Shown one piece after another: positions 1-64,000 of a DNA stretch of 64,000 nt (positions within the stretch are counted from its first letter, which is position 1; the number at the start of each line of letters is the position of its first letter). The DNA is taken from positions 43,646,689 to 43,710,688 of the forward strand of contig NC_030381.2 of NCBI RefSeq assembly GCF_001625215.2. The letters are read 5' to 3'. The translations under genes and the position numbers were made by a program. The notes below the pieces were generated by a model. The model had not been told where the DNA came from. It did no database searches and saw only the letters and a list, made by a program, of their open reading frames with translations. Source of the DNA: Daucus carota subsp. sativus. Its lineage: Eukaryota; Streptophyta; Magnoliopsida; Apiales; Apiaceae.

Positions 1-215
1 TCAATTGCTAAGGGCCAACTAATTCTTGTTTATTTAGTTAATTTGATTTTGTCAACGGTTAAGAGTTCATTGTATTACAATGGAACAGTTGCAGCAGAAA
101 TTAATCTTGGACTTGTATGTTGCATTCTAGACAAGTATCTAAGGACTTATATGCAACTCAAATTATTGTTCTTCTGGCTGACCAAGAACTAATAACTGGT
201 TTATATCTATTCCAG

Positions 216-3200
216 TTACGAAAATCATATCTGAGACAAGTACACAAGGAATTTCACGAGAACACATTGGAGGTATAAAATATTAATATTTGCTTGCAGT
301 TTTGTGGCATCTTCATCTGGCTCTTCAATTGTGTAGTCTATGTTGTGGGGGTCACTTTCATCTTGTTTTAAAAAATAATAATATATCCATGAAATGTACA
401 TGTTATACCTCGATGTACAGGGCATAAGCAATTGAGTTTGGGTCTTTTTTAAATCTTCAAAAACATATTTGTAGGTATATTTATAAAAAAACAGCACCTT
501 CATATTTTCCGGGTTTTTTCCGTGTTGATTCTTCATCCATTGGTTTTGTATATTGACCCGTCTGCTTTGTTACTCCTTGTCTCCTAATTTCACACTTCCT
601 ATCCTTTTCTTCCATTCCCAGTTCTCATGTTTTTTTAGTCGCTTGCATTATCCACTTATTTCCTTGTAACTTTGTTGCTTGGAATTTACCTGTACTTGTA
701 TACATGTTCTTTAGATGATGTTCACTGCTTTCCATTGATGCAGCAGGCACCTAGCCTGCATCTAATATCTAATAAAAGTTTGTAGGCTCCATGTGCATGC
801 AATTGTGTTTAATGCTTCTTGTCCTTTTTTTCCATGATTTTCGTATTTTTTCTGTTATTCACATACATTATCAACTCATTTCCTTGTTTACCTTGTCACT
901 TGGAATACACCTTTACTTGTGTACATGTTTCTTTTATGTGATGTTTAATGCTTCCATTGATGCAGCAGGCACCTAGCCTTCATCTACTCTCTAGCAAAAC
1001 TTTGTAGCCTCCATGTGCTCTCAGTTAAAGTTTTCGAAATGACAAAGAGTGTCTTTGTAACTGTATTAATTCATATCTTTGATAAAATATTAAACACTGA
1101 GATGTCACTTGTATTATGATGCGACTGAATATTTTCAATTGGTTCTAGCTGATGATTGTTGCTGGTGCTACCTATTTTATTGCTGCACATTAATTCACGA
1201 CACTGAATATTATCTTTCTTATGATTCTATAAATTTTTACTGTAATAATGATAACCACAATTAGTATCTTAAACTTCGTTTTTCTCTGATCCAAGGTGGT
1301 GGTTGCAACTATTGCTTTTGGCATGGGCATTGACAAGTCAAACGTCAGAAGGATTATTCATTACGGCTGGCCACAAGTATGTTGTTTGCTTTAATTCTAT
1401 TTTTAATTCTACTGTCAGTTTCTGGCAACTTCTCCTGAACGAGTATATTGGTGCTTGTTTCCGATCGCCGTCGTTATTTTTTCAATAGGCATCAGATTGG
1501 TTTTCTGTTATGGATTTACTTTAATGAAATCCTGTTTTACTTTAAAATTCTGAAGTACTCTTTATAATGCATGTTGATTAGACAAAACTATTTGTGTCAC
1601 ATTTCATATTTTATTTTTCACGGTTATCAAGCTCCTTAATAATCTGTAGAGTTTGGAAGCATATCATCAAGAAGCGGGTCGAGCTGGACGTGACGGAAAG
1701 TTGGCAGATTGTGGTAAAGTACTAGCACATTAGATGTATATATCAATTAGTAAAATTTAGGACAGTATTTAGTTTAGCACAAATAAAGCAGTAGAGTTGG
1801 TGCCTCTATGCTTAATAATTTGATGAGTCTGCTCCCTGAACATTGGTCTTTTTTAATTGTATCAAGCAGTTCTATATGCAGACTTTTCACGGGTACCTAC
1901 ACTTCTGCCAAGTCAAAGAAGTGAAGAACATACAAAGCAAGCAACTAGAATGTTATCAGATTGCTTCAGGTGACTGAGAAATATATTTACTTAACTGCCA
2001 ATGGCTTTGATATATTATCCCATGGTATTTGTCATCTTCTAAATTTTGCAGATATGGAATGAATGCTTCTCGTTGTCGAGCTAAAACACTTGTGCAATAC
2101 TTCGGGGAAAAATTCAGCTATGAAAATTGTCATATGTATGTTGTGATTGCTTTCATGCTTTAATATCATACTCTATTTCTTTCTACATATGTTGCAAAGG
2201 ATATAAGACCTGTCTTAAAGTGCTCCAAGGGGTAGTACCCTTTCATGTAGGTCTAGACTCCTGGTAAACTCTGCTCAGTGAATCATTAGATGATTTTGTA
2301 CACAAGAACCTTTCATGTCAAAAACATTGTTAGAGAGGAAATTCAGTTTATACATCATAACATAATAACTAAAACAAAGTATCACCAACTCAAACTATTC
2401 CCACATGTCAAGCTCTGATTAAAACAATTCCTGCTTCTCTCTCTTCATCAATTACTTCATTCTCTCCTTTTCTAGTCATCAATTTATTTTATTTCTTAAG
2501 TATCATTTAAATTTTTAATAAATGTTCTTTATAATTTTCAACTTTCCTGAATAAATTTGTTTTTTTTTTTCAAATGACGGTGAAGCAATATTTAAAAAAG
2601 GAACTATATTTATTAGTTGTTATAAACAATTTATTAACTATGTAAGACTTAAAAATATTAATTTCAAGTTTATATTTTATATTGCATAATTTTTTATTCT
2701 ATTTAAATATATACAATAATATATTATATACTTATTGACGTCATTTTTATAATATGAGGGTTTTTATGCAATTTTTAGCATCATATTCAACTAATTCATA
2801 TAATTTAATCTATTTTTGTTTGTAATAGTTTACGGATCATTTATCTTTAAATATTATTTGCACCCTCTCTTATCTCTTCTTTAAAATTTTAATATGTAAA
2901 ATATGTATTGTATCTAACCTAACATCCTACAAATATATATATACACATACATACATATATATATATAACACATATTGATGTATTTAACTTATAAGTTTCG
3001 AATATTTAATTATTATTTTTTCCAAATAATATATAAATTTAATCATATTTTATTTATTTTTATGAATATAAGATGTATCATTATAATATTTAATATTGTC
3101 TTATTAATTATTTAAAAAAAAAAAAAACATAACCGGGCATAGCCCGGGAACTAATTTTGCTTGTCTAGCATCGGTTAAAACATATTTTAGATTCTCAACA

Positions 3201-6101
3201 AAAATAGTTTGGTATAGATGTCAACATCAATATTAATAAAAACTCTCGAATTTCAATAAATCACCATATATAAAAATGTGAGGAACCATGGCTTGTCTCC
3301 TATCTTTTTACTCATTCAAATATAGGTGAGGTTGCAATTAAATTATAAGAATTAGAGGCATTGGAATGTTGAGCCTATTCCTGCGAGTACAGTGGTCGGG
3401 TGCCTTTACACTGCTTAAATGTATATGAGTATGAGGTCTCGTTAAACAGATAGATCTATTGTATTGTATCAGTTTAGACATCATAAGTTTAATAACTACC
3501 CAAAACCATCAGACTATAAGCCACATTCACCTTATACTCTTTCATTTGCAGGTGTGATGTTTGCATCAATGGGCCTCCTGAACTGCAGGATGTGAAGGAT
3601 GAGGTGAAGAATTTTATGGAGGCTATGGCTGTTGAATATGTAAGTTCTTTGTAATTTATTTGCTTATGGTGTTTATCATATTACTTTGATTAACAATGCT
3701 GGTCATTCTAATTCTTTCAGTTCAATTCTTGCTGTTTTTGACGTGAATTGTTTTTGGGGCTTTTAGTTCATGGTAAATGAAACTGGTTAATGGTGATCAC
3801 GACCTTAATCCTAGGTGTTTGTGTTTAAAGAGCAATATGATTAATCAGAATGGGAAACTCATTCTAATTAGCCGGGAAAATCATTTCTACATGCACCTTG
3901 AGACTTCAAGCAATTCCAAGAACCTTTATTCCTTTCTATTAACAATCCAAACGGAGGCACCTAAATGTTAAACTGTAGTCACACTGATAGATGTGAAGTT
4001 CTTTTGTAGTACTTTTTTACTTCTGCCCTCACTTTTTTTTTGTGAACATTGTATACTTATAAGCTATCGAATGGGCGACTGAAGGCGATTCCAGTATTTA
4101 AATTTTGGACGGTAATCTGTGGATGCATGCAAGTGGACTCTGCTAGTTTGTAACTTGTATTTCGTAATGATAATAACCTGAACGGAGTATAGATTCTACT
4201 ATCGATGTCATATCTGTATCACAATGTATTTTTTTGGTTAGCATGCGCCAAATATGGTAAATGTCCTAGGCATTAATTCCATAATGATTCATCTGCATCC
4301 AAAAGTTTGAATGTTATGTTGCCCTCTATATGAATATGTTCTGAACTTTTATCAAATTTTGTTAATAGGAGATGAATGATTATTGGGTCAGAAGAGAATC
4401 AAGATATTTAAAGAAGCCGTCCCTCAAGCTACTTGTTTTTAGAATTCGTCGAAAGGTAGCTATCGCCTATCCCTATGAACTATCATGCACACCACACACA
4501 GAGGTACCTAATATATGTATGGCACACAGAATTTGACTTTCTGAAGAAAAGCATGAATATCTTTATCCATGCAGATGCTTACATCTTCAGTGTTGCAACA
4601 TAAAATAGAATGGAAGTTAAAATTGTAACTAAATCTTCCTTCTGTTTGTAACCTTTAGAATCATTAGCAATTGGTTTGGACATAGGAATGTTGATGGTGT
4701 TGCATACTTGCATTAGGCAGAACCAAAGTTTGGTGATATTATAAAAATTACATGGTGCTTAATTCTTACATGGTGATTGACCATTGTTTATAGCTATTGG
4801 TCGCGGGGTAGGGGTGGCAAAGATATTAAATTGATAGGATTATTGATGCAGCATAGGAACGTGGTTATGCATAATCAACAAGTCAGACTCTTTTAGTTGA
4901 GAATATTTAGGATTGTGCTGGTTACTTTTTTAGCTGAGGGGACACTTGTGAGTAGTTGTTGGAGGGATAATGTAGTTGGTGGTCCAATATTTTTGGCTGG
5001 TTGTTCAGCAGTCACCACTTTCACTGGCACAGTTGCTCTGTTATGGCGGTGTTAGCTCGTCATTGGGTACATTTAAAGTTTTCAACATATTTGTCATTGA
5101 CAAAAACATCATGAATAAGAAAACAAATCCTTTAGTTCATGGTACTCAGTTTGTGATAATTTTTTCGTTTTCTTACTGATCCATTTAGTAATATAATGTT
5201 CCATTCCTTTTAACATTTGGATTCGCACTCAAGATATATTATACTGTATCATGTTTATTCTATAGGTTCAAAATAATGCTGCTACTGATTTGTTATGGTG
5301 GCAAGGTCTTGCCCGGCTATTAGAAGACAAAGGATTAATCAGAGAAGGCGCTGAAATGGTATAAGCTCAGCAAGTTATCTTTTTTATGCCTATTCTTAAT
5401 TGTTAAAAGCTGTAACTCTGTGGATTTCCTGATGCATGTTAAATGTAGAGCGGTATAGTGTTAGAATGTGGATAAATCTTCCTTGGCCCCTCACCCTCTC
5501 TTTATAGAACATCCTGTGTGAAGCATATTATTACAAGTCTAATACTAAAACTAGTATATACAGCTTAAACTGAAATCAAGTATATCATTGAGAAGCTGCT
5601 AAATGGATATCCTATCTACAAGTTGCCTAAGTAACCTTATAATCATGCGCTGTCTTTTTGTAACATGTGTATCTGATTACTTGAGGAGTGCCTGATTTGG
5701 ATTGAATTATGCAGCCACATGTTCAGATCAGCTGCCCGGAACCAACACGCTTGGGATTGGAATTCTTGCAATCTAAAGGCGAGGAACCATTTTATGTTTA
5801 CCCAGAAGCAGACATGTTGCTTTCCATGGAGAGGAGTAAATTATATTCAAGTTTTTCAGGACGGGGAGAAGGCTGGGCTGATTCAAGTTCTGCAGGATGG
5901 GGAGAAGAGTGGGGTGATTCTAGTTTCCGCAGTGAACCCTTTAAAGAAATGTTGTCCAGAAGATATCCATGGGTAAATCCATTTGTGAATCCATTTAAAA
6001 GTCCAAGGACATATCCAGGGAGAAGTATATCAATAAGAGCTAAGCCAGAGCCGCAGACTGTTCGAGAAAGGTTAAATTCGAAGCTCTCAAAAAAGAAGTG
6101 A
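216..6101 (+). CDS. RecQ-family DNA helicase, 3' nine exons (gene starts left of window)
   Basis: ATP-dependent 3'-5' DNA helicase of the RecQ family, nuclear, acting in recombination and repair. Exons read as 216-272, 1296-1376, 1650-1713, 1867-1969, 2052-2135, 3552-3639, 4369-4455, 5266-5358 and 5715-6101; all junctions keep frame. The second exon encodes helicase motif V ([19 protein letters not shown]), the third motif VI ([13 protein letters not shown]). A RecQ-type zinc-binding part follows ([17 protein letters not shown]), then an RQC-like winged-helix part ([15 protein letters not shown]) and a plant-type tail with [15 protein letters not shown]. The last exon ends in a lysine-rich stretch, possibly a nuclear signal. 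Motifs 0-IV lie upstream of the window. The C-terminal layout resembles plant RecQ-like 5 or SIM; I cannot separate these. Introns 1 and 5 are long and hold repeats. No lesion is visible. Confidence 0.9.
583..1020. repeat. 222-bp imperfect tandem duplication in RecQ intron
   Basis: Two copies of a segment of about 220 bp lie head to tail inside the first visible RecQ intron. The landmark TTGATGCAGCAGGCACC occurs at 735 and again at 957, an offset of 222. Flanking text (CTTGGAAT, CTTGTRTACATGTT, CTCCATGTGC) repeats in the same order. The copies have diverged by substitutions and small indels. There is no coding content. Confidence 0.7.
2440..3154 (+). mobile_element. AT-rich segment ending in a Helitron-like 3' terminus
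   Basis: Within RecQ intron 5 an AT-rich stretch ends in a perfect 6-bp stem with 3-nt loop (CCGGGC ATA GCCCGG, 3133-3147), followed a few bases later by CTAA at 3151-3154 and then T. A short GC hairpin before CTRR, with insertion into AT, is the terminus design of Helitrons. The 5' end (TC after A) could not be placed, so the left limit is only where the AT-rich text starts. No coding capacity, so at most a non-autonomous copy. Confidence 0.4.
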
Positions 6102-6860
6102 GCGGACTTCACTATAACATTTCTTTGTCCAGTCAAGTATATATCTTGAATAATTCCATCTTCCTTGATCAGATCTGCACACGAGTCATAGGTTTATAAC
6201 TTATATATAGATAGACATATATATATATATATAGATAGATGTGAATATGGCAAAATGAAAAAGCGAGAAATGGAATCATTGCACAGAAATCTAGTAGAAA
6301 AACTTTAAATTAGAACTCTCTTAATCTTCCATCATTTGCTGTATTTTGAGGATCAAAAGAATTTTAATGGCATATAATCTATATGAAATTTTGTGGTTAA
6401 TGGATTATGCTTGTGTGAAAGCACTATAATAGCATTTGATCTTTCACAAAATATTGTGATTCATTTTGTCAAAAAAATATATATTGTGATTCATAAATGG
6501 TACTTTATTAATTTTTAATCTTCTAGTAATATCTTCCGAAGATATATTATTGCAAGCCCCGTGTCCTTAACAAAGTATCTTTTTACTTTGGTTGGGGAGA
6601 AGGTATGTAATGAAATGGATAAAAATGAAGCAACTAATTTTGTGTTTGGTTGGAGAGAATGGAATGAAATGGTTTGAAATGAGTAAGAATAAAAGAAAAA
6701 TATTAGAAACTGGAGGAAAGTTTTGAAAATAAAAATAACTTTGTGATGAGATTTGAGAAATAATAATCGGATATAAAAGAGAATGAAGCATCCTTTCAAT
6801 TTGGGGTAGGGTGGAAGGAATAGAATGATGTCAGGAAAGAAATTATGAATAACTATATAT
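6102..6860. other. RecQ 3' flank and MITE-like text, no gene
   Basis: The RecQ 3'UTR region with a short (AT)n/GATA run near 6208-6240. From about 6585 there is GGAGAGAATGGAATGAAATGG-type text of the kind found in Tourist-like MITEs, but I could not define both ends. No ORF with family features. Confidence 0.5.
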
Positions 6861-7111
6861 AGTGGCTGTTTGGCGGGGCTTTTAAGCCCCGCTTCTGGAC
6901 TTTTAAGTTAGAAGCACTTATTTCGTACCGTTTGTGTAAAAAGTCGAGAAGCACTTATAAAAAGCTACGATTCCTAGCTTTTGTTTCATGACTTCTGCTT
7001 TTTTCCCAAACACTTTAATCACTTATAAGTCTTAAATAACTTCTAACTTCTACTTCACTTTTTTATTTTAAGCAAGAAGCACTTATTTTAAGCTCACCCA
7101 AACGGCCCCAT
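6861..7111. mobile_element. MITE, family with CCGTTTGGG termini, copy 1
   Basis: Terminal text GTGGCTGTTTGGC on the left pairs with CCAAACGGCCCCA on the right. The interior (TTAGAAGCACTTATTTCGT, then CACTTTAATCACTTATAAG) recurs in copies at 46581-46829 and, inverted, at 33639-33893. It is about 250 bp long and non-coding. Superfamily not settled, because the target-site duplication is not clean. Confidence 0.7.
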
Positions 7112-7178
7112 AATATAGTTCAAATTTCATTTCATTCTATTCAAATTTAATCATCTCATTCAATTACAACACAATAGA

Positions 7179-7763
7179 TAGAGGTGATCAAAAAACCACT
7201 CAAACCGCATAAACCGTCCGCACCGCACCAAACCGCACCACAAAATGAGGTTTTTAATTTTCATGGTGCGGTTGCAGTTTGAATTTTTCACAAACCGCGC
7301 GGTGCGGTGCGGGTTGTGGTTTTAATTTTCTTGAATGCGGTTCAAACCGTACCGCACCGCAATATTAATATATATTATATAAATAATATTTATATGTATA
7401 TATTATAACTATATATTACTCTCGGCCTATTAAAACATAACTATCAGCCCAGTATGCAACACTCAATAATCAGTGGTCAGGAGCTCAAAGTTCACTGTTC
7501 TAATGAAGCAGATAAAAGAAACTGATCTCCTGCTTGGTCTCTGAATATTTAGTTGTTTATACATTTCTTTTTGAGTAGAGTGTATATGTTTTGAGTAGTA
7601 TCTGTTTAAGATTTTAATGAGTGTGTTGTTTAACACTTACGTATGTTTCCGAATGATTAATTTCGTGATGCGGTTGCGGTTTAAGATTTTGATTAAACCG
7701 CATGTGCGGTTTGGTTTGCGGTTTTAGAAAAAAACCGCACCGTCCGCACCGCGATCACCCCTA
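7179..7763. mobile_element. hAT-type non-autonomous element, 585 bp
   Basis: Terminal inverted repeats are TAGAGGTGATC on the left and GATCACCCCTA on the right. The near-identical 8-bp flanks acaataga (7171-7178) and ataataga (7764-7771) act as target-site duplication with one mismatch. TAGGGGTG-like ends and 8-bp duplications are typical of plant hAT elements. Both ends are dense in AAACCGCACC and its complement, so the arms can fold on each other. The middle is AT-rich with no transposase. Confidence 0.8.
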
Positions 7764-8084
7764 ATAATAGAGGCAGAAATTTTTTTTTTTAAAAAATTGA
7801 GTGAGTGCAAAATTATTATGATGAGATTTAAAAAGAAATTGAGAATAAGAGATATTGAGCATTTCTTCCCAAATTGAAATGTGATATTTACCAGAAGATG
7901 TAAAGATTGGAATAAAAGAAAAATAAAATTTGTAAACAACTGCACATTAAATAGTTAAAATTTCATTCCATTCTTTTTAAATTCATTCACTCCGGTCAAA
8001 AACAACATTAATAAAAATTAAAAATTTGTTTCTTAATTTTGCATAAACTGTAGCCAAACACAACATTAGTATAAAGTAACCTGT

Positions 8085-8120
8085 TATATAACAGCAGAGT
8101 TTAACAGCAGAGTTTAACGG
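8085..8120 (+). repeat. 15-bp direct repeat
   Basis: ACAGCAGAGTTTA occurs twice in tandem near 8090-8117. It may be the edge of the CTGCAG-rich repeat that follows 150 bp downstream. Confidence 0.5.
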
Positions 8121-8284
8121 GTGTTAACTTAGAAAATTTTGGCATGTTACTCATCATACGAATAAGTACAATAACAAGGCATACTCATCTCTAATAAACA
8201 AAGAAAGTATGTCCATATTATTTGCTGATAAAACAAGCGTTTGTATGCTCAAAATCAAGCAATTAATAAAACAAATACTTTTAC

Positions 8285-8670
8285 AGAAAACTGCTACAGA
8301 GAATGTAGAAATCTGATACAGTAAATTACAGAATTTTGCTCCAGATTCTGCAGAAAATCTGCTGCAATAAAATGAAGAAAACTGCTACAGAAAATGCAAA
8401 AATCTGTTGCAGTAAACTGCAGAAAATGGCCTCAGAACCTGTAGAAAATCTGCTAAAAACTGCAGCAGAAAGTGCGATAATCTGCTGCAGTAAAAGAAAG
8501 AAAATTGCTGCAGAAATCTGCCGCACTAAAATGCAGAAAAATGCTACTAAAATCTGCAATAAAAAAACTCCAAAACCCTGCAGAAAGTTGCAGTAGAAAA
8601 CTGTTGCACAAATTTTGAGAAAATTGTTACACAATGCTGCAGAAATCTGTTAAATAATGCTGCATAAACT
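8285..8670. repeat. Degenerate short-unit repeat rich in CTGCAG / AAATCTGC
   Basis: About 385 bp built from variants of a unit close to CTGCAGAAAATCTGCTGCAGTAAA, with units of roughly 12-24 bp. CTGCAG and CTGCTGCAG recur, and the run is open in two frames on opposite strands (8336-8596 plus, 8326-8634 minus). Those frames give low-complexity peptides of Cys/Lys or Leu/Phe and are consequences of the repeat, not genes. Confidence 0.75.
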
Positions 8671-9470
8671 GAGAAAAAAATTTGGAGATATGTGATGTAG
8701 AGAAATGCATAATCAGCTGTATAAAAATAGTTTTATTAGAAATTCAAGATACCTTTTGCATATGGAGATGTAAGTATATGCAGATCCATCACTCAAATCC
8801 AGTGCTTCACCTAGCAATATCAATCCAATTGTTCTTGGTTTCCTTGTTGACACTAACCCATGCTAAAAAATACAAAAAATCTCTTAAAAACCCTCCTACC
8901 ATTTCTTAACTCATCCTCGAATAATTCAAGACGCACGATAGAATTAGGATTTGAGTTTGTTAACTCTGTTGCATATGGTTCAAGCTCACTAAATACAGAA
9001 GTAAAACACCCACTAAACTCATTTGGAACTAATTTTAATAGATAACCATGGCAAAAAGCTTGAGTCTTGAGAAAATCAAAGATCCATCAAGACTTCCACA
9101 ACACCATACTCGTCTTATTTTAGCTTAGAATCCGCCACTATAACAAATCAAACTAATCACAAATCACACAGCAACGTAAGCTCAAAGTAAACTTGTCATG
9201 AGAACAACAGATGATAAGCCCTTGCCACTTTAGCTACTCTAATGCTGCATCTTAAATTAAAGGTACACATTATGCACATTACATATCGCATTTTACTCGA
9301 GTTACAATCATAGTGTGATGGAGAAGTAATGTAATGGATGATTCCGGGAAGAGGTTAGTTGATTGCGAGCTCAAATTTTTGTACTCATAATTTGGTGCCA
9401 ATCCCATAAGACATACTCAAGAAAAGTATCAATTCCAAATGACACAATGATATTCCGATTTTAAGTAGTA
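8671..9470. other. Spacer, nothing recognised
   Basis: No ORF, RNA or repeat that I can name. Base composition is the usual AT-rich intergenic type. Confidence 0.4.
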
Positions 9471-9683
9471 GTGCCTCCGTCCCTCACAGTTCCTCACATT
9501 GGGGACAGAGCGTTTGACACAGATTTTAAGGTTTTAAATTATTATTTTTCTGAACAAAAATGTAATGTGTAAATTTTTATAAAAGAAAATTCAGAAAAAT
9601 TATGAAACGATATTTAATATACGTTTTAACATGCGTGTCAAACAGTGGAAAAAATCGTAAAATAATAAGAGGGGCGTGAGGAG
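9471..9683. mobile_element. Possible Stowaway-like MITE
   Basis: Starts TA-GTGCCTCCGTCCC and ends in text whose complement is TACTCCTCACGCCCC, with TA on both sides (9469-9470, 9684-9685). The inner ATTGGGGACAGAGCG text is common in plant Mariner/Stowaway copies. The inverted repeat is weak. Confidence 0.4.
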
Positions 9684-9759
9684 TAATATTTTGATGAACA
9701 AGACTTGAAGAGCACGAAAAATTACTAAAGCAAAAGAATATTTTGTTAAGCCACACAAG

Positions 9760-10263
9760 TTGATCATTTGCAAAGTAAAGAATCACAGCATTGTTGTTTC
9801 TTCCAGCTTCATTTCATCAATAAGGTACTCCATGTCCATGGATTATGGCAAGGTTTTTTCCCTCGCACTTGGCTTTTACTCATTTTCAAAGAATCGCGAC
9901 ATCATTTCTTCAAGCTTCATTTCATCAGTAAGGAAATCCATGGATTATGGTAGTGTTTTCTCTCTCGCAGTTGGCTTTTCTGCATCATTTTTTCTGTGCT
10001 TGCCAAATTTGAAAAAATGGCGGGCTAAGCAGTTGACAGAACAAAAACTTTACATAGTGAACCGAGCTTTGGAGCTTGCGGAAGAAAGACTTGTTATGTA
10101 TCAGCAACGACATGATCATCTTCTTAGCCAAATTACTTCGCATTATCTCTCATCCGTGGCCCTGGAGGAAGCGTTAGCGGACTCCAAAGATGCCATGAAT
10201 GAAGCTTCAAAGTTTGTTACAAGTCTAAGGAAGTTGCAGTTGGAAATTATTACTCTTTACTAG
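9760..10263 (+). CDS. Hypothetical protein (up to 167 aa) with duplicated N-terminal segment
   Basis: Single-exon ORF of unknown function. One short hydrophobic segment (VFSLAVGFSASFFLCLP, about residues 66-84) is followed by an amphipathic, probably coiled-coil part (EQKLYIVNRALELAEERL onward), as in a small membrane-anchored protein. The first half contains the same segment twice: SSSFISSIRYSMSMDYGKVF and SSSFISSVRKSMDYGSVF. The DNA of about 100 bp is duplicated too (about 9800-9900 and 9905-9990). The ancestral start may be the MDYG methionine of the second copy (about 9937), which would give about 108 aa. The start given is the first ATG of the open frame. The minus-strand formin gene ends 500 bp downstream. 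Expression is not shown by the sequence. Confidence 0.55.
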   Translation: MIICKVKNHSIVVSSSFISSIRYSMSMDYGKVFSLALGFYSFSKNRDIISSSFISSVRKSMDYGSVFSLAVGFSASFFLCLPNLKKWRAKQLTEQKLYIVNRALELAEERLVMYQQRHDHLLSQITSHYLSSVALEEALADSKDAMNEASKFVTSLRKLQLEIITLY

Positions 10264-10759
10264 GCGAAGATCATTGTTATAAATTTCGGGAAAAAAAAAG
10301 AAGGGAAGGTAAATGCAAGGCACTTGAGAGTCTTGCAAGAATGTCCTATAGAGGTTCTGGATGTTTATCTACAATTATCATATACCATTCAGTCATTCTC
10401 TAGTAATCTTCCAATTCAACATATATAGCAGACCCGTCTTTTGGCCCGTTTGGTAATCTGGATTATTAATCAAATAACCTGTTTGGGAATTTGGATTTGG
10501 ATTTCATTTGAGATCTCAGACTTTCAAAAATTAGTATAAATCTAGAAATTTGAAGTGACAACTCAAATCTTGTCATTTGAAATGAAATGCACGTTTCTAA
10601 CCGCCCTCTTTAGAATTTAACTCAAATCGTGTTATAACTCAATATACAATTTAAAGATGTTGAGAGATGTCATTGCTTGAAGTCACACAGATTTAAAGTT
10701 TTTACAAAAAAAAAAAAAAAAAAGCATATAAACACACAGACAGGAACTCTAATCTACTT
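10264..10759. other. Convergent spacer between 167-aa ORF and formin 3' end
   Basis: Contains a poly(A) run near 10707-10724 and AT-rich text. It must hold the 3'UTRs of the flanking convergent genes. Nothing else recognised. Confidence 0.5.
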
Positions 10760-13674
10760 CTACCTAAATGCTGCTAGCGGAGTCGGGGAAATCGGAACCT
10801 TGAAAGTCCTTAATTCTTTGCACACATGATCCAGCATGCCCAAAAAGTCTCTAACAATCACGAATATACGTAAGGGATTGGCTTCATCTTTGCTTACATT
10901 GCCATGGAAGTACTCAGTTATTTCCTTTACATGTAATAGCACTACGCTCTCATCTTCTTGCAACTCCCTCAAATTTTTTTCTGCATTATTTAAGAATGAT
11001 CTCATTGCCTGCACAAAGTTTCCACTTTTTTCCTCTTTCGACAAGTCTTTGTTCACCAAATGCTGTAACTTTGTCATTCCATCTGATAAGGTCGAAACAG
11101 AGCTTGCAATGACATCGATATCTAGAGTAGCTGTCTTCTTGACATTGTACAGCTCTGTTGACAAGCCAGAAACAAGATCCAGGCCCATCTTTCTGTAAGT
11201 TTCTTCGCAGTTCTCAACGTTTTTGCTCTTGTTCTTTTGATTGTTAATTTTTCCAATGATGCTTTCGGAGACTTTGATTCCTTCTGCTCGTACTATTTCT
11301 TGGACAACAAAGTGAAGCAATGTGGTTTTTCCATCAGTTCCTTTTACATCAGCAAGCTTAAGGAGAGCATCCAGCTTGAATGCTCTGGCTCCTCCCCTGG
11401 TTGTTCCAACATTCATTCTGTTTCCTGTCTTCAGCACTGCCTCGAGTAATTTGAGGAAGAGCCGGCTTGATCTCAGTTCCTTGCAGGCATCCTAGAAAGG
11501 TAAGACATGTTTTCTCAGAATTATATATTGAAGTAAAAGAGCCTGGATAACATTAGGGTTCCCCTCCAATCTTGTCAGATCATAACGGAAGAGGGAACGA
11601 TAGACATTAAACTTGGGGAGTAAAGTATCAGGGGTGCCAGTTGTTATACCTCTAACATTGAGAAGGACTTCCTGAGATGAACTACCTCATCTTCAAATGT
11701 TTCTTTGTAAAGCATGGCTTCAATCCTCAAAAATGCATAAGGTATGTTAAGCATTTTCTTTACAAATTTCTCCGCTGAGCCTAGTTGGTTAATGTCTCCT
11801 TTATAGCTTGCAAGATCTCCCTCTTCTTCTTTAGTCGGTTCCATCTTAATCAGTGCCTCTAGTTGTTGCAAAGTCAAGCCTGTCCCTGCATCAACCATAA
11901 CAAAAATAAAATAAACTTCTTGATTTATATCTGATCCTACTGGTGTTTATTTTTGTGAAATAAAATTTACAGGTTTGTACCTTGCATTAGTGCATCACAG
12001 ACTTGTTCAGCAGTCACATTCAAGGCTTTTGAGAGTATGGTAATATTTTGCAGTCGTTTTGGCTCGAGAACATGCTTGCTTGGAGAAGGACTTTTGCTCT
12101 TTGTGTCCTCATTATTCATTGAAGTCTTCAAATTGTAGCCAAAGAGTGACTCAATCATCTCCTCATCAAATCTGTACTTAAAATTCATCAATATTTTATA
12201 TAACTCTTGAAAGGAAGTTGAATATGAGCAGAACAGAAAAGATTACTTACTCAAATGAGCTTGATCGCAGCTTGTCCCATACCATTGATTGATCAGGTGA
12301 AGCTCTAACTTTGTCCCAGTGAAGTGGTTTCAGCTTAGCTAATGGGACACCATCTTTGCTCAGTGGAATTTGTTGTGGAAGTGGCGGTGGCGGTGGACCA
12401 TTTTGTGGATTTCCATACCCTTTTGTAGGCGGAGGAGGGATTGGTGGTCGAGGAATTCCAATTGGAGCTTTTGAAAGATTTTGATTAGACCCTGAAGAGG
12501 AATAAGAATTTTTAGGTGATAATAAGTTCAGCAATGTGGAGGAACTTGGGCTCGTAGATACCCTTTCTGTGGAACAAGAGGTGGAGCTAGAAGGAAAAAT
12601 GTCTGTCCTAGCAAGCAGAGGCAGTGGTGGTGGAGGAGGACATGACAGAGATTTTAAGACTGGGGTAGGGGATGAGACTCCGGAGTTCACTGGGGAGGCT
12701 AAAGCATTCGACACATTAGAGGAAACAACTTCAGAAGTATCACTAACTGTACCTGCTGAAGCATTGGAAAGTCTAGCATTCGATGAATGTGAATTGCATA
12801 AAGAATGGAAAGACTCATCATCAGATGAATGAGCTTCATCAGGAGTATCGTTCACACGAAACTGAGAGCTACAACCAATTGGTTCATGCTTGATCCTTTT
12901 ATCAGCTTCATTTACTGATACAGTTTCTCTACTAACCAAAGAATCAGCATTAACAGAATCCCAAGCTTTGATAGTAAAAGGTTGCGGCTCTAAGGCGCTT
13001 TCAATCGTATTCAGATAAAACAGGTCAGGGCCTGGATCAGAAGTTACCTTTCTCACTGAATTCTGAGAATTAACAACATACTTTGACACACTTCTTGTCC
13101 CTCCCTCAGTGCTATGCACTACCGACACTGTACTTGTTGATCTTCTCCTTTTTCGGATTTTTTTGCATCCCCATGTAAGGCCAATCCCACATAGCACAAA
13201 TGTGGCACTAGTAGACACAAGAATTGCTACCAATTTTCTTCTACCACTATTTTTTCCTTCATTGTTCACGTGCATCTTCTGAAACGGCACAGTCACACGT
13301 GGCAGGAGATCAGACCTCGGTGAAAGATGATGATGAGAATGTACATGAAGAGGCAAGGCCCGAGCCGGAGCAGGAGCTGAAACTTCAGAGGGACAAGGGG
13401 CTTGTGCACCATATCTAAATTTAGCTCTATAATATGACTCTTTTCTTGTCATGAAACTCCTCAGGCCAAGCAAAGCTCTGAACTTCCCAAAACTCAATCC
13501 TATATTTTCGCCTCCTACTTTTCTGATATGATAAATTTTTTCCCCATCTTGTCGACTTCGAACATCAAAAAATGATGCCTCATTCAATACAGCACCATGA
13601 AACAAAAAGTGGAATGATGTGAGCAAAAAGATGATCAAGAAAATCATGTGGATGATCTGATATCCATACCCCAT
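10760..13674 (-). CDS. Class I formin (FH2 protein), complete, about 860 aa
   Basis: Membrane-anchored actin nucleator of plants. Exons read on the minus strand: 13674-12251, 12171-11981, 11885-11650 and 11491-10760; joined they give 860 codons plus stop with frame kept. Domains in order: signal peptide (about 1-28), His/Pro-rich extracellular part, one transmembrane helix (about 148-170, [19 protein letters not shown]) followed by a basic stop (KKIRKRRR), a serine-rich linker, a poly-proline FH1 ([30 protein letters not shown]), then FH2. FH2 starts at [20 protein letters not shown] and includes [30 protein letters not shown] and [12 protein letters not shown]. This fits the plant class I layout and length. 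A plus-strand ORF at 12536-12832 is its antisense shadow. No lesion visible. Confidence 0.93.
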
Positions 13675-15208
13675 GATTGTTCTTTAAAAGTTCTTGCTCA
13701 CCTAGATATTAATGTGTATGTACATGAATTTACAACACTAGCCTATTTCATCTTCTAATCAATCTACCTTTAGCTTCTGCATATGAGTGTAGCAAGAATA
13801 TCTTATGAGTCCAAATTCACAAGCACATAAAGAAGGAGATATAAAGAGAGACTTTAATGCTACTCCAAGATATCCCTGAGCCTGGTAGTTGTAGTTTGTA
13901 CTAAACCCTTATTACTTTCTCATCTCATTTTCTCTTGTCTTTTCTCTCCTCCATTAATACACTACTTAGAAGCTTCTCAGCTTCCCTTTGCAGGCATAAG
14001 CATAGAGAATTCTTGCCCTAAACCCGAAACCCGAAAGTGACCCGAAAATCACCCGATTGATACGAAATGGACCCGAAATGATCCGAAATCAGAATTTCGT
14101 TTCTAATAACTTCTATATTCAATTTTGAGTGATTTTAGCTTGACCCGATTGCTGACACGAACACGACCCGTTACCCGAAATTGTCACCCCTAATTATATA
14201 GTGTAAGTTAAAATTTCCGTAACCTTTTAAAAATAAAATTATGTACGTTTTTTTTTGAATATCCCAAGAGGTGTGACACGGAAGAGTTATGATCAGTGTG
14301 ATCTTGGTTCTTGTCCCTTGTAATATGACTTGCTAGAGTCAACAACAGGAACCCATAAAAGCAGAGCAAATGTCTGTTTCCATAGGCTTTACACGAAAAC
14401 AGAGTTTACTAGGTTATGCAATTAGCATTGATGGTCTGGTGAAGATATAAATATTTAGAGCTGGCATTGACCTAATTACAGTGGTCTCTTTCAACTCAGC
14501 TAACCAAAGTGACCACATTTGAGAAGGAGAGTACATGCGCAGCAACTCAACCGACACCGTTTACTGGTAACATACGGGGCACAATTTATTTATGTTTGTG
14601 AGGATTAGAGAGCGTGCGTTGGTTTGTATACTTGCTGTATTGCCTTGGCTTATCCGCTACTTGGGGGACTCACATGCAGTGGTTTGTGCTCAAATAAGCG
14701 ACTTGGACATTTTATCTCACCGTTTCTGCATACAAGCTCCAATTTGTTGCGGAGACGAATATAATTTCAATCAACAACTATCTCGTTATACGTTACAAAT
14801 TTCAACTCCATTTTATGAATAAAATGTTACGGATTAATCAATCTACAAAACTGCTCGTTACAAATGGTTACTAATCTAGCTAGCATTGAACTTGGTAAAA
14901 TGAAATGATTGAATTGAATACAATCAAATGACGATACAGCGACCGCCACAGTGTACGCCTCCCACTACAGTGCTCGAATCTCATCATTACAAAATACAAG
15001 AAGAATAGGATAAAAAGCATGCACAAATCCCAAAAGGACACAGAAAAGGACAGTTTATACACCAAACAGACAACCATGCTGGGGAGCAGGTATGGACCCG
15101 CGCCCGCCACTGTAGCTACAGTGACGGATAAGGGCCTATATAAAGAGCTCCCCAGCCAAAATGAAAGGTAAGTCCAATTTCTCTCACAAAACTCTCCCCA
15201 CAAAACAT
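13675..15208. other. Formin upstream region and spacer
   Basis: Holds the formin 5'UTR and promoter; CT-rich text near 13910-13990 lies a few hundred bases before the start codon. Nothing else coding is convincing. A hAT-like remnant is listed separately. Confidence 0.5.
14025..14193. mobile_element. Truncated hAT-like remnant
   Basis: Repeats of ACCCGAAA with a right end GTCACCCCTA, the complement of the TAGGGGTGAC start seen in plant hAT elements. A matching left terminus is not present, so the copy appears truncated on the left. Confidence 0.35.
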
Positions 15209-16509
15209 AGGGATGAGGGTTAATTATCAAGTTGGTCACTGAAGTGAGCTTAATGTATCAAGTTGGTCACTGAACTCAAAACGGTATCAAGATAGTCACT
15301 AAAGTCACCATAAATGTCTAGGGATGGGCATTAATCCCGACCCGCCCGATCCCCACCCGATCCCCGCACCGAATGGTGCGGGGATTCGGGGATTTTTTCG
15401 GGTACGGGCCGGGGAACGGGGATGACTTTGAAAAAAAATCGGGGATCGGGTCGGGTACGGTTTTTCACATTCCCCCGGCCCGATCCCCGAACCTCGACCC
15501 GATTTCCCCCGATTGTCGACCCGATCCTCGGCCCGATTATTATATTATAGATTATATGTTATATATAATATAAATATATACATATATATATTGTAATCAT
15601 TTATTAACATGTTTATATACCTCTCTAGGTCAACTTCAGTCATGGATTTTCACATGTTTATAATCATTTATTAACATATTTATATACCTCTTTAATATAA
15701 TTAAATTTATTGAAATAAATTTTAATATTTATTCTTATTAATATAATCTTAAAACTAAAATGGTCATAATTAAATCATTAAAGATTTGTTTATTAAAATG
15801 ATTAGGTATTAATTAGACATATTAGAAACTAATCGTAATTATGAATTTAAGTATTTAAATAGAAATTTTAGTTTAAATTAAAAATACCCGAATCACCGCG
15901 GGTATCCCCGAATCTCGATTGGGCCGGGGATGAGGATCGAAAAATAATCCCCGATGGGGATCGGGTCGGGGATGGGGATTGAGTTTGGATTCGGGGATCG
16001 GGGCCGGGTATAGCAATCCCCGACCCGAAGGGGCCCGATGCCCATCCCTATAAATGTCAAACAAGTACCTTGAAATATGAGTTTAAGTAGTAAAAATATT
16101 ATTTATAAAATTTTACACATTTTTTTTAAATGTTACCACAACCAACTAAAAAGTTATGACTTCTAGTAATTAAAATAATATATTTATATTTTATCAAGTT
16201 TATTTATTATTTATATTTTATTAAATAGTTATTTTTTTGTTTTAATTAAAAATAAATAATAAATAAACTTGATAAAATCTAAATATATTATCATAAATAT
16301 TAGAAGTCATAAACTTTTACTTGGTTTTGGTAACATTCAAAAATAATGTGTAAAAGTTTATAAATAATATTTTTAGTGCTTGAACTTATATTTCAAGATA
16401 CCTGCTTGATATTTATGGCCACTTCAGTGACCATCTTGATACCGTTTTGAGTTCAGTGACCAATTTGATACATCAAGCCCACTTCAGTGACCAACTAGAT
16501 AATTAACCC
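15209..16509. mobile_element. Mutator-like foldback element, interrupted by a hAT insertion
   Basis: The perfect 9-bp duplication ACAAAACAT flanks the unit (15200-15208 and 16510-16518), as for Mutator-like elements. The left arm begins AGGGATGAGGGTTAATTATC; the right arm, complemented, begins GGGTTAATTATCTAG, so the outermost 8 bp are missing or extra on one side. The arms pair through TCAAGTTGGTCACTGAA, CTCAAAACGGTATCAAGAT, the CCATAAAT block and on into the AT-rich middle, making almost the whole unit a foldback. Without the nested hAT (15319-16058 including one duplication copy) it is about 560 bp. No transposase. Confidence 0.85.
15319..16050. mobile_element. hAT-type element nested in the foldback, 732 bp
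   Basis: Terminal inverted repeats TAGGGATGGGCA and TGCCCATCCCTA, with the perfect 8-bp duplication TAAATGTC at 15311-15318 and 16051-16058. Subterminal ends are packed with GGGGATCGGG and its complement; the centre is AT-rich and non-coding. The same family recurs at 50655-51298. Several apparent ORFs here (Arg/Pro-rich) are translations of the GC-rich subterminal repeats. Confidence 0.92.
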
Positions 16510-16559
16510 ACAAAACATATCACACCACGCATATTTAGAGTTCAGGCCCTCTGATTACC

Positions 16560-16700
16560 CTACTTGTCAAGCATTTCGATCACTGATTATCATGTCGGAG
16601 GCGCTTCACGGGACACACCCCCGTGCGGCATTGTTTTGTAGATTAGGTTGCGACCTGTGCTTCCCGGAATAATGCATTGGAATCTTAGATGATAAAAGGA
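16560..16700 (+). mobile_element. LTR fragment related to the 3' LTR at 62.6-63.25 kb
   Basis: CGGAGGCGCTTCACGGG, then CCCCCGTGCGGCATTGTTTTGTAG, parallels the LTR text near 63131-63178 (CCGGAGGCGCTTTGGGG, then CCGCCGGCGTTGTTTTGTAGG). It looks like the R/U5 part of a related but diverged Ty3/gypsy LTR; no internal region or other end is recognisable. Confidence 0.5.
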
Positions 16701-18106
16701 GTTATCACACGTATTGAAATTTTTGACAGTAGATCCATAATTAAAAAAAAGTGATATTTTCAAAAGAAATACAATCAAAGATATCCAATATCTTATTACT
16801 AGTAATATGATATTAGATATCTTTAAAATATTATTCCATGTGTTCAACTGTCAATTTATCAAGACACGTGTTATAAAGAAACTGTTAGATGAGGGGAGGC
16901 ATTTGGATCGGTGACAGTGGTGGTTTTTGGAATATTAGACTCCGACTCTCCGAGTGTCAAAACTGGAAATAGATTCAGCTTAGGGTAAATTGTAAAGGAC
17001 CGTGGTCTGGACGACAGAGGCTCAGTTTTGTTATACGTGTCGTCCAGATGATTTTTGTGTCGTCCAGTACTAAAAACCTCACGACAAACGATCTGAATGA
17101 TAAACTTTTATCTCGTCCAGCTGTTTAACTTCCATCCAGAGGTTAACAAATGAGCCCTTAGATTTGTATTATATGTTTATTATGTCTTGTTGTGATGAAT
17201 CTTGGACTGAAATATTGGGCTACAAAAATAATGGGGTGGTTATAAATACAACTTGTTGGGTTGGGTAAATATAACATGTTGGGTTGGGTTAGTGAGATCC
17301 AAAACGGCCATCTTACAAATATATCATGAAACTCCAACATAGAGCCCGCAAGAATATTAGTAATATCTACCGGAGGAGCAGCAATGAAATTGTACAAATG
17401 GACTAAAAGCAGCAATGAAGTAGTACAAGTGTACAACAGTTATTGTAGGTTGAAGATATTGTGGCACCGTCCGATGTGTTTTTGTAATTTTTTAAAAGAT
17501 ATATTTCAAGCTAATAATTTTTTTTAAAGTAATACCCCTCGGACCGGGAAAAATTATTACTTTATTAAATTTATTATTTTATCGATATAATAATATTTTA
17601 TTATTTTATCGATAAGGTAATATTTTATTATTTTACTAAAATTTTTATATGTTTATAAATTATATTTCATTATTGTTAAAAACAAGAATCAATCAAACGC
17701 AATGTATTTGATTTAAAATTACTTTTATAATAATTAATCATATGTGAAAACTAAATTTATGCATCCATTAGATGGAGTATACATATTACAACATGAGCAA
17801 AACATACCGGAGTTATTTATCCTTTACATAAATTCAAGGATGAGGTTATTTTTTGTCCTGGTGGAAAGAATAAACAAGCTACTATAGATTCATATTCTAA
17901 AAAGGATTAAATTTTGAATTCATATATATATATATATATATATAATTCATGAATTATTATTACTTTACATATTACCCGGGCCTTTAGTGAATTTCTAAAT
18001 GTTTTATTATCTTATGCTTTCAGCGAAAAATAATACTTTATGACATTGACCCAAGTTGACACCGACAAAATTTATTAATTAAATGAGGTTATTACTTTAC
18101 TGGATA
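16701..18106. other. AT-rich spacer, no gene
   Basis: Contains several CGTCCAG copies around 17000-17130 and an (AT)n run at about 17923-17942. No coding or RNA feature recognised. Confidence 0.45.
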
Positions 18107-18340
18107 CTCCCTCCATCCCAAAGTAGATGACCCCGTTGACTTTGGGCACACAGTTTAAGGTTCATTGACCGCATAGCTACATGACTTATTTTTAAAATTT
18201 TATTTTTGCAAATAAATATTTAAATATGAAATTTTTATTTACAAAAGAAAAAATAAAAAAATAAATTTCGGAAATAGACGGTCAATGCCTTTAAAGTTAC
18301 GTGCCCAAAATCAACGGTATCATCTAATCTGGGATGGAGG
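18107..18340. mobile_element. Stowaway-like MITE
   Basis: Terminal inverted repeats CTCCCTCCATCCCAAAGTAG and (complement of the right end) CCTCCATCCCAGATTAGATG, with TA on both sides (18105-18106, 18341-18342). Length 234 bp, AT-rich and non-coding. TA duplications with CTCCCTCCGTCCC-type ends are the Stowaway/Mariner signature. Confidence 0.8.
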
Positions 18341-18342
18341 TA

Positions 18343-19256
18343 TTATTACTTAATCGAACCTTAAACTGAAACCTATGCGGTGGTTTGAGGAAGGACACTC
18401 TTTTGTTAGAAACTTATCATTCGTGATTTGATTTCTTTCTATTAGACTTCGGCACATTACCCCTCCCTTTGGCACGAGTTTGTCTTGCCGGGGAATAAAA
18501 GCCAGCGACTGCTAGTTTAAATAGACACATTACATACTCTGTACGCAACAGAGACATTAATATCTAAAGAAAATAATTACTCAACGGAATATGATATGTG
18601 GTGGACACCGAACTCAGTTTTATGTTTTTGTAGAACTATCATAATTTTCCAATTGACTTTTAAATATAATATAACGGAATGTCTAACCTCCTGTGCCCTT
18701 AGACACAGGATAAGTCATAATTAATGTGATTAACAATTTTTTTCTTTGCATAGTTATTAGTGTATATACAAAAACATTCAAAACTTTATTAAATATTATC
18801 TATACATATACTTTTGATTTATTTTTCAAATTTTAAATTTATTAATAAAATATTATTTTATTTCAAAAAAAATGTGAAAACATAGATTTATTATTTTTGT
18901 CATATTTTATATAAATTTTTTTAATATATTTCATCCCACAAATAATATTGAGCCCCCCTGCATATACACTATTTTTCTAATTAAAATTAATATTCAAACT
19001 AAAACCAGCCAATTTTATATTTAGTAGTAAATTTATGATTTTTTATTATTTTAACAATAATAAAAAAATATAATTGACTAAAATTATAATACAATACATG
19101 AATAGATAAATATCAAATTAACTTGGTAAGTAAGCATTTGATTTTTCTAGTTAGTAATTAATGCGTTGCTGACTTGCTGCGTGCTGTATTGCATGATCTA
19201 CAGAAAACTAGGGCCAATAAATGTTCTAAACACAGGTTAGACAAGCCCATAATATA
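18343..19256. other. AT-rich spacer, no gene
   Basis: No ORF of note. Text around 18690-18715 (CTCCTGTGCCCTTAGACACAG) is repeat-like but unbounded. Confidence 0.4.
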
Positions 19257-20824
19257 AGAGGTAATTGCATATCGCACCCCCTAAGTATCATTCAAAAACG
19301 ATAGAGTACCGATACTTTAAGAAACTCAACTCGCACCCTTTATCTTTACTTCTCAAAACCGAGATGCACCCCCTGCCGTTAACTTCCGTTAACTCGGTGC
19401 ACTCCGTTAAATCATTATATATAAAATTGCAATTCGGACCCCCTAACTTACGTTCAAAAACGATATGGTATCCATATTTTTGAAAACTCGAATCGCACCA
19501 TCTATTTTTACATCTCAGGAACGATACGCACCCCCTCCGTTAAATTCCGCTACCTTCGTTAAAATTCTCCCCCGTCTCAATTTACATGGCCCTTTTGCTT
19601 TTTGAGGAGTTAAATTGACTAATTTTTTACTAACTATTTGAAAATATGTGTTTATTATTTTAGAAAATAGAAAGTTACATATTAAAATAGACTAGATTTA
19701 ATTTTTGATGATATTTTTTTAAATTTTTTTGATCAATTTTTCCAAACAAAATAATTAAAATTTATATATAAATTTTAATCAATAGATAAATTTATGTATT
19801 ATTTATAATAAATATCACATGATATTTATTTTTTATATTTAAAATAGTGTATATTAAGTACCTAATACACATGTCACTAAAAATTTAAAATCATTCAATA
19901 TGTAAAATCATTTTGACTTGGGGATAACTTAATTAAACAAAAATTTTAAAAAAAAATATCATCAAAAAGTAAATCTAGTCTATTTGTTTTCGCAAATAAT
20001 ACAGGGTCCGAATTTCACAAATAATAGAGGTAATTGCAATTCGGATCCCCTACTATTTACCTCTATTAAAATAGGCTAGATTTACTTTTTGATTAAACGA
20101 CAAGATGCTTATATAAAAAGCACATTATACCTAACTTACGTTCAAAAACGATATTATACCTGTACTTTTGGAAACCCAAATCTCACCACCTATCTTTACA
20201 ACGATACGCACCTCCTCCGTTGAATTCCGTTACCTTCCGTTAAAATACTCCTCCGTCTCAATTTACATGTCCCTTGTCAAATTGATTAATTTTTGACCAA
20301 CTATTAAAAAAATATTTATTTATTATTTTAGGAAATAGAAAGTTACATATTAAAATATACTTTCTAGCCTGTTTTAATAGAGGTATCTAGTCTATTTTAA
20401 TATGTAAATTTCTATTTTCTAAAATAATAAATACATATTTTCAAATAGTTGGTAAAAAATTAGTCAATTTAACTCCTCAAAAAGCAAAAGGGACATGTAA
20501 ATTGAGACGGGGGAGAATTTTAACGGAAGGTAGCGGAATTTAACGGAGGGAGTGCGTATCGTTCCTGAGATGTAAAAATAGGTGGTTCGATTCGAGTTTT
20601 CAAAAATATGGATACAATATCGTTTTTGAACGTAAGTTAGGGGGTCCGAATTGCAATTATATATATACTGACTTAACGGAGTGCACTGAGTTAACGGAAG
20701 TTAACGGCAGGGGGTGCATATCGGTTTTGAGAAGTAAAGATAAGGGGTGCGAGTTGAGTTTCTTAAAGTATCGGTACTCTATCGTTTTTGAACAATACTT
20801 AGGGGGTGCGATATGCGATTACCT
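19257..20824. mobile_element. Large composite foldback element, 1.57 kb
   Basis: Flanked by the perfect 9-bp duplication CATAATATA (19248-19256 and 20825-20833). The left arm starts AGAGGTAATTGCATATCGCA; the right arm complemented starts AGGTAATCGCATATCGCA. About 450 bp of each arm pair almost base for base, through CTCAACTCGCACCC, CCGTTAACTTCCGTTAACTC, ACGTTCAAAAACGATAT and CGTCTCAATTTACATG. A third, shorter copy of the arm text lies in the centre (about 20026-20270), so the unit was built by nesting. The 9-bp duplication suggests Mutator-type mobilisation. No coding capacity. Confidence 0.85.
20248..20515. mobile_element. Stowaway-like unit inside the foldback
   Basis: CTCCTCCGTCTCAATTTACA at the left faces TGTAAATTGAGACGGGGGAG at the right, with TA before the left end and a decayed AA after the right end. 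It forms part of the right arm of the larger foldback, and related text occurs in the left arm from about 19567. Confidence 0.5.
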
Positions 20825-20833
20825 CATAATATA

Positions 20834-21361
20834 ATATAGTAGTAGTAAGTTAGAACATTGTTATGGTTAGGAGTGTAAATTCCAACAATAATTATTATAT
20901 TCATTTTTAACATTATAATTTATTCTTATTTGAACTCCATTACGATGAAAATTCAAATTTAAATCGGAGAAAATGAAAATTTTATCATAAAATATATATT
21001 AAGAATTGTGTAATCACTCTTAAAATAGGGGAAAGAGAAGAGGCTCCGAATATTTTTAGAAGTCACTAAGAGTTGTTGAAATTCTATTTTTTTCTCATTC
21101 TCTTTATTTTTCAATTTAAGAACTTATTTAAGAGTCTTTTTAGTATCAGTTTGCTACACCCACTATCATTAATAAATTTAATGAAAATCGGGAGAATTAA
21201 AATCTCTAAGCTCAACGGGATCAATTTTCAATCCTACTGTCATAAAGTTACAGTTCACTGAACAAAGCTGTTGGTGAGTGGTGACCAACCTTGTCCTGGT
21301 TTATTGAAACTCACAGTTTCTGAATAAAAACTTCGAATCGAAAACTTGAACAAAACTCTAA
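20834..21361. other. Spacer, nothing recognised
   Basis: AT-rich, no supported gene. Confidence 0.4.
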
Positions 21362-21685
21362 GGTTGTGTTCACCTCATGGAATGAAATGAGGGGAGAATG
21401 GAATGAAACTATATGAACAAGTTTTATGAAGAAGAAAGTATGAGGCAATAATGATTAAATATGAGTGAGTTAAAATTTTTCATGAAGAAGATGAGAGGAA
21501 AAAATGATGAACAAATGAAATCAACATTCCTTTCAAATCATGTGGGTTGGATTTTTAGTTAAAATAGTTAGAATGGAATGAGTGAAGGAATGAAAATTAT
21601 AAACAATTTCACTAATCACTCACAATTTATAATATAAATATCATTTCATTCTCCCCTCATTCCATTCCATGAAGTGAACACAACC
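21362..21685. mobile_element. Tourist/PIF-Harbinger-like MITE
   Basis: GGTTGTGTTCAC at the left and GTGAACACAACC at the right form the inverted repeat, extended inward by ATGGAATGAAATGAGGGGAG and its mirror. TAA flanks both ends (21359-21361, 21686-21688), the 3-bp duplication of PIF/Harbinger. Length 324 bp, non-coding. Confidence 0.8.
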
Positions 21686-21688
21686 TAA

Positions 21689-22696
21689 GGGTCGTTTAGT
21701 TCACGGAGTGGTACAGGGTTGAAATGAGGAATCGGGTTAAGATGGTATATGAGGCTGAGGTATCATTCTTGATATCATGTGTTTGGTTGAGTGATAGAAT
21801 GAATATATTGAATTTAAATATTTTTAAATTATTATTTTTTTATTAATGAAAAATAATAATATAATTTTAATTTTATCCGATCTTGAGTTGTTGATATAAT
21901 TTTGTGTCAAGTATTTGATGTAATTGTATATAAAATAAAAATATTTTTATTCTTCACACCCATGTTCTATATCCACCTCCCCTAACCCATATGGGTTTTA
22001 ACGAATAAATTTTCAGTTTGGAATGAGGCAAACCCATACCTCATACCTGAAAAGCCTGAACCAGACCCGTAAGAGATGTTTACGGAATCAAATATCCTTA
22101 ATAGTGTTAATAGTGTTGGTAATCATAATGATTCTGGATTTTTTTATCTTCGTTAAACTTCTCATATAATATGAGTAGGATGTTGAGTTGTCTGGATGAC
22201 TGAATACAACGAAAAATCATAAACTTATGTTCATCTACTCACACGGACTTTTAGACAAGTTTTTTATATTATATCAAATTTTAAAAGAAAAACATGTAAA
22301 AATAGTGTTTCTATTTGTGTTTCAATAGTTTTTTTAAAATTGTGACAGACTATCCTGACTATTCGCTTTTAACGGAATATTTAGGTGTCAAGGTCACTGT
22401 AGACAAGGTCAATACTCAATACAAAGATAACAGGACCTCTGGTATCTGGTGAGTGGTGATGATAAAAGTATAAAGTTCCGTGCACGAAATAAAAAATGCT
22501 TGCTGTATACAAATAATTGAAATAACTGTAACGTAGTAGAACTAGTACTTCACAAATTTACAACCGCAGCTAGCTTCTGACTTCTGTGCTGAAACTTAGG
22601 TATGAAACATGTTCAATTTACCTGCAGGTCTAAAACAGCCTAATCAGTTCTGGATTAATCATGAAATTAATCTTTTTTGTTCAAATGTCCCTGTCA
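21689..22696. other. Spacer with possible second Tourist-like remnant
   Basis: GGGTCGTTTAGTTCACGG at 21689 looks like a Tourist left end, but no matching right end was found. The rest is AT-rich and non-coding. Confidence 0.4.
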
Positions 22697-22704
22697 CAGG
22701 CTCG

Positions 22705-22887
22705 CAGGGACAAATCCAGTAAGAGGTATGGGAACACGTGCCTCCTCTAAAAAAAATTTTGACCTTTTTTTCACCATTTTAAATTTTACAAAATTATAGA
22801 AGTGCCCCCCTGAAAATCTGAAAATATATAGGTGGTTTTAGAAAATTTGCTTGGTGCCCCCTAGGAAAATATCCTAGATCCGCTCTG
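22705..22887. mobile_element. Small hAT-like MITE in the PCC13-62-like promoter
   Basis: Left end CAGGGACAAATCCAG, right end CTAGATCCGCTCTG (complement CAGAGCGGATCTAG). Flanks caggctcg (22697-22704) and caggctcc (22888-22895) match 7 of 8 bases. Length 183 bp. It ends 141 bp before the start codon of the gene at 23029. Confidence 0.7.
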
Positions 22888-22925
22888 CAGGCTCCCATAG
22901 TCCCATAACACCATACATGCATGCA

Positions 22926-22944
22926 TAAATTCTATATATCCGGA
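22926..22944 (+). promoter_or_regulatory. Candidate TATA box of PCC13-62-like gene
   Basis: TTCTATATATCC lies about 90 bp before the start codon at 23029, a reasonable core-promoter position. It sits just downstream of the hAT-like insertion. Confidence 0.45.
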
Positions 22945-23028
22945 GTCCCTGCTCTCTGTAACACCAAAAAATAAAAAGAGAGAAACAATAGAACAACTGT
23001 ACTGTTGTAATATAATTCATTAGTTACT

Positions 23029-24460
23029 ATGGCAATTAGCATAACTTCATCTTCCTCCGTAATTGTGTTGGTGGTTATGATTATGTGTTGCGAAGTTCTG
23101 TGCAGTCCCAACCCTCAATGTGACCCTGATTATCCAGATGAAGGGCCTCCAATATATGAAAGAGATGTAGAACTCTTGCAGTTTGCAGAAAATCTGGAAC
23201 ACCTGGAGGCTGATTATTTTCTGTGGGGTGCTTTTGGCTATGGTCTAGACAAATTTGCACCAGATTTAGTTGGTGGAGGCCCTCCTCCCATCGGTGCTCA
23301 GAGAGCGAATCTTGACAATCAAACTCAGAGTATTATCGGTGAATTTGGACTCCAAGAGGTTGGCCATTTAAGGTATGACAAATCACGACGAATTAGTTTG
23401 ACAGACATTTTGATAGACATTTAAGTTTACGATTTTCTTTATTTATCTGTCACACACAGTTTGGTATATGAACTACTACACTATTGTTTTAGCTTGTAAT
23501 TATCATTTAAATTCTTTTAAGGGCTTTGAAGAGCACAGTTGGAGGGTTTCCTAGGCCTCTACTGGATTTAAGTAAATCGAACTTTGCAAAGATAATGGAC
23601 AGTGCATTCGGACGTAAACTCGACCCGCCATTCGACCCCTACGCAAATAGCATCAATTATTTGCTTGCTTCTTATGTGGTGCCGTACGTTGGACTCAATG
23701 GTTACAAAGGTTCAAATCGTTTTATCAGGGGATATGTATCCAAAGATGTAAGTGCACTCCTTATATGTTTCTTCCTTCGCATGCCACCATTTATTTATCA
23801 TACAAAAACATTTTATTTCCATCAGCTGCAAAGGTACTCTGTCAAAAAGCTGTGATACTGGTTTTAGTAATTTATATTACTGTGATTTTTAGTACCCTGT
23901 CTGTAATTACAAATTGCTGTTACTCGTCAAATTTTAGACGAGTAACAGCAATTTGTTACGAGTTAGAACTTAGAAGCAATTTATACGTGATACCATCGAT
24001 CATCCCTTAATTGCAGAGCATCATGTGTCTGCGCACATCTATAAACACATTATGTGACTAAAACCGCGTATTTTATCAGCTTTTGTCAGGACTGTTGGGA
24101 GTTGAAGCCGGCCAAGATGCTGTAATTCGCCATCATCTCTACGAGCGTGGGGAACAGCTTGTGCACCCCTACAACATTACTGTAACAGAATTTACCAACA
24201 GGATTTCAGAATTAAGGAATAATTTGGGAATGTGTGGTATCAAAGATGAAGGTGTATTTGTGCCACCGGAACTGGGAGCAGAAATGCGTACCTCTAGCAA
24301 TGTTTTATCTGCAGATCGTAACTCTCTGTCTTACCCAAGAACTCCGAAAGAGATACTGAGAATCGTGTATGGCACTGGCAATGAGAGTGTTCCGGGCGGA
24401 TTTTTTCCTCGGGGAGCAAATGGCAAAATCGCATTGCAGTATCTCAAACATCAGGATTGA
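23029..24460 (+). CDS. Desiccation-related PCC13-62-like protein (ferritin-fold, secreted), 316 aa
   Basis: Member of the plant PCC13-62 desiccation-related family, which has a ferritin-like fold; the biochemical role is not settled. Exons 23029-23372, 23522-23747 and 24080-24460 join in frame to 316 codons plus stop, close to the family's usual length. A signal peptide (about 1-25, VIVLVVMIMCCEVLCS) predicts secretion. Family motifs are clear: DVELLQFAENLEHLEADYFL, GGGPPPIGAQRANLD, EFGLQEVGHLRA, GGFPRPLLDLS, LLGVEAGQDAVIRHHLYERG and FPRGANGKIALQYL. The conserved Glu/His residues of the helices (EN.EHLEADYF, QEVGH) look intact. ORFs reading past exons 1 and 2 are intron read-through. Confidence 0.93.
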
Positions 24461-25642
24461 ATTGTATGCTATTAATAGTCTGAAAATAAGTTGGCAGTCT
24501 TTAATATTTGAATTTTAAACAAAAGAAGTTCGTATGGTATAGATTGTGAACACAAACATAATATTAAAATTATAATCTGCATCTCTGGTTTCCAGACTTG
24601 CAAGTTACAACTTGATCCAAATCAAGTTAAACAAGTTATAAAATTATATTTTATATCCAGTTTAAAATACGTGCTAAACAGTGCTGCTAACACATGGATG
24701 AGACCGGGGGAGAGTATAATCTATATGTCTAATACTCACACTGTATGTTCCCGCTGCAAAAGAGGGTCGTTTTAGAAATACACAGTCAAGAACATAATTC
24801 AGTTGTTTAATAGCAAGTTTGTCATTCGAGAATTATGAACTCATAATCTTGTGAGCAACTATTTGACAATGTGAAGAATCCCAACCAATTAATCTTCTCA
24901 ATTTGGATAGGCACCATATTATAAAATGAGAAATATATATATTTATTTTCAATATATCAAATACTATAGCAACAGAAAATATAAAAGAGAGACAAGGTAG
25001 GAAGAGTTTACAATGAATTCTGGAGCATCTACTTGCTTGCACCTAAAAAGAGGAATTATATTTAGTCTTCTCGGCTATATAGACAATTAGACATAATGAA
25101 TCCGGATAATTATTTAAACTAGCTTGCTGATGCATGTAGCGAAGAACAAGGGGAAAAATATTTTGACACTATTGTTTCGGATTGTATTCATTTTATTTAG
25201 CACTTTGATCATTTGCTGGTTAAATTTGTGTATGTGTTTTCGAATTATGTGACCTCACTTGCTAGCAAGAGCTGCCTATTCTTTGTTAGAGAAAGTGGAG
25301 TGATGCTGATCAATTGAATATATCAATGCTACATATATTAGGAAATCTTATAAATCATAACTCATGAGTGATGCTGATGCAACGTAATGAAAAACTTTGG
25401 TAAACTAAAATATAATGGGCCCTAAATCAATTGGGCTTAAGATGCGGCCCGTGACTCAAGAGTCACCACGGAATTAAACGTAAACAGCCCGCAATTTATT
25501 TAGCCCAAATCAGAAAAACCGGGACTTCCTTTTTCTGGCTTTCCCGCCACCAGGACTCGCGGGCGTGCATACATGAAAAGCATATGAAATTGGTTGGAGT
25601 ACAAAAAATGAGAATATAGAAAGACAAAACAGAGCGAAAAAG
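24461..25642. other. Spacer and RAD9 promoter region
   Basis: Contains the 3'UTR of the PCC13-62-like gene and, near the right end, the RAD9 promoter and 5'UTR. Nothing else recognised; short ORFs on the minus strand overlap the RAD9 leader and are not supported. Confidence 0.45.
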
Positions 25643-28600
25643 ATGGAGTTTAATGTAAGCGGAAATGCACTCAAGACATTGGCAAGGTCGATCACGTGCC
25701 TGGCACGCATCGGCAACGAACTCGCTATTCAAGCTTCTCCGTCTCTGGTAACAATCTTCTATTTTCTACTTTTATTGCTTTTTATTTTTCTATTTTTTAC
25801 TTCACTAATTCACAGCATTTTGACTTGTATCGTTGTTCATTTATTTGATTATGTGTTCAGTTTTTTCAACTTTTTGGAAATTTTAGGGTTTTTGGTTTCA
25901 ATTGACTTGAAGTGTTGTTAATTAGGGTTGTATTTGGGATGTTATTATTATTGTTATTATCGGAGGGAATATTTTACCAGGACTTGATGTTGTTCAGTGA
26001 AATACTACATATTTTCTAAGTTTAGCTGCCACTGGAATTGCGAATTGTTGTGAATTTAACTTCTTTAGTGTATTAATGGGATTTTTTTTGATGCAATTGG
26101 AACTGATGTTCCTCACTAGTACTGTTTGGCGGTGTCAACTGCTCGATACTGTGTTGTATACCAACTCGTCTTTATTGAGAACCAGTCCAACTAAAGTTAG
26201 GAGGATCGGTCTCAACATGGTATCAGAGTTAACTCGCGGGAGACTCGGGTTCGACTCCCTTTACAGAATTCTATCTGTGTTGCCTTCTCTTACATAAAAA
26301 CTATTTTTGTGTTTTGATTATTTCTGTTTATTGTTTATTAGAATGTTAATAAATTATAAGGTGAGTTTCTGCTTAAAAGTTAGCACATATTTTCTGGGTG
26401 TAACTTATAGAATCTTCTCAGACCAGGATGCCACAATTTCGTATTAGGAGAAAGTGTTGAGTTAATAGTCTTCTTAAAAACCTGAGCAACGGAACTGGAT
26501 CTGCAGATTTGCTTTGGTTGAGCTTCCTCGAGGATGTTAATTATTTAACCCTTTTGTTTGCAGCTGACATTTCACAGTCTTAACTCATCACGGTCTGCCT
26601 ATCAATCTATCTCACTGAAGCCAGATTTCTTTGATGCCTACATAATTCCTGGTGGTGCTCAGATTCAATGCAGTGTGCTGTTGAAGGTACTATTTAGTTT
26701 CTACAGATGACCTATAGAAATTGCTCGACAGTTACACTTTACATTGATGCACACAGGCTATTTGTTCTGTTCTTCGGACGCCAATTGCAAGTATTGACCA
26801 TTTAAGAGTGCACTTGCCAAGTCCTGATGCATCAAAATTACAGTGGACATTGGACTGCAATAACGGTAATTTACATTTTTGGGTTTCTCCTCTTCTACTT
26901 TCCACTTAATCTACATGTCAAAATATCTTCAACATGAAAATTCTACAGTTAGGGATGCACCTGTCTGTTCTTGCATAGCCACGTTTTTAGTACTGCAATC
27001 ATAATAAATCATGTACAACCATATTATCTAGGTAAAATAGTATTTATTTGGTATTGTAATATTTCAGAAAAATTTGTCTTTCCATCATGTCTGACGCATA
27101 AATTACAACCTAGCCATCAGAAGTTCTTCTAGATCTGCTTTAAGTTTACATCATGGGTCCATTCAATCCATTCATGCCTGATAACTACTTTAGATCTTAA
27201 ACTTCTGAGGAGATGTTGCTAGAATCGTAGTATGTATTACACTGCATATGGTAATTATCTTACACAAGTATTTTTTACCTTTATGAGGTTGGTAACCAAT
27301 TTGTGGTCACTTTGCAGGTTTAAGGAAAGCCTATTGGATTACTTGCAATGTTGAACCTGACATACAACATCTATCTCTAGATAGGAATAAGCTTCCTAGC
27401 AGCTTTGTTGTTAGGCCTCGTGATCTCAACAGATTATTAGCTAATTTTCAGTCAACCCTTCAGGAGATTACAATCTTTGCAACTGAGCCAACTTCTGTGC
27501 CTGCTGATGCCGCAAGTGAAATTGGGGGGAAAGCTGTTGAACTTAGAAGTTACATAGACCCAAGCAAAGGTTGATAGTTGATTATTCTTATATTGCACCT
27601 TTTTCTTTCAGATTTCTGTCATAGTGGTGTTTTCATCTTCAACATTTTTATTGTAGATAATGATTCATCACTACACACACAACTGTGGATAGATCCTTCT
27701 GAAGAGTTTATGCAGTACAATCACACTGGTAACCCTGTTGATGTGACATTTGGTGTGAAGGAACTGAAGGTAGTTATCTATAGTTCAGACATGTCTGTCT
27801 ACAATAAAATTTAGGTCTCGTGTACAGTTAAGTTATGATACATTTATCCAACTTATTCTTAGTTTTCATGCACTATTTCATTACGTTTCAATTTGCAGGC
27901 CTTTCTCTCTTTCTGTGAGGGATGTGAAGTTGATATTCACTTGTACTTTGAGAAAGCTGGCGAGTAAGATGATTTTGATTAAACCATGTAATATTGTTTG
28001 ATTTTAGGTGCTTTCTTCCTTTGCCTTGTGTTGACTTGCTTTTCTGTCAAATATTGGATGACGCGTCTTTTATAATTTTGAGTTATCAGCTAGCCCAGAA
28101 AAGTCATGCATCAATGTTAGTCCCATTAAGAATATGGGATCAGTGTCTGAAAATGGCTGTTAGAGTGTTATACTCTCTTAAACATACGGTCATCTGTCTA
28201 ACTTAATTTTTTCTATTAGTTTAGAAACATTAGAAATTTTGTGCTGACTTACTAACTGCATTATGAAGTTTTTTAAGTGGCTCAGGTAGACTTGTTAAGC
28301 CTTCTAGTTATGTTGTTGGAAAAATATTGTTTCGACTAACTGTTCACCTGATTTGGATCAGACAAATACAAGATAATTTGTGACATTCTATTAAAAGAAA
28401 AAACTGAACCCTTGCATGTTAGATGTGCTTGAAAAATTTTACATATCAGGTGTCCAATAACTACGGCAGTTCGTAACATCATTCTTCCAATTTGACTTTT
28501 AGGAGCTTTTTTTTCCTTAGTTCCACAAATATGGTGGTAAATAATATTTATCATACAGGCCCATTCTTATGGCACCAAAATTTGGCCTAGATGATGGCTC

Positions 28601-29411
28601 CACTTCAAATTTTGATGCTACACTAGTACTTGCGACAATGCTTGTTTCTCAACTCCAAGAAAGGACAGACACAGGGCCACCACCAGCTGAAGCTACAACA
28701 AATGATGAATCTCATCAAGGAGTTGGATCAATGCGACAAGAGAAAACAAGGGGGAATGTTTCTGAGCATCCATCTGATCACACAAGAATTTGGTCTGAAC
28801 TTTCAGGTGATTGTTTCTTGAGTTTCTTTGTTACTAGTAAAATCGTAAACAAAGTCTTAGTGTTTCAAGTTCGATTTTGAAATAGCAAGTGGCATCAGAG
28901 GTGGTACTGGTGCCGAACAAAGAGACGCTCAAGTGGAAAGAAATCCTAATACAAATCAACGAGAAGATATCCATAGAATTAGTGAATTGCATATTGCCAG
29001 AGATGCTTCGGGTAAAGGAAATGTGCCAAATGGTAAATAAATTCTGTCCTATTTTTTACTTTTTTCTGTTCTTTCCTAGTGTAGATATGTTTAGCGTTAT
29101 TGTGATGATTATTCCTGAAGGCTGTTGGATAGACCCGGCAATTTTTCATACGACACGAAAATTTAGTGTTTGTGTTTGCATTTTGAGTACACAACACGAA
29201 AAATACACGAACACAAAGTACACGACCGAGATGTCGTGTTGATTTTGTGTTTACCCTTTGGGTACACGACACGACACGAGGTACACGAAATAAATATAAT
29301 TTTATAATTAAATATTAATATTTAATTATAAATATGTATATTTATAATAAATATATGTACTATTTCTTTTAAAATAATGCATAGTTTATAATATTGTATG
29401 TATAAATGATT

Positions 29412-29448
<37 letters not shown>

Positions 29449-30548
29449 CATATAATTTTGTAAATTTTTTGCCTAGAAATATAATATTTACATTAATTTA
29501 TATATTTACTTATATTTATATTTAAATTTGATTTTACACGAAACACGACACGAGAACGACATGGAAACGGAGGTACACGACATGAAAATACACGAACGCT
29601 AAACGGGTCGGTTTTGTGTTTGGTCTTTGAGTACATGACACGAAAAGGTACCCGACACGAAAGTACACGATCCGAACGAATTGCCAGGTCTACTGTTGGA
29701 TAGCTAGACTTCCAAAATACTGTAAATTTCTGTTAAATCTTAGGTAAGGAGCAAGAAACACCAGCTATTGTAGAGGTGAGCATGTGATTTTCAATACTGT
29801 AAATGAAATAAACAATGGTAGAATATTACTACTATGCAACGCGACTTGTGCCATTATCATGCTGCACTAGGATGAGACGTAATGGATAGATTTATTCTCA
29901 ATCTTTAATTCTAAACTCTGGGATAGCATCTTCCTACATTACATTGCAGTATTGCACAAAAAGTGAGCACATTTACTTGACCAAGAACTTCACAGTGAAC
30001 AAGTTTGCATCTCATGCTAATGATGGTAAGGTATTAAACTAAACTACAAATGGTTCATTAGTTATAATATCGCCAAGATGTCGTGGCTTATAATCTAAAT
30101 TGTTGTATATGGCTTTGTGATTTATGCTCATTGAGTGTTAAAGTAGTAACAGCCAAATCCAGGTACAACTAATTGACCCGGAGTATAACTTAACTCCTCT
30201 GCTTATTAACATGCGTATATTCAACCTTATACAATCATAGTGGCAGTCTGTACCCGTTTGTTTTATGGGTACACAATCAATGTCATGACCATATTCTTTT
30301 CATAAGTGTTATTTTTACTAGGTCTAGAATAACTAAGAAACTGATTACAGATAAACAAATTAGATTGTCTTAAGCTTACATCGGCATTTATCTTTTAACA
30401 TTTTCCTTCAGGCAGAGCTGAAACCAATAATCCCGGTTTTTCACAACACCATCCTAGTAACTGGGTTGATGCTGATGAGGATGATGATGAAGGTGACGAG
30501 CCTGATCTGTGTATCCAATCCACACCACCATATTGTGAAGAAAGATAA
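25643..30548 (+). CDS. RAD9: RAD9-like cell-cycle checkpoint protein, 11 exons, about 468 aa
   Basis: Subunit of the RAD9-RAD1-HUS1 (9-1-1) clamp, a PCNA-like ring loaded at DNA damage to start checkpoint signalling in the nucleus. Exons: 25643-25747, 26564-26686, 26757-26865, 27318-27569, 27657-27769, 27899-27963, 28559-28806, 28886-29032, 29744-29775, 29950-30025 and 30412-30548; phases agree throughout. The end of exon 8 could instead be near 29010. The N-terminus MEFNVSGNALKTLARSI and the following LARIGNELAIQA and LKPDFFDAYI are the RAD9 clamp fold. GHTGNPVDVTFGVKELKAFLSFCEG-like text (exons 5-6) is the second clamp domain; the C-terminal third is hydrophilic and probably disordered, ending acidic (DADEDDDEGDEPD). 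Intron 1 holds tRNA-like/retroelement text and intron 8 a hAT element; neither disturbs a splice site. Confidence 0.9.
26218..26262 (+). mobile_element. Retroelement footprint (tRNA-primer-site-like / SINE-like) in RAD9 intron 1
   Basis: TGGTATCAGAG at 26218-26228 matches the usual primer-binding site of plant LTR retrotransposons primed by initiator tRNA-Met. A little downstream, GGGTTCGACTCCC matches an RNA polymerase III B box. Either an LTR/TRIM remnant or a tRNA-derived SINE would explain this; I cannot define ends. Confidence 0.4.
29130..29692. mobile_element. hAT-type element in RAD9 intron 8, 563 bp
   Basis: Inverted ends TAGACCCGGCAATT and AATTGCCAGGTCTA, with the perfect 8-bp duplication CTGTTGGA at 29122-29129 and 29693-29700. 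The subterminal regions repeat ACACGACACGAAA; the centre is AT-rich with an (AT)n run at about 29417-29447. No transposase. The insertion is in sense-neutral intron sequence. Confidence 0.92.
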
Positions 30549-32155
30549 CCATTATAAATTGTCATACATTTACTGCAACAGAGCGACTGTTCCGTGTGTG
30601 CTCATTGTGTAAGTGTTGCAATTCAATTTAACATTTTTCTGCTTAGTTTTAGAAGGCCAACTTTCTATGTTAATACTTCATGATTGTTTAGCAGACTGAC
30701 AATGTTCAGAACAGGTATGTCTAAATCTCAAACGAAATTTCATTGGGAACAGATAATTGGTTGGCAACTAAATGGAAAATAGATATATTAGCTATCAAAT
30801 ATAGAACTGTAACTTGTATACAGTCACAGGCAAGAGTGTAGATCCACCTTTTTGTGTTATGCCATAATTGCTGAGTTGGTTTGTGGTGGGATATAGAAGC
30901 AACTTCCAATTTGCTGGAATTGATTGGGTTTGATGAAATGTCTTGCATCAAGGTGCACTGTAGGGTTTAGATGCGGTGATTAGCTCTATTATATCTCTAT
31001 TCCAATCTGATATATCTGGGAGCCATATTACTAAGAATCATAATTTTTATCAGAACAAAAAGCTGTTCAGAAACGTTCAAGGGTTGCAGATGCATTAATC
31101 TTGAGTGCTGACCTTGTGTAATAGGTTATATTTTATGAGGCTAAACTTTAATTATGTGACTAATGAGTTTGTTTTTAAGGTTTTGTTACAGTTAAGATAT
31201 AATAGTTACAGTGTTTCTGGTCTGAGAGGAGCAACAAAAGGTCGATTTCTGTTGAAGCAATTGTAGTGATAGCCGATGAAAGTTTGATATCGAAATAATA
31301 GTTGTTAATAGGGAATAGGAGCTGTCTTCAACTCTCTTTTATTCTTCTGTCAACCAAATAAGAAAGGTATATGCCATTATGCATATTACTAAAGTTTTGA
31401 TCTAGGGGGAGGTAGGGCATATCTTTAAAGTAAAATAAAGGTTACGACAACCAGAAATATGGCCAATCATAGTTAAATAATTGGTATGAAAGTTCTGTTC
31501 GTCCATCAAAGATGAAAAGTTGTCTTTTCTTATTGTGTTTGGTAGTAGAAAAGATAGTTTCTAGTGGCATTAAAGTGTTGAAATCAGAATTACCATCCAG
31601 AGTTTTTCAGCTAGCTTGCAGAATTTTGGTTTATAAACACTTCACGAAATGTAGGGTAAGGAGGTCGCTTTTTTCTTTTTTGCTCAATATGGTTTCTTTA
31701 CTGGCGAATGTTTTGAAATAAGTACCCTTCTCTGTCTAAATAGATTAATTCAATGTCTTAAGAAAATATTAAAACAATTCACAAATAAATAAATTATACT
31801 AGTATATGATTATGAGCAAGCACTAACATTCATTTTTTATTAAATTAATAAATTAATATTCTTATTTTTCAATAATAATGATAATCATCGACGTGAACAA
31901 AAATTTCTCCCAGCTAAGAAGAGTAACACTCATAAAATTAATATAAAATACGAAAACAAGGATGGTGATGATCGATTATTACTATTATTCAAGTGAAAAA
32001 CAGCTGGGAAAATGAGTTTGGGAACGCGCAAACACCGACCGTTTTAATAAACCTAGCCATCCCCTTCTCTTGCATTATTTAATTTTCCCCCAACGGCTAC
32101 GTGCGGGTTGTGTCGGCGCTCCCCCACTTTATTTCATTTTTTCTAACGCCGTTTA
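30549..32155. other. RAD9 3' flank and spacer
   Basis: RAD9 3'UTR followed by AT-rich text. Short ORFs at 30721-30951 (minus) and 31512-31721 (plus) show no family features. Confidence 0.45.
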
Positions 32156-32538
32156 GAGCATCTCCAAGAGCCTCCTTGTTGGCTCCTAAATATAATATAA
32201 AAAATGTGGCTCTTAGTAATTTAGGACAAAGTTAAGAGTGTAAACTCCAACAATACTCTCTACATCTCTTCTCTATTTCATATTTTATTCATATATTGGG
32301 CTCCACTATAACAAAAGAGAGGGAAAGATGGAGGTTGATTGGAGGGAAGGATTTTTTTTATTGTGAAAAAATAAGTTAGGAGCCATGTGGTGGCTCTTAA
32401 CTTTGAGGAGAGAGGAGAGAGAAACAAGAGGCTCTTAAGATTTAAGAGCCACTTAAGAGTCTTTTGGAGCAACATTTTGCTTCTCCCTCCTCAAATATCA
32501 AGTTAAGAGCCTAAATGAAGAGCCTCTTGGAGATGCTC
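32156..32538. mobile_element. PIF/Harbinger-like MITE (GAGCATCTCCAA ends), 383 bp
   Basis: Left end GAGCATCTCCAAGAGCC, right end GGCTCTTCAT...CTTGGAGATGCTC as its complement, flanked by TTA on both sides (32153-32155, 32539-32541). GAGCATCTCCAA is a widespread plant MITE terminus. A fragment of the same end lies at about 37871-37891. Confidence 0.8.
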
Positions 32539-32541
32539 TTA

Positions 32542-33155
32542 CGACTACCAAACAATCAATACTTGTGAGTGGGAGCCATGTAGTTAGTATCTCCATTCTC
32601 ATACAAACACTCACCGGTTTTTTTAATATTTCTATTTTTTATTTTGTGATTTTTTAGAAAACGAAACATTATTGTACAAAACATTATTATTTAAGTAATT
32701 TGAGAAAAGATATAATTAGATTAAGGGCGAATCTTGGGCAATGACAGATTTTGAATTGGTAATGCATTATACAGGTAAGAAAGAGAAAACGTGTTTCGGT
32801 TAACAGACATCAGACATGGGAAGCAAACCCTAGAAATTAATCTACTTTATTTTATTTATTAATACTATCAACAAAGATATACTAGTACTAATTTATTTAT
32901 TTATTTATTTATTAGGATACTCCAATGATGCCCTCCTCATCAAGTTGTTTCACCTAAACAAAGACAATCCAGTCAACTATCCGTTTCTGTCTTTTAGGTA
33001 CCAGTAGGCAGAGCTTATTCTCTATTTACCATCCTGCCCTTCGTTTCATTTTCTCAAAGCATCTTCAATCAAGGATTATGTGCTTTCGAAATACAGATTT
33101 TGATGGACCAATTTGGTTACCAAACTAATGACATGTATCATGGCTTAAACTCTAC
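32542..33155. other. Spacer, nothing recognised
   Basis: AT-rich, with ATTTATTTATTT runs near 32895-32913. No gene. Confidence 0.4.
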
Positions 33156-33157
33156 TA

Positions 33158-33405
33158 CCTCCGTTTCCAATTAGATGTCCATTTTAAAATAATCGCACAT
33201 TTTAAAAAAAATGGATGTTCACAAATTAATTGCATTACATGATCAAAATATGTGGAGTGAGATTGATCTAGGAAATATAAATAAGAGATATGTGGAGTAA
33301 AATTGACTTTGAAAATATGATTTTGCATTGAAAACTGAAGTGGACAGATAAATTTGAAACAAAATTGTGTTTTAAAAGTGAAAATGTAAATTGAAACGGA
33401 GGGAG
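33158..33405. mobile_element. Stowaway-like MITE
   Basis: CCTCCGTTTCCAATTAGATG on the left and GTAAATTGAAACGGAGGGAG on the right, with TA on both sides (33156-33157, 33406-33407). Length 248 bp, non-coding. Confidence 0.75.
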
Positions 33406-33638
33406 TACTAAAACTTAAGACCACCTCGGTATATGATTGTCATAAGAATTAACATATGCTGCAATATTATACTTAGGATTATTGGTATCTTACTGCCCTT
33501 AGGTTGTTTTGGGGTTTTTAGCCATTTTCAATTTTAAATTGAAATATGTCTGTTTATGTAATAACTTGAAAGCCGGCATAAAGTTAAAAAGATTTTAGAA
33601 ACTGACCTAAAATCATAAGTTAGTTTGAGATGCTTTAA

Positions 33639-33893
33639 GGTCGTTTGGGTGAGTTTAAAATAAGTACTTCTTTTTTTAAAATAAAACAAGTGAATTAGAA
33701 GTGAGAAGCAAGTTAAGACTTATAAATAATTAAAGTGTTTGGAAAATAAGTAGAAGTCGTGAGAGGAAAGCTAGCATTCCTAACTTTTTATAAGTGCTTC
33801 TCGACTTTTTACACGAATGGATCAAGAAAAATAGAAGCTAGTTTATTACGGAAAGAAGCACTTCTTTCCGGTTGCCGAACGGACACTTTGTCA
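33639..33893. mobile_element. MITE, CCGTTTGGG family, copy 3 (inverted)
   Basis: GGTCGTTTGGGTGAGTTTAAAATAAG at the left is the complement of the right ends of the copies at 6861-7111 and 46581-46829. The right end GCCGAACGGACAC is degenerate. The interior matches in reverse order (CTTATAAATAATTAAAGTG, AAGTGCTTCTCGACTTTTT). Confidence 0.65.
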
Positions 33894-34700
33894 ATGACTT
33901 AATTTTTTAAAATCATTTTTGATGAAAATTACGCATAAGATATAAGTTATGCATAAATTATTTTTATTTTGTTATTATATTTTTAATAGTTTATAAATTA
34001 TTAATAAGTCAAATCTACCCTTGAGCTCTCAACTTATCAAATGATTAGTTTTAGCTGAGTGGTTGACCGTTGATATGCATAGGATTCTATTATTATTAAT
34101 ATGAGTTGGACTATATTGACAATTAGATTTGTGAAAAAGATTTGAAAATACCTTTCGCGTACCTAACATTTTCCTTTCTTTTTCTTATCAACATCGACAC
34201 TATTTGGTCTGGGTCGTAATATTTTTTTAAGAACTTAATTGAATCAAATTTATTTTGATATGTTCTATTTGAACCAAATAAATGAATTACCTCAAAATTA
34301 GGATGGACCGAACTGAATTCTCACGGTTTGATAAGATTTTTAAATTATTGTGCAATTTTGTTCACGCATATTTAAGAGGAGTTTAATTCATGATTAATCA
34401 GTCTAACTAAGAGAAATTAAAATCACAAACTTGTGTGTTGGTATTTGGATTAATAATTTTACATGATAAACTCATTCCAAGTTGATGAATAAATATTTCG
34501 TTCATGTTAAAAAAATTAAAGAGAATAATATTTAAATGAAAAGATTGAAGTACAAGTATTTTATACAAAGGGCCATCCACGACAGCTCACAATAAAGATT
34601 AATGGCATTTCTGTAAAAATCAGCAACATCAATCCCATTTCACAACGCCCAAATTACTTATAACTTCTTGATCCTCTCTCTCCATACCATTACAGAACGA
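33894..34700. other. Spacer and RALF upstream region
   Basis: AT-rich; the proximal part serves as the RALF promoter. No clear TATA assignment. Confidence 0.4.
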
Positions 34701-34715
34701 AAGAAATAATCACAT

Positions 34716-34762
34716 ACACACTCTTTCTCTTTCTCTTTCTCGCTGTATCTCTCTCTCTCCCA
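34716..34762 (+). promoter_or_regulatory. CT-rich leader of the RALF gene
   Basis: A CTCTTTCTCTTTCTC-type pyrimidine tract lies 83-130 bp before the RALF start codon. Such Y patches/CT microsatellites are frequent in plant core promoters and 5'UTRs. Confidence 0.5.
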
Positions 34763-34844
34763 TCCCAAAGAGAGAAAAAGCAAACACACGCACGCACAAA
34801 ACAAATTCCGCTCTTCCCCTCACCCGAACTAATCAACCCATTAA

Positions 34845-35198
34845 ATGGCAGCCTCTTCAGGTGTTCTCGCATTGCTCGCTCTGTTCCTCCTCAACATTCT
34901 CATAATCCAAGCAAGTGGGTCCCCCCAGAACCCCATCGGCTGGATGCCCCCGAGATCCGGCTGCCGTGGGACCGTCGCGGAGTGCCTCTCCGGCGGCGAC
35001 GAAGACGCCGAGTTCCAGCTTGACTCAGAGTCAAACAGGCGCATATTAGCCACCAACAACTACATAAGCTACGGTGCGCTGCAGAGGAACAATGTACCAT
35101 GCTCGCAGCGCGGCGCATCTTACTATAACTGCAAACAAGGCGCTCAGGCCAATCCTTACAATCGTGGGTGCAGTGCCATCACTCGCTGCAGAAGCTAA
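34845..35198 (+). CDS. RALF-like secreted peptide precursor, 117 aa
   Basis: Rapid alkalinization factor precursor; the mature peptide is read in the apoplast by FERONIA-type (CrRLK1L) receptors and controls cell-wall expansion. Intronless. Signal peptide about 1-25 (LLALFLLNILIIQASGS), acidic propeptide, a dibasic subtilase (S1P) site RRIL at about residues 65-68, then a mature peptide with the YISY motif (ATNNYISYGALQRNNVPCS) and four cysteines in the usual spacing (CSQRGASYYNC, RGCSAITRC). Length and layout match RALF23/33-type precursors. The coding part is much richer in G+C than its surroundings, and overlapping minus-strand ORFs are shadows. No lesion visible. Confidence 0.95.
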   Translation: MAASSGVLALLALFLLNILIIQASGSPQNPIGWMPPRSGCRGTVAECLSGGDEDAEFQLDSESNRRILATNNYISYGALQRNNVPCSQRGASYYNCKQGAQANPYNRGCSAITRCRS

Positions 35199-36685
35199 GT
35201 TAAACTAGTTTGTGTATTAATATTTGTTTAGTTAATTAATTAATTAATTAATTCTAATCTTCCAAGATATTTAAAAATTTTAAATATTGTGGAGATGGGG
35301 TGATTAATTGTTTGTGATATACAAAGTGCAAAGAGAGATTTGTGTTGGATATTGATTTGTTGATGATTAAGATAAATTGCGTTTCATATACTCCTTTGGA
35401 GTGTGTTTTATATACATAGATTAAGACCTTGTTTGAATGTATGAATTATTAGATTATAGATTATAGATCTTACAGGTGAGTTGTGAAGGAAAATTGGGAA
35501 TCATTGTTGATTTGTTGCTGCTGAGATGGTTTGTGTCTGTCAATGACTCAATAATAATGTTTTTGTATTATGTATCTCTCCACCAGGTGTGTTGTAAAGT
35601 TAAAAAAAAAAAAAAAAAAAACCTATTTATAAATTATAATTGGGTCTTTTGACGTGTTGAAGACATATGATAGAATTTCCTTAAATTTTATTAATAAAAA
35701 CTTTTATGCAAAGATTATCATTATTAATGAGATTGGTGTTTGTAGAAATCCACCCCAAAAATTGTTGTTATTACAAAAGCGGTTTATAGTTTCATACTTT
35801 TTCATCTTTGTGCTGGTGAATAAGGGATGACAGTTTGATTTATTTGCAACAAAGATATTCGCTTAATTTTCAGAAAAGAAGTTCAGAGCTATTTTATTTA
35901 TTTATTTGAAGAGTGATTTATAACATATTTTTCCCTTGTTTATAATTTCAATCGTATTGTGTTCTTATATGACACTCGTGCAAAGTTTCTGCCTTTTTTC
36001 TTGAAAATGAAGAAGAGAAACTAATTCATTCTTACAACATTTAAAAAATAAAGTCGAACAAATATAAAACGGATAATCTGTTGAAGTTGATATATGTATG
36101 TGTATGGGCTTTATTACAAGCATTTTGCTATCGATTATAATTGTAACTTCACATAAAATTTTATCGTCGAATCAAATTCTTTAAAATTTGACAGATCTAA
36201 CGTTTTAGACAGCGAATCACATCAAAACACACAAAAAATACACAAAACTCTCATAAGGAGAGCATAAACTAAACACAAATAAATTATAAACAAACTCATC
36301 CAAAATTTTTTTTTATCAAACTAATAACATTTAGAAAATAGAAATCCTATCAGGGGAGTAGTATCATTAAAAATATAATAACAAAATAAAGAAGAATTTA
36401 GGATTTTTTTTTATCAATGAAAATCAATGAAAGCCCGCGACAGTGATGGCTAGAAATGAAGGAGAGGCAGAGAAGTTCCTAATTTATTCAGATGGAACAA
36501 TTGAATAATTCCCAATATTTTACGTTAATTTTTGCGCTATGGTCCACTTTAGAGTAAAATCTCTCAATTGGGTCACCTGTTGGAGGAAAACAAAAAGAGA
36601 GATCTTTGTCGACCCACGAAGAAAAGTAGCGGTTAAACGCTTTAACCGAAAATAAATGAAAAACTTTGACTATCTCTTTCATAAA
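35199..36685. other. RALF 3' flank and AT-rich spacer
   Basis: Holds the 3'UTR, an (ATTA)n run at about 35234-35252 and a poly(A) run near 35602-35620. No gene. Confidence 0.5.
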
Positions 36686-36687
36686 TA

Positions 36688-36922
36688 CTACCTCCGTCCT
36701 TTTTTATTTGTAACTTTGACTTTTTGCATGTAACTTAAGGTGATTAAAGTACATACTTCTACTTATTATTTTTAAAATTTTCTTTTTCTGAATAAAAGTT
36801 TATAGTTTATATTTTTATTCACAAAAAGAAAATTTTTTAAAAAATAAGCGGAATTATGTTTTTTACTCACCTTAAGTTACGTGCAAAAAGTCAAAATGAC
36901 AAGTAAAAAGGGACGGAGGTAG
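36688..36922. mobile_element. Stowaway-like MITE
   Basis: CTACCTCCGTCCTTTTTTAT at the left pairs with the complement of AAAAAGGGACGGAGGTAG at the right, flanked by TA (36686-36687, 36923-36924). Inner arms pair too (AACTTAAGGTGA). Length 235 bp. Confidence 0.75.
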
Positions 36923-36932
36923 TAAGAACTTA

Positions 36933-37193
36933 CTCCTTCCGTTTCAAAATACATGTCCACTTTAGAAAAAAAAAAATTGTTTCAAAATACTTGTCCACTT
37001 CAACTTTCAATGTAAAATTATATTTCCAAAATCAACTTCCGTCCACATATTTCAAATTTATATTTCCAAGATCAACTATATACCACACATTAGGTTCAAT
37101 TAATGACTTATTACACCTCTTTTTTCTCAAAATCCACTTTTCTTAAACTATGTGATTTTTTGAAAGTGGACATGTAATTTGAAACGGAGGGAG
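36933..37193. mobile_element. Second Stowaway-like MITE, adjacent
   Basis: TA-CTCCTTCCGTTTCAAAATAC at the left (TA at 36931-36932) and ATTTGAAACGGAGGGAG at the right, followed by CA rather than TA. A direct internal repeat (TTTCAAAATAC, TTGTCCACTT) is present. It lies 10 bp from the previous MITE. Confidence 0.65.
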
Positions 37194-40100
37194 CATTTAA
37201 GAAGAAAAGTACGTAAACTTTTATTTTTTTTCTGAAATAAATTTTTATTTTCTTGTCAATATCAAATATGAAACATCTTATTATCATTATATTCAAAAGA
37301 ATTATTTAAAAAGATATATTTTTATAAAAACAAGAACTTATTTTTTTTAAAATAAGTGATTATCAAACACTCCCAAAGTTAGGATATTCAACCGATTCTA
37401 ACTTATAAATTAAAAGTTGACTTATAAATTTATTAAACAAAATGGTACAATTAAGTTATTTCTGCCTTATAAGCCCAGATTTGGGCTTATAAGTCTTGCC
37501 AAACAATCTTATAGTCTTGGCACAAATCAATTCAACAATTGTAACCCATTATCAGTTAGTTGAGGAAATTACTCAATTAATTTCCTAAATATTTAACATT
37601 TTAAGGAAATTGTTTTTAAAGTATCATTTTCGGTGTTGACTAAAAATGATTTACTGCATTGAATATTTAAAATATTATATAAATTTTCTTGAACCCCTGT
37701 GATGACTAGCATATTCATTCGCATATTCTGAAAGTAGAATGTTATTATTGTTTCAAATTTTATAAATAAAATATATGTTATTTAAATATGATAATATGTA
37801 ATGTCTTCAAACCTTGATCAAATATTATAACATATTAACAGGTTAACTATAATTATAACATATAGTTAAAGAGTTTTGGAGATGCTCTTACAGTTGTTTA
37901 TTCGCTTTGCTCGAGTGTCTGGTACATCTTATTATACACGTTTTTATTTTTTGTCTCACTTATAAGTTAAAAGTTGTTCATTCGTATTACTTTTGTAAAA
38001 AAAAATTAAATCAACATATTTTGATTGATAAGTTAAAACAATTTATTCGTATTATTTGTATAAAGAAAAGTTTAAGACAATATATGAATTATAAGTCAAG
38101 AAAGGTTTGAAAAAACTAACTTTTTTAAGGAATCACTTTAAAATAATTTATAATATTTATAATATTTTATAATAACTTTTATATTTGTAAATATCTAAAA
38201 AATTATACAAATATATAAATTAAAAATTAATTTTCACCTATAAATTAATTCTCATTTATTAAAACCGCTATTTTTCATGCCACCCCAATTTACAATCTAA
38301 CACATTCAGCACAAATAAAAATCAAAGACAGGTATCAATAAATAATATTTATATAAATTTTAAGATCGAGACAAGTCTATAAAATGTTAAAATATGTAAC
38401 AATTGTCTCAACTTTTTTCAAATACCAATGTGTTAATTGTATAAATAATAATTCTTCAAACAATATGATGAATCAAATATATATACAGATCTTTCCTAAT
38501 TACTTTCATGTCACTTGCATAATTGATGGTTTTTGAAATAATATGATGTACTTTATATGTATAGATATGTGTCCAGATCTGGTATTCGTATCACCACATC
38601 TTCGAGGACAGTATTGAAAGATCTTTATGGATTCACTAATTTTTGTGTAATCGAATAATGTCGAGTACTTTAAACTCTAGATGAAAGTTAGGATCCTTCT
38701 ATCATATCCTCAAAACTAGCTAGCTATAAACCTAGATGCCTTATACACAACAGATGCCTTGTACACATAATATTACTTGTTGTGTTGTCACACCCTGTAA
38801 TTCACAAGAACATGAAACCACATATTAAAGATGTTCACATGCCATGCACAATAGAATGGATTTCCTCTTCAACATTTATCTACCTCCGGTATCTTCAATA
38901 ATGCAACAAGCCACCAACTATCAATATTTCACTATATATATTCAATTTAATCACATATATCAGTCCACACTGTTTCGTGAAATATTAAAAAGGGTTTCTG
39001 GGAGGGCCCTCTGGATAAATTTATGTTTGGCAAGCAGGACCACCGTCGGCCGTAATTGTGCAAGTTTATATAAACATATATAAGTGTGAGTTGTATATTC
39101 CTTGTTTAGTTTAGCAAAAGTACCTAATTTCATGTTTTCAGACTAAAGCACAGACAGTTGTTTCCACTTTCTCTGTTAAAACAAAAACATGTTTGGTGAT
39201 AAATCTTTATAATGCAACAATCTTGAGGGTCTACCTGCTTTTACCTTTATCACCGCTTTTTCTGCCAGCAACACAATTCAATTTTTACATACTCTGTATT
39301 GTCCTTCATGTGGTTGATATGTGTATGATTGAGTTCAACCCTTCATTTTTTTCTGCTTGCTGCATTTCTATTTCATCATTTGTAGTATCCCGTGGCACAA
39401 TTATTTCACTGAGTGGTAACCAAACCAAATCACAACAATGCGTCTCCCGGAAGGAGTCGAGGAGAGTGACGTGCACGCAGACAGACATTAACGATTGTAG
39501 TAGAAAGTCTAGGAGAGTGACATGCACGCAGACATTAAAGATTGGAGCAGAAAGTGTAGGAGGATGATGCGTACAAAGAACTGAACTTACCCGTGCGAGA
39601 CTTTGTTGATCATCATTGTATTCTAAAACCATTTCACCACTCAGAAGGAAATACTGTAAAACAGGATATTAAAAGTGTTCAAATTTTACTAAAAAGAGGG
39701 ACTAATAGAGAATTAGAGTTCATATATAGCAGTAACTAAAAGTTTGGTTAGACGAAATTGAGCATATGTTATGGCAAAAACATTTTACTAAAGTATGCAA
39801 GAATATGGATGGTCTCATGAGAAGATTGGCAGCCTTGCATGAGTTCAGCTTTCACCCTATTAAACAAACACAAGACTATATCAGTATATATTGAAGAAAC
39901 AGTAAGAAATGCAGATACAAGAAATATTGCCTGTTGTGTTGTATCAATTGCTTCCTTTATTTTTGGAACCACACTGTCCGTATTTTACCATCATGGGCAC
40001 CTTATCTACTAGCACATGGAGCTTATTATTGCCTGTCCTTGAAAGGATACCTATAATTCTAATGTTCTTTTATATATGATTCTTTTTACCTGCAGCATAT

Positions 40101-43100
40101 TTCTTATTAACTGATTTCTCAACTTCTCTATACTTTACATATACTACAAATTTTCCTGATATAAAGAAAGTGCCTTAATGCCTTCCAGCCAAAGGTGGTA
40201 AAACTTTTGACCATACTCTCAAGTCTCAACAGCTGCTATCATATTAGCTCACTACCACACACCACAATACCACATACAGTGCTAGTTTGAACTCTTTAGG
40301 CAGCTGGTTTCTTTCAGAATTCAGTGAATTCATAACCAGTGTATGATTTAAATGGATTTTCACTTTTCGGGCGGTTAAGATTAATGAAATAACATCTTAA
40401 ATCGGATATTTGGAATAACAAAATTAAGTCAAAATCGTGATCAAGTACACCCAAACATCATCTCATTTCACTCGAAGCTTTCAGAGACTTCACAACGGGA
40501 GAACAGAAAAAAGTAGAACGGTGATTAATTTTCAGTGCAAACGGGTCTGGTGGTCAAAATAAACTTTAAAAGGGAGTTTAGGTTTCAAGAAAGAATTTAA
40601 GCTCATTTAGCCCACCCATCAAGAATTGTGTCCCTTGTGAATTTTGGCTCCATATTAACCCACACTTTTAGAATTTCATTCTGACATGAATTAATGATTC
40701 TGGGTCCTCATGCTACAGGTTCTGAGTATTCTGACTACCGTTCAGAGACTTTTATGTGGGAATTATTATGCCTCAACACTTGCATAATTCCCTTGCTTGT
40801 AGGGTTTATGACTGTTTCTATGGAGCTCTTGCCTACACGCCATAACTATTGTAGTTGTAATTTTACATTGTTGTGTCAAACTGTTAAGTCAACAGATGAT
40901 TTTGGTTGGGAGGGAGGGTGTTTTGGAGGTGGATGAGAATGAAATTTTAAGAGAATAGAGGCAACAGAAGCACTGAAGAGTTTGATCTTAACATAATTGA
41001 TACTACCAATGAATAAGAGGTTTAAGAACGATACAGCACAAGGAATGAGATCCAAACAACAATTATGCATCTCGTTTTATTTTTACCAATTGAACACAAT
41101 CTAAATAATGTTCATTCCTAACCCATACCCAAGTTTCTCATAGAAATATACAAAGTTCGCTTAATTAGCCAAAATAAAACAAAGTCTCCCTTCATCTACT
41201 CGCAGGGTTCAACCTCATAAGCTTCCATCAGCCCTTGTATTTCTCATTCTCCCTTCCCAAGGACCCCGGCTACTAGGATACACTAAAGTAAATTCTTAGG
41301 GTGTGCATCTAAAGTTTAAAGGTCAATTACGGTTAGCGTTCATGGAGCAAAAGACATAACTGCAATTAGCTGAAAGTAAAAGGCGAAAAGCTACTAACCA
41401 GTAACCTTTGTTCCCAAGTTAAAAGCAGCAATCAATTGGTAAGCAGAAGAGGAGAACTATTGTACAACCACTTCCAACCACCAGCCTTGACACAACTTGT
41501 CGTCTTCAATTTGAAAAAAATATTGAACTTGATTTCACCTTCAGAATTGTTTACCCAAATTCAACCTGTAGACATTGCATAAAATATAATTAAAAATAAA
41601 CAAGATACTTGCTATATGCATATATATAATATATTCAAAATTTAGTCATTCACAAGGTATATTTTACAATTGTGTTCCATATGCTGAGTGAATAGATCAA
41701 TTTTGTAATCTTAATGTAGTGCAAGGATCTATTCCCCTGCATGGTAGGTTAGACAATTGAAGCCCCAGAATATCAAAAAAAATAAAATTATCTATTTAGG
41801 AAACCTATTAATCACTATTACGAGCTTGTTAATATTATATAATCGTTTAACTGCTCCAAGTTGAAATTCTAAGCTGATCCTTGCTTACAACATTAAATCA
41901 TGAGCTTTGTTTCTCCCGTGAATGACTTCATTTTTCAAGTCCAGAAAACCACTCCAATACCATACATGTCATCACAGTATACAAAGTTGACAATTAGTGT
42001 AATTCTAAACTTAGAAATTTATGCAGATTTAAGTAACAATTACGAACTTTTCCTTTTTCGCTAAGTTACAATGTTCTTCATGATACGCCTAAATTAACTG
42101 AAATTATAATTAATAACTGAAATTTCTGCGGCTGTTATGAAGTTTACTGTTATATTATTATTTAATAGAGTGTAGCACATTATGTGCAGGTATTCTACGA
42201 ATCAGGTACCTCCTTATATTTCAATATATAATTACTTTGCACGGCATTTGGAAGGGTAAATAGACAAAGGTCGAAATGAGATGAGAGTTGTGACTAAAAC
42301 CAAAATAAAAGGGATACACAGAGATAGAAGGAGAGGAGAGCGGGATTTTTAACTAAACTATAAAGCAATAGAATTGAAATTTGTTGCATTCTTATCACAA
42401 GTTTTTAAACCATTATGAGCTTATGAACACGTGATCACTCGTTCTACTCCTGCAACATATAAATGAAGAATATTTGCTATATTTAACTGAAAATTTGATA
42501 TCTAGTTAATTTTATGTAGAATAATGGTTTAAATTTATGGAATATATGTTGATATGTTTTTTGTTTCAGTGATGGATGATCATCAATATGTTGCGGCCAC
42601 GTGATCTAAATGATATATTGTCGTAAGTGCCAACTTTTTTTTGGGATAATCAGCAACACGATAGTGAGGGTGTGTGGCATGAAAGGAGGATCATGATAGT
42701 GAGGGTGTGTGGGATGACAGTGGCCCACAGCCCACAGGAGTTGGACCCGTATTGTGGTAACTGGTAACCAACTCATGCGCAATCAGTAGCTGGGGAAATC
42801 AGAGAGGGAGTTGTTATACATGGTTGGTTTTGGGCATACGGCACCTGAATTGAGGAGTTCATGCTTCCTAGCTTATGGGGAATCTAGCAAACCCTTGCTT
42901 GGGACCAGCTCCCTTAAAAATTTAACCGGTGAAATTTGATCTGCATCTTGAGCTCTATATTATTTGATCTGTGGGTGAAACATTACGTCACAAAGAATAA
43001 AACACCACCATCAACTCCCTAATGCATTATTTGTTCACTACGTTATTATCTGATTACTATTTAGCCTTTTCATTTATTCCTCTCCAGTAATTTCTCACTC

Positions 43101-43343
43101 ATTCTATCGCTCTCTGCAACTCTAACAAGATCAGTATACATATTGCGACATTATGCAAGAAAACTAGAACTGAGCAAAACACAAAGGGCATTGGACAATT
43201 CTTCAGAATGGGGTACCGAAATCCATGTGCTTGATTAATTGGCTTTTCATAGAGCAACTAGAAATTCATTGACCATTGCAACTCATCAGAAATATACCAT
43301 TAGTGGGACTTACATGCAGTACATGTCATTCCACTAGAACTCC
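37194..43343. other. 6.1-kb gene-poor stretch
   Basis: No gene that I can support. About 37320-37510 resembles decayed MITE text (CTTATAAGCCCAGATTTGGGCTTATAAG, partly palindromic). 37871-37891 is a fragment of the GAGCATCTCCAA MITE. 39456-39560 holds a 50-bp tandem repeat. A minus-strand open stretch at 39769-39972 (IKEAIDTTQQAIFLVSAFL) and text near 41205-41260 (EKYKGLMEAYEVEPC on the minus strand) could be exon remnants, but no joined gene emerges. At 42660-42718 GATAGTGAGGGTGTGTGG occurs twice. Confidence 0.45.
39456..39560 (+). repeat. Two to three copies of a 50-bp direct repeat
   Basis: AGGAGAGTGACGTGCACGCA and AGGAGAGTGACATGCACGCA start successive units of about 50 bp, followed by a partial third (GTGTAGGAGG). 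It makes a repetitive peptide (RRVTCTQT) in an ORF that I do not accept as a gene. Confidence 0.6.
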
Positions 43344-46300
43344 TCAAACTGCAACCAGAACTTTGATGCCAGCAATTTTGTCTCGATCCTCTGATAAGGA
43401 TGCACCTGCCATTATCGTTTCCTGGCCATGCCAGAGTATCTGATGCAAATTTCAAAATTAAGAGGATGATAATATTGAAGAAACTAAATATGCAGAACAT
43501 GGTTAGATTTTGAATAACCGCCTTATCAATGACGCCAGTCTTTTTAGCTCTTATGGAATCCATATAAAATGGGTGCCTCTTCACATTGGCCACAGCTTCA
43601 AGTGACTGGTATGCACATTTTCTAATGAGCGCTCAGTTAATATTTTTACTTTATTCTACATTTCTTTTATTTTCCCTTCTTTTTCCCAGGGGAGATGATT
43701 TCCTTCATTTATTAGGTTCATTTATGTCAGCAGTAATCAACTAATCATAACTTAATAAGAAATTTTAATAAACTAAGCACTGTTCTTACATTTCCAGTGT
43801 GCTTGCCAGATCAACTGTGATGTCTCTGTTTATTATTACCTGCAAAAGCAATTATATATAAGTGTCCAGATCATCCGAAACATAGCATGCAAGGTACAGT
43901 AACATGTAGATGGATCCATTCTGACATTGCGGTACTTGCGATCAAGGATATTAGAACTATAATCTATGAGCAACGAGTTCTGTGACTATGATTTACTTCA
44001 GCAGTTCCGCACAGATCAAATTTTGGGGAACTTTATGAGCAGAGAATAGCAAACTAAATGTTCACATTCTCGATAACGATTTAAAATATAAATCTAAGAC
44101 CAACTGGTTTTTAATGAATATATCATACTACAGCGCAAGGTTAAACTTTGTTGTAATATGAGATGAAAGACACCAAAAGTTTTCTTATACATAAATTATC
44201 AGTAAAACTAGAAATCCTTTTACCATTTATATTAGTTCTTCAGACGCCTAGACTACTCTACGAGATACAAAAAGTGATGAACGAAACCAACAAAGCTAAA
44301 AAGCCACTTACGGTGAACCACGCCCCAAACTCAACTTTCAGGCCTGGCCATGAGTTTAATCAGTTCACTCAAATTCAATCCTATATATGGTATTTAAGTT
44401 TTATTTGCGTCAAAGCTACTTCTGAATTCAGGCTCACCTCCTTTGCACGAATAAGTAAATCAGTTGCTGGCATTAAACCAGATGACGGGACACGGGGTTG
44501 TTGTATCATGGCTGAAAATTACTACGTTAGTCCCAGAAATCTTTGCATGTGATAATCAGTGTAGAAGAAAAACAAGTAGCGATTACTAATCATGCACCAC
44601 TCCACTTCGTACCTTTGGTATATGGCATCATAAATCTTTTACCCTTGGACCCAGCAGCAAGTAAGAGACATGCTTGAACTATAGCGGCTGCCACTGTGTG
44701 CATCTCCCCATTCATTATTCATAAGTGGAAAGCATCAGTTTAGACATCATGAAATTTCTCTGTGGTAAATAAAAGATTGAAAACATGTCATCAGAAAGTT
44801 GAAAAAGACACAAAAAGTCTAGTACCACTACATGAGGTTTTGTGTACCTGGTACCCTATGAAGTAAAGAATCTATACAAAACTAAACAGAATTGAAGAAA
44901 AACTATACATACATGAAATAGAAAAAAGATAGTAAATAATTGACAAACTGACATTAACTTGTGCACCCATTTTTATTTTTTTTTGCTAAGTTTGCACCCA
45001 CTTAGGATATCTACTGATGCTTGTAATACAAATCTTTTGAAATGTGATTTACAGAAGAACATGAGATAAAACCTGTGTAGAAAAAGTCTTAAGCAACTCT
45101 AAATCAAACGCAACCTAAAAGCACAACATGCAACAACCAGAAGAACCCTGCTAGAGAAGCAAAAGCAGGATGAGTTTAATCAAATAAGGATTAAGGAGGT
45201 GGACGTTGACATGTTGTAACACTTTTAGCACAAGAAAATTGAGTACTATATAAGTAAGCATACTAGTTAAAGCGCATAGGTGAACCAAGGTGGTAGCAAA
45301 CTGCCGGGATGACTAGGTGGTTGCCTGCCTAGGAGTCCATTAGGCATTCAACTATTGCAAATTTAAAACATATAAACTTCAACAAAGCAGTAGTTTGTGT
45401 TAAATAACAACCTCATTCTTTAACTGCATCCTTGCATCATAAATTGCAAAACCCTCCATCTCCATTCCAACCTAAATAATAAACATCTTGAAGTACTTAG
45501 ATATAAAACTAAAGGGAAAATTGCTCCTAAGGACGTACTACTTAGGTAAGTACGTAGTACTAATAAATGACAATTTTGTAATTATTTGATCTAATCTTTT
45601 TAATTACATATATGCCCCCCTGCATTTACATTAAAAAGCCCTTGTACTCACGTAACTTAGGTGAGTCGTGAGTACATACTTAGAGCATCAAAATACAAAA
45701 TACTTTCATGTTCACCAGGAAGAGATAGTGTCAACATAGTAAAGAATAACTTTTAAGGCAAGTAAAAACTAGAAATGGTTAAAAACATTAGGCATTTCAC
45801 GATCACATCAAGCTGTTCCTCTAGATTTCATATAGAGGTAGATAGGATCTTTCAGATCCATCCATTGCAAATACATTACTTGTGCAACCACAAGCTCCAA
45901 CACTGCAGCACCAACTAATTAAAAAACACTTAGGAAAAAAAACTTTTTGCACTTACTGGCATCGCGACATACCTATGTAAACAATCCTTTACGCGATACT
46001 ATACTTTGGGACTTGGGAGACTTGACCGACAAATGAAGTATATACATCCTAACAAAGTCATCTACACGTAAAATATTAATAAATTAACATTTTGATTTCT
46101 ACTAGTCTCTAAAACAGGGTGCATACATGGCATGGAAAATGTTACACCGCAATATAAATTTTATAGCATTTGCATCATACTAGTCCTGTAAAATAACAAG
46201 AGATTGGAAGATTTCAACAACTACTGGTAATGATACCAATGCTTTCATCTAAGACTTCCAATATAGTTCAATTGATTACATAAATACTAATTAAATCAGA

Positions 46301-46490
46301 TAATTATACAATTAAAACAGATAAAAGAAGAAAAGGTTGATTTGTATACTTGTGCAGGAGTAGCCATGGGAGTCCGAGAATCAAGGATATTTACAAACGG
46401 CAGCGTATCGGAGTTTGTTGGGCTGAAACTGTGTCGTTTAAGCGATTGTTGTGAAGATGATGATGATGAACAGGAGAGTTATTGGGATTC
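43344..46490 (-). pseudogene. CLPR3: Decayed ClpR3-like plastid protease subunit gene
   Basis: ClpR3 is a non-catalytic ring subunit of the chloroplast Clp protease. Minus-strand exons, from the 5' side: part of the transit/N-terminal exon down to 46350 (LDSRTPMATPAQ), about 45957-46020 (RIVYIGM), about 45795-45914 (VMYLQWMDLKDPIYLY), 45412-45471 (GFAIYDARMQLKNE), 44613-44703 (QACLLLAAGSKGKRFMMP), 44438-44511 (MIQQPRVPSSGLMPATDLLI), 43790-43839, 43522-43605 (ANVKRHPFYMDSIRAKKTGV) and 43344-43439 (ILWHGQETIMAGASL). Lesions: one base missing at 45914-45900 (LVPAV region), a TGA at 45808-45810, one base missing in exon 43790-43839 before KHTGN, and GC instead of GT after 43522. Exon order is kept and introns persist, so it is a decayed genomic copy, not a retrocopy. 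Confidence 0.82.
45528..45690. repeat. Paired stem-loops in ClpR3 pseudogene intron, MITE-like
   Basis: ACGTACT...AGTACGT near 45533-45555 and GTACTCACG...CGTGAGTAC near 45645-45675 are two short inverted repeats about 110 bp apart, with related text (ACTTAGGTAAGT, ACTTAGGTGAGT). It may be the two ends of a small MITE. Confidence 0.4.
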
Positions 46491-46580
46491 GAAATTAATT
46501 CGAAATCATTTTGAATTGAGTTAATTATTTATTTATTTAGTGATCAAGTAAGCAGCATCATCTTAAAAGTGTTTGATATA

Positions 46581-46829
46581 GTGGGTGTTTGGGCCCCCTT
46601 TTAAGTCGAGCTTCTTGACTTATAAGTTAGAAGCACTTATTTCGTACCGTTTGTGTAAGAAGTTAAGAAGCATTTAAAAAAAGTTAGTAATGCTAGCTTT
46701 TGTTTCAGGGCTTCTACTTATTTCCCAAACACTTTAATCACTTATAAGTCTTATTTTACTTTTAACTTCTACCCACTTATTTATTTTAAGCAATATGCAC
46801 TTATTTTAAGCTCACCCAAACGGCCCCAT
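46581..46829. mobile_element. MITE, CCGTTTGGG family, copy 2
   Basis: Left end GTGGGTGTTTGGG, right end CCCAAACGGCCCCATA. About 85% similar by eye to the copy at 6861-7111, in the same orientation, with TTAGAAGCACTTATTTCGT and CCCAAACACTTTAATCACTT shared. It sits just upstream of the ClpR3 pseudogene. Confidence 0.75.
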
Positions 46830-47136
46830 AGTAATTACTAATAAAAATATAATTAAAATAATTGATTATACTGTAGTTTATGAAATAAATATAATAATGC
46901 AAAACTAGTTGAGAATTTGTAAATTTATAAACTTTTTTACAACCAAGAAAGCAAACATATTACTTAATAAATTTAACTCTGTCTCTGTGTGTCTGATACT
47001 GATGCTGCAAAGTTTAGCAAGGGAGCTAGAGTTCACTTGACAAATGTATACTTGTTTTTTTGGACACGGAAATAAGGTCATTGTGCAGCTACACAGTACA
47101 GAAGCCTAGCCTTCATTTTTCCATCTTCATTTACAC

Positions 47137-48083
47137 TCAAAGGCTATGTACTTTGTCTATGGATTCTGTTCCCTCTTCTTTGTCCCTGATTTTTTTTCGG
47201 AAAATCTTGGTAAGAGCACGATAAATATGTTGATAGTAAAATCTTCTCCATCTTTTGCAAAACAAAAGAGAGATTACATTTACAACAATGCATAAGCCAA
47301 CGGAGAAACCAATTTCAGCAAATATTTTGTCCCACTCAATATTGTCACTGGAAGACTGATCATTTTCTGGCCCTGATGGTGGTTTCCTTTCAGCTTCATC
47401 ACAAGAAATGCTTGATAAAGTCCAGCATAATCCCTTGCTTCCTTTAAATGATCCTTTTTCAAAGGTTGAAAACTGAGCTGCAGTGGGAATTCTTCCAGAG
47501 AGTTTATTGTATGACAAGTTCAAATATGAAGGGAAAGTTAGATTTGCAAGCTCCGTAGGGATCGTTCCACCAAGCTTGTTCACGGAGAAGTTCAGGGCTT
47601 CAAGTTGTCTCATGTTTCCAATTGATGATGGAATTGAGCCTGTAAGTGCATTGTGTGATAGATTGAGTAGGTAGAGCATTTTGAGTTTTCCCCTTGCCTC
47701 GGGTATATTTCCTTCAAACTGGTTGCAAGAGACGTCAATGGAGGTGTAGATTGTTAAAATCTTCACATGCTCCACCTCTAGCCCTTTGTTTTCCAGTGTT
47801 ACAGTGTCCTGATTGTATAAAGTATCAAGGTCGAAGACCTTATAACGCAGGTGATTGATTTTTAATTGTGCACCATCCTTGCTATCCACTGAACCAGCTT
47901 TGTTGATGACGAGGAATCAAAAGTTAAACTATCTTTTAATTGAAACAACAAGAAAGAATCTAAACACTGGCCAAAAGCCAGTGCACATAACATGAGTTGG
48001 AAGAAGGGTGTCAAGAAAACCCATGAAATATATGCAATTTTCATAGAGGACACCTCTGAGAGACAGGTGTTAAAATGAAGCAA
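47137..48083 (-). pseudogene. LRR receptor-like protein with internal deletion
   Basis: RLPs are plasma-membrane immune or developmental receptors without a kinase. The 5' part (48083 or 48044 down to about 47886) gives a signal peptide (YISWVFLTPFFQLMLCALAF) and the LRR N-terminal cap start (CLDSFLLFQLKDSLTF, STKLVQW). The 3' part (about 47889 to 47137) gives the pre-membrane region typical of Cf/EIX-type RLPs: DTVTLENKGLEVEHVKILT, the last four LRRs (LLNLSHNALTGSIPSSIG), an acidic spacer, one TM helix (about FSVGLCIVVNVISLLF) and a basic tail. The cap cysteine pair, nearly all LRRs and the island domain are absent; the halves meet at about 47880-47890 in different frames. An intact family member would be about 2 kb longer. 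No GT-AG pair explains the gap. Confidence 0.82.
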
Positions 48084-48595
48084 TGAACCGCAAGCTGAAA
48101 GGTTTGGCCTTCTCCTGCCGGTGTATCTAAAACTCTTCGGATCGCGAGCAACAGTAACTGTATAGCTTACAAGTTACAAACACTGATTACATACATATTC
48201 TGTGTGGGAATATTATATGAATCTTGAATGGACAGAGCAACAACTGCTCAAGTCATTGCCAAAGACTTCAATGTAGTTCTAAATAAACTAATCAAAGAAG
48301 ATCAAGTCTAAGATTTACCCAAAGACTTGTGCATAAATATAAGTCCATTGACATACATTATAAGACATCCGACCAAAGCTGCAAATCTAATCGACCAATA
48401 AGCAGCCACACAAAGTAACAGGGGCTAACATGATTTCTGAAAGTATGTAAATGATAAAACATCCAACAAAGGCCATTCAAATCAATTACATGTACACGCA
48501 AGGTCACTGTAATCATTCATAAACACAAAGTACCACACCCAATGATAAACATCCACCATAGAGTGGCTAAAAGATAAATTCTACTAGTGCAACAA
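48084..48595. other. Spacer between RLP pseudogene and REF/SRPP 3' end
   Basis: Holds the former RLP promoter and the 3'UTR of the REF/SRPP gene. No further feature recognised. Confidence 0.45.
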
Positions 48596-50211
48596 TTAAT
48601 TAGCAACTCCAGCTGCTACACCGGTATCAACCATCTCAGTTTGTGCATTGCTTCCACTGAACACTTTAGCAATCTTCTTGGTGGGCACCAATGGGAGATA
48701 GGAAGAGACCTTGTAGCCTTCCTTTGCTGTGCGCTGAACAGTCTCATTGTACTTCTCAGAGCAGTAGGCTGCTGTTGGTACAACAACTTGAGCAACCCGG
48801 GGAAAGAGAGGGAGTTGGTTGAGTGAGTGCCAAGTTGAGGCTGCGTATTGTTCAGCCACTGGCTCGTACTTCGTATACATCCCCTTGGCAGCAGGCTCCC
48901 ACTTGGCATAAGCAGTTTTGGCGAGACCAGAGGCAGTATCCACCAGGTTGACATTCTTTACTTCAGAAACCACAGCTCGAGCTGTGGCAGGAGCATTCTG
49001 AGCTGCAGACAAGGCACGGCTTGATAGCTGTTTCACAGCAGGGGGAACATGACTGTCTAACTTGTGAACAGATTCATCAACCTGCATAAATATGTATCAG
49101 AGAATATTAAACATATTACTATATTAGACTCTGCAGCAAACAGAAATAGAAAAGAGAAAACATTTGACTACCTAATTCATTATACTCTTAACTAAATCAA
49201 AATTTCTTCCAATTCAATCTAAGTCTTATAAACCCTCTTACTATCAACAACATTTTCTACAATAAACAATAGTCCACATATCTTTGGCATTCTAATAGCA
49301 ACAACGAAATTTCCGTGGAAGCATGACTAACCTTCCGGTCAGCTAACTTCAAGAGCTCACTGGGAACATCATGGTACTTTTCATAGACAGGAGCAACAAC
49401 AGTCTTAACAGTTCCTTCAACAGTCTGAACCCCATTCTTTAGGGGGCCTGAATTTTCTTTTGCGTAAGTATAAGCTCTTAAAGCATACAGAACAGTGTGG
49501 AGTGCTGCAACTTGAACAAACTCAAGGTACTTTAGCTTCTCTTCTTCAGTTTGAACCTGAATAATACAAAAACAATTCACAAATCAGTCTTCCAATAACT
49601 ATGAAAACAAAACACAAGGAAATACACAATACACAATATATATGATCTCATCTATCTGCTCCCTTCATTGCCAGTGGATCTTAGCGACCAAAAAAATAAA
49701 TTAAAACCGTTATATAAGTTTATTAATTACATTCTAAAACAAGTACCCAAACAGATACTTTTTCCAAAATTACAAGCATACAAGAGAATCCAACACAGAA
49801 TATTTTCATCCCCAAAAAATATATATCGCTATAACACAGCAGAGAGCATACCACATTTATTCCATCAAATGTCATTGCATACACAATACAGATAATTTGC
49901 GTAAATGCTACTCCATTAAACCTAACTGTATATATACCACAATAAGGGTAAAGACTTTTTCCTAATTGCTGTTAAACTCCTCTTCACGGCAGGAACGCTC
50001 CAATCAAATTTACGGGTTCAGTTTTTTATCATCAAGAACATTACTTATCATTTGTACATTTAACAGAAATTCATCAGCAAACAACGAATACATCAATAAA
50101 TAATTAAACAATCACAAAGCTAAACCCTAGCTGATCAATCGAACCTAAAAAGATAAAAATTATAAATAAATACAGTACCTTTTGTTGATTTGAGTCGTTA
50201 ATTTGGGCCAT
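48596..50211 (-). CDS. REF/SRPP-family protein (rubber elongation factor / small rubber particle-like), 247 aa
   Basis: Lipid-droplet-associated protein family, known as LDAP/SRP in plants that make no rubber, linked to stress tolerance and lipid storage. Exons on the minus strand: 50211-50179 ([11 protein letters not shown]), 49556-49332 and 49081-48596; all junctions in phase 0. Family motifs: [81 protein letters not shown] and [16 protein letters not shown]. Length is usual for the family. Intron 1 (49557-50178) contains position 49921, where a second copy of exon 1 plus promoter in this window is joined to a retrotransposon LTR. Exon 1 and upstream are therefore present twice (again at 63513-63545). 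Confidence 0.93.
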
Positions 50212-50666
50212 AATCGCAAATCTTCAACGAAATAATCTCTGAATCGAAAACTAAAAAATTGAATTGCGTGGAGTGCTCGAGGTTTAACGAAAATAATACA
50301 GAAAGATGCGAAAACGATGAGTTGTATGTATAGATTAAAATAGAAAATACCGTATATATAGGCAGGCGTTGTAGATGTAGATAACCGGCACGGAAGTCGA
50401 GAAATGGGGTGAAAGCGTGTAGATGAACGTTGACGTCGGTTAAGCTTTGGTAGTTGAATACTTCGTCACTAAGAATATAGAAGTTTCTAGGAGGCGCGTG
50501 AGGGAGGCATGGATGGATTGCGACATAAATTGGGTTTTGCAAGGTGGCATAACGGTATTGGATGGACGCCCAACAAATCTAATTAGATAATTTTCCATTT
50601 TAGATTTATGGACAGCCTGCTCTTCATTCAATTTACTTTACTAAGTATAATTACTAGAGATGGGCA
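49921..50666. repeat. 746-bp direct duplication, left copy
   Basis: Same as 63255-64000 at a constant offset of 13,334 with no indel, and no difference seen by eye. It covers part of intron 1, exon 1 and the promoter of the REF/SRPP gene, and the first 12 bp of a hAT element. The right copy is cut by the window end, so the repeat may be longer. Confidence 0.95.
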
Positions 50667-51298
50667 TTCACCCGCCCCGCTCGACCCCGATCCGATCCCC
50701 GCCCCGTTCGGGTTGGGGATTCGGGGAATTTTTCAAGGGCGGGGCGGGGATCGGGGAAAGTTCTATAAAAAATTCGGGGATCGGGGCGGGGTCGGGGATT
50801 GGTGTCTCCCCACCCCGATCCCCGACCCCGATTATATATATATATATATATAATGCTAAATATATTATTTAGAATAGATAAGCTTTATAATATAATTAAA
50901 ATTAAAATATAATCTTTATTTTTATTGATTGATTATAAATATATTATAATATAATATATTTAATAATATTAAAATGTCGTTTAATTATATTATAAATCAA
51001 TTGTAATATGATTTGATGTTCAAATATAAGATAATATTATTTTATTAGTATATTAGGAGTTAGTAGTTTGTTTTTTTATTAAAAAATATATTATATATTA
51101 TAAATTATTATGTTTTTATTAAAAATAAAATTTCCCCGACTCCCCGCGGGGATCCCCGTTCCCCATTCGGGGCGGGGATCGGGGAGAAAAATAATCCCCG
51201 TTCGGGGTTCGGGGCGGGGTCGGGGAGGGGTCATGAATTCGGGGATCGGGTTCGGGGATAGCACTCCCCGCCCCGAAGTGCCCCCGTGCCCATCCCTA
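50655..51298. mobile_element. hAT-type element, 644 bp, same family as 15319-16050
   Basis: Ends TAGAGATGGGCA and TGCCCATCCCTA, with the perfect 8-bp duplication ATAATTAC at 50647-50654 and 51299-51306. Subterminal GGGGATCGGGG repeats, AT-rich centre, no transposase. The Gly/Arg/Pro-rich ORFs here are translations of the GC-rich ends. It lies in the 5' flank of the REF/SRPP gene. Confidence 0.93.
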
Positions 51299-51305
51299 AT
51301 AATTA

Positions 51306-51617
51306 CTCCCTCCGTCCCAGTCATTTCTATACAGTTTCGTTTTTGGGATTTCTCATCATTTCTATACATTCCTAAAATAGCAACTTTTAATAATATAAAA
51401 AACTATTACACCCACTATTTTCTCCCACTATCTCCATTCTATAATAATAAAAACACTATTACACCCACTACTTTCCTCCACTATCTCAAATCTATTATTG
51501 AAAATAAATAGGTCCCACCACTTTACCCACTTTTCATCCAATTTTACTCATTTCTTACACTTTTTCTTGGTCTCCGTGTCCAATCCCAATGTATATTATT
51601 CATTGGGACGGAGGGAG
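51306..51617. mobile_element. Stowaway-like MITE abutting the hAT element
   Basis: CTCCCTCCGTCCCAGTCATT at the left and CATTGGGACGGAGGGAG at the right, flanked by TA (51304-51305, 51618-51619). Its first base and its TA lie within the 8-bp hAT duplication, so the hAT element landed exactly on the MITE's left edge. Confidence 0.82.
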
Positions 51618-51619
51618 TA

Positions 51620-53937
51620 TGTTTTATTTAGATTCAAACAAATATAATTTAAAATGTATAAATGATCTATGTCAACTATAATTAATACTAAAATTTGTGA
51701 AAATAATTAATTTGATGATTGGGTCAAAATATTAAAATAAGTGATTGAAAAATCAAGGAGTATAAGATATAAGAAGTATTGTATAAAAATTAAATTAATA
51801 TTTATTAGATAATATTAAATAAATTTATATGTATAATCAATGTTAAGAAATAAGGAGATAGAATTAGTTGAACAATAGAATCAAAGATGAGAAAAATTAG
51901 TGGAGGAAAATAAAAATATATAATATAATACTTAATAACGAGATTTAATTAGAAATGACGTATAAGAATATTGATGTCATCCATTTAGTGAGAGGTTGAT
52001 AATTTAAAAATAACATTGAAATCATGAAGTTAAGTCTGGTTCAATACAATAAAAATTTGTTGAAATTTTTTCTTGATTGTATTCACAAATAATAGACAAA
52101 GATATAAAGATATTTTAAAGTGAACATAAGATAATTATACAAGAGCTTTCAAAATTTCAAGTGGATTTATCCACCAAGTAGATTTTATAACTTTTTTGTG
52201 TTTGAATAACACAACTACCTATAAGAAAACCAAGAAAAGGTTTTTACAAGATATTTCTCTAACAGTTCTAAGTTCGATGTTTCTTTTCGTATAAAATAGA
52301 TACTACTGTAAAATGAATTACAATACTTGCTTATATATCCTGAGTTTATATTTTTTTTCTTTACAGAAATAATTAACTTCTTATTAATAATAAAAACCAC
52401 AACCCTACTCAAATATTTGCTTACATATTCTTGAAAATATTTTTCTTGTTGACAAATTTATTTTTCGAATACTCTCGTGTAGATACAAATAGCAAACTCC
52501 ATTTAATAAACTAAGTCTACATTAAGCTTGACTTTCAAAATAGATCATATTGTTCTGATCGATCAACGATGTGATTGTTGTCTTTTTTTCTCTTATGTAC
52601 ATGTCAACCGATGTCAATTAGACATAGATAAATCAATCATCAGTCGTTGATAGCTTACTTGACTAGCCGTTGTAGATTCTTTTATTATCAATTGATAGTT
52701 TGTCTTTATTAGTTGTTGAAGGGTTAAAAAATTAATTGATAAAACTTTATTTATATTTCATTGATAACTTAGATTTAGTTGTTGATATTCACTTTACTTA
52801 AGTAATTATCATGACTTAAAAAATTTTATAATTTGACATGTCAACTACACATCTATTGATAAATCAAAAAAGTATATTAGTTGATCAACTTATTCAGTTA
52901 ATTACTAACTTGTAAAGTACCTATTTTGTTATAATACCACATCAGTTGATGATAATTGATCAATGAATACTACATATAATATGCGATCAATTGATTGGCT
53001 GGATTTACTTAAGCAAAATTACGTTAATTATATTGACTAATAATCAAGACCAACATATTTCCAACAACTATATTTGTAAGTTCATTACTTATTCCTGGAC
53101 CTTCGTCTTTCCTATAAATAACTCGTATTCGAAGGTATTTTTTCCACCCCTTAGAGGCCTTACATATAATCTTTAAATTACTCCCTTAATGTTCTCGTAT
53201 TTCGAGAGTTTGTAGAATTTTTAATTTTTTTTATATTTTGTGATTTTATGAAAAGTACATTTTTTTCCTAGAAAATCAAATGTTCGATCTTGAAAACCAA
53301 ACTCACTGGTCGTAGCAAGTTTGGCTCAGTTGGAGTCCTACAATAGCTTCGTTCGACGAATCGATCAATGGAGGGATAACTTATACCACCTTATTCGGGT
53401 GATTTTAAATGTTGGGGTTGCTCCTGGAATCTGGGGCCTGGTCGACAAGTTTGCTTGATCTAAGACATCAATTGATTCTTTACTCGGTTGGCGAGCTTCG
53501 CTAGGTTAATGAGCGACTTGATTCTTGGCCATCATGTTAATCGGGAGGCAGGGTGTTTTGGTGACCTGGTCAGCTATTTTGATTTATGATTGGCAAACTC
53601 TTGTGTGTACAAATTATTTTTTATCCAAAATTTCGACGATTATGTATATTTTTCAAGTTGAACAATGTGAAATATATTATTATGTAGAAGATGTTCTGTT
53701 TATGGTACATATACAGTTTCAAGATCTCCCATAAAATAGTGATCCATATATAATTTTTCTTTGTATATATATATATATATATAATTTAATAATAAATATT
53801 CAAATAAAACTTATTGTTATATAACTCTATTAAAATATGTTATTCTATTAAAATTTGGTTGTGAAAAAATAAATAATAAATTTAAAAAGAACATTAAAAA
53901 CAATCTCGTCCGTTTATAAACTACTGTCCGTTTAGTC
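51620..53937. other. AT-rich spacer up to the truncated retrotransposon
   Basis: No gene. Between 52550 and 53000 short TTGAT/ATCAA words recur. 53280-53560 is less AT-rich and may be old repeat. No gag, protease, primer-binding site or 5' LTR is visible before pol, and an (AT)n run lies at about 53765-53782. The junction with element sequence is near 53930; in-frame stops lie just upstream of the pol ATG. Confidence 0.5.
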
Positions 53938-56900
53938 ATGGATGCCCGGATCCAACAAATGATCTCGGCACAAGAATTGACTAAGGTCGAAGCTGCGGTC
54001 GAAACCGAGTCTGTCCTGATCGAGAAAGACAACCCGGCAAGGAAAGTCAAAATTGGAAAAGGCCTGAATACCGTTTTTAAAGAAGAACTCATCCAATTAC
54101 TTCGGAGCTACGCAGATGTCTTTGCCTGGAGCCCGGACGACATGCCCGGGTTGGACGAGTCACTAGCAATGCACAGCCTGGATGTGGACCCCAAGAAGAA
54201 ACCAGTCAGACAAAAACGAAGAAATTTCGCACCAGAAAGGCAGAAGGCAATAGATGAGGAAGTTGGCAAATTGATAAAGGCGGATATCATCTGCGAGATC
54301 AAATACCCGGAGTGGCTAGCTAATGTAGTCATGGTAAAGAAAGCAAACGGAAAGTGGAGGATGTGTGTTGACTACACAGATCTGAACGCGGCATGCCCAA
54401 AAGACCCTTATCCTTTACCAAGCATAGACCAGCTTATTGATGCCACATCAGGACACCTGATGTTAAGCTTTATGGATGCCTTCTCCGGGTACAACCAGGT
54501 TAAGATGAACCCAGCAGACATAGCCAAAACAGCCTTCATAACCCACCGGGCAGTGTATGCCTACAAACTGATGCCTTTCGGGTTAAGGAACGCCGGGTCC
54601 ACATATCAGAAAGCCATGAATGAAATTTTCAAAGATCAACTTGGAAGGAATTTGGAATGCTACGTCGACGACATCATCTCCAAATCCACTTCGGTCCCGG
54701 GTCACATTTCTGATCTCAAAGAATGTTTTGAAAACATGAGAAGGACTAAGCTAAAGCTCAACCCGGACAAGTGCACCTTTGGAGTAGAGGCTGGAAAGTT
54801 TTTGGGCTTTATGGTAAGCAACCGGGGTATCGAGGCCAACCCGGAGAAGATCAAAGCTGTACAAGAGATGCAACCACCCCGGACCCAGAGGGAGGTCCAA
54901 AAACTAGCAGGGTCCTTAGCGGCACTCCGAAGGTTTGTCTCCAAACTCGCTGAAAGATGTCTACCATTCTTTGAGTTGTTGAAAGGGGCAAAAAATCAGA
55001 AGTTAGTAGAATGGAGCCCGGATTGCCAAAGAGCTCTTGACGAAATAAAAGCATACCTGTCCAAACCCCCGATCCTGACAAAAGCCTTACCCGGAGAACC
55101 TCTCTATCTATACCTGTCAGCCGGACCCTTGGCCGTCGGGGCAGCCCTAATCAGGGAAGAAGCCGGACAGCAGAAGCCTGTCTACTATGTCAGCCAGGTC
55201 CTCAAAGATGCGGAGACCAGATACCCCAACTTAGAGAAATTTGCTTTCGCACTGATCACCGCATCCAGAAAGCTCAGACATTACTTCCAAGGAAGAGAAA
55301 TCAGGATCGTCACAGACCAACCTTTGAGGAAAATCATCCACAAGCCAGACATCTCCGGGAGACTAGTAAACTGGGCGATCGAACTTAGCCAGTTCAGCCT
55401 AACCTTCCTACCCCGGACAGCAGTCAAAGCCCAGGTCCTGGCAGACTTTGTAGTGGAATGCAACTTCCCAGAAAACCAGTCAACTCCTATGGAAACCGAA
55501 CCGGAAGCTCCAGTAGAACCCAACCCGGAGTCTTGGATACTCCATGTTGACGGCTCCTCAACAACCGAAAGGTCAGGAGCCGGGCTAATCCTGAAGAGCC
55601 CGGACGGGTTCACCATCAAAACAGCAATCTCTTTCAACTTCCCAGCAACCAACAATCAAGCAGAGTATGAAGCCCTATTAGCGGGATTGAAGTTGGTCCG
55701 GACCTTGTCAATCCGGAACCTCACCATCTACAGTGATTCCCAGATCGTGGTCAGACAGACCAATGGGGAGTACCTTGCCAAAGACCCGATCCTGACCAAG
55801 TATCAAGCCTTGGTGAAAAACTACCTTACCCTGATCCCCGGATGCAAGATCTTGCAAGTAAACAGGGAAGAAAATGCTGAAGCAGACAACCTCTCCAGGT
55901 TGGTCCAAAATTCAGCAGACCTGGATAGCTCAGTCTATTTCGAGGAATTGCACAAGCCAACAATAGATCATGAAGAAATCTTTGAAATCAACAACGACCC
56001 TACCTGGATGACTCCCCTGATCAACTACATAGAAAAGGGAGAGTTACCCGGAGACAAAGGAAAAGCTCAAAGACTGAAGGCTAAGGCAGCCAAATTTTTT
56101 GTTGAGGGGGGGATCCTATTCCGACGAACTTACTCAGCCCCGATCCTGAAATGTATCGGTCCAGAAGAGTCCGAGTACTGTCTAAGAGAAGTCCACGAAG
56201 GAATATGTGGAGACCACATGTCGGCCAAGAGCTTAGCCCACAAAATCATCAGACAGGGATACTACTGGCCGACTATCCACCAGGATGCAATGGAATTTGT
56301 GAAAAGATGCAAGAACTGTCAACTGTTCAGCAACGTGCCCCGGGTAAGCCCTGTCCTACCTTCTTCAGTTTTATCCCCAATCCCGTTTGCCGTATGGGGG
56401 ATAGACATCATGGGACCTTTTCCCCGAGCTAAGGGAGACCTAAGATACCTGCTTGTCTCCATTGATTATATGACTAAGTGGGTCGAGGCCAAGGCAATGA
56501 GAACAATCAATCAACAAGACGTCATCCGGTTCATGGACAACATCCTGATGAGATTCGGGTTACCAAGAGTCCTGGTCTCAGATAATGGACCCCAGTTCAT
56601 AGGGTCGGATTTTGAAAGCTACCTGGCTGAAAGAGGCATCAAGCACAAGAAGTCTTCAGTCGCCTATCCTCAAGGAAATGGCCAGGTAGAGGTCACCAAC
56701 CGGATCCTCCTGAGAGGAATTGAAAAGAGGCTAGAAGAAAGCAAGAACAAATGGCCAGAAGAATTACCACATGTTCTATGGTCATACCGAACAAGTCCCC
56801 GGACAAGCACCGGAGAAACCCCTTTCAAATTGGCCTATGGAACTGAGGCAATGCTCCCAATCGAAGTCGGGTCACCTTCCCACAGAGCGATCAACTTTGA

Positions 56901-57234
56901 TGAAATTGCGAATGAAGAAGGACTCCGGGTCAACCTAGACTTGGTAGACGAGGTCCGAGACCAAGCAGTCGCAAAGATGGAAAAGTACAAAGAGAAGACC
57001 CGGGATCACTTCAGCAAAAAATCCCGGGTTAAGAATTTTCAAACAGGAGACCTGGTCCTACGAGACACCGAAGCCTCTGATCCAACCAACACTGGCAAGT
57101 TGATGCCTAAGTGGGAAGGCCCCTACAAAGTCAAAAAAGTCCTAAGGCCGGGCACCTACAAATTGGAGCATATGGACGGGTCAGAAGTACCCAACACCTG
57201 GCATGGTCTTAGGTTGAGGAAGTTCTATCAGTAA
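53938..57234 (+). CDS. pol: Ty3/gypsy pol polyprotein, Tat-type (RT, RNase H, second RNase H, integrase), 5' truncated
   Basis: Retrotransposon polyprotein of 1098 aa with no stop, so the copy is young. Order: protease-RT linker (PGLDESLAMHSL); RT (about 90-300, WRMCVDYTDLN, LMPFGLRNAGSTYQKAMN, catalytic YVDD at 242-245); first RNase H, degenerate; a second, plant-type RNase H (about 533-655, LHVDGSSTTERSGAG, NNQAEYEALLAGL, IYSDSQ, EENAEADNLSRL), the mark of the Tat clade; integrase zinc finger (H, H, CKNC, about 745-795); integrase core with D in WGIDIMGPF, D in VSDNGPQF and E in GQVEVTNR. The tail (GPYKVKKVLRPGTYKL) has no chromodomain. Gag and protease are absent. The listed start is the first ATG, not a true protein start. 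Confidence 0.93.
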   Translation: MDARIQQMISAQELTKVEAAVETESVLIEKDNPARKVKIGKGLNTVFKEELIQLLRSYADVFAWSPDDMPGLDESLAMHSLDVDPKKKPVRQKRRNFAPERQKAIDEEVGKLIKADIICEIKYPEWLANVVMVKKANGKWRMCVDYTDLNAACPKDPYPLPSIDQLIDATSGHLMLSFMDAFSGYNQVKMNPADIAKTAFITHRAVYAYKLMPFGLRNAGSTYQKAMNEIFKDQLGRNLECYVDDIISKSTSVPGHISDLKECFENMRRTKLKLNPDKCTFGVEAGKFLGFMVSNRGIEANPEKIKAVQEMQPPRTQREVQKLAGSLAALRRFVSKLAERCLPFFELLKGAKNQKLVEWSPDCQRALDEIKAYLSKPPILTKALPGEPLYLYLSAGPLAVGAALIREEAGQQKPVYYVSQVLKDAETRYPNLEKFAFALITASRKLRHYFQGREIRIVTDQPLRKIIHKPDISGRLVNWAIELSQFSLTFLPRTAVKAQVLADFVVECNFPENQSTPMETEPEAPVEPNPESWILHVDGSSTTERSGAGLILKSPDGFTIKTAISFNFPATNNQAEYEALLAGLKLVRTLSIRNLTIYSDSQIVVRQTNGEYLAKDPILTKYQALVKNYLTLIPGCKILQVNREENAEADNLSRLVQNSADLDSSVYFEELHKPTIDHEEIFEINNDPTWMTPLINYIEKGELPGDKGKAQRLKAKAAKFFVEGGILFRRTYSAPILKCIGPEESEYCLREVHEGICGDHMSAKSLAHKIIRQGYYWPTIHQDAMEFVKRCKNCQLFSNVPRVSPVLPSSVLSPIPFAVWGIDIMGPFPRAKGDLRYLLVSIDYMTKWVEAKAMRTINQQDVIRFMDNILMRFGLPRVLVSDNGPQFIGSDFESYLAERGIKHKKSSVAYPQGNGQVEVTNRILLRGIEKRLEESKNKWPEELPHVLWSYRTSPRTSTGETPFKLAYGTEAMLPIEVGSPSHRAINFDEIANEEGLRVNLDLVDEVRDQAVAKMEKYKEKTRDHFSKKSRVKNFQTGDLVLRDTEASDPTNTGKLMPKWEGPYKVKKVLRPGTYKLEHMDGSEVPNTWHGLRLRKFYQ

Positions 57235-57414
57235 AATCAACGAGAAGGAAGGACCCTAGAAGACAGCAATATATCCCTAAAAAGCAATCATGTACTTTTG
57301 ATCATTATCAAAGCTGTATAATCTTCTGAATATCAATGAAGACAATGAAGTATTTTGCTACTAATGAATTTCACCTATTATTTTACTTAGAAAATTTCTA
57401 AGGCAACCAAAAAC

Positions 57415-58385
57415 ATATAAAGCAAACAACCCGGGTAAGAATTGCCCGGGTCCACCCATTTCACTTGCTTGGAAAAAATTTCTAAGTACAAACATGTACA
57501 AAACAATCAACCCGGGTAAGCATTGCCCGGGTCCATCCATTTCGTCTGCTTGGAAAAAATTTCTAAGTACAAACATATACAAAACAATCAACCCGGGTAA
57601 GCATTGCCCGGGTCCATCCATTTCGTCTGCTTGGAAAAAATTTCTAAGTACAAACATATACAAAACAATCAACCCGGGTAAGAATTGCCCGGGTCCATCC
57701 ATTTCATTTGCTTGGAAAAAATTTTCTAAGTACAAACATGTACAAAACAATCAACCCGGGTAAGAATTGCCCGGGTCCATCCATTTCATTTGCTTGGAAA
57801 AAATTTCTAAGTACAAACATGTACAAAACAATCAACCCGGGTAAGAATTGCCCGGGTCCATCCATTTCATTTGTCTGGAAAAAATTTCTAAGTACAAACA
57901 TGTACAAAACAATCAACCCGGGTAAGCATTGCCCGGGTCCATCCATTTCGTTTGCTTTGAAAAAAAAAATTTCTAAGTACAAACATGCACGTTTTATTAA
58001 ACTTGGAAAAGTTCTAAGCATAAAAAGCAAAAGAAAACATACAACCCGGGTGGACGTTGCCCGGGTCCATTCAACTTGGAAAATTTCTAAGTATAAAAAG
58101 CCAAAGAAAACAACCAACCCGGGAAGACATACCCGGGTCCATCCACTCAACAATTTGACTTGGAAAAATTCTAAGTATAAAAGCCAAGAAAAAACAGCCA
58201 ACTCGGGAAATACCTACCCGGGTCCATCTGCGCGATCATTTACTTAGAAAAATTTTCTAAGTACACAACTATGTAAGCAACCAACCCGGGCAGATGTTAC
58301 CCGGATCCACCTGATTCACATTACTTAGAAAAATTTCTGAGTACAAAACTATCATAAGCAATCAACCCGGGTACGCATTACCCGA
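57415..58385. repeat. About twelve tandem units of 73-83 bp with CCCGGG hairpins
   Basis: Units read: an AACCCGGGTAAGCATTGCC-type stem (CCCGGG, 9-nt loop, CCCGGG), then GTCCATCCATTTCGTTTGC, a run of A, and TTTCTAAGTACAAACATGTA. CCCGGG-stem starts are near 57430, 57510, 57591, 57671, 57753, 57836, 57917, 58045, 58117, 58202, 58286 and 58365. The first seven are near-identical; later ones diverge. ORFs on both strands across the array are repeat translations. It lies downstream of pol and at the 3' side of the antisense gene. Confidence 0.9.
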
Positions 58386-58579
58386 GTACACCTGTATAAA
58401 ACAATATACAAAGCAAACGAAACCATTCATAGGCAAACATGACAAGAGAATATTTCATAGGAAATAGCAAGAGCAACAATACATAAACCAGGATCTACAT
58501 AGACCCCGAACAAATATCCAAATCCAAGCAGAGAATTCAGCCTTACAAATGATTGTGTTTCAAAACAAGGGAAAAGAAA

Positions 58580-61126
58580 CTAAGCAGAGGGAATATCATC
58601 AGCAGGAGGATCATCGGCAGGAGTCTCATCGGCCAGGGGTTCCGAGTCGGCAGAGGAATCAGAATCCACCTCCTGATTCGGGTCAACATAAGGCTCGGGC
58701 TCCCCCTCGCCTGCAGAAATCTTGTTCTTTGCAGCAATATAAAGGTCGATAAAACTCTGGGCATTGGCGGCCGGGTCCGTCTTGATGTGCTTTTCAGCCA
58801 CTGTCCAACAGCGCATGACTTCGGCGGCTGCAGCCTTCGCCAAAGCATCTGCATAGGCTGTGGATTTCTGAAACTCGGCAACGACCTCTTCAGGAGCCCT
58901 CCGGGTTTCCAGCTGCAACTTCAGATCCGCAATCTCCTTCTCTAACCCGGACACCTTCTTCTCAGCCGCATCCGCCCGGACCTCAGCATCCTTAACCCTC
59001 TGCCCGAGCTCAGCCTCCTTAAGGGCCTCAGCTTCCTTGACCCGGGTCGCCATACTTGACTCCAAGACCTCCCTGGCCGACCTCTCCATATCCCGACTCT
59101 TCTCCAACTTTGCAACCTGGGCCAAAGTGGACGCTGAAAACTCCCTCTCTTTCTTCAACTGGTTCAAAGCATTAGTATTGAACCCGGCCAGACGGCCACC
59201 AAGCTGAAAACCAGGGTTTCAGAACAAATCAGAAAATAAAAAATGAGAGAAGGAGGCACAAACAATACAAAGGGAGAAAAACAAAAAGAAAGAGAGTCAA
59301 AACATTACCTGGCCCCAAAGATTCCCAATCTCTTTGAAATTCTCCACCAGACCCTCTTCGCCCATCACTTCCCAGTCCTGGTCCGAAGGAAGCTCGGACA
59401 TCAACCCTATAACTTTCTTCACCGAGTATTTCCCAAACTCGGGCTTCTTCACCTCAGATACCAGCCCGGTCTCGCCCTCAGCATCCACATCCACATCAAG
59501 GACCTCAATGGCCGATTTCCCCGGGTCTGCACTTCCAACCCCAACAGCTTTCTTCACATGGGAACTTGGCTTTCTTTTCTTCAACCTCGGCTGAAGATCC
59601 GGACTCTCTACCCCCAGCTGGTCAGCGCCAAGCTCCGGATCCTCTACCTCCAGGATAGGATCCGGGTTGGCACTGGAGGTACCCGTACCCTCTGTCTCCT
59701 GCCGAGATGACCCGGATTCAGCTTTCTTTTTCGCGGACTTAGATTTTGGAGCCGGCTTAGGAAGGACGTGAGCCGCCCCCAAGCTCTTCAGATGGGCAGC
59801 AAATGAATCACTTGCCATTTCTTTCCACAAATCCGGGTCGAAGTATGGCAAACCTGAAACAAGAAAGAAGCACCCGGGTCAGAGACAACATAACATATAA
59901 CCAAGACAAAAATTGGAACAACAAACAGGTAAATTCCTAAGTACAAACAACAGAGACAACCCGGGTGAAAAACACTACTTACAGCCATATCCATGCAACT
60001 TATCGTGTTGCATAAACAAATCCCGGGTCAATTGGGACCCGAGGCAACCACAAAACTCACGCAGCTGTTCCCGGAATGCACCTGCAGCACCCGGAGCCCC
60101 AAAATCCGTTCTTACCTGCTTCTCGTCAGAAACAATGTAGGGCATAAAAGCCAGGTCCAAACCTTTCAGCATAAGAACCTCCCCATTCCAGCCCTTCAAA
60201 GAGCTTTGATGCATGACCGGGCTGACGAAACCGGCTCCCAAACCAAGCTCTTTAGAGCGAAAACGCAGCTCATAAAGGGGCTTCACCCCGGACTTTTTGA
60301 ATTGGAACAGCATATGGAAAAGTTTGAGAGTCGGATAATAATTCTTCTTATTACAAGCAGCCAGAAACCAGGTCATCCACTTAATGGCATTGGGAGTGAG
60401 CTGCATCGGGGAACACTTGAACTCGTATTTACACAAATGCTTAAAAAAGACGTGCCACCTCGGATTCCACCCGGATCTGAGATGCTCCATCCATACTGGA
60501 ACAAAACCATCAGCCGGGCGATGATATATTCTCTCCCCGGGCTCAGGCCATCTCCACTCAACGTCAGAAGGGAGCTGGAATGCCGCCCGGATCATCTTAT
60601 CTGCTACGTCCTCGGGCATCTCCTTTATGTGATCTCTGAGGGGAAAAGGAGCCCGGGCAACAGACAACAACCTAAACCTATGATCAAAATCCCCTTCGTC
60701 GTAAGGAGCCAACGGACCACCCGGGTGTTTGGATCGATAGAACCCGGCCATATTGGTGTAAAAACTCTTCTCCTCGACAAGAGGGGCCTTGACGATAAAG
60801 AAGGATTTAGAATCACACCACATGCCTTCCGGAGACATGATCACCTGCCGCCCAACAGCCTCCTTAACTTTTTGAAACTCAGAAATCACTCCAGAAGACG
60901 AAGCCTCCTTTTCCGACATTTTAGCCCGGGCTCGCGCGGCAAGGGTCTGAACTTCGTCGGATTCAGTATCGCTAGAGAACTCCCCGGGGACGGCCGAGTA
61001 AGCAACAATCTCTTGTCTTGGCCTTTTAGAGAGGCGGACCCGGGCACGATGAGCAAGGGCGTGAAACCCGTCTGATTCACTATCACTGGAAGACTCTTCA
61101 AAAACCACCGAAGGGATCCGGACCAT
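58580..61126 (-). CDS. Spliced antisense gene carried by the retrotransposon, about 770 aa
   Basis: Coding exons on the minus strand: 61126-59983, 59853-59309 and 59203-58580; GT-AG junctions keep frame and give 771 codons with stop. The start MVRIPSVVFEESSSDSESDG lies just after a 5'UTR intron acceptor (61131-61132). The first exon is acidic, then carries a globular part (LRSGWNPRWHVFFKHLCKYE, LTPNAIKWMTWFLAACNKKN) resembling the 'putative gypsy-type transposon / plant transposon protein' domain annotated in many plant genomes. The second is Lys/Ser/Pro-rich (PKPAPKSKSAKKKAESGSS). The third is a long coiled coil (KVSGLEKEIADLKLQLETRR) with an acidic tail. Three long open exons without stops argue for selection. 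Function unknown; antisense ORFs between pol and the 3' LTR are known in Tat/Grande-type elements. Confidence 0.8.
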
Positions 61127-61130
61127 AGAC

Positions 61131-61982
61131 CTAAATAAAGAAGCAATCCGGGTCAATTTTAAAAGAAGAAAATTTACACAAGTTGTTGCAAGTTTTATTT
61201 AGGTCCGGATCCCAGCCTAATTCTATGTGGAAGACATACCAAAGGGGAAGCAAAAAACAAAGTACAACACGAAAGAGCTACCCGGGTCCAACACACACTA
61301 CAACAATACACAAACCCTCACAAAGAATGAAGACTACCACAACACCACTAAAGCTACCCGGATACACCAGGAAAACACACAAAAATCCTAAGCGTGCCTA
61401 CCCGGCCCTCTTCTTCTTTCAAATCCATGTATGGCTCCTATATGTACACCCGGGTCCTATATGCCTACCACGGCACAACCAAACTCCAACAAAATCCCCA
61501 AGCACGAAAACAAAGTAACCCAAAACCCCTACCCGGACCTAAAGTACATACCCGGGCGAATACACTCGCGACTTGCAAACATCCAAAACAGCCATGTCCT
61601 AAATCTACCCATCGGGTATAACTATGTGACCCGGGTCCAGTTCAAATCACTAAAGGATCCCAAACGCCACAAACATTTTCACAGAAATTTCAAAACAAAA
61701 CCAAGAATCAAAACTCAAACCCCCAGCCGTTATACACTCACAAATACATATATACACAAAAGTTCAAGAGCGCAATCGACCCAAAACCCAGACATCGACA
61801 CAAAAACAAAACCACACGCAAGACGAAACACAAGAGACGAACAAACATAACCAAAATCAGATTCACACAGCAAAATAACGATGGAAAGAACAACCAAAAG
61901 CAAACATTTTAAAAGAGGAACTCATGCAAATAGCAGCAGCACGATGAAAGGAAAAGAGCGAAGAAAGAGAAAGGAAACTTAC
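61131..61982 (-). other. 5'UTR intron of the antisense gene
   Basis: On the minus strand the donor CCG|GTAAGTTTCC ends the leader exon at 61983 and the acceptor TTTATTTAG|GTCT lies 4 bases before the ATG. The intron is about 852 bp and rich in ACCCGGGT and AACC words. The leader exon upstream is CT-rich (TTCTTCTCCG). Confidence 0.65.
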
Positions 61983-62124
61983 CGGAATTAGAGAACGGAA
62001 ACGGAGAAGAAGAACCGACGGTGAAAAAGACTTCGGCGAGAAGAAACAACCAACAAAGCACTCCAAAGCAGTTGTGAAGAAAAAATGGCAAGAATGAAAA
62101 ATGAAGGAGTTAAAAGGGAGGACT

Positions 62125-62170
62125 GTATTTATAACCGTACTGCTAGGCCACGTGGCAATCTCCTATTGGC
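62125..62170 (-). promoter_or_regulatory. Core promoter of the antisense gene: CCAAT, G-box, TATA
   Basis: On the minus strand, in order: CCAAT (62165-62169), a G-box CACGTG (62149-62154) and a TATA box TTATAAATAC (62125-62134), followed after about 30 bp by the presumed leader. Spacing is that of a normal plant promoter. It lies inside the element, 430 bp before the 3' LTR, and points away from it. Confidence 0.65.
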
Positions 62171-62585
62171 TGTATAACAATTATTACAGCCGTTTACAAT
62201 TTACTTCTCCTCAAAAGACGTGTCGGTGCAACTCCCGAGACACGCCACCCGTCTGAATTCCACACATCTCGACCGTTTCGCCATCCCTCGACCCGGACTA
62301 CTGCCTTACCCGGATCCGCAAAAACGGAGGAATAGCTGGCCGATGAGAACCACTCAACCCGGGCAGGATGGCGAAAGCGTAAAACCTCCGCCCCCACCCG
62401 GGTCTACTCAGAATGAGGGAGCAAACAACTCATATATCCACCCGGACTGGTGGGCAACAGCAAACAACTCACATATCTACCCGGACCGGGGGGCAACAAC
62501 AAACCTCTATGTCTACCCGGATCCACTCGGCCAAAGCAACAAAAGCAGGAATCCCACTCTACTCCCTCACATAGAAGATCTATAT

Positions 62586-62603
62586 AAGGGAGTGGGGGGC
62601 AAA
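62586..62603 (+). promoter_or_regulatory. Polypurine tract (plus-strand primer site)
   Basis: AAGGGAGTGGGGGGCAAA directly precedes the TG that opens the 3' LTR. This is the usual position and composition of a retrotransposon polypurine tract. Confidence 0.8.
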
Positions 62604-62866
62604 TGATATGGAGTAACCCGGTTAACCATGGTCCTCGGAGAGAGCGCAGTATCCCAGACCCTACTCGAGTACATTCACCCGGGTTAGGAATAGGACCCGG
62701 GTACCCCCTAAACACACCCCTCGACCGGGGTCCAATCTTGTACCAGCCGACACTTGCTGCACAAGGCACAGACTGACACAATAAAGACAAATGTAACGGT
62801 CAACTACTGGCGATAGAGACAAGCCAGGGAACATTCCAAAATACTACTCCTACGCTGACACCTGGA

Positions 62867-62896
62867 CACGTGTAGGGGATCGAACCCCTACACGTG
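62867..62896. promoter_or_regulatory. Perfect inverted repeat with paired G-boxes in the LTR
   Basis: CACGTGTAGGGG (62867-62878), a 6-nt spacer, and CCCCTACACGTG (62885-62896). Each arm has a CACGTG G-box, the site of bZIP and bHLH factors. It lies about 50-75 bp upstream of the LTR TATA box, where an enhancer would act. Confidence 0.7.
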
Positions 62897-62942
62897 TAGG
62901 ACCAGGATCCAGGTACGCACCCTTAAACCCTAATCCTTGGCC

Positions 62943-62950
62943 TATAAATA
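62943..62950 (+). promoter_or_regulatory. LTR TATA box
   Basis: TATAAATA in the context GGCCTATAAATAGACC, within the U3 part of the 3' LTR, in the plus orientation of the element. Confidence 0.7.
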
Positions 62951-63254
62951 GACCAGGGATCAAGAGTCTAAGGGTAATTCTCTCTACACTCATTTTGCAC
63001 ACACTTACACTCAGCATATACTCAAACACTCTCAGCCACCAGCAACCACCAGCCACACACCTTCACCCACCACACATAGATAACACTTTCTCTAGTCTTT
63101 ATCCTTCCGAAACCTACGCTTACTCTCACGCCGGAGGCGCTTTGGGGCAAAACCCCCCCGCCGGCGTTGTTTTGTAGGCTCCCATCCAGCAGCTACACCG
63201 CAGAACCGTCATCCACGGCGGAGGAAGGACCGGGATCGGAGATTGGCGTTATCA

Positions 63255-64000
63255 CCTAACTGTATATATACCACAATAAGGGTAAAGACTTTTTCCTAAT
63301 TGCTGTTAAACTCCTCTTCACGGCAGGAACGCTCCAATCAAATTTACGGGTTCAGTTTTTTATCATCAAGAACATTACTTATCATTTGTACATTTAACAG
63401 AAATTCATCAGCAAACAACGAATACATCAATAAATAATTAAACAATCACAAAGCTAAACCCTAGCTGATCAATCGAACCTAAAAAGATAAAAATTATAAA
63501 TAAATACAGTACCTTTTGTTGATTTGAGTCGTTAATTTGGGCCATAATCGCAAATCTTCAACGAAATAATCTCTGAATCGAAAACTAAAAAATTGAATTG
63601 CGTGGAGTGCTCGAGGTTTAACGAAAATAATACAGAAAGATGCGAAAACGATGAGTTGTATGTATAGATTAAAATAGAAAATACCGTATATATAGGCAGG
63701 CGTTGTAGATGTAGATAACCGGCACGGAAGTCGAGAAATGGGGTGAAAGCGTGTAGATGAACGTTGACGTCGGTTAAGCTTTGGTAGTTGAATACTTCGT
63801 CACTAAGAATATAGAAGTTTCTAGGAGGCGCGTGAGGGAGGCATGGATGGATTGCGACATAAATTGGGTTTTGCAAGGTGGCATAACGGTATTGGATGGA
63901 CGCCCAACAAATCTAATTAGATAATTTTCCATTTTAGATTTATGGACAGCCTGCTCTTCATTCAATTTACTTTACTAAGTATAATTACTAGAGATGGGCA
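63255..64000. repeat. 746-bp direct duplication, right copy
   Basis: Repeats 49921-50666 with no indel. It begins at the first base after the 3' LTR. On the minus strand it contains REF/SRPP exon 1 (63545-63513) and its promoter, and it ends with the first 12 bp of the hAT element (63989-64000), preceded by the same ATAATTAC. The rest is beyond the window. Confidence 0.95.
63513..63545 (-). CDS. REF/SRPP exon 1, second copy (partial gene)
   Basis: Encodes [11 protein letters not shown] followed by the same GTACTG donor as the copy at 50211-50179. Downstream of it (lower coordinates) the intron runs into a retrotransposon LTR at 63254, so exons 2 and 3 do not follow within the normal intron distance. 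If this is a real second locus, its transcript would have to splice across the retrotransposon or end in it. If it is the other haplotype, it marks an allele with an intronic insertion. Confidence 0.75.

What the first reader, a model, noticed from the sequence alone, without database searches (positions are those of the whole stretch)
49921..64000. Empty-site and filled-site versions of one retrotransposon insertion in a single contig
Seen: 63255-64000 repeats 49921-50666 without indels, and the repeat starts at the first base after the 3' LTR (…GTTATCA|cctaac). The left copy runs uninterrupted through the same point (attaaacctaac). So the left copy reads as the pre-insertion site in REF/SRPP intron 1 and the right copy as the right flank of an insertion there, with cctaa the probable target-site copy. 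The matching left flank and the 5' half of the element are missing. Inference: either two haplotypes (with and without insertion) were chained in assembly, or a tandem duplication was followed by deletion with a breakpoint near 53.93 kb.
Basis: partly seen in the sequence, partly recalled or inferred. Interest (0 to 1): 0.8.

Follow-up and report, generated by a model that had tools for sequence, protein, structure and literature searches.

The report
Half-finished retrotransposon insertion duplicating 4 kb
In a plant chromosome, a jumping gene that lacks its front part sits between two perfect 4-kilobase copies of the DNA between two genes, which is best explained by an insertion in which only one end was joined properly and the cell repaired the other end with a second copy of its own DNA.

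Summary
The repeat is real and longer than reported: window 49921-53941 equals 63255-67275 (last 3.3 kb outside the window), 4,021/4,021 bases. Between the copies lie 9,313 bp of a Ty3/gypsy, Retand-like element (53942-63254) with a correct 3' LTR end but without 5' LTR and gag. Six fetched intact relatives confirm the LTR end; 6 of 6 have 5-bp target duplications. The other junction (53941|53942) joins host DNA to pol with 1 bp shared, not a place where an assembler would overlap two haplotypes. The tested flanks (1.0 and 1.2 kb) are single-copy; a paralogous REF/SRPP-capping-protein pair on C6 has one intergenic region.

This is the anatomy of 'aberrant' retroviral integration in cultured cells: one integrase-made end, one often truncated end, up to kilobases of host DNA duplicated (PMC5041404). 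I prefer a single one-ended integration giving a 4-kb 'target-site duplication' over haplotype chaining or duplication plus deletion. REF/SRPP keeps exon 1 and promoter; its neighbour keeps its upstream DNA. An assembly artefact (about 20%) cannot be excluded without reads. Plausible, recent, moderately interesting: a plant example of a known kind.

The parts
48596..49096 (-). REF/SRPP gene, 3' coding part (limits are those of the open frame; exon start not mapped)
   Evidence: Pfam REF PF05755, E 6.4e-49
49332..49556 (-). REF/SRPP exon 2
   Evidence: Pfam REF PF05755, E 1.3e-34 on the ORF 49257-49583; acceptor and donor
49557..50178 (-). REF/SRPP intron 1; integration point between 49920 and 49921
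   Evidence: splice sites read; breakpoint
50179..50211 (-). REF/SRPP exon 1 coding part ([11 protein letters not shown]), left copy, belongs to the complete gene
49921..53941 (.). Left copy (A) of the 4,021-bp host duplication: part of REF/SRPP intron 1, exon 1, promoter and intergenic DNA
53941..53942 (.). Aberrant junction: host DNA joined to the element; 1 bp (G) shared; host ATG at 53938 falls in frame with pol
53942..63254 (+). 5'-truncated Ty3/gypsy (Retand-like) element, 9,313 bp; lacks 5' LTR and gag (about 3.6 kb)
   Evidence: gag in the matching part of one relative
53942..57234 (+). pol remnant, open reading frame with RT, RNase H and integrase
   Evidence: Pfam RVT_1 6.1e-29, RT_RNaseH_2 6.8e-21, rve 3.1e-13; best solved relative Ty3 polyprotein 7q5b, E 2.2e-71
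57391..57987 (+). array of ~81-bp tandem repeats after pol
   Evidence: self comparison
58580..61198 (-). antisense reading frames (three long ORFs: 58580-59218, 59297-59878, 59975-61198); Transposase_28 trace in the last
   Evidence: Transposase_28 E 2.4e-5, 24.9 bits against cut-off 26.2; no such match in the other two
62604..63254 (+). 3' LTR, 651 bp, TGATA...TATCA, preceded by purine-rich tract GAGTGGGGGGCAAA
63255..63259 (.). CCTAA, the bases expected as 5-bp target-site duplication
   Evidence: sequence; 6 of 6 fetched relatives have perfect 5-bp duplications
63255..64000 (.). Right copy (A') of the host duplication; continues outside the window to 67275-equivalent (C1:43713963)
63513..63545 (-). 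orphan second copy of REF/SRPP exon 1 with its promoter, now pointing into the LTR

Best explanation
One aberrant integration event. The element's integrase joined the right (3' LTR) end of a cDNA to REF/SRPP intron 1 between 49920 and 49921 in the normal way. The left end was truncated just upstream of the RT domain, by incomplete reverse transcription or by trimming, and could not be joined by integrase. The cell's repair machinery joined that end to host DNA 4,021 bp to the right of the integration point (on the sister, the homologue, or by copying the flank). The result is gene - 4,021 bp - truncated element - the same 4,021 bp - neighbour gene: in effect a 4-kb target-site duplication. 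Shown: the exact repeat, the LTR end, the truncation, both junctions as assembled, the single-copy flanks. Inferred: that the integrase joining and the repair were one event, and the order of steps.
For: 4,021/4,021 identity ending exactly at the element's aberrant end. LTR end canonical and the same as in relatives. The missing part is the 5' part, which minus-strand synthesis makes last (recalled). Junction with 1 bp in common, compatible with end joining (but 44% of random joins share 1 bp or more). REF/SRPP-side and neighbour-side flanks single-copy over the 1,021 and 1,200 bp tested. C6 paralogous pair has one intergenic region. Family recently active: LTR pairs in six fetched copies 97.7-100% identical, two of six at 100%. 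Same structure described in HIV work and, as cited there, ASLV: one normal end, other end often but not always truncated, host DNA most commonly duplicated, usually 'hundreds or thousands of bp' (PMC5041404, passages, Discussion).
Against: No reads were available, so the two junctions are known from one assembly only. Zero differences in 4 kb is also what an assembly duplication would give. The short homology usually seen at aberrant ends is only 1 bp here (4 bp, GATG, if one G of a GGG run was lost), which chance explains. A later recombination between filled and empty alleles gives the same sequence.
Confidence: 0.57

Rival explanations
1. Assembly artefact: an empty haplotype ending near 53941 and a filled haplotype starting inside the element were joined in the assembly.
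For: Exactly the empty and filled versions of one site side by side; zero differences in 4,021 bp; 5' part of the element not joined here and no second copy of the REF/SRPP left flank found in the genome.
Against: No N and no shared sequence beyond 1 bp at 53941|53942, whereas overlap assemblers switch haplotypes inside homologous sequence (recalled). In 231.6 kb of this genome that I scanned, this is the only direct repeat of at least 1 kb and at least 99.9% identity (the sample is small, chosen around this family, and covers 8 loci). Two haplotypes of an outbred plant would be expected to differ in 4 kb of AT-rich DNA with microsatellites (mating system unknown).
Confidence: 0.2
2. Two real events: a normal full-length insertion, later an illegitimate exchange between the filled chromosome (broken inside the element) and the empty homologue (broken 4,021 bp to the right).
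For: Gives the identical end product; end-joining type junction; paired-LTR relatives are common (15 pairs among the 41 LTR hits compared).
Against: Needs two events and a heterozygote; exchange between sister chromatids alone would leave a complete element at the left copy, which is absent.
Confidence: 0.15
3. Tandem duplication of a larger region, then insertion into the second copy, then a deletion from the end of A into the element that removed the second gene copy and the element's 5' part.
For: Would also leave A - truncated element - A'.
Against: Three events, all within a time too short for one substitution in 4,021 bp; no second copy of the REF/SRPP or neighbour-gene flank found.
Confidence: 0.05

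Closest known systems
Aberrant one-ended retroviral integration (HIV-1 with weakened or inhibited integrase, ASLV vectors with a bad DNA end; PMC5041404, passages and Discussion read)
   Same: One canonical integrase-made end, opposite end often truncated, host DNA duplicated over hundreds to thousands of bp, usually short homology at the aberrant junction.
   Different: There recovered from experimental infections under drugs or mutations; here in a plant genome, in a Ty3/gypsy retrotransposon, with no treatment known. Homology at the junction here is only 1 bp.
HERV-K (HML-2) insertions with long target-site duplications (PMC5488345, passages read)
   Same: LTR elements flanked by long direct repeats; one, at 6p25.2, is a truncated provirus with a 111-bp duplication.
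   Different: Duplications there are up to 250 bp (450 bp estimated); here 4,021 bp. The authors also discuss a 'pseudo-TSD' rearrangement model.
Retand lineage of plant Ty3/gypsy elements (PMC11963269, passages read)
   Same: Long pol-3'LTR region with antisense ORFs, Transposase_28-like trace and tandem repeats; LTR size within the published 315-1,194 bp range.
   Different: This copy lacks 5' LTR and gag; its Transposase_28 score is just under Pfam's cut-off; lineage not tested by a tree.

Membership tests
Aberrant (one-ended) retroviral-type integration | One end joined canonically by integrase | tested here: met
   LTR ends ...TATCA at 63254, same base as relatives (12/12; 39/41), directly followed by target bases
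Aberrant (one-ended) retroviral-type integration | Other end non-canonical, often truncated | tested here: met
   element starts inside gag-pol; intact relatives continue about 3.6 kb further
Aberrant (one-ended) retroviral-type integration | Host flank duplicated over hundreds to thousands of bp, ending at the aberrant junction | tested here: met
   4,021/4,021 bp
Aberrant (one-ended) retroviral-type integration | Short homology at the aberrant junction (usual, not always) | tested here: inconclusive
   1 bp; 44% of random joins show at least 1 bp
Aberrant (one-ended) retroviral-type integration | Event arises in one integration step | not testable with these tools
   end product is the same for a later allelic exchange; needs population data
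Ty3/gypsy, Retand lineage | RT-RNaseH-integrase order in pol | tested here: met
   Pfam RVT_1 139-298, RNase H domains within 365-660, rve 822-915 of the ORF
Ty3/gypsy, Retand lineage | Antisense ORF with Transposase_28 between pol and 3' LTR | tested here: inconclusive
   antisense ORF 59975-61198, Transposase_28 24.9 bits against cut-off 26.2
Ty3/gypsy, Retand lineage | Tandem repeats after pol (about half of published elements) | tested here: met
   57391-57987
Ty3/gypsy, Retand lineage | RT placed with Retand in a tree | not tested
   no tree made
Ty3/gypsy LTR element, ordinary insertion | 5-bp target-site duplication on both sides and two LTRs | tested here: not met
   no 5' LTR, no CCTAA next to the left end; 6 of 6 fetched relatives have both

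The most novel reading that the evidence does not exclude
Failed, one-ended LTR-retrotransposon integration is a natural route by which plants duplicate kilobases of promoter DNA without breaking genes. Here it copied nearly the whole region between two divergent genes, left the gene it hit complete, made a second free-standing REF/SRPP promoter with exon 1, and placed a copy of host upstream DNA, with a host ATG in frame, in front of a surviving RT-integrase reading frame.
Probability: 0.15. Interest if true: 0.6.

Novelty: new member of a known kind. Interest (0 to 1): 0.42.

Why it matters
If the reads support it, this is a plant example of an insertion route that I know mainly from retroviruses in cell culture, present in a chromosome and still without a single mutation between the copies. 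Long flanking duplications are a signature that can be searched for in long-read plant genomes. They would show how often truncated LTR elements come from failed integration and not from later deletion, and each carries its own clock (here 4.0 kb of repeat against about 0.7 kb for the LTRs of this family). It also shows how an insertion inside a gene can spare the gene by duplicating its promoter and first exon. If it is an assembly error, it is a useful warning example.

Tried and rejected
Chance: rejected at once by 4,021 identical bases. Homologous recombination at the left junction: rejected, only 1 bp shared. Sister-chromatid exchange after a normal insertion: rejected as sole cause, because it would leave a complete element at the left copy. 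Identification of the plant: not achieved. Vigna stipulacea is unlikely: its abstract speaks of 441 Mbp in 11 chromosomes, but its results give 387.57 Mbp anchored and 441.54 Mbp as estimated size, against 441,086,747 bases here (PMC10149957, passages). Literature searches for a plant precedent (open-access library; listings of 20 of 306, 15 of 31, 15 of 155, 10 of 27 and 15 of 243 papers seen) showed none by title or start of abstract; this is not proof that none is in print.
Full report
Observation. The repeat is exact at 746 of 746 bases inside the window. The window lies at C1:43646689-43710688 of a 441-Mb genome in 11 contigs. With the next 29 kb fetched, the identity continues to 4,021 of 4,021 bases: 49921-53941 equals 63255-67275 in window numbering. 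The copies start 13,334 bp apart and enclose 9,313 bp of element, 53942-63254. The first 746 bp and the last 2,242 bp of the unit were each searched over the genome and match at 100% in two places; the second search, with 40 of 111 candidates scored, also lists 40 weaker rows of 67-78% identity.

The right end is a true LTR end. The 3' LTR is 62604-63254 (651 bp, TGATA...TATCA) after a purine tract. I fetched six relatives out of the 39 non-self places listed. In all six, both LTRs align to the same last base (12 of 12), and 6 of 6 carry perfect 5-bp target-site duplications. In a wider LTR search 39 of 41 long non-self matches end at that base; the other two end at query bases 650 and 481.

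The left end is not. Relatives continue upstream of 53942 through about 2.9 kb of internal sequence and a 5' LTR of about 0.7 kb; this copy switches to host DNA. In one relative (L039) the missing stretch encodes gag (Pfam Retrotrans_gag, E 3.9e-17); no protease domain was recognised there. The host reads ...GTCATGG then GATGG in the right copy. The relatives placed at this point (14 of 29, the plus-strand ones; my ungapped search did not reverse the 15 minus-strand loci and misplaced them) have a G before ATGCCC or ACGCCC. The junction reads ...GTCATGG then ATGCCC: one G is shared. In 20,000 random joins of the same sequences 44% share at least one base, so the microhomology says nothing beyond 'end-joining-like'. 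By chance the host ATG at 53938 is in frame with the pol remnant.

Host context. The element sits in intron 1 (49557-50178) of a REF/SRPP gene on the minus strand (Pfam REF; exon 1, exon 2 and splice sites). To the right of the second copy, on the plus strand, a gene begins with ATG at 67412, 136 bases beyond the end of the duplication; the piece that I read from its first exons matches the F-actin capping alpha family (E 7.4e-12). The duplication therefore covers almost the whole region between two divergent genes. The left copy gives REF/SRPP its exon 1 and promoter; the right copy gives the capping gene its upstream DNA and leaves an orphan REF/SRPP exon 1 whose promoter points into the LTR. 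The REF/SRPP side (48900-49920) matches at full length only here; its other five matches are partial, 81-89% identical. The capping-gene side (1,200 bp tested) is likewise single-copy, with two partial matches of 70 and 80% on C6. On C6 the paralogous pair has REF/SRPP and the capping gene about 7 kb apart with one intergenic region, which supports the single-copy state as ancestral.

Age. No substitution in 4,021 bp gives a 95% upper bound of about 29,000 to 53,000 years with recalled plant rates of 1.3e-8 and 7e-9 per site per year (computed), if no gene conversion or polishing has evened out the copies. LTR pairs of the six relatives are 97.7, 98.3, 99.86, 99.86, 100 and 100% identical, so some members of the family moved recently.

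Mechanism. In HIV-1 experiments, and in ASLV experiments cited there, when integrase joins only one end, host enzymes join the other; that end is often truncated, and the host DNA is most commonly duplicated, usually over hundreds or thousands of bp (PMC5041404, passages and Discussion). The anatomy here agrees in the normal end, the truncated end and the duplication; the junction homology is uninformative. A cDNA with a complete 3' LTR end and a missing 5' part is what incomplete minus-strand synthesis leaves (recalled). I therefore take one aberrant integration as the best account. A later exchange between filled and empty homologues cannot be told from it by sequence, but needs two events. 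Exchange between sister chromatids is excluded as sole cause because the left copy has no element at the target site.

Artefact. An assembler switching between an empty and a filled haplotype would be expected to do so inside shared sequence; here host and element meet with one shared base and no N. In 231.6 kb scanned (103.2 kb around the window, 118.4 kb around six relatives, 10 kb on C6) no other direct repeat of at least 1 kb reached 99.9% identity. The nearest is a 1,237-bp pair at 99.1% on C7. In that scan each relative was examined as two stretches; the matches of at least 300 bp between the two stretches were one LTR pair in each. The sample is small and chosen around this family, so it bounds the artefact rate only loosely. 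Without reads I leave about 20% for an assembly error.

Recurrence. Of 41 LTR hits taken from the 53 rows (40 of 381 candidates were scored there; one partial and eleven short rows were dropped before this count), 30 form 15 same-strand pairs 9-16 kb apart and 11 are unpaired within that capped list, this one included. Whether any unpaired copy has a long flanking duplication could not be tested.

Classification. The element is Ty3/gypsy by Pfam domains and by its best solved relative, the Ty3 polyprotein. The tandem repeats and antisense ORFs after pol match the Retand lineage as described in PMC11963269 (passages); the Transposase_28 match is 1.3 bits under Pfam's cut-off and no tree was made, so 'Retand-like' is as far as I go. 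Long target-site duplications of LTR elements are known from HERV-K, up to 250 bp confirmed and 450 bp estimated, one on a truncated provirus (PMC5488345, passages). Tandem LTR elements in rice explained by single insertions are described in PMC11899658 (passages). The present case is longer than those HERV-K duplications and in a plant, but of a known kind.

Noticed in passing
window 57391-57987: Array of ~81-bp tandem repeats after pol. A reference title seen in PMC11963269 names an 82-bp repeat family of Gypsy/TAT elements in Coffea, a possible hint to the plant family.
   Followed up: no
window 53938-57234: The aberrant junction puts a host ATG in frame with the open pol remnant; an in-frame stop lies at 53917. 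Probably coincidence.
   Followed up: partly
G000:C2:55869217-55889644: Five strictosidine-synthase-like hits with identical scores spaced about 5.05 kb apart: probably a recent tandem gene array.
   Followed up: no
G000:C6:30140352-30141707 and C1:36072179-36074260: LTRs of the same family starting 0.7 and 1.5 kb apart on one strand, so tandem or nested LTR structures.
   Followed up: no
L043:1032-2261 and 4792-6028: 1,237-bp direct repeat at 99.1% identity on C7, near a relative of the element; possibly the LTR pair of another element.
   Followed up: no
window 19252-19697 and 20385-20832: 448-bp inverted repeat at 95.5% identity, likely the ends of a DNA transposon or MITE-like element.
   Followed up: no
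window 50654-51302 and 15318-16053: Related repeat ends (78-79% identity) in both places, so an older small transposon probably lies inside the duplicated 4 kb.
   Followed up: no
10-kb left flank, window coordinates -6909..-6501 and -1696..-1288: 409-bp direct repeat at 100% identity, 5.2 kb apart, possibly the LTR pair of another very young element.
   Followed up: no
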